NCBI RefSeq assembly: GCF_037975245.1
Contig: NC_092576.1
Coordinates: 44,087,611 to 44,151,610 of the forward strand
Source of the DNA: Apostichopus japonicus
Taxonomy: Eukaryota > Echinodermata > Holothuroidea > Aspidochirotida > Stichopodidae
Direction: 5' to 3'
Length of the DNA: 64,000 nt
Positions 1 through 64,000 of this stretch are shown piece by piece (position 1 is the stretch's first letter; each line of letters opens with the position of its first letter). Under the pieces are notes generated by a model. That model saw only the letters and a list, made by a program, of their open reading frames with translations. It did no database searches and was not told the origin of the DNA. The translations under genes were made by a program, and so were the position numbers.

Positions 1-210
1 AGCTTCTATATGACATGAAGGACAAACATTGAGGAGGCAACTATGGGAGGGAAAGGCTGCGGTGTATGAGGTGAATTGTAAGTATAAAAAAATTTACATT
101 TCGATTACTTTTAAATATTCGAAATCCATTTCAGATGCTTGACATGCATTGCTGTCACTGAACATTCCAATGATTGTACTAATTAGTTGTTTTGATTTCT
201 GTCATTGCAG
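1..210. other. Left edge, no gene seen
   Basis: AT-rich sequence with no recognisable coding segment. A pyrimidine-rich stretch ending in cattgcag at 203-210 could be a 3' splice site for the Harbinger-associated exon that follows. Confidence 0.4.
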
Positions 211-1483
211 ATGATTCAATTCAGGAATGGTACCGCACACAGAGGACTCGATTCTCGAAGCTGCGGGAGGGCCAACCCAAGAATAAATCCCAGAAGAGGT
301 CCGGTGATGGTTTGTCGAGTGGTGACGAGGAAGACCCCATCTTCGCTGAGGAGGCCAGTGAGAATGACAGTGACCGTGACAGGTTCATCCGCCGGGTCTT
401 TGGGTTCCTGAAGTCACACATCAGACGACACAATTAAGAAGGATACACCAGCTAGTGTGAGTATATCATTGAAATTAAATTCAAACTGAACTTTGTTGAA
501 AATTTTCAATTTCCAAAATTTGATTTTCCAAATATAACTTTCAAATGTACTTATGTTTGTTTTCTTTTTTGTCTTTGCAGTTTAATGAAAAGTTGGCCCT
601 GCATGAGACGGGTGAGCTGGCTGGGAGTGACGACAGTACCATGGCAGGCAGTCTTGCAGACAAACCAAGGAGCCCACCAACAAGTACACTGGCTTCCTAC
701 ACCGAGACCTCTTTCCAGGACCAGAACAGCTGCTGAGGACCAACTCGAGTCTCCTACCATGGAGATGAGAGTTACCGGAGCATCCCGTGATCTCCAAGAT
801 AGTCTGGTTCAGTTCATTACTCGTGACCAGCAAGTCAACACGGCCACTCCTTTCTGCAAGTACCTGGAAACCATACTGGATCGTATTCATGATGCCTGTC
901 TGGAACCTGCGTATGAGGAGATCACCACAGTTCTTAACCAGTAAGTATATAAAATTGCCACCTACTCAAGAGTCGGCCAACTTCAACAGGAGAGTGCCCT
1001 CCCTAGCGGTACCTACTACTCCGCCAGCAGAGCTACCTCTTTACCGTCAGCAGAGTTCCAGCCAGGTCCCAGACAGTGGCCTATGAAGCCACCTCCGGCA
1101 TCAGTGTCGAGATCCAAGGAGTGTGGCTACGTAGAGCAGGCGAACCAGCAGTACAACTTAGAACAGCAACATCAGCAGTACCATACCCTCCAACCAGCTA
1201 ACACTTCTACTCAGGGCTACGAACCTTCTCCTCGCCAGGCTGCATTCGTCCAACTTCCTTCTCAGCCTCCTGAGCAAAAAACCAGAGGTCCTTGGCAGGT
1301 AACACCCCAGCAGCCAGTCCAGAGCCCTCCTCCGCCTCCTCTTCCAGTTCAGCAGTCCCAGCACAATGTGACCCAGGACAGCCTCCGCCAATATCTAAAC
1401 CCACGGGACAGGAACTTCTCTTTAGTGAGATTGAAGATGTTGTTCGGGCTCTCCAGGCCTTCCTTCAGTTCTGACCCATTGTA
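211..1483 (+). pseudogene. PIF/Harbinger-associated MADF-type protein, degraded
   Basis: This looks like the second, DNA-binding gene of a PIF/Harbinger transposon. The first segment (211-437) carries EWYRTQRTRFSKL, an acidic Ser/Asp/Glu linker and then RFIRRVFGFLKSHIRRH, typical of the MADF/Myb-like partner of Harbinger transposases. A second segment (about 592-942) ends in a helical stretch, PFCKYLETILDRIHD, like the C-terminal helix region of MADF proteins. A third stretch (about 950-1483) is Gln/Pro-rich. The segments lie in different frames and stops fall at 435-437 and just after 942, so the gene is either spliced in a way I cannot confirm or broken. It faces the transposase relic on the other strand, the usual two-gene Harbinger layout. 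The family call comes from motif resemblance only. Confidence 0.6.
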
Positions 1484-2094
1484 GATACTGACTTCGTTGC
1501 TGGAACCATCAGAGCCGACATCAATCCAGAGAATCTTGTAGTCTGCGTCGACCAGGGCCATGCGGACAATGGAGAGGAAGCCCTTGTAATTTATGTACAC
1601 AAAGCCAGTATTCTAAGGACAGGGGACCGCCACATGCTTGCCATCCAGAGCACCACAGCAGTGTGGAAATTCCCATCTCTTCTGAAACTGCTCGGCAATG
1701 GCGGTCCACTCTTCCGGTTTAGTAGGACACTGGATCACTTCAGCAGCAAATTCGGCTTTGATGGCATCACAAACTTCATTAATGATGAGGGAGATGGTGT
1801 TTGGAGCAACTCTGAAGTTGTAGGACAGGCTTGGATAATTATCATCGCAGGTCAGGTGTCGTAGAGGGGTGATGGACAGCTTGAGACCAGGAGGTAGAGA
1901 CTTTCTGTACCATGTGTCCTTCTTATTCTGCCTTCTACCCTTCGCAAGACCTCATCGTAGAGGCCTCTGGGAAGTCTTTTGTAGTTGTAGTAGGCTTTTT
2001 CATCTCCTGTCTTCAGCTCATTTAGTAGAGTGCTATATTGGCCATAGCGTTCTCTTCTTTTGTCAGATAGCCATTTCCTAACCCATATAGACAT
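1350..2094 (-). pseudogene. PIF/Harbinger (HARBI1-like) DDE transposase, broken
   Basis: Read from an ATG at 2092-2094 downward, the N-terminal part (WVRKWLSDKRRERYGQYSTL) is the RKW start of HARBI1/ALP1-like transposases. After a probable frameshift near 1925 the sequence continues through DDNYPSLSYNFRV, NTISLIINEVCDAI and EEWTAIAEQFQKRWEFP to CCGALDGKHV, the region of the first catalytic Asp. An in-frame TAG follows near 1615 and the frame resumes with INYKGFLSIVRMALVDADYK and WIDVGSDGSSNE, the second Asp region. Similarity is lost below about 1430 and the block with the last acidic residue is not seen. With a frameshift, a stop and a missing C-terminus it cannot encode an active transposase. 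The family call is firm. Confidence 0.85.
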
Positions 2095-2099
2095 CGGTT

Positions 2100-2904
2100 T
2101 CCTCCTTCACCTCGGGTTGCCCCTACCCTGGAAAAAAAAAGAGAGCAAAACAAGATAAGTACATTGAAATGACAAAGTGAACTAAGACAATGTTTACCTG
2201 TAAGAGGAAGTTCTGGGCCTGTAAGAGTTGCTCATCATGCTCTCTGAGGTGCACCAAAAGAAGGAGTGCTTCTGCCTTCTTTTCCTGGTTGCCTCATCAC
2301 CACAGTATGCCATTCTGCAGGAACTGAATTGTGATTGGCCTTTGAGGCTGGCCTTTATATGTCCACGTTACAATGACACCTGGGAAACACTTGAGGTTCT
2401 CAATTTCGGTTGTCTTCGCCGACACCGTGGTCCCATCTCGATATCATCGTACTATAATACGATGGTTACTCGACGGCATTGCGAGGGCTTCACGTAGTCC
2501 TGCTGCCTTCATAAGACAATCGGGCAGCTTCTTGCTTCCTTCGTATTGTCTTCGTGAGGTGCACGTGCCCGATGGCACCGTTGATCATACGAAGTAAAAA
2601 CGAAGATGACACCATTTGATAAGATGCCCTCACGATGACCTTACGAAGGGCAAAATGGACCCACGAATTCATCACGAAATGAATCATGGCAAGGTCGTCC
2701 GGCAAGTTTTTGGCATGCCAAAGATTTTGCCAACACTCACGAAGTTGCTGCCGGAGCCTGAAAAAAATCAACCGGCGGTCATACGATGGCTTAAGATGCT
2801 GTCACGAATGCCCGATGTTTTTACGATCAGAGCCGAATTTGAACATTTTCTTCATCGTGTGGCTATATGGTGCCAAGTTCGGGACAGTGACGCCGGCATT
2901 ATAG
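2100..2904. other. Non-coding right part of the Harbinger relic, dense TCACGAA/TACGAT motifs
   Basis: No coding similarity. Between about 2440 and 2840 the short motifs TCACGAA, TACGAA, TACGAT and their complements recur every few tens of bases on both strands. Such clustering can mark transposase-binding subterminal repeats, but no inverted terminal repeat was found to fix the element's end. Confidence 0.4.
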
Positions 2905-3361
2905 CAGGCGCGGCGGAACGGAAAATTATTGGAGGGGCTTATGTGTGGAGACTATCTAAGCGGAGCGCCACCATCGGTTGGCGCGTAGCGTAGAAGAAAA
3001 TTTTGGGTATTTCAAACCCCCAGATGGCCAGAAACGGCACTTCCCGAGAGTTTCATGCTGCGAATACCTAGCCCTAAAATATGGGTCTCAAGCCTGCAAT
3101 TTCTCAGATTGCACGTAAAAATCTGTAAAAACATTGTTATTTGTATATTCGATGGTGTTTCAGAGAGTAGATATTACTCGTAGTGTACTCGCAAAGACGT
3201 TTTGAGTGTAGTAAGTTACTACTTGCAACTAAATGCCATAATTAAATAATTAATAATTAAATATTGGGGGGCTAATCATGCATTTCCCCCTCAACTTTTT
3301 CATTGGGGGACTGAGCCCCCCCCCCCCCGCCCCAAAGCCCCCCCCCCCGGTTCCGCCGCTG
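2905..3361. mobile_element. MITE-like element with CAG...CTG ends (copy A of a hairpin-block family)
   Basis: The left end reads CAGGCGCGGCGGAAC and the right end GTTCCGCCGCTG, which is an inverted repeat of CAGCGGCGGAAC apart from a 3-nt insertion. From 2952 it carries TCTAAGCGGAGCGCCACC followed by ATCGGTTGGCGC, shared with two other places in the window. Ends of the CAG...CTG type suggest a hAT-like non-autonomous element. The 8 bp on either side do not match, so the boundaries are provisional. C- and G-homopolymers lie near the right end. Confidence 0.55.
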
Positions 3362-4065
3362 GCCACTGCGTGATAGTTTCTGCTGTCGCTTTTACTGTAT
3401 AACTATGGACCGCCCAAAAAGGATATTATTCACTAACTTTTTATGCAGCATCACTCCTGCCATAGTATTTTTTTTGGTCACATAATGAGAAAAACAATTA
3501 CAAGTCACTATGTGTGGTTCTTTTTACTCAGCATAATGAACAAGGCATGGGTTTTATTGGGCAAGTTTGTCATCTATTACAGAAAAGTCGCCATTTCGGA
3601 CAAAAATCATATTGTCTTTACTCCCGCATGATGACTTCAAGAAAAGTCGTAGTCAGTACATATGCTATAATCTTTACAGGCCAAAGAATAAAAATACAAC
3701 CTAATTACGCGGCAATGCTATTGTCTAACGAAAATGTTACTCATTTTGGGGCAGTCTTTTCTACAGCAGAACCACTTCCGGTAACGTACTCGTTATTTGC
3801 TTGAAAAAAAAAAAAACATTTTATTCTTTCGTAACGAAAAAAATGCTCATTATCCTATATTCAGTCACGACCGTGCGACAAAGTAGCGGCGCTATTTTCT
3901 TTCTATGAGCAGAGAATATTCTGGTGATGAACGATAGGGCTACACTGTAAACAATACATAGGAACTATGTTAGCCTACGCTTTCAACTAGGACAGTCTTA
4001 CTATAGTAAAGCAATACACTTCAATTCACGATCGAGTACCGTCTAACACTAACAACAGCCTCGCA
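3362..4065. promoter_or_regulatory. Upstream region of RNF2 (5'UTR/promoter expected)
   Basis: No coding similarity. The sequence lies just before the RNF2 start codon and should contain its promoter and 5' leader. No TATA box or transcription start can be assigned. The start codon context is gcaATGG, with G at -3 and +4. Confidence 0.35.
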
Positions 4066-4080
4066 ATGGCAGCCGTACAG
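4066..4080 (+). CDS. RNF2: RNF2 coding exon 1 (MAAVQ)
   Basis: Start codon followed by four codons and a gtaaag donor. It was chosen because it is in phase with exon 2 and because [16 protein letters not shown] resembles the vertebrate N-terminus. The exon's 5' extent is unknown. Confidence 0.8.
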
Positions 4081-6102
4081 GTAAAGGTTTAATCCGCCCT
4101 TCTTGTTTCCATTCTAATACGGATCTACGTTTGACGGTTATTTTCTGCTGAACGAATAAATTGTTCAAGTCTGTTTCATGATCTATGAGTAGCCTAGGCT
4201 ACTTTTGGTGTGGTTATGGCTTACTTTTTTCTAAAGTGTGCGTTGCAGCTATAGATAGTGTATTGTGTAGCCTAACCCAAGTTAAGACTAGCCTATGTTG
4301 AGTTTCACTCGTTGGTTGTTATGCCTAACGTTGAAAATAGTTAATACTGCCCAAGAAAACTAAACCTAACATTTTAAATTCTCTTTATTTTACAGTCTGG
4401 TGGTAACGCACAGCCGAGCAAAACATGGGGTAAGTTGATTTTGCTCAGTGGTTCAGTTCTATCCTTCAGCTAGGCCTATGTATGTGATTTAGCCAATGGT
4501 TTTACCAAATTCCACCTAAATAGAAGGAAACCTGTAGTTCCAAAGGTTGGGAAATAAACTGCTTGGATGGAGGTTACTATAGGCTAGGCTTTTCTGTCAA
4601 ATGGTTGGAATATTCCATCCTAGAAACACCAGCATTATGGCCTATGGGACACTTTTATGAATGACTTCACCCCAAAACAAGCAGATACTATAAACTTGGG
4701 GAAATATTTTTTCTTGCCTCAAGCAGTTTTGACTACCAACCTGTAAGATTGCATTACTTCTAGGCATAAAAGTATGTACAGTAGGCTAGGCTCATTCTTT
4801 CTATTTCTGGCAGAATTTGATAAAACCATCGGTTAAACATCCTGTCTGAAGGTGGATGATAGATCTAGGCTATTAACAGTGTACACATCGGGAAGATTCT
4901 TCATTACCGAAGAACATTTGCTCTTAATATTCCCTCAGTACTAGGTTAATAAATCATCCTACTATGCTGTCTGGTAATATATGAAATGTTTACAGTTTGC
5001 ATCCTCTAAAAAAGCTAACCTTAATAGAGCAGTTGTTTTGTTTTAATTGGATTTGACGGTCATTCCAGGAACCCTTATATCAACATTGTTATGGTTGTTG
5101 CATTAATTGTATAGCGCCACCCAGAACTCAGGCAATCTGCCAGATCTCGAAATATCTTGTGACCCACCATTATCTTTGAAACTTTTGTATGAAATCATCC
5201 AGGAAGTAAATGTATAATTACACAGAATTTTGCCCTTGTGAGTGAAGGTGTGTCTTAATGTAAAGTTTCTTTTGTGAAAATTTGCATGACAGAGTTGAGC
5301 TTGTACGAGCTACACCGTACTCCGCAGGAAGCAATCACAGACGATACAGAGATAGCGGTGTCACCTCGAAGCCTTCACAGCGAGCTCATGTGTCCGATAT
5401 GTTTGGACATGCTGAAAATGACGTACACGACCAAGGAATGTCTTCACCGATTCTGTCAGGAATGTATCATCACAGCTCTTAGAAGTGGGTAAGGATCCGC
5501 TAAAAAAGCTGCCGTTAATGCACGGTGACATAAAAGAAAAATCAACGTCACAAAAGTTGATTAAATTGTTTATTTCAACTTTTAAGATGACAATCTTTAT
5601 AAACCACCCATTTTAGTCCATAGTCTAGTACAAATAATAACATTGTGCAGTACCCCTCAAAGGTTTTGGCTGATGAAAGAAGATCATGATTTGTTTGCTA
5701 GTTTGTTTGCCCAGGGGGGTGGCGGTGGGTGGTGGGGGTGGGGGGAGGTAGTATAAGTGTTTGGTCTTCATTTATTCGACTGTGGAAGGCGAAGATGGTG
5801 AATTCCCTCATTAAATGTGGGCTGAGTGAGTGGTGATTGCAATACCCCTTTATTCATCCAACTACCATGTGAATAACATGCTAGCCACTGGATGAATAGT
5901 CGTCAAACATTTGATAACTTTATCACATGCCATCCTTTAAATTTACTGTTGTTTAGATTAACCTTAATTGTCAGTTTGTTCCAAAACTATCAAAGAGAAA
6001 ATGAATGTTCTATCAAGACCGTCATCAACTAACCTGAATCCATTAATGAATGTAGAGAGCAAGTATTAAAAAGAGAATGGTGCTCAACATTTCCCCTGCC
6101 TC

Positions 6103-6143
<41 letters not shown>

Positions 6144-9100
6144 CTATTTAATATATACATGGAACTCCTAAAACAACAGGCTCCCCCAGTTACCCAATCC
6201 CGCACTAGGATATATCCACATGAAATGTTCTCATTTGTGAAGGACATATCTGAAAAAGGAAGGTTGTCCCTTCGTTCATGTGAATGCTGTTGCAATAGGA
6301 TACGTCCTTGCAATGAAGCCTTACTCATTTACAAGTTCAACAAAATGCGCTTTAATAATATCACAGGTGAGAGTGGATATATTCTTTGTATTGTATCACT
6401 ATATATATATAAGTCGTAAGTCGCAACTCTATAGATATATATCCACTAATTCTGGTGAATGGGTGTATCCTTTGCTTTCACTTTCTATAAGTTCACAAAC
6501 GAGAGCATTGTACACTGAGTTAACGATGTAGAAAATTTGAAAGGAACATCATCCGCAGTATTTGTGTGTTATGTGGTTGAATGTGTAATTGCATCATTTC
6601 AAAATGTACGTTGGTTAGCAATGCTGGTCAAGTTCATGTCTTTTATATCATCTGGGACCATCTTTTCCCCCGCCCCCCCCCCCCCCGAAATATTTAAAAA
6701 CAATGATTTTTTTCTGTGTTTGGTTCCCTTTGACAGAAACAAGGAATGTCCCACCTGTAGGAAGAAACTTGTGTCCAAGAGATCCTTGCGGCCAGATCCA
6801 AACTTTGATGCTCTTATCTCCAAAATCTACCCTAGCAGGGATGAGTATGAAGCCCACCAGGTAATGTATATATCCAAGTTTGTATGAAAGTTTAGCCAGA
6901 TTCTAATAATGCCCAAGGATGTATGTGAGGGCGATGTAGTCAAGTGGTTAAGGCAGTGGATTTGTGATCTAAGGGTTACAGGTTCGAGCCCTGGCCAGAT
7001 CATTACGTTCTGTCCTTGGGCAAGGCGCTTTGTCTCCATTGCCTCTCTTCACCCAGGTGTCTAAATGGGGACTTGCAAGGTAACTTGTTAATATAGTTGT
7101 TTGCGCCGGTTTGTGGCTGCACCCTATGGGAAGTCCTCCAGGGACACGTGGTTGTGGTGCAATGTGGTGCCCCAGGAGAGATTGATTGGATTGTGCACAC
7201 TTTGGTGTGTTGGTGTGACATGTTACCAATGACCAGGGTTAAGTTGTAAAGTCGTGTGAGAAGGCCTTGGCCCTGAAACAAGACTGTAAACCTGAAAATT
7301 AAAAATTAAATTAAAAATTATTTATTTTCATTCTCCACTTCAAAATTTGTCACTTACGAAAGACCTTTTCAAAGAGCTCTATGTTGCGAAATTTATATGT
7401 CGATGATAAATTTCTTTGCGAGCGGTATTCAGGCTACTTTTCTACCGGTGAATTGAGTTTTCTCTCTTGTCCGCAGGAAAGGGTTTTGGAGAAGTTGGCA
7501 AAGCACCATTCCACACAAGCCTTGGCTAATAGCATCGAAGAAGGGATGAAACAACAGGCTCTAAGCAGACAGCAAAGAGTAGTGAGTCACCCTAATTTAC
7601 CGAAGGGCAAGGAGGGGGGGGGCGTGGGATGTTTCTTTACAGAGGAGATAATAGTTATTGGGGGAGTGGGAAAGGGGAGAGGGGTTGGGATGTTTCTTTA
7701 CAGAGGAGATAATACTTATTGGGTGAGGGGGAGGGGGGTTGGGTGCTTGGTGAGTTTTGGTTGAATTTGGATATTATTTAAATTTCAATATTTACTTTAA
7801 CTTTTTAATTTGTCACTTATGCAGAAATATAATGAGCTACAATTTTTTTTAAAGTTTTCTAGCAACCTGTCCGTCAAAATGGTTGTTTGATGCAAGTTTT
7901 GTTCTTGTTCCATTCTCGGAGAATGTACTAAAATATCCTCTTTTTTTTTAATTTACCCCAAAAATGTTGAGAAATGTGGTGCAGTGGGAAACCTTTTCTT
8001 TCCTTGTTCTCTCAGAGAAAACACCACCCAGTAATGTCCGATCCAACCGAGGAGACAGCTGAAGCCATGGATGAACAACCACCAATTCCCTTACCAGTGC
8101 CTCCTGTCTCCGAAATACCCACAGGGCCCAGTGAGGTGGGACCCTCGAGGACAGAAGTGAAGAGACCCCCCCGAAATATCCCCGGTGAAGCAAGCAGTCC
8201 AGAGGTTGGACCCCACCTGGGGGAGCCATCAGAACCCCCGGAGGCCATGGAAATACCGAGTGTAAGATTAAACTGGATTAGTTCATCAAAATAAAACGAA
8301 ACTGTTAGCAAACTGCTTATCCACTAAAGAGCCTGTGTAAGAGAATGTGTAAAAGTAAGAGGGTGTGACGTTTCGAATGGCTGAATGATAAGTAACGGTA
8401 GCAGAAGGGACAAAAACACGCACAGAATACAGACAGGTTAATGAGCATGGTGAGCACGAAGAGATAGATGTAAGTGGATTAGTAGACAAGGGATGGAGAG
8501 AAGGAAGAAACCAACAGGAAAAAAAGGATAGGTAGAAGATAAACAGTGGGGGACAAAGAGAGGATTAAGGGAAGAGGGTAGGGAATAAACTGCAGAAGGA
8601 CAAAGACAGAAAATAGTGAAGAAAAAAGGGTGGGGAGATGGAAGATGATTAGTTCATCACAGAGCTCGAGTGATCCGATTGACACCAGCTTAGACTTTTG
8701 TGCAAGGTGCCTTTGTAACCCTCGGTCCTAATTCAAGTGGTTGTAAGACTGTGACATTGGAAAATGATATGACAACTAAAATGATGTGATGATATGATGA
8801 CTAAAAGATGACTAAAATATCAGTGAAATTATCTTTTACATGTGCAAAATGTATAAAAGGGATATAAGGAGAGAAATAATGCAGAAACTATTTCCATTAA
8901 AGATGTAAAATTGGGGTTAAACTTCCTTTATAAATGTCTCCCCCCCCCCCCAACCCACCGCTTCTTTGAATGACAGTCATTTTAACACATTTGAACCGTA
9001 AAAGTTTTCGCACCATTGTATTTTGTTATGTCTCCAGGAGGTTGAGCTTGTTTTCCGGCCTCATCCAGCTCAGACAGATACATCTCATCTCCCCGTGCGG

Positions 9101-10701
9101 TACCTGAAAACTCCGACCCATGCATGGATAGACCACCTTGCTAAATACCTAGCCATAAGGGCATCTCTTGAAGCCAACGGTGATTATAATCTACTTGTCG
9201 ATTCAGGAAAAGAAGTCTTTCCCTTTAACAGAGAACGGACAGTTTTCCTTCAAATATTGACAATTTTCCTACAGTTAGTGAATGAGCCCTTTATCTGATT
9301 CTAATGCTAGTACCACTCTATACTGTCTTCTCCTACCATGCTTCAAAGCACTGGTACTAACAGTATGGACAGTTCCTAACCTTTCTCGATTCTAATGCTA
9401 ATACCACTGTATACTGTTATCTCCTACCATGCTTCAAAGCACATGTACTGACAGTATGGACAGTTCCTAACATCTATCTGATTCTAATGCTAATACCACT
9501 CTATACTGTCCTCTCATATCATGCTTCAAAGCTCTCATAAAAACAGTATGGACAGTTCCTAACCTTTCTCGATTCTAATGCTAATACCACTCTATACTGT
9601 TATCGCCTACCATGCTTCAAAGCAGTCGTACTGACAGTATGAACAGTTCCTCACCTCTGATTGCAATGCTAATTCAACTCTATACTGTCCTCTCATATCA
9701 TGCTTCAGAGCACTTGTACTGACAGTATGAACACCTCTTGAGTTACTGTGACGTCATACTTTCCAACAGAACTCGTAAACCTAGGTAGCTTGTCAAACTT
9801 TGTTCAAGTCGGGCAGTTTTGTTGACTTTTCACCGGAGTAAAATATAGAGCGAGAAGGTTTTGTGTATGTCGTGGGAATTGGATGCAGAGATTTCTTAGA
9901 AACGGCGCAGCGTTTACTTGTTTGATGTTTATCATCCTCTTCACAGCCAACACCTCGTCAGCAAGTGGCAGCAGTCAGAAGTCTGTAGAGGGCAGTGCAG
10001 ACTTCAGTATCTCAGTGGCGACCCAAGGAGGGCAACTTGTGGTGAGTGAGATCTGTTATGTGTGAACTTGTGGCTTAATATCAGTGGAAATATATTGCTT
10101 CTCGGTTACTTATAATGCTTAAGGCAAAAAAAAGTTTCAAAAGTTGATAGAACTGAAATGAAGGGTGGGCAGGATGAGAGCAGGGAAAGTGTTTACTAGA
10201 ATATCAGTAGATTCTCTCTTATTTAAAATCCTGACCGAAAAATTAAAACATTGCGTGTTCGTGTTCTAATGGAGGTAAAGCCAAAAACCGTGGATGTAGG
10301 TACATAGAGAAATTTGGAAAGATTTAACCAGGTTAATAGATAATGGTTAAAATGGTTCCTTTGTCAAGCCACTTGCTACAAGATTCTGAACCGGAGGTGA
10401 AGTAACACTGACATCAGTGGTACTGTTTCTCGTTGTACTCAGAGCTGTGTTGCAATCACAGAGATTGGGGTGCTCCTCACACCAGGTTCCATGATGAGAA
10501 ATTCTTCTCTCCTAACCCTACATTTCCCTCCCACACCAAACCCTCCCCCTGTCTGTTCTTTATTCTTCTGTTCTCTGTAGTTTAATGATTATATCTGTTT
10601 CCTTGCAGGAACTCCCCGGTAACACAACCCTCGAACAGGTCAACGAAAACCACTGGAAAGTTGCCAAACCGTTGGAGTTGTTCTATCAGCCGAAACAATG
10701 A
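4066..10701 (+). CDS. RNF2: RNF2/RING1 ortholog, E3 ubiquitin ligase of Polycomb repressive complex 1 (9 coding exons)
   Basis: Catalytic subunit of PRC1, which monoubiquitinates histone H2A in the nucleus. Joined exons are 4066-4080, 4396-4429, 5293-5488, 6737-6860, 7477-7578, 8016-8261, 9038-9179, 9947-10041 and 10609-10701. Phases agree throughout and give 348 residues (human RNF2 has 336). The N-terminus has the family signature SKTWELSLYEL. The C3HC4 RING uses C50, C53, C66, H68, C71, C74, C86 and C89, all present. K96/R97 match the basic pair that contacts the nucleosome acidic patch in vertebrate proteins. Residues 158-239 are a Pro/Glu-rich linker unlike vertebrates. The RAWUL domain begins near residue 240 ([10 protein letters not shown]) and ends with [17 protein letters not shown]. 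The intron 5 donor (gtagtg) and intron 7 donor (gtgatt) are weak but are the only phase-compatible ones I found. The gene converges on VPS26. RNF2 versus RING1 naming is arbitrary in an invertebrate. Confidence 0.97.
4396..4429 (+). CDS. RNF2: RNF2 coding exon 2
   Basis: Acceptor tttacag and donor gtaagt. It encodes [11 protein letters not shown] plus the first base of the Glu codon completed in exon 3. Confidence 0.9.
5293..5488 (+). CDS. RNF2: RNF2 coding exon 3, first six RING zinc ligands
   Basis: Acceptor gacag and donor gtaagg. It covers residues 17-82 and holds C50, C53, C66, H68, C71 and C74. An ATG seven bases before the exon, inside the acceptor region, is not the start codon. Confidence 0.97.
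6103..6141. repeat. TA dinucleotide microsatellite
   Basis: A run of alternating T and A in RNF2 intron 3. A shorter TA-like stretch recurs near 6401-6411. Confidence 0.9.
6737..6860 (+). CDS. RNF2: RNF2 coding exon 4, last two RING ligands
   Basis: Acceptor ttgacag and donor gtaatg. It supplies C86 and C89, then [18 protein letters not shown] and [11 protein letters not shown], almost unchanged from vertebrates. Confidence 0.97.
6928..7318 (+). mobile_element. tRNA-derived SINE, full-length copy
   Basis: RNA polymerase III A box TAGTCAAGTGG (6937-6947) and B box GGTTCGAGCCC (6981-6991) form a tRNA-like head. The body contains CCTTGGGCAAGGCGCTTTGT and CACCCAGGTGTCTAAATGGG. The tail has GTTGTAAAGTCGTGTGAGAA and ends in AT-rich repeats. 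It lies in RNF2 intron 4 and matches a minus-strand copy at 12128-12467 along most of its length. Confidence 0.9.
7477..7578 (+). CDS. RNF2: RNF2 coding exon 5
   Basis: Acceptor gtccgcag. It encodes [20 protein letters not shown] and continues to LSRQQR, matching the vertebrate [20 protein letters not shown] region. The gtagtg donor is weak but keeps phase 0 with exon 6. Confidence 0.9.
7626..7724 (+). repeat. Two-copy direct repeat with an acceptor-like motif
   Basis: GGGATGTTTCTTTACAGAGG and its downstream bases occur at about 7626 and 7687 (61-bp spacing) within G-rich sequence in RNF2 intron 5, shortly after exon 5. Confidence 0.75.
8016..8261 (+). CDS. RNF2: RNF2 coding exon 6, proline-rich linker
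   Basis: Acceptor ctctcag and donor gtaaga. Its 82 codons are rich in Pro, Glu and Ser and lack sequence similarity to the vertebrate linker. Position, phase and open frame support it. Confidence 0.88.
8480..8665 (+). repeat. Purine-rich tract in RNF2 intron 6
   Basis: Strand-asymmetric sequence made mostly of A and G (gga/gaa/aag motifs), with few pyrimidines. No known element is recognised. Confidence 0.5.
9038..9179 (+). CDS. RNF2: RNF2 coding exon 7, RAWUL first half
   Basis: Acceptor tctccag. It encodes [10 protein letters not shown] then [20 protein letters not shown], the start of the RAWUL ubiquitin-like fold. The donor gtgatt is non-consensus, but position 9179 gives phase 1 as exon 8 requires. 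Confidence 0.9.
9297..9740 (+). repeat. Five-copy ~91-bp tandem repeat in RNF2 intron 7
   Basis: Units start with GATT at 9297, 9388, 9480, 9571 and 9659. Each holds TCTATACTGT, CATGCTTCAAAGC and CAGTATGGACAG; ATACTGTC and GACAGTAT-like segments are near-complementary, so each unit could fold. The same sequence recurs as an inverted pair at 29312-29690. Confidence 0.9.
9947..10041 (+). CDS. RNF2: RNF2 coding exon 8, RAWUL middle
   Basis: Acceptor cttcacag and donor gtgagt. A Ser-rich loop is followed by [13 protein letters not shown], equivalent to the vertebrate YTIYIATASGQFTVL strand pair. Confidence 0.9.
10609..10701 (+). CDS. RNF2: RNF2 terminal coding exon 9
   Basis: Acceptor ccttgcag. 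It encodes [20 protein letters not shown] and then [10 protein letters not shown] before TGA at 10699-10701, matching the conserved YWKVNKPMELYY end of the family. Confidence 0.96.
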   Translation, partial: ELPGNTTLEQVNENHWKVAKPLELFYQPKQ

Positions 10702-11345
10702 GGTTTTCCTTCAGTTTCTACCTATCATCATGAATATTCAGTGACCGCCAGTCGTGACCTCATAACCCGATTTGCCGGCTCAGGACGATAGAACAGTCCC
10801 TTACGATGCACATGTTTTAACTGAACCAGAGTATAAAGAAGACGAGGCCCTGTCAAGAAGTCATGAATATTCATGCTGCCAGGCCAGTTGTTGAGATGAA
10901 TACTTTGTTCATGCATATTTATGAGAAGACGACCTTATAAGAGGAAAGAATGGTTTGAGTTTGTTGCTTGCATGATGACCTTTGGATGTTGCAATCTTCA
11001 GGCTGTTCCACTCAACTTTGATGAGATGACAATGCTAGGACAACGTAAGCAGAGGTAACCCCCTGTGGTACTGGTTTTGCTACGTTGGTTGTGATCTAGC
11101 TTTGAGTATGTTAAAACCTAGCCTTGAGGACATTAAAGATGTCTGTATGAACCCATTTAGATTGGGTTACTACCTCCGGCAGTTAGATAACATCCCTACC
11201 AGTCCCCTAGGGTGTAGTTCTACCCATTTCAGCGGAATTGGGACTTTGGAAAATGGCAACCAACCATGGATGGCATGGGACTCTTTGATAATTCGTCTCG
11301 GCAAGACAAACTTTTTAAAGTCTGTAAATAAACGTCCTGCTAGAT
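10702..11345 (+). terminator. RNF2: RNF2 3'UTR with candidate poly(A) signal
   Basis: No gene-like coding follows the stop codon. AATAAA lies at 11327-11332, followed within 20 bases by a GT/G-rich stretch (ttgtggggg), the usual layout of a cleavage site. It predicts a 3'UTR of about 0.65 kb. CATGAATATTCA motifs near 10730 and 10861 may fold. Confidence 0.5.
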
Positions 11346-11734
11346 TGTGGGGGCACTGAAAACTTGTCCACAGCTGTCTTGGTTGAACTGATGATTACAC
11401 ACAGTAGAGATGTGGCTTTAAGCAAGACAGCAAAGGACATCTCAATGTTAACGAGTAGGTCACAATGCAGAATCTGGTGAATACTGAATTATGTCTCGCA
11501 AACTTTAACTTTTCCCCTACAGTTTCTAGGAGTCCGAGGATGGTCTACCTAGAGCGGAATGTTTACACTTCACTTTTACAAAGACAGTATAAGACAATCG
11601 AAAATTAAATAGCAGTTGAAAATATGACTGATGTGAAATGGTCGATATTGTCATGTTAACATAAAATAGATTCCTTAAGTTTTGTGCCATCTTCCTAAAA
11701 GTGAAAGTGGATCCTTCACATATACTTAAAGAGC
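11346..11734. other. Intergenic, nothing recognised
   Basis: AT-rich sequence with no conserved coding segment or repeat recognised. Confidence 0.4.
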
Positions 11735-11920
11735 AGAAGACAAAGTTAATGATTGAAGTAAATGAAGACAAAGTTAATGAGTGAAGTTAATGAAGACAAA
11801 GTTAATGAATGAAGTTAATGAAGACAAAGTTAATGAATGAAGTTAAAGTAGACAAAGTTAATGAGTGAAGTTAATGAAACCAAAGTTAATGAGTGAAGTT
11901 TATGAAGTTAAAGTTACTGA
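11735..11920. repeat. 28-bp minisatellite
   Basis: About six copies of a unit containing GACAAAGTTAATGARTGAAG with few substitutions. Confidence 0.88.
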
Positions 11921-12127
11921 ATGTTTGGGAGGAATGTTGTCCTATTCTGTTCTCCAACATGTTATTTTCTCTATCGTCAACCGGATGTGAAATACAGCTA
12001 AAGTCCATTCTTTTAGAAAAAGAAAATTGTCGTCATTTTGAGTTCTTCATATTTTTTAAAAATCTTTCAGATTTCGATGTGAACCTTTGTAAGAAAGAGA
12101 ATTGCAAAATAATGCAGCAAAACATGG

Positions 12128-12467
12128 TAATTTATTATTATTTATTAACTTAATCTGGTCATTGGTAACTTATCACACCTACTGTACACACCAAAGTGTG
12201 CACAATTCAATCAATCTCTCCTGGGGCACAACAGTGCACCATAGCCACGTGTCCCCCGGGGGACTTCCCATAGGGTGCAGCCACAAACCGGCGCACGCAA
12301 CTTTATTTACAAGTTACCTCGCAAGTCCCCATTTATACACCTGGGTGAAGGGAGGCAATGGAGATAAAGTGCCTTGCCCAAGGACACAACGCAAAAATCC
12401 TGGCAGGACTCGAACCTGCAATCCTTAGATCACAAGTCCACTGCCTTAACCACTTTACCACAGCTTC
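12128..12467 (-). mobile_element. tRNA-derived SINE, minus-strand copy
   Basis: Reverse-complement copy of the 6928-7318 SINE. The B box (GGTTCGAGTCC on the minus strand) is at 12406-12416 and the A box (TGGTAAAGTGG) at 12450-12460. The CCTTGGGCAAGG and CACCCAGGTG body segments are shared. It lies between RNF2 and VPS26. Confidence 0.9.
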
Positions 12468-12757
12468 TTTTCCTTTAACAATGGAACTATGTTGTTTAAT
12501 TAGTTAATTGTTCTGCTCACTCTAAATTATGTTGAAATTATAAGGAATAAATTTAATACACCTGTCGATGGTGAGGAACGTTTTCTTTTCATAAAACTTC
12601 ATATGAACAACTGAACACGAAGGATCACATTCAACAACATGTCCTTGCTAAGCTAGTAACACTATGTTAACATGTCATGTATGAGGTCTTGAAAAGTCTC
12701 ATCTTTGTCCCCAATGAAACTGTGCACGAACATTACATCTGAGTATCTGACCTACTG

Positions 12758-13272
12758 TAGTGTTGTAGCTAGGAGGGGGGGTCAAGGGCGGGCACGTGCC
12801 CCAGGTTTAGGGGGGCACTGAAATGGGAGAATGAGAGTTAAAAAAATAAGCACTTTTTTAGAAAAACATGAAATTGATGTATGTCGTCAGGAATGAATAT
12901 ATTCCAGTTTCTAATAAGAATCTGAACTGAATGTAGTTGTTTTTATTAGCATATTATATAGATTGTGATTTCTTTTCAGTCCATTTAGACCGTTTTCTCT
13001 GTTTTTATTCTGTTCTGTATTCTGTAATGACCCAGAAATTTCTTCTGTATTCTGTAATGACAGAGAAATTTCTGGTACTTCTAAGGTTCTAAGGCAGTAG
13101 ATTTCGAAAGGTGGAAATACCATAGGCGCACCATTTGATTTGGGGGTGGGGGGGGGGGGGGAATTAACCAAAAATTTCTGCGTGCAATTTACTTTTTCTT
13201 TCAGTAGTGGGGGTGGGGGGTGCAATTTTCTACTCTTGCACCCAGGCGGCAAAACCTCTAGCTACGCCACTG
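12758..13272. mobile_element. hAT-like MITE with near-perfect 8-bp target duplication
   Basis: Inverted ends: left TAGTGTTGTAGCTAGG, right CTAGCTACGCCACTG (complement CAGTGGCGTAGCTAG). Flanks are ACCTACTG (12750-12757) and ACCTATTG (13273-13280), an 8-bp duplication with one mismatch. There is no transposase inside; it has GGGCACGTGCCCC-type sequence and G-runs. An 8-bp duplication and CAG...CTG ends point to hAT mobilisation. Confidence 0.8.
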
Positions 13273-13280
13273 ACCTATTG

Positions 13281-16200
13281 GTCAGTATTAGACTATACAG
13301 TTCAGTCACTTTCTTTGTTGTACCTCAGCCATTTAAAGGGGTATTCCTCAAAATTTAAAAGTGGTCTTCAAACATAAGTTGTACTGATAGCAGCAGAGTT
13401 TAACCATCTACGAGACACATCGATATTAATTATTGTGCCTAGCCATCGATTACCTAAACAACCAAGAAAAATCGTAGCTTTTAATGAAATCTTCCCACCC
13501 ATAACTGCCACAAACAAACAAAACCAGGAGAAAAATAGTTGAAAGAGCAATATGAATAATGATTTTTGTTTTTTAATTCCTCTATACAACTTAAAGATTA
13601 CTTTGCAGTTTGTACATGCATGATCACAGTTACATCACATCGGCACATAAACTGATTGCCTATACTGATACAGGTAACCTTTGCAACGTAAAATTTGCAC
13701 AAAATAATGTAATTATCCCTCAAAATTAAATTCACCAAGGACAAAAACTAAAATAAAAATACTAAATGCAAGTTCGAAAGAGTCAATGCATCTTTGCTGA
13801 TTAACGAGAGAGAAGGCTGCTTTAATCAAAGGGAGAGAGTGATTGTCTCTCATCTGACCTCGCACTGTCGATGAAGTTAATGTTATCTCCGAAGTAGAGT
13901 AAACGGCTGCTTTTAACCATACTTTGTCAATTCTTCGTGACCTCAAGCTAATGAATATTTAATTCTAATGAAATATTAATATCTAATGAATATTTACATC
14001 CATTCAGGTCACTTGTACAGTAGTACTAACAATGAATGCAGAAGTAATATGTCCATACAACCTCCATCTCCTAAGAAGAAATGTAGCAGTATTGACTTAA
14101 AAGAACTGTGAAGGGACCGGCAAAGAGATTTTTGTGGCAGGTCATCTATATTATAAGATGAAAGATCAGAAGAAGCTTGATCTCAGATCGCTTCTACAAC
14201 TTCAACATTCTGTATCATATCTGTAAGGAAGGATCCCAGTTCACCAAAAAAGAAAGAAAAAGGACAAAAGTGAACTTTGTATGTAATTTTGAGGACCACT
14301 CATGAATATGCGGATTTGATTAACAGTTTTGCCTCCCGTCCTCAAAACAAGAGACACCTTCCATAATTCAAGTATTCTGGAATGCTAGATTACAATCTCT
14401 AGCCCTATGCACCACCCCATTCCCCCCTCTTGATACCATCCATCCCATCTCTCTACTGGATTCCAACTAATTGCATCTGTCTTGAGTATGTTAAGGGCGA
14501 CACATCATTTAATGAGTCCACGGTAATGATAACCCAGAAGCTTTCCCAACAGTTCCCCAATCCCGCCCCCCCTTCCGGCCCCCTGCACACAACCCCACAA
14601 ACATACACTCTCTCAACTTACTCTCTACTAACACCACATCAACTCATAAGGACAAGATAATCCCTCCTATGAGATGCACTATCATAACTAACACGAAGGG
14701 ATTGCTTAATATTCAACACCCAGTTGATACATTTAGATGACCAAATAGTGAATGACCTAATATGCCAGCTCAACCTAGCTATCGTGACTCCTGTGGTGTA
14801 AGCTGCTATCCTATCATGTTGTATGCTATGAGTCTTCTCAACTGTCTACTTGGCCTCTCTGACGTCGTTCAGTACGAAATTTCTCGTTTCAAAGTTCAGA
14901 GAAAGATTGGATTATCTTTAGATATTTTCCACAGGTTGATACCATCTTGCTGTAAAATAACCCTCCTGGGCATGCTCAGACTACAGGATTTTGATTAAAC
15001 ATATTACTAGTAACTAAAATAAAATGTACTTATAATTACATATCACAAAAGATGTATCTATCAACTAAGCCCACCGGGGGGGGGGGGGGCAGTGGGTCTT
15101 TTAACGCAGTGATCGGCATTTCCATAACCAAATGGGCAAGTTACTAAAGTGTTTTAATCTTGAGATATTTAGATGAAAAATGCAGAATTGATAAAAAACA
15201 AAGGACTGAAAAGCACCCAATATGTGATACTGAGAAATTATATATGTCATACACAAAAAAAGACAGAGATATGGACTAGAAAAACAAAACAAAATGGAGA
15301 CAGCATTACAAAATAGAAAGTAACCCCATTACCTTCCAGAGAATAACTTTTGCAAAATCATATCCTTCCAATCATTAATATATAATTATAAAATGATGGA
15401 CAACACTACGGCTTCTTTACAAGTTCCGTTTCGTTTTTCATCAGTTTCACTCGGCCGAATGAAACGAGGAACAACACGGTCGACTCTTGTAACCGTCCAG
15501 CCAAAGAACGAAAGACAGAGCCCTGGTTAGCTGACCATATACATATACCTCCAAATATGCTAAAAATTGCTAAAACTTCAGAAGTTTTCCTATAGAGGCA
15601 CCTGAGTGAGACAGTTGACATTGCTCAGATAGTGACAAATTGCCTTCTAGCTTGGCAGTAACATGTTACGAAACAGTGACCAATATTGGGCATTCTAGCA
15701 TACTGGGGGGTTCCGACGAACTCTAAATGGTTTTGGCCATCACCGCAAAGAGATACCACAGAGGTGCAGCAAAGATGCCATTCATTGGTCTTACATTAAG
15801 TCTTACAGATAATGCTAAAAAGAAGGGGGTAGGGGAATGGGGGGGGGGTAAGAATCCTACCATGGATATACAAGATATTTTCATTTGTGAAAGTTTGGCT
15901 GAAGGGTGGAACAGTGTATCTGAACTGAAACACATACAACAGCTTTCTATGGGAAAGGTTTGGAGGTATGCTAAAAATCATCTGTTCGCTTCAAAGTTGG
16001 AATGTACCACTAGCTTTCATGTATATTTCTTTACACTAAACACTTTCATTTTCCACATCGATTGAGTAATAAACACTGGTAACATTTGGCTTTCTTACAA
16101 TGAATATTTGATGGATTCATTGAAGCTCTGCCCCATATTTCTGGATGATCATGCAAAGATTACAATTTACTGAGGTAAAAAAACATAATTGGTCCAGTAC

Positions 16201-16506
16201 AGCCTGAAAACAAAATGTCAACATGTTGTACTTTGCTAAAATATCTCACCATGTTGTTATTAGTCGGTCAACAATTCTTGTGAACAAAGTTTGGAAACAG
16301 GTTGGCATGCTTGTAACTCCCAGAATATGATAATATTACATTCCAGTACAGCTTGAAAACAAAATGACAAAAAAATTGTCAAAATGCCGCTCTCTAGCAA
16401 TTTATCAACTCCTTTGCTAGCAAGACAGTTTCATGAGGTGTGCCTGATAAATGATACACTTCAACTGCTCATCCTGACTAAAAGAGATTCATTAAAAACG
16501 AAGTTA
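13281..16506. other. Intergenic between convergent genes, no gene recognised
   Basis: AT-rich sequence with a C-rich patch near 14400-14600 and G-runs at 15076 and 15840. The short open frames show no family resemblance or splice pattern. A phrase near TCCAGTACAGCYTGAAAACA occurs at about 16193 and 16341. Confidence 0.45.
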
Positions 16507-16512
16507 TTTATT
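16507..16512 (-). terminator. VPS26: Candidate VPS26 poly(A) signal
   Basis: AATAAA on the minus strand (TTTATT on plus), about 445 bases past the VPS26 stop codon. It is the nearest good match I found, and no transcript evidence is available. Confidence 0.4.
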
Positions 16513-16957
16513 GGCTAGCGTCTCAATTTTGCCGATGTGTTTTATCACTCTCATAAAGGCTAGCATAACACATGGCAAAAGTGTAAGAACCGGAGTAATA
16601 TTAATGACGTACAGCTAATTAACAAGGTTTCGTAACAACTAATCACGGTATTCAATTTACGAAACACGGATAACAAATGATTTCCAAGGCCCTTAAAAGA
16701 CCTATATCCTGTTTTTCTTAAGACCATATCCTGTATTGCAGAGATATGTCCCCAATGGTTTCCACTTTGCTGAAGACATATGAGGACATTCACACACGCC
16801 CAGTCTCTGCTTTATACTTATGGGTACATATATGTAACCATGAGTGGACATTTCATAAATTGGCCGATGTTGCTGGGCACTGCATCTGTTTTGTCTTTGA
16901 TCTCAATAATAAATTGGTTATATCTTGTTTCTTGGGGTACACATAGAGAAGTCCACC

Positions 16958-17056
16958 TTAAACACCCTCCTCTTTTTCAGGTTGTTTTCTGGATTCAAGT
17001 TGCTGGAAAATGACCGGTTTCTTCGCTCGGTCTGGCTTCCTCCAGACAGTAATCTC
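16958..17056 (-). CDS. VPS26: VPS26 terminal coding exon 9
   Basis: Acceptor gcccacag. It begins EITVWRKPDRAKKPVIFQQL and ends in a charged tail (EKEEGV) at TAA 16958-16960. The divergent short tail is typical of VPS26. Confidence 0.93.
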   Translation of the reverse strand, partial: EITVWRKPDRAKKPVIFQQLESRKQPEKEEGV

Positions 17057-20000
17057 CTGTGGGCAAAATGATAATCAACAGTAAGATTGATATCATTCAA
17101 AAGAAAAAACAAAAAAATATTGAGAAATATCTTCTGGGTTTTTGCTTGCTTATTTTCTTTGTTTGTTTATTGATGTTGAAAAATGAAATTGTAGTTTCAC
17201 CCTTTCAATTGCGACAACTGATTTCCTTAAAATGGAATTTGGGGAGGTTCAATGTTACAGTGTTTCCAATTGGTTGAGATTTGCCCCAATTGATAATTGC
17301 TAAAACTTTTAGCCAATCACTCTCCAGCAAACATATTCATGAGGATCTATTGAAATATCTAGCAAGGTTTGAATGCAGTACTTAGCTGTATATATTGAGG
17401 TGTGGATTAAAATATCACCCCATCACATTAAACAATTCGAACTCCCAACATATGCAACACGGTCTTTGAAAGTTTTATAGATCTACTTCTTGCCAGCAAA
17501 TTATGTACTAAAGAACTATAAATAAAGCCGGCAACATTCTTCACATGCATTAACGTTGCACAAGAATGTTGCCACTTGGGCTAACCTGTTGTTTAAAGTA
17601 GCGTCGTTCCTCTTCGTCGACTAGGACCAGGTTAAGGTAGTAGCGAACTGAAAATTTCTTGTTTACGTCTCTCATCGTTGGGGTGAGCTCGTACCCGGAG
17701 AGGAACAGCCTGATTGGAATAGATTCCCCTTAAGGTAAACAAAGATGCAAATTGTTGTGTCAAACCAGAAAGTCAAAAGACTTAGTGATTCCTTGCCCAT
17801 ATGATAATAAACTTTAGGTAGAAGATTTTCTAACGATCTGAAATGCTGAGCAGAAATGGCAAGTCTTGCAGAATGGAGTAATGCATATCTATGCAAAGAG
17901 GGTCGAAGGTCACACAAACTTCACTTCTGTAAAATTCTACTTATTCTGACTATAACCAACAATTGACCTTGAATGACCTTTGACCTACATGAAAAACAAT
18001 AGGGATTATCTTCTCATCAAAGGCTACCAACATACCAAGTTAAAGTTCAGGAAACTTTTCTTCTTGAGATATTGTATTCACAAGGTTTACAGCCTTTGAC
18101 CTCTGGTGACCTCAAATAACCATTAGCCTCCATGAAAAACACTAGGGATCATCAGTACACCAAAGGCTACCAATATACAAAGTTAAAGCAACTTTTACTT
18201 CTTGAGATATCGTGTTTACACGGTTTTCAGACTTTGACCTGTAGTGACCTTTGACCTTCATGGAAAACATGAAAAACCATGTCGGACGCCATCAGTTGGA
18301 GTTTCACAAGTTATTGCCCCCAAGAGCCATAATTGACCTTTGGTGACCTTGGATTACATAACGTTTATTTAGTAAAACGTGCATCTACTTCATTCACAAT
18401 ATGTCCCAATATATCAGCCATGTCAGACTTCGTCACTGGAAGTTGTTGCAAAAATTAACGTAAGTGGACATTTTTTTGCCCATAAGCAACCTTGAATGAC
18501 CTTGGATGGCGATTTTATGAAAAATGTTCCCCTTGATGAAGTGCACTCCATCCTTAAATTGTTATGCACTCCAATGTACGTACACAATGTTATTGCTAAA
18601 AAGGTATCAAATCCAACCGTTGGCACCTCATAACTTAAGAACCAGGTGTCCGATCGAAGTGGGAGTTAGTTTCGTCTATAGAGCACACAGAGCTCTATCA
18701 TATATTAAAATATTGACAAACATTTTTTTCTTTGCCTTGTATCTCCTAAAATGAGCATATTTATAAAAAAAACATGTCGGACCCTGTCAATGGAAGTTTG
18801 TTTTCAGCCTTTGACCTCTGGTGACCCCAAATGACCTTTGACCTCCATGAAAAATAACAGGGATAATCTAATCACTAAGATTTACCAACATACTATGTTT
18901 AAAGCTCAAGTCAACTTTACTATTTGAGATATCATGTTTACATGGTTTTCAGCTTTTGACCTCTGGTGACCTCAAATGACCTTTGGCTCCCATGAAAAAC
19001 CATAGGGATTACCTGCTCACCAAGGGCTATCAACACACAAAGTTTAAAGTTCAAGCATCTTTTACTTCTTGAGATATCGTGTTTACAAGTTTTTTTAACT
19101 TTTGACCTCTGGTGACCCCAAATGACCTTTGACCTTCATGAAAAACAATAGATATTTTTTGCTCACCAAGGGCTATCTACACACCAAGTTTAAAGTTCAT
19201 GCATCTTTTACTGGCTGAGATATCATGTTTACATGGCTTTCCGCCTTTGACCTCTGGTAACCCTAAATGACCTTTGACCTTCATGAAAAAGAGTTGGGAT
19301 CATCTGCTATCCTAGGTCAATCCACAGTCTAATTTTCAAGTTGAAGCATCTTGTACTTCTTGAGATACCGTGTTTACAATTTTTCCCGTCTATGACCTCT
19401 GGTGACCTCTCAAATGACCCTTGACCTCCATGAAAAAAGATAGAGACCATCTACTCACTAAGGGCTACCCACATACTAAGTTTGAAATTCCAAAAACTTT
19501 TACTCCCTGAGATATTGTGCTTACAAGGTTTTCAGACTTTGACCTCTGTTGACCTCAAATGACCTTTGACCTCCATGAAAAACAATAGGGATCATCTACT
19601 TACCAAGGGCTACCCACATACCAAGTTTGAAGTTCATCCAACTTTAACTTCTTGAGATACCGTGTTTACAAGAAAAGCGTCACATACACACACACATACA
19701 TTCATACACACACACGCCATCACCATCGCATAGATTCCTTTCGGCCTTCGGCAAGGAATCAAAAATAAGGTCTCAGAGTAATATTAACCACTGACATGTG
19801 GAGTAACACACAAATCACTCACATGAGACAGGGTACCAAACAACCCACTCACATTAGATTAAGTACCATACAACCCACTCACATCTGATTAAGTACCACA
19901 CAACCCACTCACATGAGACAGAGTACCACACTACCCACTCACATGAGACAGGGTACTACCCAACCTACTCACATCAGATTAAGTACCACACAACCCACTC

Positions 20001-23000
20001 ACATGAGACAGGGTACCACACAACCCACTCACATCAGATTAAGTACCACACAACCCACTCACATGAGACAGAGTACCACACAAGCCACTCACATGAGACA
20101 GGGTACCACACAACCTACTCACATCAGATAAAGTACCACACAACCCACTTACATGAGACAGGGTACCACACAACCCACTCACATGAGACAGGGTACCACA
20201 CAACCCATTCACATGAGACAGAGTACCACACTACCCACTCACATGAGACAGGGTACCACACAACCCACTCACATCAGATTAAGTACCACACAAGCCACTC
20301 ACATCAGATTGAGTACTCCACAAGCCACTCACACAAGACTGGGTACCACACAACCCACTCACATGAGACAGGGTACCACACAACCCAGTCACATCAGAGG
20401 GAGTACTGCACAGAAAGACCCACTATCATTTACCCACTCATCACTAAGGACTGCAAACCACAGAGGTACAGCCATTATCATCAATCCATCTATGAATGCA
20501 TGGAAGTCTCATGTCAGACTAACTGTGTTATATCCGATTAAGATCAACTTGATTATCACATAACCCTCTCAAGTCAACGAGACAGACCAAAATATTTCAC
20601 CCGAGCTTCGTAGACCAAACTGGAGCTTTACAGATTTTCTATGTATGTTTCTCTGGTTGGTTGGATGAACAAGCAACTTACAGTTCATAGTTTCTTCCAA
20701 GGCTAATGGAAAGACTTACACTGAGCAAATAAGTCTGGCACCACATACAATCCCTGTGAATTCATGACTATTCTACTGGTTACTCACCCCGTACTGGTGC
20801 ACCATCCATGATTTCATACTTGGCAATGGTTTCATTCTCGTTGAAAGTATTGGGACCTGGCGAGACACCAAAGAAGCTTTTGTTTAACTTTAATATCAAG
20901 GATAGTATACGAATATTTTCTACCACAAGTTTCCTTCATGCTGCAGCAGAGGTTAACACCGTGTAGGAGGCAGGTAATAAGCAGGGATAAGATCGTAGGG
21001 GAAGCTATGGTCGAACACAACTAGAATGAGATCTGTCTCAAAAACAAGATATCATTATCTCTTTTCCCTCGGACATAGTCACCGATATAAATTCACAGAC
21101 ATAATTACATGAATGTTAGCAGCACATACATTCAAAAAGCCGGACATAGATATCTCAGTCTTTCATTATGACATGTCATTCCAGATCAGAATGGGCTGTT
21201 CAGGATACTGAACGTTATGATCATACTGCCACAAGATTCAGCCACTAGGGTTAATATCCATGTGATGAAGGTGCTGCAGTGCCAGGCTCGAAATCCTATT
21301 CATATATATATGTATATATATATATATGAATATAAATAATATATATATATATATATATATCAAATTTCATTTAACAGAGTCTGTTCAAAGTACCTCTTTC
21401 GAGATCTGGTTTGAGGAATCACAACTTTCCTTAATACTGTTTCCTTAACCTCTGGACATACAATCAGCGTTCATAGCCTAACGGTTAGGGTGTCAGCATA
21501 TAAAGAAGGAGGGCTGGGTTCAAATCCCGGGGGGAAGCTGGAAATTTTTTCACTGTTCTGGATTTTCCAACTCACTACAATTTCATATATAGATATATAT
21601 TCATATAAAACGTAATTGGAATCTGACTGTACTGTGAGAGTAGGCCACAGTTTCCCAGTTTGTAACAAAAAAACAGGCTGATAAACGTCTTTGGCCAGCA
21701 ACTTAAAAATGTCCCTTTTGGCCTTCCATGTAACGGCAGCTCTACTTACCAGATCCTGTTGTCTCTCTCTTTATGATGGCAAGCTCCATGTGTTTGATTT
21801 TAATTCTTACCAGCAAGAAATAGATTTTACCCACGATGACGTCCTTCAGGTGATATCTAGCAGGGAATCAGAGAAGATTTTTGTGAGAAAAATTCATCTT
21901 GGAATTATTTTCCCTGTGATATTTGATTGGTTATATAAGTACCCCTATTTCAATAGATTCTGTATCGATTCACATCCCCGAGTTTCTTCAGGTTCTTGTC
22001 ATGTTACTCAATCTGAATTTGAAGAAGCCTTTAAAATCACTGATCTCCGTGAGAACAGACCTCGCCTACAATTAAACAGTCTATCATAATCAAATGCGAC
22101 ATTGATAAAGCCCAACATGCCAACGACTATCTCAATTTAGCTTAAAGTTTGTACTGATTTACATTGACTTGTACGCTAACACCATATATAACAGCAAATC
22201 AACACCATTTATAACACCATCCCAAACTCTCTATGTAGGGAGTCTCTATTGACCAGACTCCATCTTAATGAATATTCAACAGGACTTACTATAACTTGCT
22301 GTACACTCAAATTCTCAAACTCTCTATGTAGGGAGTCTCTATTGACAAGATTCCATCTTAATGAATATTCAACAGGTCTTACTTTAACTTGCTGTACACT
22401 CCAATTCCCAAACTCTCTATGTAGGGAGTCTCTATTGACAAGACTCCATCATAATGAATATTTAACAGGACTTACTTTGACTTGCTGTACACTCAAATTC
22501 TCAACTCTCTATGAAGGGAGTCTCTATTGACAAGACTCCATCTTAATGAATATTCAACAGGACTTACTTTAACTTGCTGTACACAAAAATTCTCAAACTC
22601 TCTATGCAGGGAGTTTCTATTGACCAGACTCCATCTTAATGAATATTCAACAGGACTTACTTTGACTTGCTGTACACTCAAATTCTCAAACTCTCTATGT
22701 AGGGAGTCTCTATTGACAAGACTCCATCTTAATGAATATTCAACAGGACTTACTTTAACTTGCTGTACACTCCAATTCTCAAACTCTCTATGTAGTGAGT
22801 GTCTAATGACAAGACTCCATCTTAATGAATATTCAACAGGACTTACTTTAACTTGCTGTACACTCAAGTTCTAAAAGTCTCTATGTAGGGAGTCTCTATT
22901 GAGAAGACTTCATCTTATTGAATATTCAACAGGACTTACTTTAACTTGCTGTACACTCAAGTTCTCAAACTCTCTATGTAGGGAGTCTCTATTGAGAAGA

Positions 23001-26000
23001 CTTCATCTTATTGAATATTCAACAGGACTTACTTTGACTTGCTGTACACTCAAATTCTCAAACTCTCTATGTAGGGAGTCTCTATTGACAAGACTCCATC
23101 ATAATGACTATTCAACAGGACTTACTTTGACTTCCTGTACACTCCAATTCTCAAACTCTCTATGTAGGGAGTTTCTATTGACAAGACTCCATCTTAATGA
23201 ATATGCAACAAGACTTACTTTGACTTGTTGTATTCAAACTCTATATGGAGGCAATCCTCGATGCCAACCTCCATCTTGATGGATGAGTTTGTTTCTGGGT
23301 ACTGTGAGAGTGTGTGCACCAATATATCCATCTCTCTGGTAGTATCTGTCAATCGCTTGGTGATGATCACTCTCAAGAAATACCTTAAAACCAAAAAATA
23401 ACCAGGATTTCAAGTGGATACAACTGGCAATCGCCAGCTTAAAATTCTCTTCAATAAATCCGAAAAAAGAAAAGAAAAAAAAATTAAATTTGTAGAAACG
23501 CCAGTCGGCAACCAGTTACAGTGAAAACTTTGACATTGTGTAAAATTTTGTAAAGGTGTAAATTATATGTAGACATAAATTATTGTATCCAGCTTTCTGT
23601 GCAATGGGATGATGCAATTGGGCAAAGTCTGAAATTATTGCAGGTGATTTGTATCACAAGACAACTTAATGTACATTAACTTCCTAGTTGTGAAGGATTA
23701 ATACAAGATTCTGCAACTATTTATCATCTGAAAAGCTCCTCCTTAACTTAACTTCACATAACCTGTACAATATACAATTTTTAAGGTTTCTCACAATTCT
23801 GTATAAAATTAATAGCATTACATAAGTGCCATTAACCCCAGTGTAGGATTGATAAGGTTTCTCACTACTCTATATTAACCTTACCTAAGTACCTTAATTT
23901 CATGTTAACCCCAGTGTAGGATTGATAAGGTTTCTCACTATTCTATATTAACCTTACCTAAGTACCTTAATTTCACATTCATCCCAGTGTAGGATTGATA
24001 AAGTTTCTTGCAATTATAATCTTACTTAAGTACCTTCATTTCAAACATGCCTCTGTGTAGAATTCATGTAAGGCTTTTCAAACAGTTTATATTCTTACAA
24101 GCCCCTTCCTTCAACATTACTTCACATAAATTGTACCTTATAAGGAAAATCTTGAGAGCCTTCCCTTCCAGTACATTAAATTTCACATTAACCAATATGT
24201 AGGATTCATAAGGCTTCTCAAAATTCTGTATAATCTTAGTAGCCTAACCTACAGAAGTATCTTATAATCCTAATCTAAGGCTCTCCTTACCTTAACTTCA
24301 CATTAGCCCCAGTATAAGATTCATAAGGTTTCTCAACATTCATGAATTCAAAAGGGAAGCTTGTCGACTGTGTCAGCTATCCTTACCTTAACTTCACATT
24401 AGCCCCAGTATAGGATTCATAAGGTTTCTCAACGTTCATGAATTCAAAAGGGAAGCTTGTCGACTGTGTCAGCTCTCCTTACCTTAACTTCACATTAGCC
24501 CCAGTATAGGATTCATAAGGTTTCTCAACATTCATGAATTCAAAAGGGAAGCTTGTCGACTGTGTCAGCTCTCCTGGTCGAGCAAGCTCTTTGATGAGGG
24601 ATGTAAACTCATGATGATTGCCACGGTCATAATATAACTCTAGAGACAATAAAAAAAATTAAAAACAATATATATATATATATATGTATGTATGAAAAAA
24701 ATATATGGAAAGAAACATGTTAAAAAAAAAAAATTGGGGGCTAAATATATGATATTTTTTGTCAATGTGTGAAACATTATGTAACATGTCTAATGGTTTA
24801 CTTGAAAGAAAGAATACACACAGTAAATTATAAAATACTACACATGTACTGCAAAATCCATACTGCCAATGTAGCTATACAAATACAGTACAACCAGCAG
24901 CATTGCCATTTTAAAGGAAACCAATTTCACTTCCATCTGTGACAGTAAGGGGCTAAGTTGTAAAGTCGTGTGAGGAGGCGTTAGCCTCATACAAGACTGT
25001 AAACCTTCAACTTTAACTTTTTTAAAAGGACCAGACTTCCTACTTTATACTTCCCATTTAGTAAAGGATTGCCTCACCTATTTGCCCAACAAATTCTATA
25101 CGGATGCCTTGGTGTTCCAGCTTCTTGCCTTTGAGTGTCACATTAACCTATAAAAGAGAAAGCGGTTTAGTTTGTAACACACAGTTCTACAAATTGCACT
25201 GTAAGGCACCGCTACTAACTGAAAGACATGTTAGAACTGTAGATATATATATTACACAGGACATTAAGAAATCTTTCCACAAGTTGACAAGTGGATTACA
25301 AAACAACCTCATTCTGGGCTATCCAAATGATCTGAACAAGACTTGTTTACATATTCTGTACTGCAATTCAGTTGGAACCAATATCCTTACCTTACCAGCC
25401 CTTCCCCAAATTCCTCTGGGATCCCCCACCCTCAACCCCCCACCCTCAACCCCCCTCCCACCTATTTGTGGAACTTTGTGCAACATACTCTGGAATATGT
25501 CAAAGAAGTTTCCTAGTGTTTCTAAGGTATTATACCTTAGTGACTGCACTTTCACATAATTTCCGTTGCTCAGATTTTGCTCTGCGGCTATTGAAACAAT
25601 GTAAATTATGGTTATTATTTATTCTACAAATGTTTTGAGAAATTATATCTGATGTCATTTTGAGGTCAATCCATCACGCATGCACCACAGTGATGTTGAA
25701 AGTGTGTGTATTGACCTGACCATGTACTTCAGAAATGTGGTTACACACTCGGGTAGACACACAAATTTGTATGTCAATTGCTCCTTGTGAAAAGACATAG
25801 AAAAGGGCTGAGAAAGGGTGGGGGGAGGGGTGGGTTGGGGGAGGGAAGGGTGGCAACCCTCTACTTATTGCTGAGGTAATATATACTTGAAATAAGCTGT
25901 CATTTATACAGGATTGTTACACAAATATAATTCTACCTGGTTTCTCAGCTCTTTAAAGAGTCAATGTTCAAAGGACCATACATGTGCCACTTGTTACTGG

Positions 26001-28660
26001 TTGTTTAAGTTGGTCTTTACCATTGGATAATAGGTTGGCGTCGAGTTTAACAATGGTTAAACGTCGGCATAGGTTACGGATTAATGACGATATCAATATC
26101 GATTAAAATAAGGTTAAGGGATGTGAAGTGGTGTGGACAGTGACTGTTTTAGATTCTACCAAAAATACAAAACACCACTTCTTAATAATGGAATATACCG
26201 ACCAGCTAGGAATGGAAGATGATCCTTTAATGAATTCAAACGAACCTTTCCTGTGATGCTTTCACCGTCATAAAACAGATACAGCTTCTCTTTCCTCCCA
26301 TCTTCCGTCTTTATCTCTGCTTGCTTCCTCGTGCTCGCATCGTCCAACACGATATCTATATCAGCTCCTTGACCAAACCCTAAAAAGCTCTGGGAAGATA
26401 TTAAATTATATATTAAACATACTAAGAAAGTCACTGTTCCCCACTAGAGAATAAATATACCACTCATGGTGAGGGAACCCTTTATAGCCCTTATCATCAT
26501 TTATAAAGTAATGACAAATGAAGTGCCATCAAAATTCAGGACAGCTTGAAATAATGTCAACATTTATGGCATTTCAATCTGCCTGTTTATAATATTGCCT
26601 GGGTGCTTCTTCGCTGAATTTCTTACCAAACTGTCCAAATTTCAGTCTAACCTAGCAGGTACACGTTTTACCACCGTTTCCCTGAAGGAAATGAGACATA
26701 ACATCAAGACAAGCTGCTTAATATGGAATTCCTGCTAATCACATAGGAAATTTTGATGAGTGTTAAAAGGATTGTCTGGTGGCCCAAAGAAGTTACCTTA
26801 AAAAATAGTAAATAATTTTCCAAACATGTTGTCAAAGTATGAGAATGCTAATGTTGCGTTTGACAGAGAAACGATTTTTTAATCCTTATGGATAGACATT
26901 TCAAATATGATTTGAACAGTACAATACGTGACGTCAGCTCTGCCATAGCAGATTGCGTCGTAACCCACCCTCCGCACAGTACCTATACGGTAATCACAAC
27001 AAAAACAGCGTTTGTATACAGATAAATTTCTTCCTTAATTTCCGGTGAAATTTCTTAAAAATTAGATATGTTTTCAAAAACTCCTTAAGCCGCCATGTAC
27101 TTGAGCGGTGGTTCCGTGGTCTTTGAGTAACAGAAGGTAAATTTTAACAGCAGACTCTGAGTTGTTCAGGCTATACATCGCGCTATTCAGCTCTAACGCG
27201 AAAAATGTTCGCATGTAGGCTGTACTCAAACGTTGACAATCGGACAGTTCTTCGAAGCCTAAGCTTCTCAGTGCTATATTCTGCTCTGACAACGATTCGA
27301 TCAATTTCTTCAACAATTTCCGGTGAAATTTCTTATAAATTAGATATGATTTAAAAAACTCCTTAAGCCGCGATATATGTAGTAGATCGGTGGTTTCGTG
27401 GTCTTTGTGTAACACAAGATAAGTTTTAACAGCAGGCTCTTCGTTGTTTATACATCGCGGTATCCAGCTCCAGCGCGAAGAATGTTCGCGTGTATAGGCT
27501 ACTCTAACGTTTACAATCGGACAGTTCTGCGATGACATCGATCCCGCCAAGTTTCATCTTTCGGTTTAACGAATACTTTACAAGTTTCCTTTTACTGTTA
27601 ATTTGATCCGTGAATTTTATTTCAGCGATTTCGAAGAACAGTTTATGAACTGTGGTTTGAGTGTGAGTATACTATGTGTAAGGCTATACAAGTACACCAA
27701 CTGAGCATCGTAGTATATACGTTCGCGAGTATGTACGTTACATATATTTGAGGCAATCCAATGTGCTTACACGTGAGTTAATTTGCTGCGGAATTGGGAG
27801 CACTTGCTAACTTCAAGTCGCCTGTTTTGCCTATCTGCAAGCACTACGTCAATCACCATATTGAAGCGTTCGAACAAACGGTACTTTTGGTGAGAAACTG
27901 GTGAATTTGAAAACCAGATTTCTACAAGAAGAAAACGTCGAATGGGGACAATTTTTACATGGTTAGAAAGAGAAAAATAATAACTACAAGGACAATGTAT
28001 CAAAATCTTCCACCAGACAATTCCTTTAATGCCCAAGCATATCTTTGGCTAGGTAGGTGTTTCTTTCATAGGTCCAGCTAAACTAAGAATGTTTGGCCTA
28101 CCCTTCCCACAAACGTTGGAAAGTCACGTTGGATTGAACCATGGTACTTGGTAGTAACTAGTATGGTACTTGATAATGGTACTTGGTAGGCCTAACATAG
28201 CCTAACTTTAGGCATTTACAAAAAAAAAATTATCACATTAAACTTAGATCTGTGGTTTAGGTAACGGTTGTATATCATAGGAATCGTCTTCTTGCTACGT
28301 AGTCTACAAGTTTACAGTGTAGGCTAGCAGTTTCCATAAGTTATCTGTCGGTCTAGACCTACTGTAACTAGGCCTAGGTGTAAGTTAGACCTTCGTACCG
28401 CGATAAAGTAGGATAGGCCTTTGCATTAGTATAGTGCTTAGCTAGGCCTGAACTTATCGTAGAACGACAGCGGAAGACTGTGTGCTAGTGCTACGAGTAC
28501 GATTCGAATACGAGCACTATGTTACACTTACAGCGTTCGAAGTACGAGTGCTAACGTTAGTTTTTGACGGACAAAAGCCAGTTTGGTGAGATTCATACTT
28601 AATCTAAGCTTCTTACACCATCCAATTCATATTATATCAATAGAAAAATTAACTTACCAT
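16958..28660 (-). CDS. VPS26: VPS26 ortholog, retromer arrestin-fold subunit (9 coding exons)
   Basis: VPS26 pairs with VPS35 and VPS29 to recycle cargo from endosomes. Minus-strand exons in order: 28658-28660, 26246-26389, 25078-25147, 24483-24639, 23219-23383, 21750-21856, 20788-20856, 17586-17728 and 16958-17056. All phases agree and give 318 residues (vertebrate VPS26A/B about 327-336). Landmarks are MSFLGFG at the N-terminus, LYLFYDGESITGKV, LEHQGIRIEFVGQIE, the near-invariant SSIKMEVGIEDCLHIEFEYN, YHLKDVIVGKIYFLLVRIKI, IAKYEIMDGAPVRGESIPIR and ERRYFKQQEI. The YELTPTMRD and YYLNLVLVDEEERRYF segments resemble VPS26B slightly more. Introns 4, 5 and 7 contain large tandem arrays, two of them derived from the gene's own exon ends. 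The gene is complete and shows no disabling change. Confidence 0.97.
17586..17728 (-). CDS. VPS26: VPS26 coding exon 8
   Basis: Acceptor ccttaag and donor gttagc. It encodes ESIPIRLFLSGYELTPTMRD and then VNKKFSVRYYLNLVLVDEEE through RRYFKQQ. Confidence 0.96.
17930..19680. repeat. ~146-bp tandem array in VPS26 intron 7 with DR1 motifs
   Basis: About eleven to twelve diverged units, each with TTGACCTCTGGTGACC, TGACCTTTGACCTYCATGAA, GGGCTACC and CTTGAGATATCGTGTTTACA. TGACCTTTGACCT, the complement of AGGTCAAAGGTCA (a perfect DR1), occurs at 17974, 18245, 18832, 19123, 19268 and 19560; units at about 18976 and 19413 have one-mismatch or changed forms. Confidence 0.9.
19800..20420. repeat. 30-bp minisatellite in VPS26 intron 7
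   Basis: About twenty copies of a unit containing ACTCACATGAGACAGGGTAC followed by CACACAACCC. On the gene's sense (minus) strand nearly every unit contains CATGTGAGT, a donor-like GTGAGT. The long plus-strand open frames here arise because 30 is divisible by three. Confidence 0.95.
20788..20856 (-). CDS. VPS26: VPS26 coding exon 7
   Basis: Acceptor tcgccag and donor gtgagt. It encodes PNTFNENETIAKYEIMDGAP then VR. Confidence 0.95.
21301..21360. repeat. TA-rich microsatellite
   Basis: Imperfect alternating TA tract in VPS26 intron 6. Confidence 0.85.
21467..21540 (+). mobile_element. tRNA-like SINE head
   Basis: A box TAGCCTAACGG (21474-21484) and B box GGTTCAAATCC (21517-21527), 33 bases apart, as in tRNA genes. 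The sequence continues into T-rich DNA without good acceptor-stem pairing, so a SINE head or tRNA relic is likelier than a working tRNA gene. It lies antisense in VPS26 intron 6. Confidence 0.55.
21750..21856 (-). CDS. VPS26: VPS26 coding exon 6
   Basis: Acceptor cctgctag and donor gtaagt. It encodes YHLKDVIVGKIYFLLVRIKI then KHMELAIIKRETTGS, nearly identical to vertebrates. Confidence 0.96.
22221..23218 (-). repeat. 93-bp satellite derived from VPS26 exon 5 3' end plus donor site
   Basis: Eleven units, with CTATG landmarks at 22231, 22324, 22417 and so on to 23160. On the minus strand each unit has TTAAGATGGAG, CCCTACATAGAGAGTTTGA and CAAGTCAAAGTAAGT, then TGTTGAATATTC. These match in order the last ~65 bases of VPS26 exon 5 (ATCAAGATGGAG, CTCCATATAGAGTTTGA, CAAGTCAAA), its gtaagt donor and the first intron bases. 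The unit is about 12 bases longer than the exon segment because of an insertion after GAGTTTGA. It fills most of intron 5. Because 93 is divisible by three, open frames run along both strands by chance. Confidence 0.93.
23219..23383 (-). CDS. VPS26: VPS26 coding exon 5
   Basis: Acceptor gttttaag and donor gtaagt. It encodes YFLRVIITKRLTDTTREMDI, LVHTLSQYPETN and the near-invariant SSIKMEVGIEDCLHIEFEYN. Its last ~65 bases and donor are the source of the adjacent 93-bp array. Reading past the donor meets TAA at once, so failure to splice would truncate the protein. Confidence 0.96.
23745..24482 (-). repeat. Ladder of copies of VPS26 exon 4 3' end plus donor site
   Basis: Two 96-bp copies (24291-24386 and 24387-24482) are almost identical to the last ~93 bases of exon 4 with its gtaagg donor; I count about two differences in each. 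Donor-site complements CCTTAC lie at 24285, 24381 and 24477 (96-bp spacing). Further into the intron, copies at roughly 24177, 24110, 24040, 23976, 23905, 23828 and 23748 keep only the CACATTAACCCCAGTGTAGG and GGTTTCTCA landmarks and are strongly decayed. Eight shared bases, AGGAGAGC, occur at both ends of the copied segment. Confidence 0.92.
24483..24639 (-). CDS. VPS26: VPS26 coding exon 4
   Basis: Acceptor tctctag and donor gtaagg. It encodes LYYDRGNHHEFTSLIKELAR, PGELTQSTSFPFEFMNVEKP and YESYTGANVKLR. The copy at 24483-24575 is taken as functional because only it continues into the upstream half of the exon. Confidence 0.95.
24665..24690. repeat. Short TA microsatellite
   Basis: Alternating TA run in VPS26 intron 3. 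Confidence 0.8.
24947..25018 (+). mobile_element. SINE 3' tail fragment
   Basis: Carries GTTGTAAAGTCGTGTGAGGA and ACAAGACTGTAAACCT, the tail of the 6928-7318 SINE, without its tRNA-like head. It is a 5'-truncated copy in VPS26 intron 3. Confidence 0.8.
25078..25147 (-). CDS. VPS26: VPS26 coding exon 3
   Basis: Acceptor tttatag and donor gtgagg. It encodes VNVTLKGKKLEHQGIRIEFV then GQI. Confidence 0.95.
26246..26389 (-). CDS. VPS26: VPS26 coding exon 2
   Basis: Acceptor tcccag. It encodes SFLGFGQGADIDIVLDDAST and then KTEDGRKEKLYLFYDGESIT-GK. The donor gttcgt is weak, but it gives the conserved GK/V junction with exon 3. Confidence 0.94.
26763..28029. mobile_element. TTAA-flanked inverted-repeat element in VPS26 intron 1
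   Basis: Left end TTAA-AAGGATTGTCTGGTGG at 26763; right end CCACCAGACAATTCCT-TTAA ending at 28029. The ends are imperfect inverted repeats with TTAA on the outside, as expected for a TTAA-target element such as piggyBac-like MITEs. It contains a ~270-bp internal tandem duplication (about 27030-27540). No transposase is recognised. Confidence 0.6.
27035..27540. repeat. Two-copy ~270-bp tandem duplication
   Basis: TTTCCGGTGAAATTTCTTA is followed by AAATTAGATATG, CTCCTTAAGCCGC, GGTGGTTYCGTGGTCTTTG and CAATCGGACAGTTCT in both copies. A 158-codon minus-strand open frame spans them and shows the same duplication at protein level, but has no recognised family. Confidence 0.8.
28658..28660 (-). CDS. 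VPS26: VPS26 exon 1 coding part (start codon only)
   Basis: Minus-strand ATG directly followed by gtaag. Joined to exon 2 it gives M-SFLGFG, matching the family's MSFLGG start. The 5'UTR lies above 28660; a three-codon upstream open frame (ATG TTC TGA) precedes it. Confidence 0.82.
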
Positions 28661-29311
28661 TGTGGAAAATTAAATATTACAGTCACAGTGGAATTTCAGA
28701 ACATTGTTTTGATACGATATAGCACTGTCCTGATATATGCTCACAAGACGTGAATTCCAACCTTTGACCTGATTAAATGGGAGGCGGTCCATCAACTGTA
28801 TTAAATAAATAGAATAGCGTCCTCTATTTTACACTCAACATCAGAAGGTTTTGATACGTGGTTGAAGCTAACTTACATTTTGCCCGACTAGGTTCGGTGT
28901 CACGGCACCTTTATAGTTGACATACTATATACAACGTTACCATATGATATTTAGATCTAAACAGCACATGGTACTAAGCATTGGTATACGTGAACCAGAA
29001 TGAGCTTACCGTAATTTTATTGAAGTCGTCGCAGGGTGACACTTGAATCTTTCCTTTTTTTCATCATTTCTTTGACATCGATAGCATTTTAATATAGTCA
29101 TCACTGAGCGAGAATTTCCAAGACAAAGAGTTCAGACTTTTATGCACTAAGTGACATAGCTACACCTCATGTGACCGCTAATATGTAGTTAATCAATTCT
29201 GAGGCGTTCTACCATTAGCATTCGATATATGAGAATGTAGTACTGGTGCATGGGAGCTGCATGTTAGGACATATTGTTAATGTTACCTTGGCCTACTACT
29301 ATGTATTGTGT
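28661..29311 (-). promoter_or_regulatory. VPS26 5' leader and upstream region
   Basis: No coding similarity. It should contain the VPS26 transcription start. No TATA box can be assigned. AT-rich, not a CpG island. Confidence 0.35.
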
Positions 29312-29690
29312 ACCCATATCCTACTTCAAAGCACTGGAGCTGACAGTATGAACAGTTCCTCACTGTTATCTGATTTTAATGCTTATACCACTCTATACTG
29401 TCCTGCAATATCATGCTTCAAAGCATTCATACTGGCAGTATGAGCAGTTCCTAACCCTTGGTGTTCATATAGAAACATGAATATTCATACTGTCAGTATG
29501 AGTACCACCCAGTTGGGACAATTTTTTGTATACTGTAGTGTCATGTCCTGCTTTTGAGCACTCGTATTGTCAGTACGAGCAGTATGAATATCATGTTTAC
29601 ATCAGATCAAGGTTAGGAACTGTTTGTACTGTCAATACCAGTGCTTTGAAGCATGACACTGGAGTACAGTTTAGAGAGGTATTAGCATTG
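29312..29690. repeat. Inverted-repeat form of the RNF2 intron-7 repeat
   Basis: The left part has CTTCAAAGCACTGG, CAGTATGAACAGTTCC and CCACTCTATACTGTCC in the 9297-array orientation. The right part (about 29605-29690) has GGTTAGGAACTGT, CAGTGCTTTGAAGCATG and GAGGTATTAGCATTG, their complements. The whole could fold into a long hairpin, as some MITEs do. Confidence 0.75.
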
Positions 29691-29741
29691 AACTGGCTGT
29701 GAGTACTTAGAAGCATGTTCTGGGAGGGCAGTATCTATATA

Positions 29742-29869
<128 letters not shown>

Positions 29870-30159
29870 CCAAAAAAAATGGCCCAACTGGGTGTTTTGA
29901 CAAAACAAGCTAGTAAAATAAAGCACTAACCAATGCTGGATAAATTATTTCCTTCCTAGAAGACGGGACCCGGCAAAAGTATACCAGAAAAACTATCGAA
30001 ATAGCCATAGGGCCTACTGTGACTGTGTAGTGTATTGGTTATTCAAACTTGATATATTGATAACAGCCACCCCCCACCCACCCCTACTCCACCACTCCCT
30101 TACCAACACATGCATCAATCCTGTTCCTCCTTCCCTTCTCTTAAAAGCTAACATAACAG

Positions 30160-30300
30160 GGGCTTATCCAGGATTTTCTAACCCGGGGGGCGCGAATTAC
30201 TATCTAAGCGGAGCGCCACCATCGGTTGGCGCGCAGCGTACACGAAAATTTCTGGATTTCATACCCCCAGATCACCGGAAATGGCACTTCTCGGGCTTGA
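30160..30300. mobile_element. MITE-like fragment, copy B of the hairpin-block family
   Basis: Starts with CAGGGGCTTATCCAGG and from 30200 shares TATCTAAGCGGAGCGCCACC and ATCGGTTGGCGCGCAGCGTA with the 2952 copy, then CCCCAGATCACC and GGCACTTCTCGGG. The right end is not found. Confidence 0.6.
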
Positions 30301-30973
30301 AATGACCAACCAGATGTACACTCTTGCCTGAGAACCAAGAATTTCCCAATAGTTTTTTCCATCCATAACCTTTTTGAAGATTGTCACACATCACGTTGAC
30401 CTCATCGCATCAGCTGTGGATCATTGCTTTTTGTAGGTGATTCTACGTCGCGGCGGCCCACAATACCCCTAAGCCCATTGTTCAAGGTTTAAGACCATTA
30501 CTTGTTAAGAATTTGAAAAATCACAATTCTCGTGAATAAATTCACTTCAAAACATACCCATATACGGTAGTTGCACAAAATTCTATATAGAAAAACCTCC
30601 TTCAACCCCAATTGCACGAGTAGAGGGAAGTATGATGAAGAATTGTGGTCAGGGAATTTTCGAAAATTCAGAAAGTTAATTTTTTGGTGTACAAATATTA
30701 AAACCTCTTATTACGGCTACTATAATACTTCGTTGAAGGAAATGAAAAAATACCAGATATTTCCGAAACCGAACACTACACACATAGACAGTTGGAGGCA
30801 ATCCCATTTTCATGCTCACTGATAATTATGATGTGATATCTGCTGTTTGCTTTACAAATTCGAATAATTGAAATGAGACTGAAATAAATAACTATTATCT
30901 GCGTATTGTGCAATTGCGCAACGATGAGCCTGGGGGCTCCTGGCCCAAAGGGGCCCCCTATCAGGAGGTCCAA

Positions 30974-31150
30974 GCAAGGGCGTCCGCAGAAATGTTTACA
31001 TGGGGGGGGGGGGATCAGTAGGTCATATAGGTGTAACACACTACTTGATTCTGTCTAAGCGGAGCGCCACCATTGGTTGGCGTGGAGCGTACGACGATTT
31101 TTTTGCCAAAAATACTCCTAGATCTTGGGAAAAGACACTTCCCGTTCAAG
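30974..31150. mobile_element. MITE-like fragment, copy C of the hairpin-block family
   Basis: After CAAGGGCGTCCGCAGAAATG and a G-run, from 31051 it has TGTCTAAGCGGAGCGCCACC then ATTGGTTGGCGTGGAGCGTA and ACACTTCCCG. It is a more diverged copy with unclear right boundary. Confidence 0.55.
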
Positions 31151-32860
31151 TTGCATTTACACATCGGGTATTTTGAGATCTCATGTCTTAGGATTTTGAC
31201 TTTCAATAATTACAGTATATCATTATGGGTCCGTATGCAATGAACATAACTAGAGAACTGTTGGTTGGGGGAAATCATTGAAATGTCAAATGCTTAACTT
31301 TCGTTTTTAATTTTTGATTTTCCAGGGCGGGGGGGGGGGGGGCAGCTCCAACTGTATGGAGTATATGGAGACTACTGTACAAATACAGTAATCAAACCTA
31401 AGCATAGGCCTAATTTGGGCAAAAACTGTCTCCATCTAAGCTCAATTTCCTGTGCTCTTTTATACTTACCAGATTCACCGAAGGCAGGCATCTTTATTCT
31501 TACCTTTTATTATTATATTTATATGAAAGCCTTGCCTTCTTTTTCAAATGAACGCAGTTTCAAGTGTGTTGGTTGTTGGGTCATTGTTTTAGAATTTTTC
31601 AAAAAATCATATGTTGTACTTTGTTTTTCATTATAATAATAAATAACACAACTAACTCGATACGTACATTAATACCCAATGAGCCAATGATCATGATGTC
31701 CGTATATCACATGAAAATATTTATATTGTCTTCTATATTGTCTTCTTTTTGTTTTCTTTCCCAGTAAACGGGCCCTCCCTATCCAAAGAGGTACCCTTTT
31801 GTGTGCATCCGTATAGCGGGGCCCCCTTTTGGTCGGGGCAACCGGCTCAGCACGGTCCGAGCCTTTAGGAGTTATACGCTACTTTGCCCCACATTCTTTT
31901 CATTTCGAAAGAGTTTCAATTTCATTACACACTGAAGGCTTTGATTCTCTATCTGCCTTCAGTTAAGGGAAGATCTTGGGATTTTCATCCCTATCGCTAG
32001 ATATTGCTAGATATCCATACAGTACAGTGCCCTTGGGATTTCTTGGATTTTTTTCGGGGCCCGATCTCGGGAAATCGCAAAGTCGGGAGTGGTCACACAC
32101 CAAGTAGATCAGTGCAGGACCCCTTGAAGTCACTAATCACAACCCGATCACTTGTTATCAATGAAGTGGTGTGTTGCCGGATTTTGTCAAGGTCTTGGTA
32201 CTACGGGCGAAGGCCATTAATTAAGTCTCGTAACTCATCGGGAAGCGATTAGAGGGGTGGGGCGTAGGGTTGTGGGCGCGCGTTTTCATGCAGATGGGAC
32301 CAACCTCAAGAAGTGGTGGGTTCGTCCTTTTCTCCATTTTCTCTCTTTCTTCTTTTTCATTTCCCTTCCTCCCTCTCCTCCCTCCTCTCCCCCCTCTTTT
32401 TCCTTTTTTTTTCATTTTTCTCTCTCCTCTTATTCTTACCCGGGGGCGCGCGCCGCAACGCCCTTGGATACGCGCCTGCATAAAGTTTCCTGGTAAAGTT
32501 TCCTGTACATATAAGCCACAAGATTTGGGTAATTAAGACATGAACTAGGTCGTACACAAGTCTACACATGGTAGGCTAACTAGCTGTATCATAATATGCT
32601 TTCTGAGAGGCTATACATAACTGTAGGGATTATTCTTTGGTAAAAGAGCAAAAAGGGTTACCCCCCCCAAAAAAAAAAAAAAAAAAATTACATGGATGTG
32701 TCTCAAAAGTATTATATTGACAACTTCCAACACTAGTTACACAACAATAATTCAATCCAGTAAAATTCTTCATGTGAATATTAAGGTTAACCTTCGGTTC
32801 CACAGAGACCACACATTAAAACCAGCTTGTGCACTCGACTGTCACAATTATGCAACAGTA
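31151..32860. other. Gene-free, low-complexity patches
   Basis: No exon recognised. It has a G-run at 31325, a pyrimidine-rich tract at 32320-32430 that gives spurious open frames, and CCGGGGGCGCGCGCCGCAAC at 32440 followed by GCGCCTG, possibly another CAG...CTG MITE end. Confidence 0.4.
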
Positions 32861-32861
32861 C

Positions 32862-33185
32862 GGCACATACCAACAGTATACAACAGTATGGCACATCCCA
32901 ACAGTTAACAACAGTATGAAACAGTACCCCAAAAGTATGGCACATCTCAACAGTAAACAACAGCATGGCACATCCCAAAAGTATGGCACATCCCAACAGT
33001 ATACAACAGTACGGCACATACCGACAGTATAGAACAACATGGCACATCCCAACAGCATACAACAGTACAGTATACAACAGTATGGCAATACCGACAGAAT
33101 ACAACAGTATGTCACATACCCACAGTATATAAAAGTACGGCACATCCCAACAGTATACAACAGTACGGCACATCCCAACAGCTCT
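32862..33185. repeat. ~29-bp minisatellite
   Basis: About eleven imperfect units containing GGCACATCCCAACAGTATAC and AACAGTA. Length varies between units. Confidence 0.88.
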
Positions 33186-33374
33186 CCTCATCATTCTTAG
33201 TGCACTGATCTAGTTTAGCTCCAGAGAGCATTTTGTATCACCACACAAGGTTGAATTATAACAAGAATCATGTGATTAAAATAGCAGTAAATTACTACGC
33301 AGAACCTACTGGAATCATGACCACTCCAGGCCAAGGTATTAAACTAGTCTGAAGTTAGTTGTTTATCTAATCAT

Positions 33375-34045
33375 CAGTGGCGTCGCCAAGGGGGGGGGGG
33401 CGGGGGGCAGGGGGGGGGGGGGGGGCACGTGCCCCCTGAAAAACCTAGTGCCCCCCGAGTGCCCCCCATCTGAGATTTGGGGTTGGTAAAAAATATATAT
33501 ATATTTTGTTATATTCAACTCCCATCATCTGAGTTGGTTTTTCATAAGGACAAAGAAGCACAGTAATTCGTATTTTCTTCAAATGCGCTGCGAAAAAATG
33601 AAAAAGTTTATCCTTGACCGTCGGGTATCGAAGTCGTAACCCGCGCCATCTTAATAGATAATGGGAGAAAACTTGAAGGACAAGAAAGGAGTCGGGGGTC
33701 ATGCACACATTAATTCAACAAATGTAGGTTCTATTGATAGGGTCAGGCATAATATCGACAGCATGTGGTTCATATCCTCTGCAAAATTCTGCGCGTTGTT
33801 AAAATCATTACCTCAAAAATAGCAATTTCTGGAGATATCTTCAGATCGAATTTAGCATCAAATGTGGCACCATTTTGCATCTAGCCCATCCTCCGTATGA
33901 GAAAATTTTCCAACGGGGAGGGGGTTACCCCCTCCCCTTAGACCCCTCCCTCAGGACGGCGATCCGTATCCACCTAAGTGCCCCCCCATCAAATGCTGGT
34001 GCCCCCCTGTGCCCCCCCAGACTGAAAAGTCTGGTGACGCCACTG
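33375..34045. mobile_element. hAT-like MITE with perfect 8-bp target duplication
   Basis: Ends CAGTGGCGTCGCCA and TGGTGACGCCACTG are inverted repeats with one mismatch. CTAATCAT flanks both sides (33367-33374 and 34046-34053), a perfect 8-bp target-site duplication. Inside are GGGGGGCACGTGCCCCC-type sequence and long G/C runs but no transposase. Confidence 0.92.
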
Positions 34046-34193
34046 CTAATCATACCAAACATCAACTAAGTGGTAACTGTGTTGCGCGGAAAAATAGGTA
34101 CCCCTACAAAATTCATGAAATTGGCGTTCCATATAAATTACAAGTACCTAAACACACACTAAATGTGTACATGCGTGCCGCGCCTATGTAAGA

Positions 34194-34282
34194 TCCGAAC
34201 GTACGTTCACAGGCTAGGCGCTTGCTATATCTGCCAATTGAGCTGTTCACCTCATATGTTCTCGGTCTCCTTTCTTCAGGTG
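34194..34282 (-). mobile_element. tRNA-like sequence, possible SINE head (first copy)
   Basis: Minus strand reads CAGCTCAATTGGCAGA (A-box-like) and later CGTTCGGATCT (weak B box). The 57-bp part TGCTATATCTGCCAATTGAG...TTTCT recurs at 36307-36364 without the B-box side. Confidence 0.35.
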
Positions 34283-36306
34283 AGTTTACATGAATAATTT
34301 AATGTTAAATATTAAAACTTCAACCAGTTGTATTAAAACACCTCTAGTTTTTATTTGATTTAGTCTTGGTTGATGATGTTATGGGAAACGATGGGATTAT
34401 ACAAGATTGAAAATATGTTACCACTCGTGCAACGATGTCACAGAATATTACGTATAATGTTGTACGTTAGGTCAGCGAGTAGCACTTATTCGTCGTTAAA
34501 TGCGTCAAGTAAGGTTCGTATGCTGCAGGATTTGTGATATGTGGTAATATAAACGGTCAATTAGGCTGCGTAGTTGAAGTAGGGTAATTAGTGTATTTAA
34601 TAAAATGTTGATCACGTAGAGGTACGGCAGTAAATTTGTACTATTAAGCTAGGCTCACTGTCTCTGCACTGTCTAGCGTAGGCGCAGACCTTTCGTGTAA
34701 TAAGTCACAGCATGGGTATTGTAACGTACTTGAAGGGCGCCACGGATTTTGTCGCATAATTAGGGGATTCCCCTAGATAAATATTCCGGTATCAATGTTG
34801 CAGTGTTAAAGGGTCTATACAATGAATCCAAAAGAACCATCGCTTGCATGATGCGACCTTAATGTCGTTGGCAAATTATTCCTATGACAACACACTGAGA
34901 CTTGACTCCCAGTAGTGTTAACAATGTATACAGATACTGATCTACATGATACAGTAGTATACACGTGGTAAGTACAATATATATATACACCCACTGATCT
35001 ACAGTACTGTATGTAGCCGAGTACACTGTTCAGTTCATCATATACAGTTTAGCTATCTTGCCGCGCTGAGTCGTAACACTTGTACCGGCTCCCTGCTCGT
35101 ACAAACACAGCAGTAATTCACTTCATTATTATACTTATACACAAATATCTTGGTCTTGGTGCATATAAGGCCAGGACACAGTCAACTCAAAATACACATG
35201 GAAATTCTTTCTAGCTCTACAAAGCAACTTAGGAGAAGGAATTGAAACAAGACGGCAAATCTCTCTGGTAGATTCTTTTGAAAATTGGAAAGGGCTGAAA
35301 GTCGTTGCAATCCCGCAGTCGAAGTAGCTTAGACCAAGGTAAGTCAAATAACTTTCAACTACGGTAAGGCTGTTGATGGCCTAGCTAAAAGCACTGTGGG
35401 CTAGGCCTGTAACGTTAGTTACATTCAGGTAATCTTAGTTTGTGTCAGGACACATGGTAAGAGTATCTGTAATACTGTGAATAGCCAAAGGCTGGTCAGA
35501 ATATCTGATATGGGCCTAGGCTAGTTGTATAGTCTAGACGATCATGAATTGCAGCCACCACTGTTGGCTAGGGTATTCAACAAAGACTCAGAGTTGGGTA
35601 GGAATATAGTAGGCTACTACTAGGCTACTCCTTACTAACCTAATTTTATGCAGATAGGGAATCAATTTAACTGTTACTGCTCGAATCTTTTATCTAAAGC
35701 TTTCAAATGACTTTCGTGTCTATAACTTCTTACCTGCCAAAAATTTCTTAAAAAATAATACAGGTCTGTGTTTATTAGTGCAGTTAACATCACTGTTAGC
35801 CTTACTTTTCTACAAATGGCAAAGATACCTTATTTCCTTCATGGTATTTTGCATCCTCCAAAAATCCACAAGAAGATAAATAAATTGATGTCGGCCTACT
35901 CATTATACAAACATTTGATAGGCCTTCCCAATATCACAGATCTATGACAGACAGTATATCACAGATCAAAGTACTAAGTAGCAATCTTTATTTTCTGCTG
36001 GTTTTTGCTTACTTTAAAAAAAAAAGGTTATGCCTGGCCCACATGCTTTACAGAAGCATAAAGAAAGTGGATAATTTTCAAGTGTTTCAAAATAATATTT
36101 ACATCAGGAGTCATCATTTTGAAAGAAAGTGTGGTTAAAGTATATATGCCTTCCTAGCTAGGAGCAAACATTTGGGTGCATGTAGAACGGGAACATAGAC
36201 TAGTAGTCTGTTGGTGACTAAGGACAGGCCTAACTAGTATGACTAACGTGACTTCTTTTTTATTTCCTTCTGATCGATGTATGATTTACTCATGGTCCAC
36301 TGAAAA
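34283..36306. other. Gene-free region
   Basis: AT-rich sequence with tgtaggcctaggct-type stretches. A plus-strand segment at 35190-35339 ends in CCAAG|gtaagtc and could be a non-coding exon end, but nothing supports transcription. Confidence 0.35.
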
Positions 36307-36364
36307 TTGCTATATCTGCCAATTGAGCTGTTTGCCTCATATGTTCTCGGTCTCCTTTCTGCAG
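36307..36364 (-). repeat. Second copy of the 57-bp tRNA-like segment
   Basis: TGCTATATCTGCCAATTGAG then CTGTTTGCCTCATATGTTCT and CGGTCTCCTTTCT, matching 34224-34281 with a few changes, in the same orientation about 2.08 kb away. Confidence 0.7.
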
Positions 36365-36844
36365 CTCTAAAGAGAACCACCCCGGTGGTACCCCTAATCC
36401 ATGGGACCCGGGGGTAACAATTACATCAGCACTGAAAGATGAACACTAATGGTGGTTGACGTAAGCCATCATGTCACCAAATCTCAATCTTGGTCACCTG
36501 ACAATGATGTCACTTCTCTCTTGAGTTTACTCATGTATATGATAATGCTGGGATTCTTACAAATGATGTCTATCAGTATCTCAGCTGACTAAGGACAAAA
36601 AACACAGATGCGTTTGTTATCATGTGACAGGTCACCTGATATTTATTCCTCTTTTTGGATGTTATTATTATACCAGTCACATACAACTGGCATTTGAATG
36701 GCAAACGCACATGACTGCCAGTGTCTGCAGTATGCTAACATTTGACACTGAACATCCATGGCTGTGGTGTCATGTGACATGTCACACTGGTGCTCCCTGT
36801 GAAGTATCCTCAAGCGCCAATGCTGAGATGAGCACCCTATAAAT

Positions 36845-37405
36845 ATCCCAAAATTCATATATGGGCCAGATATGAATACCAATTATAGACCAGATATAAA
36901 ATGCCATATGTCAGTGGGCCAGATAAAATGCCATATGAGCCAGATATAAAATGCCATACAAGAGCCAGATATAAAATGCCATACATGGGCCAGATATATA
37001 TTGCCATACAAGAGCCAGATATAAATTGCCATACATGGGCCAGATATAACATGCCATATATGGGCCAGATTTAAAATGCCATACAAGGGCCGGATATATA
37101 TTGCCATACATGGGCCAGATATAACATGCCATACAAGAGCCAGATATAAATTGCCATACTTGGGCCAGATATAACATGCCATATATGGGCCAGATATAAA
37201 ATGCCATACAAGAGCCAGATATAAAATGCCATACATGGGCCAGATATAACATGCCATACAAGAGCCAGATATAAATTGCCATACATGGGCCAGATGTAAC
37301 ATGCCATATATTGGCCAGATATAAAATGCCATACAACGGCCAGATATAAAATGCCATACATGGGCCTGTTAACAAAATGCCATATCTGAACCATATATGG
37401 GCCAG
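36845..37405. repeat. 25-bp minisatellite
   Basis: About 22 units of GCCATACAWGRGCCAGATAT plus AAAAT-type endings. As 25 is not divisible by three, minus-strand frames rotate and several overlapping open frames of up to 166 codons arise, all repeat translation. Confidence 0.95.
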
Positions 37406-37734
37406 ATACAATATCTACATAAAAACACAGACAAATCATTGCTATTGCTTTTGTGTGACAAAGCACCTGATATCTTATTCCACTTTATAGAGCATTTTGA
37501 TTTTACAAACTCTATAAATGGTGACCAATGACCGAGATAAGAGAAGACAACATGGTTCACTGTCTTGTTTCTCCATTACCAGACTTGTAATGACTCCATA
37601 CTAGCATTCTATCTTAGTTAACTGGTGTGGTCACAATTTTGCGCATACTCACACTCATGTATTTGTTCTCGTACTCTGGGCAGATGCTACTGCAAAACTA
37701 GGGTAGATCAACTAGGACCAACTTCCCCCTACTC

Positions 37735-38245
37735 ATACTTATGCTTAGTGAAAGACTAGGTATTCATACCCTTGCTTAGTACAAGACTAGGTATTCATAC
37801 TCATGCTTAGTGTAAGACTAGGTATTCATACTCATGCGTATTACAAGACTAGGTATTCATACTCATGCATAGTACAAGACTAGGTATTCATACCCATGCT
37901 TAGTACAAGACTAGGTATTCATACTCATGCTTAGTGTAAGACTAGGTATTCATACTCATGCTTAGTACAAGACTAGGTATTCATACTTGTGCTTAGTACA
38001 AGACTAGGTATTCATACTCAGGCTTAGTACAAGACTAGGTATTCATACTCATGCTTAGTACAAGACTAGGTATTCATACTCAGGCTTAGTACAAGACTAG
38101 GTATTCATACTCATGCATAGTACAGGACTAAGTATTCATACTCATGCTTAGTTCAAGACTAGATACACATACTCATGCCTGGTGCAAGACAAGGTTCTCA
38201 TACTCATGCTTAGTACAAGACCAGAAATACCTAGCCTTGCACTAG
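37735..38245. repeat. 31-bp satellite, subfamily A
   Basis: About 16 units containing CTTAGTACAAGACTAGGTAT and TCATACTCATG. Same length and register as the main array but with CATGCTTAGTAC where the main family has TTGTGTCCAGTGC. Confidence 0.95.
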
Positions 38246-38399
38246 GTTTGGAAAGTACTTGGTCAGCGTTGAGTTGCAATCGTTTCCTTCAATACAGCCC
38301 ATGTGTGTGTAATTTCTATGTATGATTTTTATTTAAGGTGATAATTGTGTGTGGAATCGTGAATCTGTGCCTCAAGCAACAGTACTTGTGTTTCCTGGT

Positions 38400-41300
38400 T
38401 CTGGTCCTGTGTCCAATGCAAGATTAGGTACCCATTCTTGTGTCCATTGCAAGACTAGGTACTCACTCTTGTGTCCAGTCAAGACTAGGTACCTATTCTT
38501 GTGTCCAGTTCAAGTGTAGGTACTCATTCTTGTGTCCAGTGCAAGATTAGGTACCCATTCTTGTGTCCAGTTCAAGAGTAGGTACTCGTTCGTGTCCATT
38601 TCAAGACTAGGTACTCATCCTTGTGTCCAGTGCAAGACAAGGAGACAAGGTACCCATTCTTGTGTCCAGTGCAAGACTAGGTACTCATTCTAGTGTCCAG
38701 TGCAAGATTTGGTACACATTCTTGTGTCCAGTGCAATATTAGGTACCCATTCTTGTGTCCAGTGTAACATAAGGTACCCATTCTTCTGTCCAGTGCAAGA
38801 CTAGGTACTCATTCTTGTGTCCAGTTCAAGACTAGGTACTCATCCTCGTATCCAGTGAAAGACTAGGTACCCATTCTTGTGTCCAGTGCAAGACTAGGTA
38901 CTCATTCTTGTGTCCAGTGCAAGATTGGGTAGTTATTCTTGTATCCAGTGCAAGAGTAGGTACTCATTCTTGTGTCCAATGCAAGATTTGGTGCCCATTC
39001 TTGTGTCCAGTGCAAGACTAGGTACTCGTTCGTGTCAAATTCAAGACTAGGTACTCATCCTCGTGTACAGTGGAAGACTAGGTACTTATTCTTGTATCTA
39101 GTGAAAGACTAGGTACCCATTCTTGTGTCCAGTGCAAGACTAGGTACTCATTCTTGTGTCCAGTGCAAGATTGGGTACCCATTCTTGTGTCCAGTGCGAC
39201 ATAAGGTACCCATTCTTGTGTCCAGTGCAAAACTAGGTACTCATTCTTGTGTCCAGTTCAAGACTAGGTACCTATTCTTGTGTCCAGTGCAAGAGTAGGT
39301 ACTCATTCTTGTGTCCAATGCAAGATTAGGTGCCCATTCTTGTGTCCAGTGCAAGACTAGGAACTCGTTCGTGTCCAGTTCAAGACTAGGTACTCATCCT
39401 CGTGTCCAGTGGAAGACTAGGTACTCATTCTTGTATCCAGTGAAAGACTAGGTACCCATTCTTGTGTCCAGTGCAAGACTAGGTACTCATTCTTGTGTCC
39501 AGTGCAAGTTTGGGTACTCATTCTTGTGTCCAGTTCAAGAGTAGGTACTCTTTCTTGTGTCCAATGCAAGATTAGGTACCTATTCTTGTGTCCAGTGCAA
39601 GACTAGGTACTCATTCTTGTGTCCAGTTCAAGACTAGGTACCTATTCTTGTGTCCAGTGCAAGTGTAGGTACTCATTCTTGTGTCTAGTACTAGATAAGG
39701 TACCTATTCTTGTGTCCAGTGCAAGAGTAGGTACTCATTCTTGTGTCCAGTGCAAGATTGGGTACTCATTCTTGTGTCCAGTGCAAGAGAAGGTACTCAT
39801 TCTTGTGTCCAGTGCAAGATTAGGTACCCATTCTTGTGTCCAGTTCAAGACTAGGTACTCATTCTTGTGTCCAGTTCAAGACTAGGTACTCATCCTTGTG
39901 TCCAGTGCAAGACTAGGTACCCATTCTTGTGTACAGTGCAAGACTAGGTACCCATTCTTATGTCCAGTGCAAGACTAGGTACCCATTCTTGTGTCCAGTG
40001 CAAGTCTAGGTACTCATTCTTGTGTCCAGTGCAAGACTAGGTACCCATTCTTGTGTCCAGTGCAAGACTAGGTACCTATTCTTGTGTCCAGTGCAAGATT
40101 AGGTACCCATTTTTGTGTCCACTTCAAGACTAGGTACTTATCCCTGTGTCCAGTGGAAGGCTAGGTACCCATTCTTGTGTCCAGTGCAAGACTAGGTGCC
40201 CATTCTTGTGTCCAGTGCAAGACTAGGAACTTGTTCGTGTCCAGTTCAAGACTAGGGACTCATCCTCGTGTCCAGTGGAAGACTAGGTACTCATTCTTGT
40301 ATCCAGTGAAAGACTAGGTACCCATTCTTGTGTCCAGTGCAAGACTAGGTACTCATTCTTGTGTCCAGTACAAGATTAGGTACCTATTCTTGTGTCCAGT
40401 GCAAGAGTAGGTACTCGTTCGTGTTCAGTTCAAGACTAGGTACTCATCCTTGTGTCCAATGCAAGACAAGGTACCCGTTCTTGTGTCCAGTGCAAGACTA
40501 GGTACTCATTCTAGTGTCCAGTGCAAGACTAGGTACTCATTCTTGTGTCCAGTGCAAAACTAGGTACCTATTCTTGTGTCCAGTGCAAGTGTAGGTACTC
40601 ACATCTTGTATCCAGTGAAAGACTAGGTACCCATTCTTGTGTCCTGTGCAAGACTAGGTGCCCATTCTTGTGTCCAGTGCAAGACTAGGAACTCGTTCGT
40701 GTCCAGTGCAAGACTAGGTACTCATTCTTGTGTCCAGTTCAAGACTAGGTACCTATTCTTGTGTCCAGTGCAAGTGTAGGTACTCATTCTTGTGTCTAGT
40801 ACTAGATAAGGTACCTATTCTTGTGTCCAGTGCAAGAGTAGGTACTCATTCTTGTGTCCAGTGCAAGATTGGGTACTCATTCTTGTGTCCAGTGCAAGAG
40901 TAGGTACTCATTCTTGTGTCCAGTGCAAGATTAGGTACCCATTCTTGTGTCCAGTTCAAGACTAGGTACTCATTCTTGTGTCCAGTTCAAGACTAGGTAC
41001 TCATCCTTGTGTCCAGTGCAAGACTAGGTACCCATTCTTGTGTACAGTGCAAGACTAGGTACCCATTCTTATGTCCAGTGCAAGACTAGGTACCCATTCT
41101 TGTGTCCAGTGCAAGTCTAGGTACTCATTCTTGTGTCCAGTGCAAGACTAGGTACCCATTCTTGTGTCCAGTGCAAGACTAGGTACCTATTCTTGTGTCC
41201 AGTGCAAGATTAGGTACCCATTCTTGTGTCCACTTCAAGACTAGGTACTTATCCCTGTGTCCAGTGGAAGGCTAGGTACCCATTCTTGTGTCCAGTGCAA

Positions 41301-44300
41301 GACTAGGTGCCCATTCTTGTGTCCAGTGCAAGACTAGGAACTTGTTCGTGTCCAGTTCAAGACTAGGGACTCATCCTCGTGTCCAGTGGAAGACTAGGTA
41401 CTCATTCTTGTATCCAGTGAAAGACTAGGTACCCATTCTTGTGTCCAGTGCAAGACTAGGTACTCATTCTTGTGTCCAGTACAAGATTAGGTACCTATTC
41501 TTGTGTCCAGTGCAAGAGTAGGTACTCGTTCGTGTTCAGTTCAAGACTAGGTACTCATCCTTGTGTCCAATGCAAGACAAGGTACCCGTTCTTGTGTCCA
41601 GTGCAAGACTAGGTACTCATTCTAGTGTCCAGTGCAAGACTAGGTACTCATTCTTGTGTCCAGTGCAAAACTAGGTACCTATTCTTGTGTCCAGTGCAAG
41701 TGTAGGTACTCACATCTTGTATCCAGTGAAAGACTAGGTACCCATTCTTGTGTCCTGTGCAAGACTAGGTACTCATTCTTGTGTCCAGTGCAAGAGTAGG
41801 TACTCATTCTTGTGTCCAATGCAAGATTAGGTACCCATTCTTGTGTCCAGTTCAAGACTAGGTACTCATTCGTGTCCAGTTCAAGACTAGGTACTCATCC
41901 TTGTGTCCAGTGCAAGACTAGGTACCCATTCTTGTGTACAGTGCAAGACTAGGCACCCATTCTTATGTCCAGTGCAAGACTAGGTACCCATTCTTGTGTC
42001 CAGTTCAAGTCTAGGTACTCATTCTTGTGTCCAGTGCAAGACTAGGTACCCATTCTTGTGTCCAGTGGAAGACTAGGTACCTATTCTTGTGTCCAGTGCA
42101 AGATTAGGTACCCATTCTTGTGTCCAGTTCAAGACTAGGTATTTAACCCTGTGTCCAGTGGAAGGCTAGGTACCCATTCTTGTGTCCAGTGCAAGACTAG
42201 GTACTCATTCTTGTGTCCAGTGCAAGATTGGGTACTTATTCTTGTGTCCAGTGCAAGAGTAGGTACCCATTCTTGTGTCCAATGCAAGATTAGGTGCCCA
42301 TTCTTGTGTCCAGTGCAAGACTAGGAACTCGTTCGTGTCCAGTTAAAGACTAGGTACTCATCCTCGTGTCCAGTGGAAGACTAGGTACTCATTCTTGTAT
42401 CCAGTGAAAGACTAGGTACCCATTCTTGTGTCCATTGCAAGACTAGGTACTCATTCTTGTGACCAGTGCAAGTTTGGGTACCCATTCTTGTGTCCAGTGC
42501 AAGACTAGGTACTCATTTGTATCCAGTTCAAGATTAGGTACTCATCCTTGTGTCCAGTGCAAGATTAGGTACCCATTCTTGTGTCCAGTGCAAGACTAGG
42601 TACTCATTCTTGTATCCAGTGCAAGACTAGGTACCCATTCTTGTGTCCAGTGCAAGACTAGGTACCCATTCTTGTGTCCAGTGCAAGATTAGGTACCCAT
42701 TCTTGTGTCCAGTTAAAGACTAGGTACATATCCCTGTGTCCATTGCAAGGCTAGGTACCCATTCTTGTGTCCAGTGCAAGACTAGGTACTCATTCTTGTG
42801 TCCAGTGCAAGATTGGGTACTTATTCTTGTGTCCAGTGCAAGAGTAGGTACTCATTCTTGTGTCCAATGCAAGATTTGGTGCCCATTCTTGTGTCCAGTG
42901 CAAGACTAGGTACTCGTTCGTGTCCAATTCAAGACTAGGTACTCATCCTCGTGTCCAGTGGAAGACTAGGTACTTAATCTTGTATCTAGTGAAAGACTAG
43001 GTACCCATTCTTGTGTCCAGTGCAAGACTAGGTACTCATTCTTGTGTCCAGTGCAAGATTAGGTACCCATTCTTGTGTCCAGTGCAAGAGTAGGTACTCA
43101 TTCTTGTGTCCAGTTCAAGACTAGGTACTCATCCTTGTGTCCAGTGCAAGATTAGGTACCCATTCTTGTGTCCAATGCAAGATTAGGTGCCCATTCTTGT
43201 GTCCAGTGCAAGACTAGGTACCCATTCTTGTGTCCAGTGCAAGACTAGGTACTAATCCCTGTGTCCATTGGAAGGCTAGGTACCCATTTTTGTGTCCAGT
43301 GCAAGAGTAGGTACTCATTCTTGTGTCCAGTGCAAGATTGGGTACTTATTTTTGTGTCCAGTGCAAGAGTAGGTACTCATTCTTGTGTCCAATGCAAGAT
43401 TAGGTGCCCATTCTTGTGTCCAGTGCAAGACTAGGTACTCGTTCGTGTCCGATTCAAGACTAGGTACTCATCCTCGTGTCCAGTGGAAGACTAGGTACTT
43501 ATTCTTGTATCTAGTGAAAGACTAGGTACCCATTCATGTGTCCAGTGGAAGACTAGGTACTCATTCTTGTATCCAGTGAAAGACTAGGTACCCATTCTTG
43601 TGTCCAGTGCAAGACTAGGTACTTATTCTTGTGTCCAGTGCAAGTTTGGGTACTCATTCTTGTGTCCAGTTCAAGAGTAGGTACTCATTCTTGTGTCCAA
43701 TGCAACATAAGGTACCTATTCTTGTGTCCAGTGCAAGACTAGGTACTCATTCTTGTGTCCAGTTCAAGACTAGGTACCTATTCTTGTGTCCAGTGCAAGT
43801 GTAGGTAGTCATTCTTGTGTCTAGTGCTAGATAAGGTACCTATTGTGTCCAGTGGAAGAGTAGGTAGTCATTCTTGTATCCAGTGCAAGATTGGGTACTC
43901 ATTCTTGTGTCCAGTGCAAGAGTAGGTACTCATTCTTGTGACCAATACAAGATTAGGTACCCATTCTTGTGTCCAGTTCAAGACTAGGTACTCATCCTTG
44001 TGTCCAGTGCAAGATTAGGTACCCATTCTTGTGTCCAATGCAAGATTAGGTGCCCATTCCTGTGGCCAGTGCAAGACTAGGTACCCATTCTTGTGTCCAG
44101 TGCAAGACTAGGTACTTATCTCTGTGTCCATTGGAAGGCTAGGTACCCATTTTTGTGTCCAGTGCAAGAATAGGTACTCATTCTTGTGTCCAGTGCATGA
44201 TTGGGTACTTATTCTTGTGTCCAGTGCAAGACCAGGTACTCGTTCGTGTCCAATTCAAGATTAGGTACTCATCCTCGTGTCCAGTGGAAGACTAGGTACT

Positions 44301-47300
44301 TATTCTTGTATCCAGTGAAAGACTAGGTACCCATTCTTGTGTCCAGTGCAAGACTAGGTACTCATTTGTATCCAGTTCAAGACTAGGTACTCATCCTTGT
44401 GTCCAGTGCAAGATTAGGTACCCATTCTTGTGTCCAGTGCAAGACTAGGTACTCATTCTTGTATCCAGTGCAAGACTAGGTACCCATTCTTGTGTCCAGT
44501 GCAAAACTAGATACCTATTCTTGTGTCCAGTGCAAGTCTAGGTACTCATTCTTGTGTCCAATGAAAGACTAGGTACCCATTCTTGTGTCCAGTGGAAGAC
44601 TAGGTACCTATTCTTGTGTCCAGTGCAAGATAAGGTACCCATTCTTGTGTCCAGTTCAAGACTAGGTACTTATCCCTGTGTCCAGTGGAAGGCTAGGTAC
44701 CCATTCTTGTGTCCAGTGCAAGACTAGGTACTCATTCTTGTGTCCAGTGCAAGATTGGGTACTTATTCTTGTGTCCAGTGCAAGAGTAGGTAGTCATTCT
44801 TGTGTCCAATGCAAGATTAGGTGCCCATTCTTGTGTCCAGTGCAAGACTAGGAACTCGTTCGTGTCCAGTTCAAGACTAGGTACTCATCCTCGTGTCCAG
44901 TGGAAGACTAGGTTCTCATTCTTGTATCCAGTGAAAGACCAGGTACCCATTCTTGTGTCCAGTGCAAGACTAGGTACTCATTCTTGTGTCCAGTGGAAGT
45001 TTGGGTACTCATTGTGTCCAGTTCAAGAGTAGGTACTCATTCTTGTGTCCAATGCAAGATTAGGTACCTATTCTTGTGTCCAGTGCAAGACTAGGTACTC
45101 ATTCTTGTTTCCAGTGCAAGACTAGGTACCCATTCTTGTGTCCAGTGCAAGACTAGGTACCCATTCCTCTGTGCAGTGCAAGACTATGTACTCATTCTTG
45201 TGTCCAGTGCAAGACTAGGTACCCATTCTTGTGTACAGTGCAAGACTAGGTACTAATCCCTGTGTCCATTTGGGTACTCATTCTTGTGTCCAGTTCAAGA
45301 GTAGGTACTCATTCTTGTGTCCAATGCAACATAAGGTACCTATTCTTGTGTCCAGTGCAAGACTAGGTACTCATTCTTGTGTCCAGTTCAAGACTAGGTA
45401 CCTATACTTGTGTCCAGTGCAAGTGTAGGTAGTCATTCTTGTGTCTAGTGCTAGATAAGGTACCTATTGTGTCCAGTGCAAGAGTAGGTACTCATTCTTG
45501 TGTCCAGTGCAAGATTGGGTACTCATTCTTGTGTCCAGTGCAAGAGTAGGTACTCATTCTTGTGACCAATGCAAGATTAGGTACCCATTCTTGTGTCCAG
45601 TGCAAGACTAGGTACTCATTCTTGTGTCCAGTTCAAGACTAGGTACTCATCCTTGTATCCAGTGCAAGATTAGGTACCCATTCTTGTGTCCAATGCAAGA
45701 TTAGGTGCCCATTCTTGTGGCCAGTGCAAGACTAGGTACCCATTCTTGTGTCCAGTGCAAGACTAGGTACTTATCCCTGTGTCCATTGGAAGGCTAGGTA
45801 CCCATTTTTGTGTCCAGTGCAAGAATAGGTACTCATTCCTGTGTCCAGTGCATGATTGGGTACTTATTCTTGTGTCCAGTGCAAGAGTAGGTACTCATTC
45901 TTGTGTCCAATGCAAGATTAGGTGCCCATTCTTGTGTCCAGTGCAAGACTAGGTACTCGTTCGTGTCCAATTCAAGACTAGGTACTCATCCTCGTGTCCA
46001 GTGGAAGACTAGGTACTTATTCTTGTATCAGTGAAAGACTAGGTACCCATTCTTGTGTCCAGTGGAAGACTAGGTACTCATTCTTGTATCCAGTGAAAGA
46101 CTAGGTACCCATTCTTGTGTCCAGTGCAAGACTAGGTACTCATTTGTATCCAGTTCAAGACTAGGTACTCATCCTTGTGTCCAGTGCAAGATTAGGTACC
46201 CATTCTTGTGTCCAGTGCAAGACTAGGTACTCATTCTTGTATCCAGTGCAAGACTAGGTACCCATTCTTGTGTCCAGTGCAAAACTAGGTACCTATTCTT
46301 GTGTCCAGTGCAAGTCTAGGTACTCATTCTTGTGTCCAATGAAAGACTAGGTACCCATTCTTGTGTCCAGTGGAAGACTAGGTACCTATTCTTGTGTCCA
46401 GTGCAAGATAAGGTACCCATTCTTGTGTCCAGTTCAAGACTAGGTACTTATCCCTGTGTCCAGTGGAAGGCTAGGTACCCATTCTTGTGTCCAGTGCAAG
46501 ACTAGGTACTCATTCTTGTGTCCAGTGCAAGATTGGGTACTTATTCTTGTGTCCAGTGCAAGAGTAGGTACTCATTCTTGTGTCCAATGCAAGATTAGGT
46601 GCCCATACTTGTGTCCAGTACAAGACTAGGAACTCGTTCGTGTCCAGTTCAAGACTAGGTACTCATCCTCGTGTCCAGTGGAAGACTAGGTTCTCATTCT
46701 TGTATCCAGTGAAAGACTAGGTACCCATTCTTGTGTCCAGTGCAAGACTAGGTACTCATTCTTGTGTCCAGTGCAAGTTTGGATACTCATTCTTGTGTCC
46801 AGTTCAAGAGTAGGTACTCATTCTTGTGTCCAATGCAAGATTAGGTACCTATTCTTGTGTCCAGTGCAAGACTAGGTACTCATTCTTGTGTCCAGTTCAA
46901 GACTAGGTACCTATTCTTGTGTCCAGTGCAAGTGTAGGTACTCATTCTTGTGTCTAGTGCTAGATAAGGTACCTATTCTAGTGTCCAGTGCAAGACTAGG
47001 TACTCATTCTTGTGTCCAGTTCAAGACTAGGTACCTATTCTTGTGTCCAGTGCAAGTGTAGGTACTCACATCTTGTATCCAGTAAAAGACTATGTACCCA
47101 TTCTTGTGTCCTGTGCAAGACTAGGTACTCATTCTTGTGTCCAGTGCAAGATTGGGTACTCATTCTTGTGTCCAGTGCAAGCGTAGGGTACTCATTCTTG
47201 TGTCCAATGGAAGATTAGGTACCCATTCTTGTGTCCAGTGCAAGAGTAGGTACTCATTCGTGTCCAGTTCAAGACTAGGTACTCATCCTTGTGTCCAGTG

Positions 47301-50300
47301 CAAGATTAGGTACCCATTCTTGTGTCCAATGCAAGATTAGGTGCCCATTCTTGTGTCCAGTGCAAGACTAGGTACCCATTCTTGTGTCCAGTGCAAGACT
47401 AGGTACTTATCCCTGTGTCCAATGGAAGGCTAGGTACCCATTTTTGTGTCCAGTGCAAGACTAGGTACTCATTCTTGTGTCCAGTGCAAGATTGGGTACT
47501 TATTCTTGTGTTCAGTGCTAGAGTAGGTACTCATTCTTGTGTCCAATGCAAGATTAGGTGCCCATTCTTGTGTCCAGTGCAAGACTAGGTACTCTTTAGT
47601 GTCCAGTGCAAGACTAGTTACTTTCTTGTGTCCAGTTCAAGAATAATACCTTTTCTTATGTAAGGTGCAAGAGTAGGTACTCATTCTTGTGTCCAATGCA
47701 AGAAGGTACCCATTCTTGTATCCAGTGCAAGACTAGGTACTCATTCTTGTGTCCAGTGGAAGACTAGGTACTCGTTCCTGTCCAGTTCAAAACTAGGTAC
47801 TCATCCTTGTGTCAAGTGCAAGATTAGGTACCTATTCTTGTGTCCAGTGCAAGAGTAGGTACTCGTTCGTGTTCATTTCAAGACTAGGTACTCATCCTTG
47901 TGTCCAATGCAAGACAAGGTACCCGTTCTTGTGTCCAGTGCAAGACTAGGTACTCATTCTAGTGTCCAGTGCAAGACTAGGTACTCATTCTTGTGTCCAG
48001 TGCAAAACTTGGTACCTATTCTTGTGTCCAGTGCAAGTGTAGGTACTCACATCTTGTATCCAGTGAAAGACTAGGTACCCATTCTTGTGTCCTGTGCAAG
48101 ACTAGGTACTCATTCTTGTGTCCAGTGCAAGATTTGGTACACATTCTTGTGTCCAGTGCAAGACTAGGTACTCATCCTTGTGTCCAATGCAAGAAGGTAC
48201 CCATTCTTGTATCCAGTGCAAGACTAGGTACTCATTCTTGTGTCCAGTGTAAGACTAGGTACCCATTCTTGTGTCCAGTGCAAAAGTAGGTACTCATTCT
48301 TGTGTCCAGTTCAAGACTAGGTACTCATTCTTGTGTCCAGTGGAAGACTAGGTACTCATTCTTGTATCCAGTGAAAGACTAGGTACCCATTCTTGTGTCC
48401 AATGCAAGATTAGGTACCCATTCTTGTGTCCAGTGCAAGACTAGGTACTCGTTCGTGTCCAGTGCAAGACTAGTTACTTTCTTGTGTCCAGTTCAAGAAT
48501 AAATACCTATTCTTATGTAAGGTGCAAGAGTAGGTACTCATTCTTGTGTCCAATGCAAGAAGGTACCCATTCTTGTATCCAGTGGAAGACTAGGTACTCG
48601 TTCCTGTCCAGTTCAAGACTAGGTACTCATCCTTGTGTCCTGTTCAAAGCTAGGTACTCATCCTTGTGTCCAATGCAAGACAAGGTACCCTTTCTTGTGT
48701 TCAGTGCAAGACTAGGTACCTATTCTAGTGTCCAGTGCAAGACTAGGTACTCATCCTTGTGTCCAGTGCATGACTAGGTACCCATTCTTGTGTCCAGTGC
48801 AAGGCTAGGTACTCATTCTTGTATCCAGTGCAAGACTAGGTACCCATTCCTGTGTCCAGTGCAAGACTAGGTACTCATTATTGTGTCCAGTGCAAGATTG
48901 GGTACTCATTCTTGTGTCCAGTGCAAGAGTAGGTACTCATTCTTGTGTCCAGTTCAAGACTAGGTACCTATTCTTGTGTCCAGTGCAAGACTAGGTACTC
49001 ATTCTAGTGTCCAGTTCAAGACTAGGTACCTATTCTTGTGTCCAGTGCAAGACTAGGTACTCATTCTTGTGTCCAGTGCAAGATTAGGTACCTATTCTTG
49101 TGTCCAGTGGAAGTGTAGGTACTCACATCTGTATCCAGTGAAAGACTAGGTACCCATTCTTGTGTCCTGTGCAAGACTAGGTACTCATTCCTGTGTCCAG
49201 TGGAAGATTTGGTACTCATTCTTGTGTCCAGTTCAAGACTAGGTACCTATTCTTGTGTCCAGTGCAAGAGTAGGTACTCATTCTTTTATCCAATGCAAGA
49301 TTAGGTACTCATTCGTGTCCAGTTCAAGACTAGGTACTCATCCTTGTGTCCAGCGCAAGACTAGGTACCCATTCTTGTGTCCAGTGCAAGGCTAGGTACT
49401 CATTCTTGTATCCAGTGCAAGACTAGGTACCCATTCCTGTGTCCAGTGCAAGACTAGGTACTCATTATTGTGTCCAGTGCAAGATTGGGTACTCATTCTT
49501 GTGTCCAGTGCAAGAGTAGGTACTCATTCTTGTGTCCAGTTCAAGACTAGGTACCTATTCTTGTGTCCAGTGCAAGACTAGGTACTCATTCTTGTGTCCA
49601 GTTCAAGACTAGGTACCTATTCTTGTGTCCAGTGCAAGACTAGGTTCTCATTCTAGTGTCCAGTTCAAGACTAGGTACCTATTCTTGTGTCCAGTGCAAG
49701 ACTAGGTACTCATTCTTGTGTCCAGTTCAAGACTAGGTACCTATTCTTGTGTCCAGTGCAAGTGTAGGTACTCACATCTTGTATCCAGTGAAAGACTATG
49801 TACCCATTCTTGTGTCCTTTGCAAGACTAGGTACTCATTCTTGTGTCCAGTGCAAGATTGGGTACTCATTCTTGTGTCCAGTGCAAGCGTAGGTACTCAT
49901 TCTTGTGTCCAATGGAAGTTTAGGTACCCATTCTTGTGTCCAGTGCAAGAGTAGGTACTCATTCGTGTCCAGTTCAAGACTAGGTACTCATCCTTGTGTC
50001 CAGTGCAAGATTAGGTACCCATTTTTGTGTCCAATGCAAGATTAGGTGCCCATTCTTGTGTCCAGTGCAAGACTAGGTACCCATTCTTGTGTCCAGTGCA
50101 AGACTAGGTACTCATTCTTGTGTCCAATGCAAGATTAGGTGCCCATTCTTGTGTCCAGTGCAAGACTAGGTACTCGTTCGTGTCCAATTCAAGACTAGGT
50201 ACTCATCCTCGTGTCCAGTGGAAGACTAGGTACTTATTCTTGTATCTAGTGAAAGACTAGGTACCCATTATTGTGTCCAGTGCAAGACTAGGTACTCATT

Positions 50301-53300
50301 CTTGTGTCCAGTGCAAGACTAGGTACTCATTCTTGTGTCCAGTGGAAGACTAGGTACTCGTTCCTGTCCAGTTCAAGACTAGGTACTCATCCTTGTGTCC
50401 AGTGCAAGATTAGGTACCTATTCTTGTGTCTAGTGCAAGAGTAGGTACTCATTCTTGTGTCCAGTGCAAGATTTGGTACTCATTCTTGTGTCCAGTGCAA
50501 GACTAGGTACTCATCCTTGTGTCCAATGCAAGAAGGTACCCATTCTTGTATCCAGTGCAAGACTAGGTACTCATTCTTGTGTCCAGTGCAAGACTAGGTA
50601 CCCATTCTTGTGTCCAGTGCAAAACTAGGTACTCATTCTTGTGTCCAGTTCAAGACTAGGTACCTATTCTTGTGTCCAGTGCAAGTGTAGGTACTCACAT
50701 CTGTATCCAGTGAAAGACTAGGTACTCATTCTTGTGTCCTGTGCAAGATTAGGTACTCATTACTGTGTCCAGTGCAAGATTTGGTACTCATTCTTGTGTC
50801 CAGTTCAAGACTAGGTACCTATTCTTGTGTCCAGTGCAAGAGTAGGTACTCATTCTTTTGTCCAATGCAAGATTAGGTACTCATTCGTGTCCAGTTCAAG
50901 ACTAGGTACTCATCCTTGTGTCCAGTGCATGACTAGGTACCCATTCTTGTGTCCAGTGCAAGGCTAGGTACTCATTCTTGTATTCAGTGCAAGACTAGGT
51001 ATCCATTCCTGTGTCCAGTGCAAGACTAGGTACTCATTATTGTGTCCAGTGCAAGATTGGGTACTCATTCTTGTGTCCAGTGCAAGAGTAGGTACTCATT
51101 CTTGTGTCCAGTTCAAGACTAGGTACCTATTCTTGTGTCCAGTGCAAGACTAGGTACCCATTCTTGTGTCCAGTTCAAGACTAGGTACCTATTCTTGTGT
51201 CCAGTGCAAGACTAGGTACTCATTCTTGTGTCCAGTGCAAGATTAGGTACCTATTCTTGTGTCCAGTGCAAGTGTAGGTACTCTCATCTGTATCCAGTGA
51301 AAGACTAGGTACCCATTCTTGTGTCCTGTGCAAGACTAGGTACTCATTCCTGTGTCCAGTGCAAGATTTGGTACTCATTCTTGTGTCCAGTTCAAGACTA
51401 GGTACCTATTCTTGTGTCCAGTGGAAGAGTAGGTACTCATTCTTTTATCCAATGCAAGATTAGGTACTCATTCGTGTCCAGTTCAAGACTAGGTACTCAT
51501 CCTTGTGTCCAGTGCAAGACTAGGTACCCATTCTTGTGTCCAGTGCAAGGCTAGGTACTCATTCTTGTATCCAGTGCAAGACTAGGTACCCATTCCTGTG
51601 TCCAGTGCAAGACTAGGTACTCATTATTGTGTCCAGTGCAAGATTGGGTACTCATTCTTGTGTCCAGTGCAAGAGTAGGTACTCATTCTTGTGTCCAGTT
51701 CAACACTAGGTACCTATTCTTGTGTCCAGTGCAAGACTAGGTACTCATTCTTGTGTCCAGTTCAAGACTAGGTACCTATTCTTGTGTCCAGTGCAAGACT
51801 AGGTACTCATTCTTGTGTCCAGTTCAAGATTAGGTACCTATTCTTGTGTCCAGTGCAAGAGTAGGTACTCGTTCGTGTCCAGTTCAAGACCAGGTACTAA
51901 TCCTTGTTTCCAGTGAAAGACTAGGTACCAATTCTTGTGTCCAGTGCAAGACTAGGTACACATTCTAGTGTCCAGTGCAAGACTAGGTACTCATTCTTGT
52001 GTCCAGTTCAAGACTAGGTACCTATTCTTGTGTTCAGTGCAAGTGTAGGTACTCACATCTTGTATCCAGTGAAAGACTATGTACCCATTCTTGTGTCCTG
52101 TGCAAGACTAGGTACTCATTCTTGTGTCCAGTGCAAGATTGGGTACTCATTCTTGTGTCCAGTGCAAGCGTAGGTACTCATTCTTGTGTCCAATGGAAGA
52201 TTAGGTACCCATTCTTGTGTCCAGTGCAAGAGTAGGTACTCATTCGTGTCCAGTTCAAGACTAGGTACTCATCCTTGTGTCCAGTGCAAGATTAGGTACC
52301 CATTCTTGTGTTCAATGCAAGATTAGGTGCCCATTCTTGTGTCCAGTGCAAGACTAGGTACCCATTCTTGTGTCCAGTGCAAGATTAGGTACTCATTCTT
52401 GTATCCAGTGCAAGACTAGGTACCCATTCCTGTGTCCAGTGCAAGACTAGGTACTCATTATTGTGTCCAGTGCAAGATTGGGTACTCATTCTTGTGTCCA
52501 GTGCAAGAGTAGGTACTCATTCTTGTGTCCAGTTCAAGACTAGGTACCTATTCTTGTGTCCAGTGCAAGACTAGGTACTCATTCTAGTGTCCAGTTCAAG
52601 ACTAGGTACCTATTCTTGTGTCCAGTGCAAGACTAGGTAATCATTCTTTTGTCCAGTGCAAGATTAGGTACCTATTCTTGTGTCCAGTGCAAGTGTAGGT
52701 ACTCACATCTGTATCCAGTGAAAGACTAGGTACCCATTCTTGTGTCCTGTGCAAGACTAGGTACTCATTCCTGTGTTCAGTGCAAGATTTGGTACTCATT
52801 CTTGTGTCCAGTTCAAGACTAGGTACCTATTCTTGTGTCCAGTGCAAGAGTAGGTACTCATTCTTTTATCCAATGCAAGATTAGGTACTCATTCGTGTCC
52901 AGTTCAAGACTAGGTACTCATCCTTGTGTCCAGTTCAAGACTAGGTACCTATTCTTGTGTCCAGTGCAAGTGTAGGTACTCACATCTGTATCCAGTGAAA
53001 GACTAGGTACTCATTCTTGTGTCCTGTGCAAGACTAGGTACTCATTACTGTGTCCAGTGCAAGATTTGGTACTCATTCTTGTGTCCAGTTCAAGACTAGG
53101 TACCTATTCTTGTGTCCAGTGCAAGAGTAGGTACTCATTCTTTTGTCCAATGCAAGATTAGGTACTCATTCGTGTCCAGTTCAAGACTAGGTACTCATCC
53201 TTGTGTCCAGTGCATGACTAGGTACCCATTCTTGTGTCCAGTGCAAGGCTAGGTACTCATTCTTGTAACCAGTGCAAGACTAGGTACCCATTCCTGTGTC

Positions 53301-55356
53301 CAGTGCAAGACTAGGTACTCATTATTGTGTCCAGTGCAAGATTGGGTACTCATTCTTGTGTCCAGTGCAAGAGTAGGTACTCATTCTTGTGTCCAGTTCA
53401 AGACTAGGTACCTATTCTTGTGTCCAGTGCAAGACTAGGTACCCATTCTTGTGTCCAGTTCAAGACTAGGTACCTATTCTTGTGTCCAGTGCAAGACTAG
53501 GTACTCATTCTTGTGTCCAGTGCAAGATTAGGTACCTATTCTTGTGTCCAGTGCAAGTGTAGGTACTCTCATCTGTATCCAGTGAAAGACTAGGTACCCA
53601 TTCTTGTGTCCTGTGCAAGACTAGGTACTCATTCCTGTGTCCAGTGCAAGATTTGGTACTCATTCTTGTGTCCAGTTCAAGACTAGGTACCTATTCTTGT
53701 GTCCAGTGCAAGAGTAGGTACTCATTCTTTTATCCAATGCAAGATTAGGTACTCATTCGTGTCCAGTTCAAGACTAGGTACTCATCCTTGTGTCCAGTGC
53801 AAGACTAGGTACCCATTCCTGTGTCCAGTGCAAGACTAGGTACTCATTATTGTGTCCAGTGCAAGATTGGGTACTCATTCTTGTGTCCAGTGGAAGAGTA
53901 GGTACTCATTCTTGTGTCCAGTTCAAGACTAGGTACCTATTCTTGTGTCCAGTGCAAGACTAGGTACTCATTCTAGTGTCCAGTTCAAGACTAGGTACCT
54001 ATTCTTGTGTCCAGTGCAAGACTAGGTACTCATTCTTGTGTCCAGTGCAAGATTAGGTACCTATTCTTGTGTCCAGTGCAAGTGTAGGTACTCACATCTG
54101 TATCCAGTGAAAGACTAGGTACCCATTCTTGTGTCCTGTGCAAGACTAGGTACTCATTCCTGTGTCCAGTGCAAGATTTGGTACTCATTCTTGTGTCCAG
54201 TTCAAGACTAGGTACCTATTCTTGTGTCCAGTGCAAGAGTAGGTACTCATTCTTTTATCCAATGCAAGATTAGGTACTCATTCGTGTCCAGTTCAAGACT
54301 AGGTACTCATCCTTGTGTCCAGTGCAAGACTAGGTACCCATTCTTGTGTCCAGTGCAAGGCTAGGTACTCATTCTTGTATCCAGTGCAAGACTAGGTACC
54401 CATTCCTGTGTCCAGTGCAAGACTAGGTACTCATTATTGTGTCCAGTGCAAGATTGGGTACTCATTCTTGTGTCCAGTGCAAGAGTAGGTACTCATTCTT
54501 GTGTCCAGTTCAAGACTAGGTACCTATTCTTGTGTCCAGTGCAAGACTAGGTACTCATTCTTGTGTCCAGTTCAAGACTAGGTACCTATTCTTGTGTCCA
54601 GTGCAAGTGTAGGTACTCACATCTTGTATCCAGTGAAAGACTATGTACCCATTCTTGTGTCCTTTGCAAGACTAGGTACTCATTCTTGTGTCCAGTGCAA
54701 GATTGGGTACTCATTCTTGTGTCCAGTGCAAGCGTAGGTACTCATTCTTGTGTGCAATGGAAGTTTAGGTACCCATTCTTGTGTCCAGTGCAAGAGTAGG
54801 TACTCATTCGTGTCCAGTTCAAGACTAGGTACTCATCCTTGTGTCCAGTGCAAGATTAGGTACCCATTTTTTTGTCCAATGCAAGATTAGGTGCCCATTC
54901 TTGTGTCCAGTGCAAGACTAGGTACCCATTCTTGTGTCCAGTGCAAGACTAGGTACTCATTCTTGTGTCCAGTGCAAGACTAGGTACTCATTATTGTGTC
55001 CAGTGCAAGATTGGGTACTCATTCTTGTGTCCAGTGCAAGACTAGGTACCCATTCTTGTGTCCAGTTCAAGACTAGGTACCTATTCTTGTGTCCAGTGCA
55101 AGACTAGGTACTCATTCTTGTGTCCAGTGCAAGATTTGGTACCTATTCTTGTGTCCAGTGCAAGTGTAGGTACTCACATCTGTATCCAGTGAAAGACTAG
55201 GTACCCATTCTTGTGTCCTGTGCAAGACTAGGTACTCATTCCTGTGTCCAGTGCAAGATTTGGTACTCATTCTTGTGTCCAGTTCAAGACTAGGTACCTA
55301 TTCTTGTGTCCAGTGCAAGAGTAGGTACTCATTCTTTTATCCAATGCAAGATTAGG
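38400..55356. repeat. 31-bp satellite, main array (subfamily B)
   Basis: Roughly 545 units containing TGTGTCCAGTGCAAGACTAG followed by GTACTCATTCT. GTACTCA, GTACCCA and GTACCTA variants alternate; some units are shortened (TCGTTCGTGTCC) or altered (CACATCTTGTATCC). Landmark variants recur at fixed distances: 1111 bp between 39661, 39931, 40229, 40600 and 40772, 41042, 41340, 41711; 1778 bp between 44363, 44561 and 46141, 46339. Later blocks repeat at about 2.3-2.6 kb (49718, 51999, 54563). The plus-strand open frames of 60-100 codons are repeat translation, not genes. Confidence 0.97.
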
Positions 55357-55873
55357 AAATGCCTTACTCTTTGGTTTACCACAATCTCAGCTCTCCCGAC
55401 TTCAACGTCTTCAGAATACTGCAGCTAGAGTTGTAACTTTGTCAAGAAAATCATCTTATATAACACCTATACTACGAGATCTACACTGGCTACCTATTTC
55501 TTATAGGATTATCTACAAAATTCTCCTCATTGTTTTTAAATCACTTAATAACATGGCTCCTATGTATGTTTCAGAATTACTCCAATTGTACTCTCCATCA
55601 CGGAATCTTCGTTCAAGCAGCACGCTTAACCTCCAGGAACACAGGTCTAAACATTTGTGGGGTGACAGGTCTTTCAGGGTTGCCGCCCCACGCCTTTGGA
55701 ACACTTTACCATATGAACTGAAGTCATGCACCAGTATTGCAGCTTTCAAGAAACACCTTAAAACTCACCTTATGCGTGAAGCTTTCCAGTAGTTCTATTT
55801 GACTTTTTTCCATGTTGCGCCTTGAGCACCCTGTAGGGTGGATATGTGCGCATTATAAATCTCTGTTATTATT
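55357..55873 (+). mobile_element. 5'-truncated non-LTR retrotransposon (LINE) inside the satellite
   Basis: The reading frame encodes the C-terminus of a LINE reverse-transcriptase protein: LQRLQNTAARVV, ITPILRDLHWLPISYRIIYK, the APMYVSELL motif, WGDRSFRVAAPRLWNTLP and a stop at 55790-55792. A short 3'UTR ends in TTATTATTATT, the simple-repeat tail of CR1/L2-type elements. ATTAGG at 55351-55356 and 55874-55879 flanks it as a target-site duplication; the empty site ATTAGGTACTCATTCG is seen elsewhere in the array. Heavy 5' truncation, so inactive. Confidence 0.92.
55439..55792 (+). pseudogene. LINE reverse-transcriptase C-terminal fragment
   Basis: An open frame with an internal ATG that covers the post-RT C-terminal region only. 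Endonuclease and catalytic RT blocks are missing. The frame extends upstream to the insertion point. Confidence 0.85.
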
Positions 55874-55879
55874 ATTAGG

Positions 55880-57484
55880 TACTCATTCGTGTCCAGTTCA
55901 AGACTAGGTACTCATCCTTGTGTCCAGTGCAAGACTAGGTACCCATTCTTGTGTCCAGTGCAAGGCTAGGTACTCATTCTTGTATCCAGTGCAAGACTAG
56001 GCACCCATTCCTGTGTCCAGTGCAAGACTAGGTACTCATTATTGTGTCCAGTGCAAGATTGGGTACTCATTCTTGTGTCCAGTGCAAGACTAGGTACTCA
56101 TTCTTGTGTCCAGTTCAAGACTAGGTACCTATTCTTGTGTCCAGTGCAAGACTAGGTACTCATTCTTGTGTCCAGTTCAAGACTAGGTACTCATTCTTGT
56201 GTCCAGTGCAAGACTAGGTACTCATTCTTGTGTCCAGTGCAAGATTAGGTACCTATTCTTGTGTCCAGTGCAAGAGTAGGTACTCGTTTGTGTCCAGTTC
56301 AAGACTAGGTACTAATCCTTGTTTCCAGTGAAAGACTAGGTACCAATTCTTGTGTCCAGTGCAAGACTAGGTACACATTCTAGTGTCCAGTGCAAGACTA
56401 GGTACTCATTCTTGTGTCCAGTTCAAGACTAGGTACCTATTCTTGTGTCCAGTGCAAGTGTAGGTACTCACATCTTGTGTCCAATGCAAGATTAGGTACC
56501 TATTCTTGTGTCCAGTGCAAGACTAGGTACTCATTCTTGTGTCCAGTGCAAGACTAGGTACCCATTCTTGTGTCCAGTGCAACATAAGGTACTTATTCTT
56601 GTGTCGTGCAAAACTAGGTACTCATTCTTGTGTCCAGTTCAAGACTAGGTACCTATTCTTGTGTCCAGTGCAAGAGTAGGTACTCATTCTTGTGTCCAAT
56701 GCAAGATTAGGTACCCATTCTTGTGTCCAGTGCAAGACTAGGTACTCGTTCGTGTCCAGTGCAAGACTAGGTACTCATTCTTGTGTCCAGTACAAGACTA
56801 GATACTCATTCTTGTATCCAGTGTAAGACTAAGTACTCATTTTTGTGTCTAGTGCAAGACTAGGTACTCATTCTTGTATCCAGTGAAAGACTAGGTACCC
56901 ATTCTTGTGCCTAGTGGAAGAATAAGTCCCCACTCTTGGGTCCAGCGCAAGACTAGGTACCCATTCTTGTGTCCAGTGCAAGATTGGTTACCCATTCTTG
57001 TGTCCAGTGCAAGAGTATGTACTCATTCTTGTGTGCAATGCAAGAGTATGCACTCATTCTTGTGTGCAATGCAAGATTAGGTATTCATTCTTGTGTCCAA
57101 TGCAAGAGAAGGTACCTATTCTTGTGTCCAGTGCAAGACAAGGTACCTATTCTTGTGTCCAGTGCAAGAGTAGGTACTTATTCTTGTGTCCATTGCAAGA
57201 TTAGGTTCCCATTCTTGTGTCCAGTTCAAGACTAGGTACTTATCCTTGTGTCCAGTGGAAGGCTAGGTACCCATTCTTGTGTCCAGTGCAAGACTAGGTA
57301 CTCATTCTTGTGTCCAGTGCAAGAGTAGGTACTCATTCTTGTGTCCAGTGCAAGATTAGGTACACATTCTTGTGTCCAGTGCAAGAGTAGGTACCTATTC
57401 TTGTTTCCAGAGGAAGAGTAGGTACTCATTCTTGTGTCCAGTTCAAGACTAGGTACACATTCTTATGGCCAGTGCAAGACCAGG
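55880..57484. repeat. 31-bp satellite, continuation after the LINE
   Basis: About 50 further units of subfamily B, becoming more diverged toward the right (TGTGTGCAATGC, GTGCCTAGTGG variants after 56900). Confidence 0.95.
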
Positions 57485-59040
57485 GGTGTAAAAAATGTTT
57501 TCTTCCTGGCAAGTAAGGTATCATCTCCCACCAACCATATGGATGCGGAACAGCCATCGCGCCGCTTTAGTGGCACAAGGGGGTGCCTCAGGGGCATTCT
57601 CCATAAGTTTATACTCAATACACAACATAGTCTTTTGACTATGGAGATAAAACTCTGAAACTCAATAGAGAAATTACCAATTGTGTATGAAAAGTAAGTT
57701 GGTTCACCTTTCAAATTTTACGAAGGATTCAGCAAACACTTTCGAAAAATTTACTCGAAACTGGCATATCATGCTAAATGCAACTATTGTCATGTAAAGA
57801 AGGCTCTAGTACACCCATTTCTGAATAAACTGTAAGACCACATCAGGTGTTAAGCGGGGGAAAAAGAAAGTATTTTCTAGAATTTCCAAAAATACAGAAA
57901 AAATAATATCCTACCATAGTTAAGTGCATAGCAAAAACCCTAACCACCTTGTCGGTTACAGATCTCAAGTAACTACAAAAACACAACTAAATATATTGCG
58001 AAGGTGACGTTTTCTACAAGAACATGGAAACAATATTTAGCATTTAGTTAATCATGCCAAGGGGCCTAAAACACGGGAATACAAGGTTTACTTTCATAAT
58101 AAAGATGGTCATAGCTATAGCTTGGCCTTGATATCGTGATATGCGTGTATGGTATGGGTGGTGCCTTGTGTATTCCATAAAACGTTCCTTGGAAACTTGC
58201 CAAAAAATGTTAACCAACAGGTGTTAGACAGGGGAAGAGCTCACAGGTACCTGGGAAAATTTGCAGCACATGTAGCCTACCGTATTATTTAAGTAGGGTT
58301 AAACCGTAGTGCAGTTGTAAACTGATGTACGTATGGTGCAGGCTATTCATTGTGAGGCAGTCTAGAAATGGGGCTTTGCCTAACGTTGTTTGTTTCATAA
58401 TATCGGAACTTTTGTAAGTTAAACTTTTTAAAGATTGTAAGACAGATTGAATCTCTTTTCATTATATAACAAAATATAGCTACTCTAACTTGTCATTTTA
58501 AAATTTTCATCAGTTCTGTGACAATTTAAATTAAAAAATTGTCAGTATTTGAATCCTCAACTGCGAATTTTTTATCGTCAGACACGCAAAAATACCAAAA
58601 TTTTCCGGCGACCTTCGCCTTCTGCACCCCCACAAAGGGTTCCACCCTTGACCCCACCAGGGCCGTAAGGCGGGCCTTTGGATCCCACGCCATTATGCTC
58701 GCACGCTACACGTGCTGGGCGTGTTCGCTGCGCGAACACCGCCGGTAAATCGGCAGTGTGTTCGCGGGAAATTAAACAAGGTTTTCCAACACTGGCTTGA
58801 GAGATGCAGCGGGCTGGCGGCGGCGATGCCTTTGAGTGTATTAAATAGTTATGAGAAATAAAGACACCCAGACACTAGTAAGTTTTTTCTGACTTTTTAT
58901 GTCTTTTTTAAATTTTATTTCCTCTTTGGCTCTTTCTCTAACCTTGTTTCCACCTTATTTTTTTCCCACTGCGTGTGAGATTTCCCACAAGTTATCAACA
59001 TTTCCCGGCAATGAGCTTCCCTTTTTGGCGTCTTTTTACA
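57485..59040. other. Non-satellite island within the array
   Basis: About 1.55 kb of unrelated sequence with satellite on both sides. It starts GGTGTAAAAAATG and ends CTTTTTACAGG, a weak inverted TGTAAAAA. It has a 7-bp-stem palindrome, GTGTTCG-CTGCG-CGAACAC, at 58721-58739 and a GC-rich patch at 58600-58760. No protein family is recognised. It may be an insertion or old sequence. Confidence 0.5.
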
Positions 59041-59260
59041 GGCCTGTGCAAGACTATGTAGCCTAAACATTTCTTGTATCGTGCAGGACTAGGTATTCAC
59101 ACTCATGTTTAGTGCAGACTAGGTACTCATTCTTGTGTCCTGTGCAAGAGTAGGTACTCATTCTAGTGTCCAGTGCAAGACTAGGTACTCATTCTCTTGT
59201 CCAGATACTAGGTACTCATACTTATGTCTAGTGCAGGATTAAGTGCTCATAATTATGCTT
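59041..59260. repeat. 31-bp satellite remnants
   Basis: About seven decayed units mixing subfamily A (TTCACACTCATGTTTAGTGC) and B (TCTTGTGTCC), marking the original right edge of the array. Confidence 0.85.
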
Positions 59261-60190
59261 AGAGCCCTGTACTCTTACCCTTACTTATACCCATGCTTGT
59301 ATGCATACTCATCCTAACAACACTATGAATTCCTTCTTGTACACATCCTCTTGCTGTGTTACTTATAACAATGCTGTCTGTAACCAACCATCTCAAGGAA
59401 GGAGGCTGTTCACCTGACAAGGTACCTCAATAAAACTGAGACCGCGTGTGCATTCAAACTATTCCCAAGGACTCGATACTGTTGTTTGCGACTGAGTTCA
59501 GATGGAAAACCTGAAAGAAAAGAGCAAATAAGTCATGGAAATGTTGATGAATAAATTCCCAGAAATTGGTTTCTTCTTCAACACTGAACAAATACTACGC
59601 ATATGGAACTTAGGCAAACAGGTGTGGAGGATTAATACTATATTTATTTCTGAAGTGGGGTGTCTGTTTCTGGTTGGGAGGAGAAGCTGGGGATGGGTTA
59701 GGGGTTGGAGGTTAGACAGAGGGTTGCTGGAATATTGCTCCTGTTTTGACTATTAATGCATCATTTCTATACAATTTCCGTAATACCTCCCAGTATCGCG
59801 ATTCCAGTAACATGGCTTGATATTTGGGATAAAGTGCCCACTTTATGTAAGAAATGGTTTGATCACTTTGAGAATCACATTCAAATCATATTCTCTTCTT
59901 CCATCTACTATAACAATGTTGCAATAGTTGAGAGGGAGGGGGCAGTGAAGGAGCGTCCATACAGTCAGAGAGATCTTCTGCAAACAGGTGACCCACTGTT
60001 CACCTCTTTGTGTATGAACTCATTCTCTGGGACTACGTCACTAAGTTGTTTACACCTGGTGTCTTAGTGGTTGTTGAGTAATGTTGGTGTTTTCCGGTAA
60101 TGAGTAAGCCGATCAGCTGGTTCATTTATTTCCTTATTTGGGCTGGGCAGGAAGTTGTATTGTTTTAGGGTACTTTCCTTTGGCTCTATA
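59261..60190. other. Gene-free region
   Basis: No conserved coding segment recognised. The short plus-strand open frames at 59535-59756 and 59756-60067 lack family resemblance. Confidence 0.4.
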
Positions 60191-60220
60191 AGAAGGCCAG
60201 TTTACCAGCGATCTGTGCAA

Positions 60221-61048
60221 CTCACTTGACAGCCCTCAGCCGTCGATTGGATGTCGGAGACAGCACCATTAGAAATTACATCATAATTTCTGTACAGGTA
60301 CGAACCACTTTGTATTTTCCAGAAGTAAACTTCTTAGTGAAGTAACGTTCAGTTACTCTGTGATGGCTCAAAGTAAATTAATTTAATTAATATATATTAA
60401 AAAAAATTATAGTTTACAATCCATGGTGTAATTTAGCAACTATGTGTTCCATTTATAATGACATATAGCCAATGTTGTTTATCCCGTTATGAGTATTTCT
60501 GTATTGTGTACTCTATAGGTTACACTATGACTATATGCTACATGTATATTAGAATTTATCGTTTTGTGGTATCCTTATTAGCTGATATGTGTTCTTTAGC
60601 TTCCCTTGGTGACAGTTCTTGTCAGAGGTTGGCCCTAAATAGTTTTGCTTCTGTTTGGTGGTACATATGCTATGTTTATGAGAGACTTATCATATAGGGT
60701 ATTTATGGTGTTATATTATTTTAAGTATTTATGCATCTAGTTGTCTATTAGCAACATGCTAGTAATTAGGTTAGGGCAATTAGCACTTGACTGAGACTTA
60801 CTGCATGGTGTCCATCATTGACTGCCCCGTCGGCTAGATGTGAGCTTTATTACTTATGCTATTTACTGGAAACATATTTCTTAATGATTCAAGTGTATTT
60901 ATTGTAGATTTGCCTGTCTGTATTTAGTGTTGAGCCCATTGTATGATTATATTGCTATGTAAGTTAGGCCACTCACTTGACAGCCCTCAGCCGTCAATAT
61001 GATGTAGACATCACCATTATAATTTACTTCATAATTTCTATACAGGTT
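60221..61048. repeat. Pair of ~80-bp direct repeats 750 bp apart
   Basis: ACTCACTTGACAGCCCTCAG with CCGTCRAT, CACCATTA and TCATAATTTCTRTACAGGT occurs at 60221-60300 and 60971-61047. The left copy is preceded by CTATAAGAAGG, TATA-like. It could be LTR-related or an internal duplication; no retrotransposon coding region is present. Confidence 0.6.
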
Positions 61049-61464
61049 CTTCGGGTTTGGGTCGGCATGACTCACGTCCTGGTCGTAAGATGCCCCTCCC
61101 CACCAGGCAATGATGTGCCCTGATCGGACAGAGGGCCCAGCGGGTCTAGAAAGGGAGTGAATCCCTACCCCCTACCAGTGTCACCACCCAGATAAAGATG
61201 AAATTGATTGTTTTAATTGTTTAATATTTCAACAGACTAGGAATCGTCTGTCGTTCTTTATTACTTTACCTTTTTTCTCTTTCTGTCTTTAACTTATGAA
61301 TATATAGATGACATAGCCACATATGCATGTGTTTACATTGAAACCAACTAGTTGCTGGAGCATTACTACCACTCCATTTTGAACTTTGCAATCTCACGTT
61401 CAAGATTTTGCCTAAATCCTACCTGAACATAACTTCAGTTTAACAGATATGACTTTTTACTTAC

Positions 61465-61588
61465 TAAATTCTTTTGGAAAACAGTGAAAGTTGGCAACTT
61501 CCCTCGGTGTGAAATATCTCAAGCCGAGCTGTTGGAGGCGAAGCAAGGTCACATTAGAGTCAAGTCGGTCTTCAAACGCCCATTGTTT
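61465..61588 (-). CDS. TRDMT1: TRDMT1 exon with RYFTPREVANF motif
   Basis: Acceptor tttctag and donor gtaagt; it ends one base into a codon. If the donor were not used, TAA follows within two codons. Confidence 0.9.
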
Positions 61589-62842
61589 CTAGAAAGTAAA
61601 AGTCACTAATCAAAATCAAATAACTTAGTCACATGATCAAACATGCAGATCAAACTTGAAACTAAGGGAGTGAACACCAATCACATGACTTCAGATTGAT
61701 CATGTGATTAATTTAAATGTATAGCACAGTAACTTCAAAGTGTGCTTACAAATACTGTAACTGCCTCACCATATACCATCATGATGCCACAGTGTTACTG
61801 TTCACAGGATTACAGAGAGAGTTACAGTAAAGCTGTTTGTCTGTTATGAGTTTCGACTGTGTCCCATTGTTCCCATACCTCTACAAACATTTTGTCTGGC
61901 ATCACTTGTTTACACCACATTTGAAAACAATTCACAGATTTAATCTTTTTTCTAATGTATCTCCTTGTCAAAGCAGCATGAAACAGTAAAGAGAAAACTT
62001 CATGGTTTGTAAATATCATTTGAACAAATTCACAAACTGTACAATTTACTCTGTGTACAAATAGAGCTGTAGTTATACATCTGTGTACTGGTTTACCTGT
62101 GAATAGCAATGTACTATGTAACATTGCCCTCATTACTCCTTCAAACAGGTCTGACACAAGGGTGTTGTGGGGGGGGGGGGGACGGGGGACAAAGCTTCAG
62201 ACCCAGTTATGTAGGTGATATGGGATAAAGAATAATGTATTATAATATTCGTAATATACTCAAGGAATAAACCATGGTTGCATGAATTTGCTTTGCCTGA
62301 AAGAATACCTTACTATCCATAAATGGAGCACTGACATGGATCTCAATGCCCCTACCTACAAAGACTCACATCGGTGTGTTTACATTGGTATTTATCACAA
62401 CCACTTACCTTTAATAATCTGTTCAAAGCGATTTTTCTGAATCTATGAAAAAAATCTGTAAGGTGTTGATGAAGTTGGTCAGTTAAAGGTAAAGATGGCC
62501 ATTACCCAAAGAAGATCCCGCCTTCCTAAGGTTCCCTAATGTCTTTCAAAAGTGTCCAAAGAGTGTCAATTATGCTGAACACAATTAAATTGTTGGAAAA
62601 AAGAGAGTTTTTACTTGAATTTAGGAGGTTTTTTGTTTGTTAATTCTCTAGGTTATCGACATAAATCTCCAGGCACTGTTCTGAATCTCCAGGCAAAATA
62701 GGTGTGTTGGAGACGGGAGGGGGCGCTGTTGGTATGGCAATCTTTATCCTACTGAGTCACTAATGAATTGTGTGCAGTGCTTACCGTTAATGAGTTGTTA
62801 CGTTGAAGAAAAGAACCTGTTCCTTCCACATAGTGTCCATAC
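61465..62842 (-). CDS. TRDMT1: TRDMT1 (DNMT2) ortholog, tRNA cytosine-38 C5 methyltransferase, partial
   Basis: The family methylates C38 of tRNA-Asp and related tRNAs. Two minus-strand exons are visible: 62785-62842 and 61465-61588, joined in phase 0. The first completes a codon then reads YGHYVEGTGSFLQRNNSLT, matching the GYGSYIEGTGSVLQ block. The second reads KQWAFEDRLDSNVT, LLRLQQLGLRYFTPREVANF and HCFPKEF, matching LRYFTPKEIANLLGFPPEF. The last exon, expected to encode QRYRLLGNSLNV, was not found between 28.7 and 61.46 kb; upstream catalytic exons should lie beyond 64000. Whether the gene is intact cannot be judged here. Confidence 0.9.
61589..62784. other. TRDMT1 intron, nothing recognised
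   Basis: Holds a 111-codon minus-strand open frame (61822-62157) with no family resemblance and a G-run near 62167. Confidence 0.5.
62785..62842 (-). CDS. TRDMT1: TRDMT1 exon with YGHYVEGTGS motif
   Basis: Acceptor ctctgcag and donor gtaagc. The first base completes a Gly codon from the upstream exon, giving GYGHYVEGTGS. Confidence 0.9.
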
Positions 62843-63115
62843 CTGCAGAGTATAAAGAAAAACATATCAAATCAATAAGACGAAATAACAATGTGTGCAA
62901 TGTGATGAAATTATTAAATGTTGATATTGAATAAATACTGAAATAGTAAGGAACCTTGGTGCATCTCCCTTTTTCATGTAATTATAACATTATGTGTTTA
63001 ATTTTCACTGAAATCACCCGAGAGGACCTGTTGCTGTGCCCAGTAAAGAATGTTGCTGTGTCCTTTACCCTCCTACCCTTCTTGCAGAGAAACTTGTCTT
63101 GTGACTTTTTGCAAC

Positions 63116-63955
63116 ATTCATCCGCAGTTTAGTTTCCAGTGTATTATCATAGGATAGCTTATATTCATCGGCAGTTTAGTTTACAGTGTATTATTCATAG
63201 GATAACTTATATGCACCCGCAGTTTAGTTTACAGTGTATTTTTCATAGGATAACTTATATTCATCCTCATTATTCATAGGATAACTTATATGCACCCCCA
63301 GTTTAGTTTACAGTGTATTATTCATAGGATAACTTATATTCATCCGCAGTTTAGTTTACAGTGTATTATTCATAGGAAAATTAATATTCATCGGCAGTTT
63401 AGTTTACAGTGTATTATTCATTGGATAACTTATATTCATCCGCAGTTTAGTTTACAGTGTATTATTCATAGGATAACTTATATGCACCCGCAGTTTAGTG
63501 TACAGTGTATTATTCATAGGATAACTTATAAGCACCCGCAGTTTAGTTTACAGTGTATTATTCATAGGATAACTTATATTCATCTGCAGTTTAGTTTACA
63601 GTGTATTATTCATAGGAAAATTAATATTCCTCGGCAGTTTAGTTTACAGTGTATTATTCATAGGATAACTTATTTGCACCCGCAGTTTAGTTTACAGTGT
63701 ATTATTCATAGGATCATTTATATGCACCCGCAGTTTAGTTTACAGTGTATTATTCATAGGATAACTAAAATTCATCCGCAGTTTAGTTTACAGTGTATTA
63801 TTCATAGGAAAACTAATATTCATCCACAGTTTAGTTTACAATGTATTATTCATAGGAAAACTTATATTCATCCGCAGTTTACTTTACAGTGTATTATTCA
63901 TAGGATAACATATTCATCTGTAGGTGGGTGTACAGTGTATATTATTTACAGGTCA
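63116..63955. repeat. 48-bp tandem array
   Basis: About 17 units containing CCGCAGTTTAGTTTACAGTG and TATTATTCATAGGATAACTT. As 48 is divisible by three, a 223-codon plus-strand frame stays open through the array; it is a repeat of 16 residues and not credible as a gene. Confidence 0.95.
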
Positions 63956-64000
63956 GATTAGAGAATTGTTAATGCTTGGTAGGCTTGGACAAACTGTTGG

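Follow-up and report, generated by a model that had tools for sequence, protein, structure and literature searches.

Most of intron 5 of the retromer gene VPS26 in this part of the Apostichopus japonicus genome is, judging from its sequence, made up of tandem copies of the end of exon 5 together with the exon's donor and the start of the intron. Arrays of this sort are unusual but have been reported before, and they are present at other genes of this genome too. With a probability of about 0.85, the VPS26 array belongs to the exon-intron-boundary minisatellites called 'mirages' in amphioxus and arose by general local tandem amplification, not by a process directed at the boundary. The window denotes the whole 64,000-nt stretch of DNA analysed, and all VPS26 features given below lie on its minus strand.

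VPS26 exons were located by tblastn, using a human VPS26A sequence as the query. The resulting 318-aa translation matched Pfam PF03643 at 1.8e-137. Exon 5 (23219..23383, 165 nt), defined by tblastn and the exon model, codes for LRYFLRV...EFEYNKSK. In the exon model it is followed by the authentic donor, whose first six intron bases, GTAAGT, occupy 23213..23218. Intron 5 extends from 23218 to 21857 and comprises 1362 nt. TRF placed the array at 22223-23232, with a period of 93, 10.9 copies and 93% matches. At about 1.0 kb, the array takes up the greater part of the 1.36-kb intron, in line with the first-pass annotation. In the remainder, reaching to the exon 6 acceptor (21857..22222), the best exon-copy score was 13.5, which is within chance; a candidate older copy of exon 5 beyond the array (22187-22156, score 13.5) was rejected on the same ground.

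The source of the array was the last ~62 nt of exon 5. Donor-anchored alignment resolved ten full units (22270..23198), nine of 93 nt and one of 92 nt. Each consisted of a copy of the exon 5 tail, an insertion of ~10 nt, the donor and ~20 intron bases. A partial terminal unit (22223..22269) stopped after GAGAGTTTG, before any donor. Aligned with exon 5 in 81-82 gap-free columns, full units showed 73-80.5% identity, about 77% overall, compared with a mean of 93% (range 88-99%) among themselves. The insertion was common to the full units and absent from exon 5. Amplification of an altered copy, as previously proposed with an insertion of ~12 nt, was borne out by these values.

The exon 5 tail scored 31.5 against the array, whereas 500 dinucleotide shuffles of the array gave a mean of 11.6 and a maximum of 19.5. 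The proposed alignment with exon end, donor and intron start, in that order, thus stood up to the shuffled controls named for it. Taken without the donor bases, the exon part scored 24.5 against a shuffle maximum of 23.5, a narrow margin. No score above 13.5 was found in 1-kb bins of the window on both strands outside the exon and the array. Wide occurrence of the same satellite away from VPS26 had been named as evidence against an exon origin; a genome search with the 93-bp array sequence, which skips very common words, found it in one place only. The direction of copying was read from coding content. Exon 5 encodes conserved VPS26 residues, and of the 11 differences shared by half of the units or more, 7 were non-synonymous. 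Differences between units and exon affected 19/219, 60/219 and 46/210 cells at codon positions 1, 2 and 3, with no concentration at the third position. The array was therefore derived from the exon and not the reverse.

A table of the seven exon tails against the seven introns, in which three exon ends were one base short of the final exon model, gave high values for exon 5 with intron 5 (49) and exon 4 with intron 4 (186). The other 47 cells were at or below 26, and exon-derived copies in other VPS26 introns were accordingly rejected. When exon starts were compared with introns, the one high value was that for exon 4 with intron 4 (107), explained by the overlap between the tail of this 157-base exon and its first 120 bases. 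At RING2, in the same window, none of 12 edges showed exon-derived copies. Among inverted repeats around exons 2-7, the longest 25 of 65 pairs were nearly all AT runs and none framed the arrays. Tandem repeats with a period of 10 or more (TRF) covered 40% of the window. An Rfam scan of the window gave one tRNA-like match, and ARAGORN, run with the bacterial code, found no tRNA.

Intron 4 consisted mostly of copies of the tail of exon 4 (24483..24639, 157 nt; tblastn and exon model), in two age classes. Two near-exact tandem copies of the exon end with its donor (24283..24474, 98-99%, period 96) adjoined the exon. Seven older copies of the tail lay farther off (23665..24231, 78-87% in aligned bases) and included a stretch with a 73-bp period at 23830-24008. 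The best older copy scored 38, against maxima of 18 in 500 shuffles of the intron and 21 in 500 shuffles of the exon; the two weakest, with scores of 22 and 17.5, were near or within the shuffle range. Microhomology was present at the duplication: AGGAGAGC occurs 93 nt before the end of exon 4 and recurs 3 nt inside the intron, a spacing that gives the 96-bp period. Taken alone, the two 98-99% copies could be a mis-assembly. The position of the youngest copies next to exon 4 also fits a boundary-seeded process.

Exon edges of one domain family, WD40, were surveyed in the same genome. The sample comprised 72 of the 150 WD40 matches listed, the other 78 lacking letters or flank, and its edges were predicted, not annotated. 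Tandem copies of exon ends were found at 6 of 127 distinct edges, on donor and acceptor sides, a rate that rests on six positives including one weak one (L064, score 22). Donor-side arrays were L051 (72-bp x 54), L023 (35-bp x 41) and L048 (100-bp x 5); acceptor-side arrays were L029 (73-bp x 21) and L050 (179-bp x 2.9). These TRF copy numbers count the exon copy itself whenever it forms part of the array. One exon was followed by 53 more copies of its own end, and GTGAGT was kept in 43 of the 53. Several candidates were rejected as exon-derived: L010 and L046 were low-complexity matches, L024 reflected paralogy between WD40 repeats and L014 was a weak upstream match (score 19). Arrays L028 and L042 started at the donor and had only about 5 exon bases in common. 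The first-pass annotation had described the VPS26 process as repeated and locus-specific. Intron 4, with its exon-4-tail copies, upholds the first part; the second was abandoned, since comparable arrays of other exons occur at the surveyed edges.

Local tandem copies were also detected with 44 of 698 noncoding probes, which fall in 11 of 39 loci so that neighbouring probes are not independent, and in none of 72 exon interiors. Edges did not differ from noncoding probes (Fisher p 0.69; locus bootstrap of the difference -0.067 to +0.034), and the strictest threshold left 5/127 against 42/698. Interiors differed from noncoding probes (p 0.028); edges compared with interiors alone did not reach significance (p 0.089). 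These values bear on the alternative that a boundary-directed process, for example R-loops, pausing or repair at splice sites, seeds the copies, so that introns grow outward from the exon end. Two consecutive VPS26 introns made from the end of their own exon would be expected from it, as would the order of newest to oldest copies in intron 4 and the start of the L051 array, with its about 54 copies, at the exon edge. We consider it unlikely, given that the sampled edges were not enriched over noncoding probes, acceptor edges were affected too and the RING2 edges in the same window were free of copies. Moreover, similarity to the exon did not fall with distance in the three long arrays, with rho values of -0.03 for L051, 0.06 for L023 and 0.09 for L029.

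Within the VPS26 array, GTAAG[T/A] was counted eleven times. The first-pass annotation had counted 11 decoy donors, but one of these is the authentic donor at 23218, leaving ten decoys (22284..23125), nine with GTAAGT and one with GTAAGA. Their first bases are at 23125, 23032, 22939, 22846, 22753, 22660, 22567, 22475, 22382 (GTAAGA) and 22289. GT was kept in all ten full units. Predicted U1 pairing was -5.6 kcal/mol for the true donor and the same for nine of ten decoys; the GTAAGA decoy had -4.5 kcal/mol. Read-through of the donor of exon 4 or exon 5 gives a stop as the next codon. The exon-proximal donor is most likely the one used in splicing. Use of a decoy would lead to an immediate stop codon, for which reason such transcripts are probably degraded. 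A functional reading, in which the equal donors tune VPS26 output through U1 snRNP titration or through stop-containing transcripts, could draw on the matching pairing energies, the shared hexamer and the immediate stop. It is nevertheless very improbable. Donor bases were changed in 1 of 60 positions, compared with 36 of 870 elsewhere in the units (p 0.51), so their erosion and their conservation were no greater than in the rest of the unit, selection on the decoys was rejected, and no constraint was seen; similar arrays also lie beside unrelated WD40 exons. The array is probably neutral and without function. Least probable of all is that the array is a satellite of other origin with a chance likeness to exon 5, or a product of assembly error: satellites are common in this repeat-rich window and the exon part alone exceeded the shuffles only narrowly, but the ordered match with exon, donor and intron start exceeded 500 shuffles, was limited to the adjacent intron and had a single genomic place, and the diverged units are unlike the product of a false assembly duplication.

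Under general local amplification, the array would have begun with a tandem duplication of a segment that reached from the end of exon 5 across the donor into intron 5, the step that is visible in the sequence itself. The intronic copy, free of coding constraint, would then have drifted and gained the ~10-nt insertion, as the pattern of differences suggests. Expansion of this altered copy may have produced the present set of about 11 units, with unequal exchange or slippage keeping them alike; that the exon itself took no part is suggested by the 93% identity among units against about 77% to the exon. At VPS26 exon 5 homogenisation clearly spared the exon copy, but this is not a rule: at L051 and L029 the exon copies are as similar to the units as these are to each other. 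The two age classes of copies in intron 4 suggest that similar events took place there at least twice. The survey points to amplification aimed neither at VPS26 nor at splice sites and frequent in the sampled parts of the genome. Arrays would survive at exon edges, where they may be tolerated because the authentic splice site stays adjoining the exon, and would be removed by selection inside exons.

In two amphioxus reports (PMC3087553, PMC3902484), 'mirages' are exon-intron-boundary minisatellites proposed as a source from which new introns can arise, and haplotypes of the globin BflGb6 carry 6 and 3 mirage copies. The present arrays share with mirages tandem units spanning the boundary, copied splice signals on the donor or acceptor side, occurrence in ordinary genes and concerted evolution among units; the VPS26 array also has an exon end unit that escapes homogenisation. 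Differences are the host, here an echinoderm instead of a cephalochordate, which is not a defining mirage feature, copy numbers of up to about 54 compared with those of BflGb6, the involvement of two consecutive introns of one gene and the comparison with background tandem repeats in an exon sample. An echinoderm host is also indicated by the order of the mitochondrial genes and by a mitochondrial code in which AAA stands for Asn. For human segmental-duplication genes (PMC2812944), internal tandem repeats at exon-intron boundaries are reported with novel introns and alternative splicing. Boundary minisatellite expansion likewise alters gene structure here, although the VPS26 repeats sit inside an existing intron. 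A review (PMC3443670) describes how introns are gained when exon segments bearing AGGT undergo tandem genomic duplication. This resembles the present case in duplicating exon sequence and splice signals in tandem; there a new intron is made, whereas the VPS26 intron appears to be an existing one that was lengthened. A literature search by title, with thin coverage of subscription papers, gave among the matches listed no report of such arrays in echinoderms and no count of boundary arrays across exon edges outside amphioxus.

Altogether, the results suggest that no special boundary mechanism is needed and that ordinary tandem amplification with selection against hits inside exons is enough. The chances are about even that boundary arrays form a regular, genome-wide route to longer introns in this animal, in which the exon end with its splice signal is copied, up to dozens of times, at about 5% of exon edges, leaving many genes with strings of equal-strength decoy splice sites. 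If so, the spliceosome must ignore such decoys, and nature would have set up a test of how the proximal splice site is chosen and of whether exon copies give rise to introns. Mirages at several genes in another deuterostome phylum offer a natural experiment on the choice among many equal 5' splice sites.

The window lies at C16:44,087,611-44,151,610 of an assembly of 671.6 Mb in 35 contigs and includes a minus-strand VPS26 gene. For its exons 2-9, models were built on tblastn matches to human VPS26A and on GT-AG boundaries; their numbering presupposes an ATG-bearing first exon upstream. Joined, they encoded 318 aa matching Pfam Vps26 (PF03643; E 1.8e-137) as well as solved VPS26A/B chains. Exon 5 (23383-23219), which codes for conserved VPS26 residues, was followed by a tandem array detected by TRF at 22223-23232 (period 93, 10.9 copies). 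Anchored on the donor, the array comprised 10 full units at 23198-22270 plus 1 partial unit. On the minus strand, each full unit resembled the terminal ~62 bases of exon 5, followed by GTAAGT (GTAAGA once) and by ~20 bases similar to the beginning of intron 5. The exon 5 tail scored 31.5 against the array, with a maximum of 19.5 among 500 shuffles; without the donor bases, the score of 24.5 was narrowly above the shuffle maximum of 23.5. In 1-kb bins covering both strands of the window outside exon 5 and the array, the exon-tail score never exceeded 13.5. Among 49 exon-tail/intron pairings, only the adjacent pairs exon 5/intron 5 and exon 4/intron 4 stood out. The ordered match thus bore out the first-pass annotation, which had derived the unit from the exon 5 end, its donor and the intron start. 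Wide occurrence of the satellite away from VPS26, which that annotation would have taken as a refutation, was not seen, the array sequence being found at a single place in a genome-wide search that skipped very common words. The 11 decoy 5' splice sites proposed there do exist as tandem decoys, but number 10, because 23218 is the authentic donor.

An insertion of ~10 nt was common to the units and absent from exon 5. Units were 93% identical to each other on average and 73-80.5% identical to exon 5 (81-82 gap-free columns). As already suggested in that annotation, this closer mutual similarity points to the probable amplification of a single altered copy within the intron. Exon-unit differences affected 19/219, 60/219 and 46/210 cells at codon positions 1, 2 and 3, without concentration at the third, and 7 of the 11 differences present in at least half of the units were non-synonymous, a pattern that drift of the units as non-coding sequence would produce.

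The neighbouring intron 4 was likewise largely made from the end of the preceding exon, in agreement with the earlier claim. Exon-4-derived copies of two generations filled most of it (23665-24482, minus strand). Two young 96-bp copies were 98-99% identical to the exon 4 end including the donor, and seven older copies (78-87%) extended to 23665. The best older copy scored 38, compared with maxima of 18 and 21 in 500 intron and 500 exon shuffles; the two weakest, at 22 and 17.5, were near or inside the shuffle range. To judge from these similarities, intron 4 appears to show the same process at two ages. Eight bases of microhomology, AGGAGAGC, spaced 96 bases apart, were present at the ends of the young duplication and fit an origin by slippage or microhomology-mediated repair. 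These two young copies may represent a polymorphism or an artefact of the assembly. Both intron 4 splice sites carried AAGGTA (AAG|GTAAGG and AAG|GTATTT; 23378-23389 and 24477-24485), which would fit a tandem-duplication origin and is also near the splice consensus.

Elsewhere in the window, a 31-bp-unit array detected by TRF spanned 19 kb (38408-57484). It was interrupted near 55357-55875 by a segment with an open frame (55439-55792), which resembles the end of a LINE reverse transcriptase. A RING2 (RNF2-like) gene on the plus strand (5292-10692) was represented by five exons that tblastn located with the human protein as query and an additional exon at ~8014-8268 inferred from an open frame. 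The intron after its exon 9038-9172 held a 91-bp array without match to RING2 exons. A tRNA-like Rfam match at 12395-12467 (minus strand; 35.4 bits, gathering 29) had no counterpart in an ARAGORN scan under the bacterial code and may belong to a repeat. Five COX1 fragments, perhaps nuclear mitochondrial copies, were present at C29:14745-31219, besides the mitogenome C35. A 16,099-bp contig carrying COX1 had, by its tRNA positions and long frames, the gene order of echinoids and holothuroids, and its COX1 started with the expected motif (TNHKDIGTLY) only when AAA was translated as Asn, following the echinoderm code; the host is accordingly an echinoderm.

The decoy donor bases of intron 5 mutated as freely as other positions of the units (1/60 vs 36/870 changed). 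Predicted U1 pairing of 9 of the 10 decoys equalled that of the true donor, which, if used, would therefore be chosen by position or exon context. Read-through past the donor of either exon 4 or exon 5 would meet a stop at the next codon, and we infer that the decoys are silent. The intron 5 array has the structural features of the exon-intron-boundary minisatellites of amphioxus known as mirages. For these, Adh3 data and globin RT-PCR suggested undisturbed regular splicing, and an intron-gain model was put forward (PMC3087553); PGBD5 and troponin C are further amphioxus cases (PMC3902484). No echinoderm case was among the titles listed by the literature searches, which covered a minority of subscription papers. 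As far as these searches show, novelty lies in the phylum, in how large some arrays are, in the involvement of two neighbouring introns and in the comparison against background.

Other exon edges were surveyed at 72 of 150 listed WD40 exon matches, each flanked by 600 bases or more on either side, using 62-base probes spanning each distinct edge as predicted, not annotated. Copies were present at 4/61 donor edges (L023, L048, L051 and, weakly, L064) and 2/66 acceptor edges (L029, L050). In L051 (C9:5796512-5806511, minus strand), the exon was followed by 53 scored 72-bp copies of its own end with a GTGAGT-type donor, over 3.9 kb (TRF: 54 copies, exon copy counted), with GTGAGT kept in 43 of the 53. 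L023 held 41 copies of 35 bp by TRF, running to the locus end. The TRF array of L029 (around C14:16091289; ~21 copies of 73 bp to the locus end) lay upstream of the true acceptor, each unit including a pyrimidine tract, AG and ~26 exon bases. In L042 (C3:30306902-30316901, minus strand), an array started at the predicted donor, the exon's own site reading CAAAG|GC and the copies CAAAG|GT, possibly a GC donor beside GT decoys. Comparable copies at 6/127 edges elsewhere in the genome contradict the view of the process as locus-specific. None occurred at the 12 edges of RING2, the other modelled gene of the window, or in the 72 WD40 exon interiors. Of the noncoding probes, placed 350 bases or more away from the reading frame, 44/698 had copies, spread over 11 of 39 loci, and edges did not differ detectably from them (bootstrap -0.067 to +0.034; Fisher p 0.69; strictest threshold 5/127 vs 42/698). 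Interiors were below noncoding probes (p 0.028); edges against interiors alone gave p 0.089. A process directed at exon boundaries would agree with the youngest intron 4 copies adjoining exon 4, and the survey yielded only six positives. However, sampled edges were not enriched, acceptors were struck as well as donors, and similarity to the exon did not fall with distance in L051 (rho -0.03), L023 (0.06) or L029 (0.09). These observations favour tandem amplification as a general process, from which selection protects the interiors of exons, over one aimed at their boundaries.
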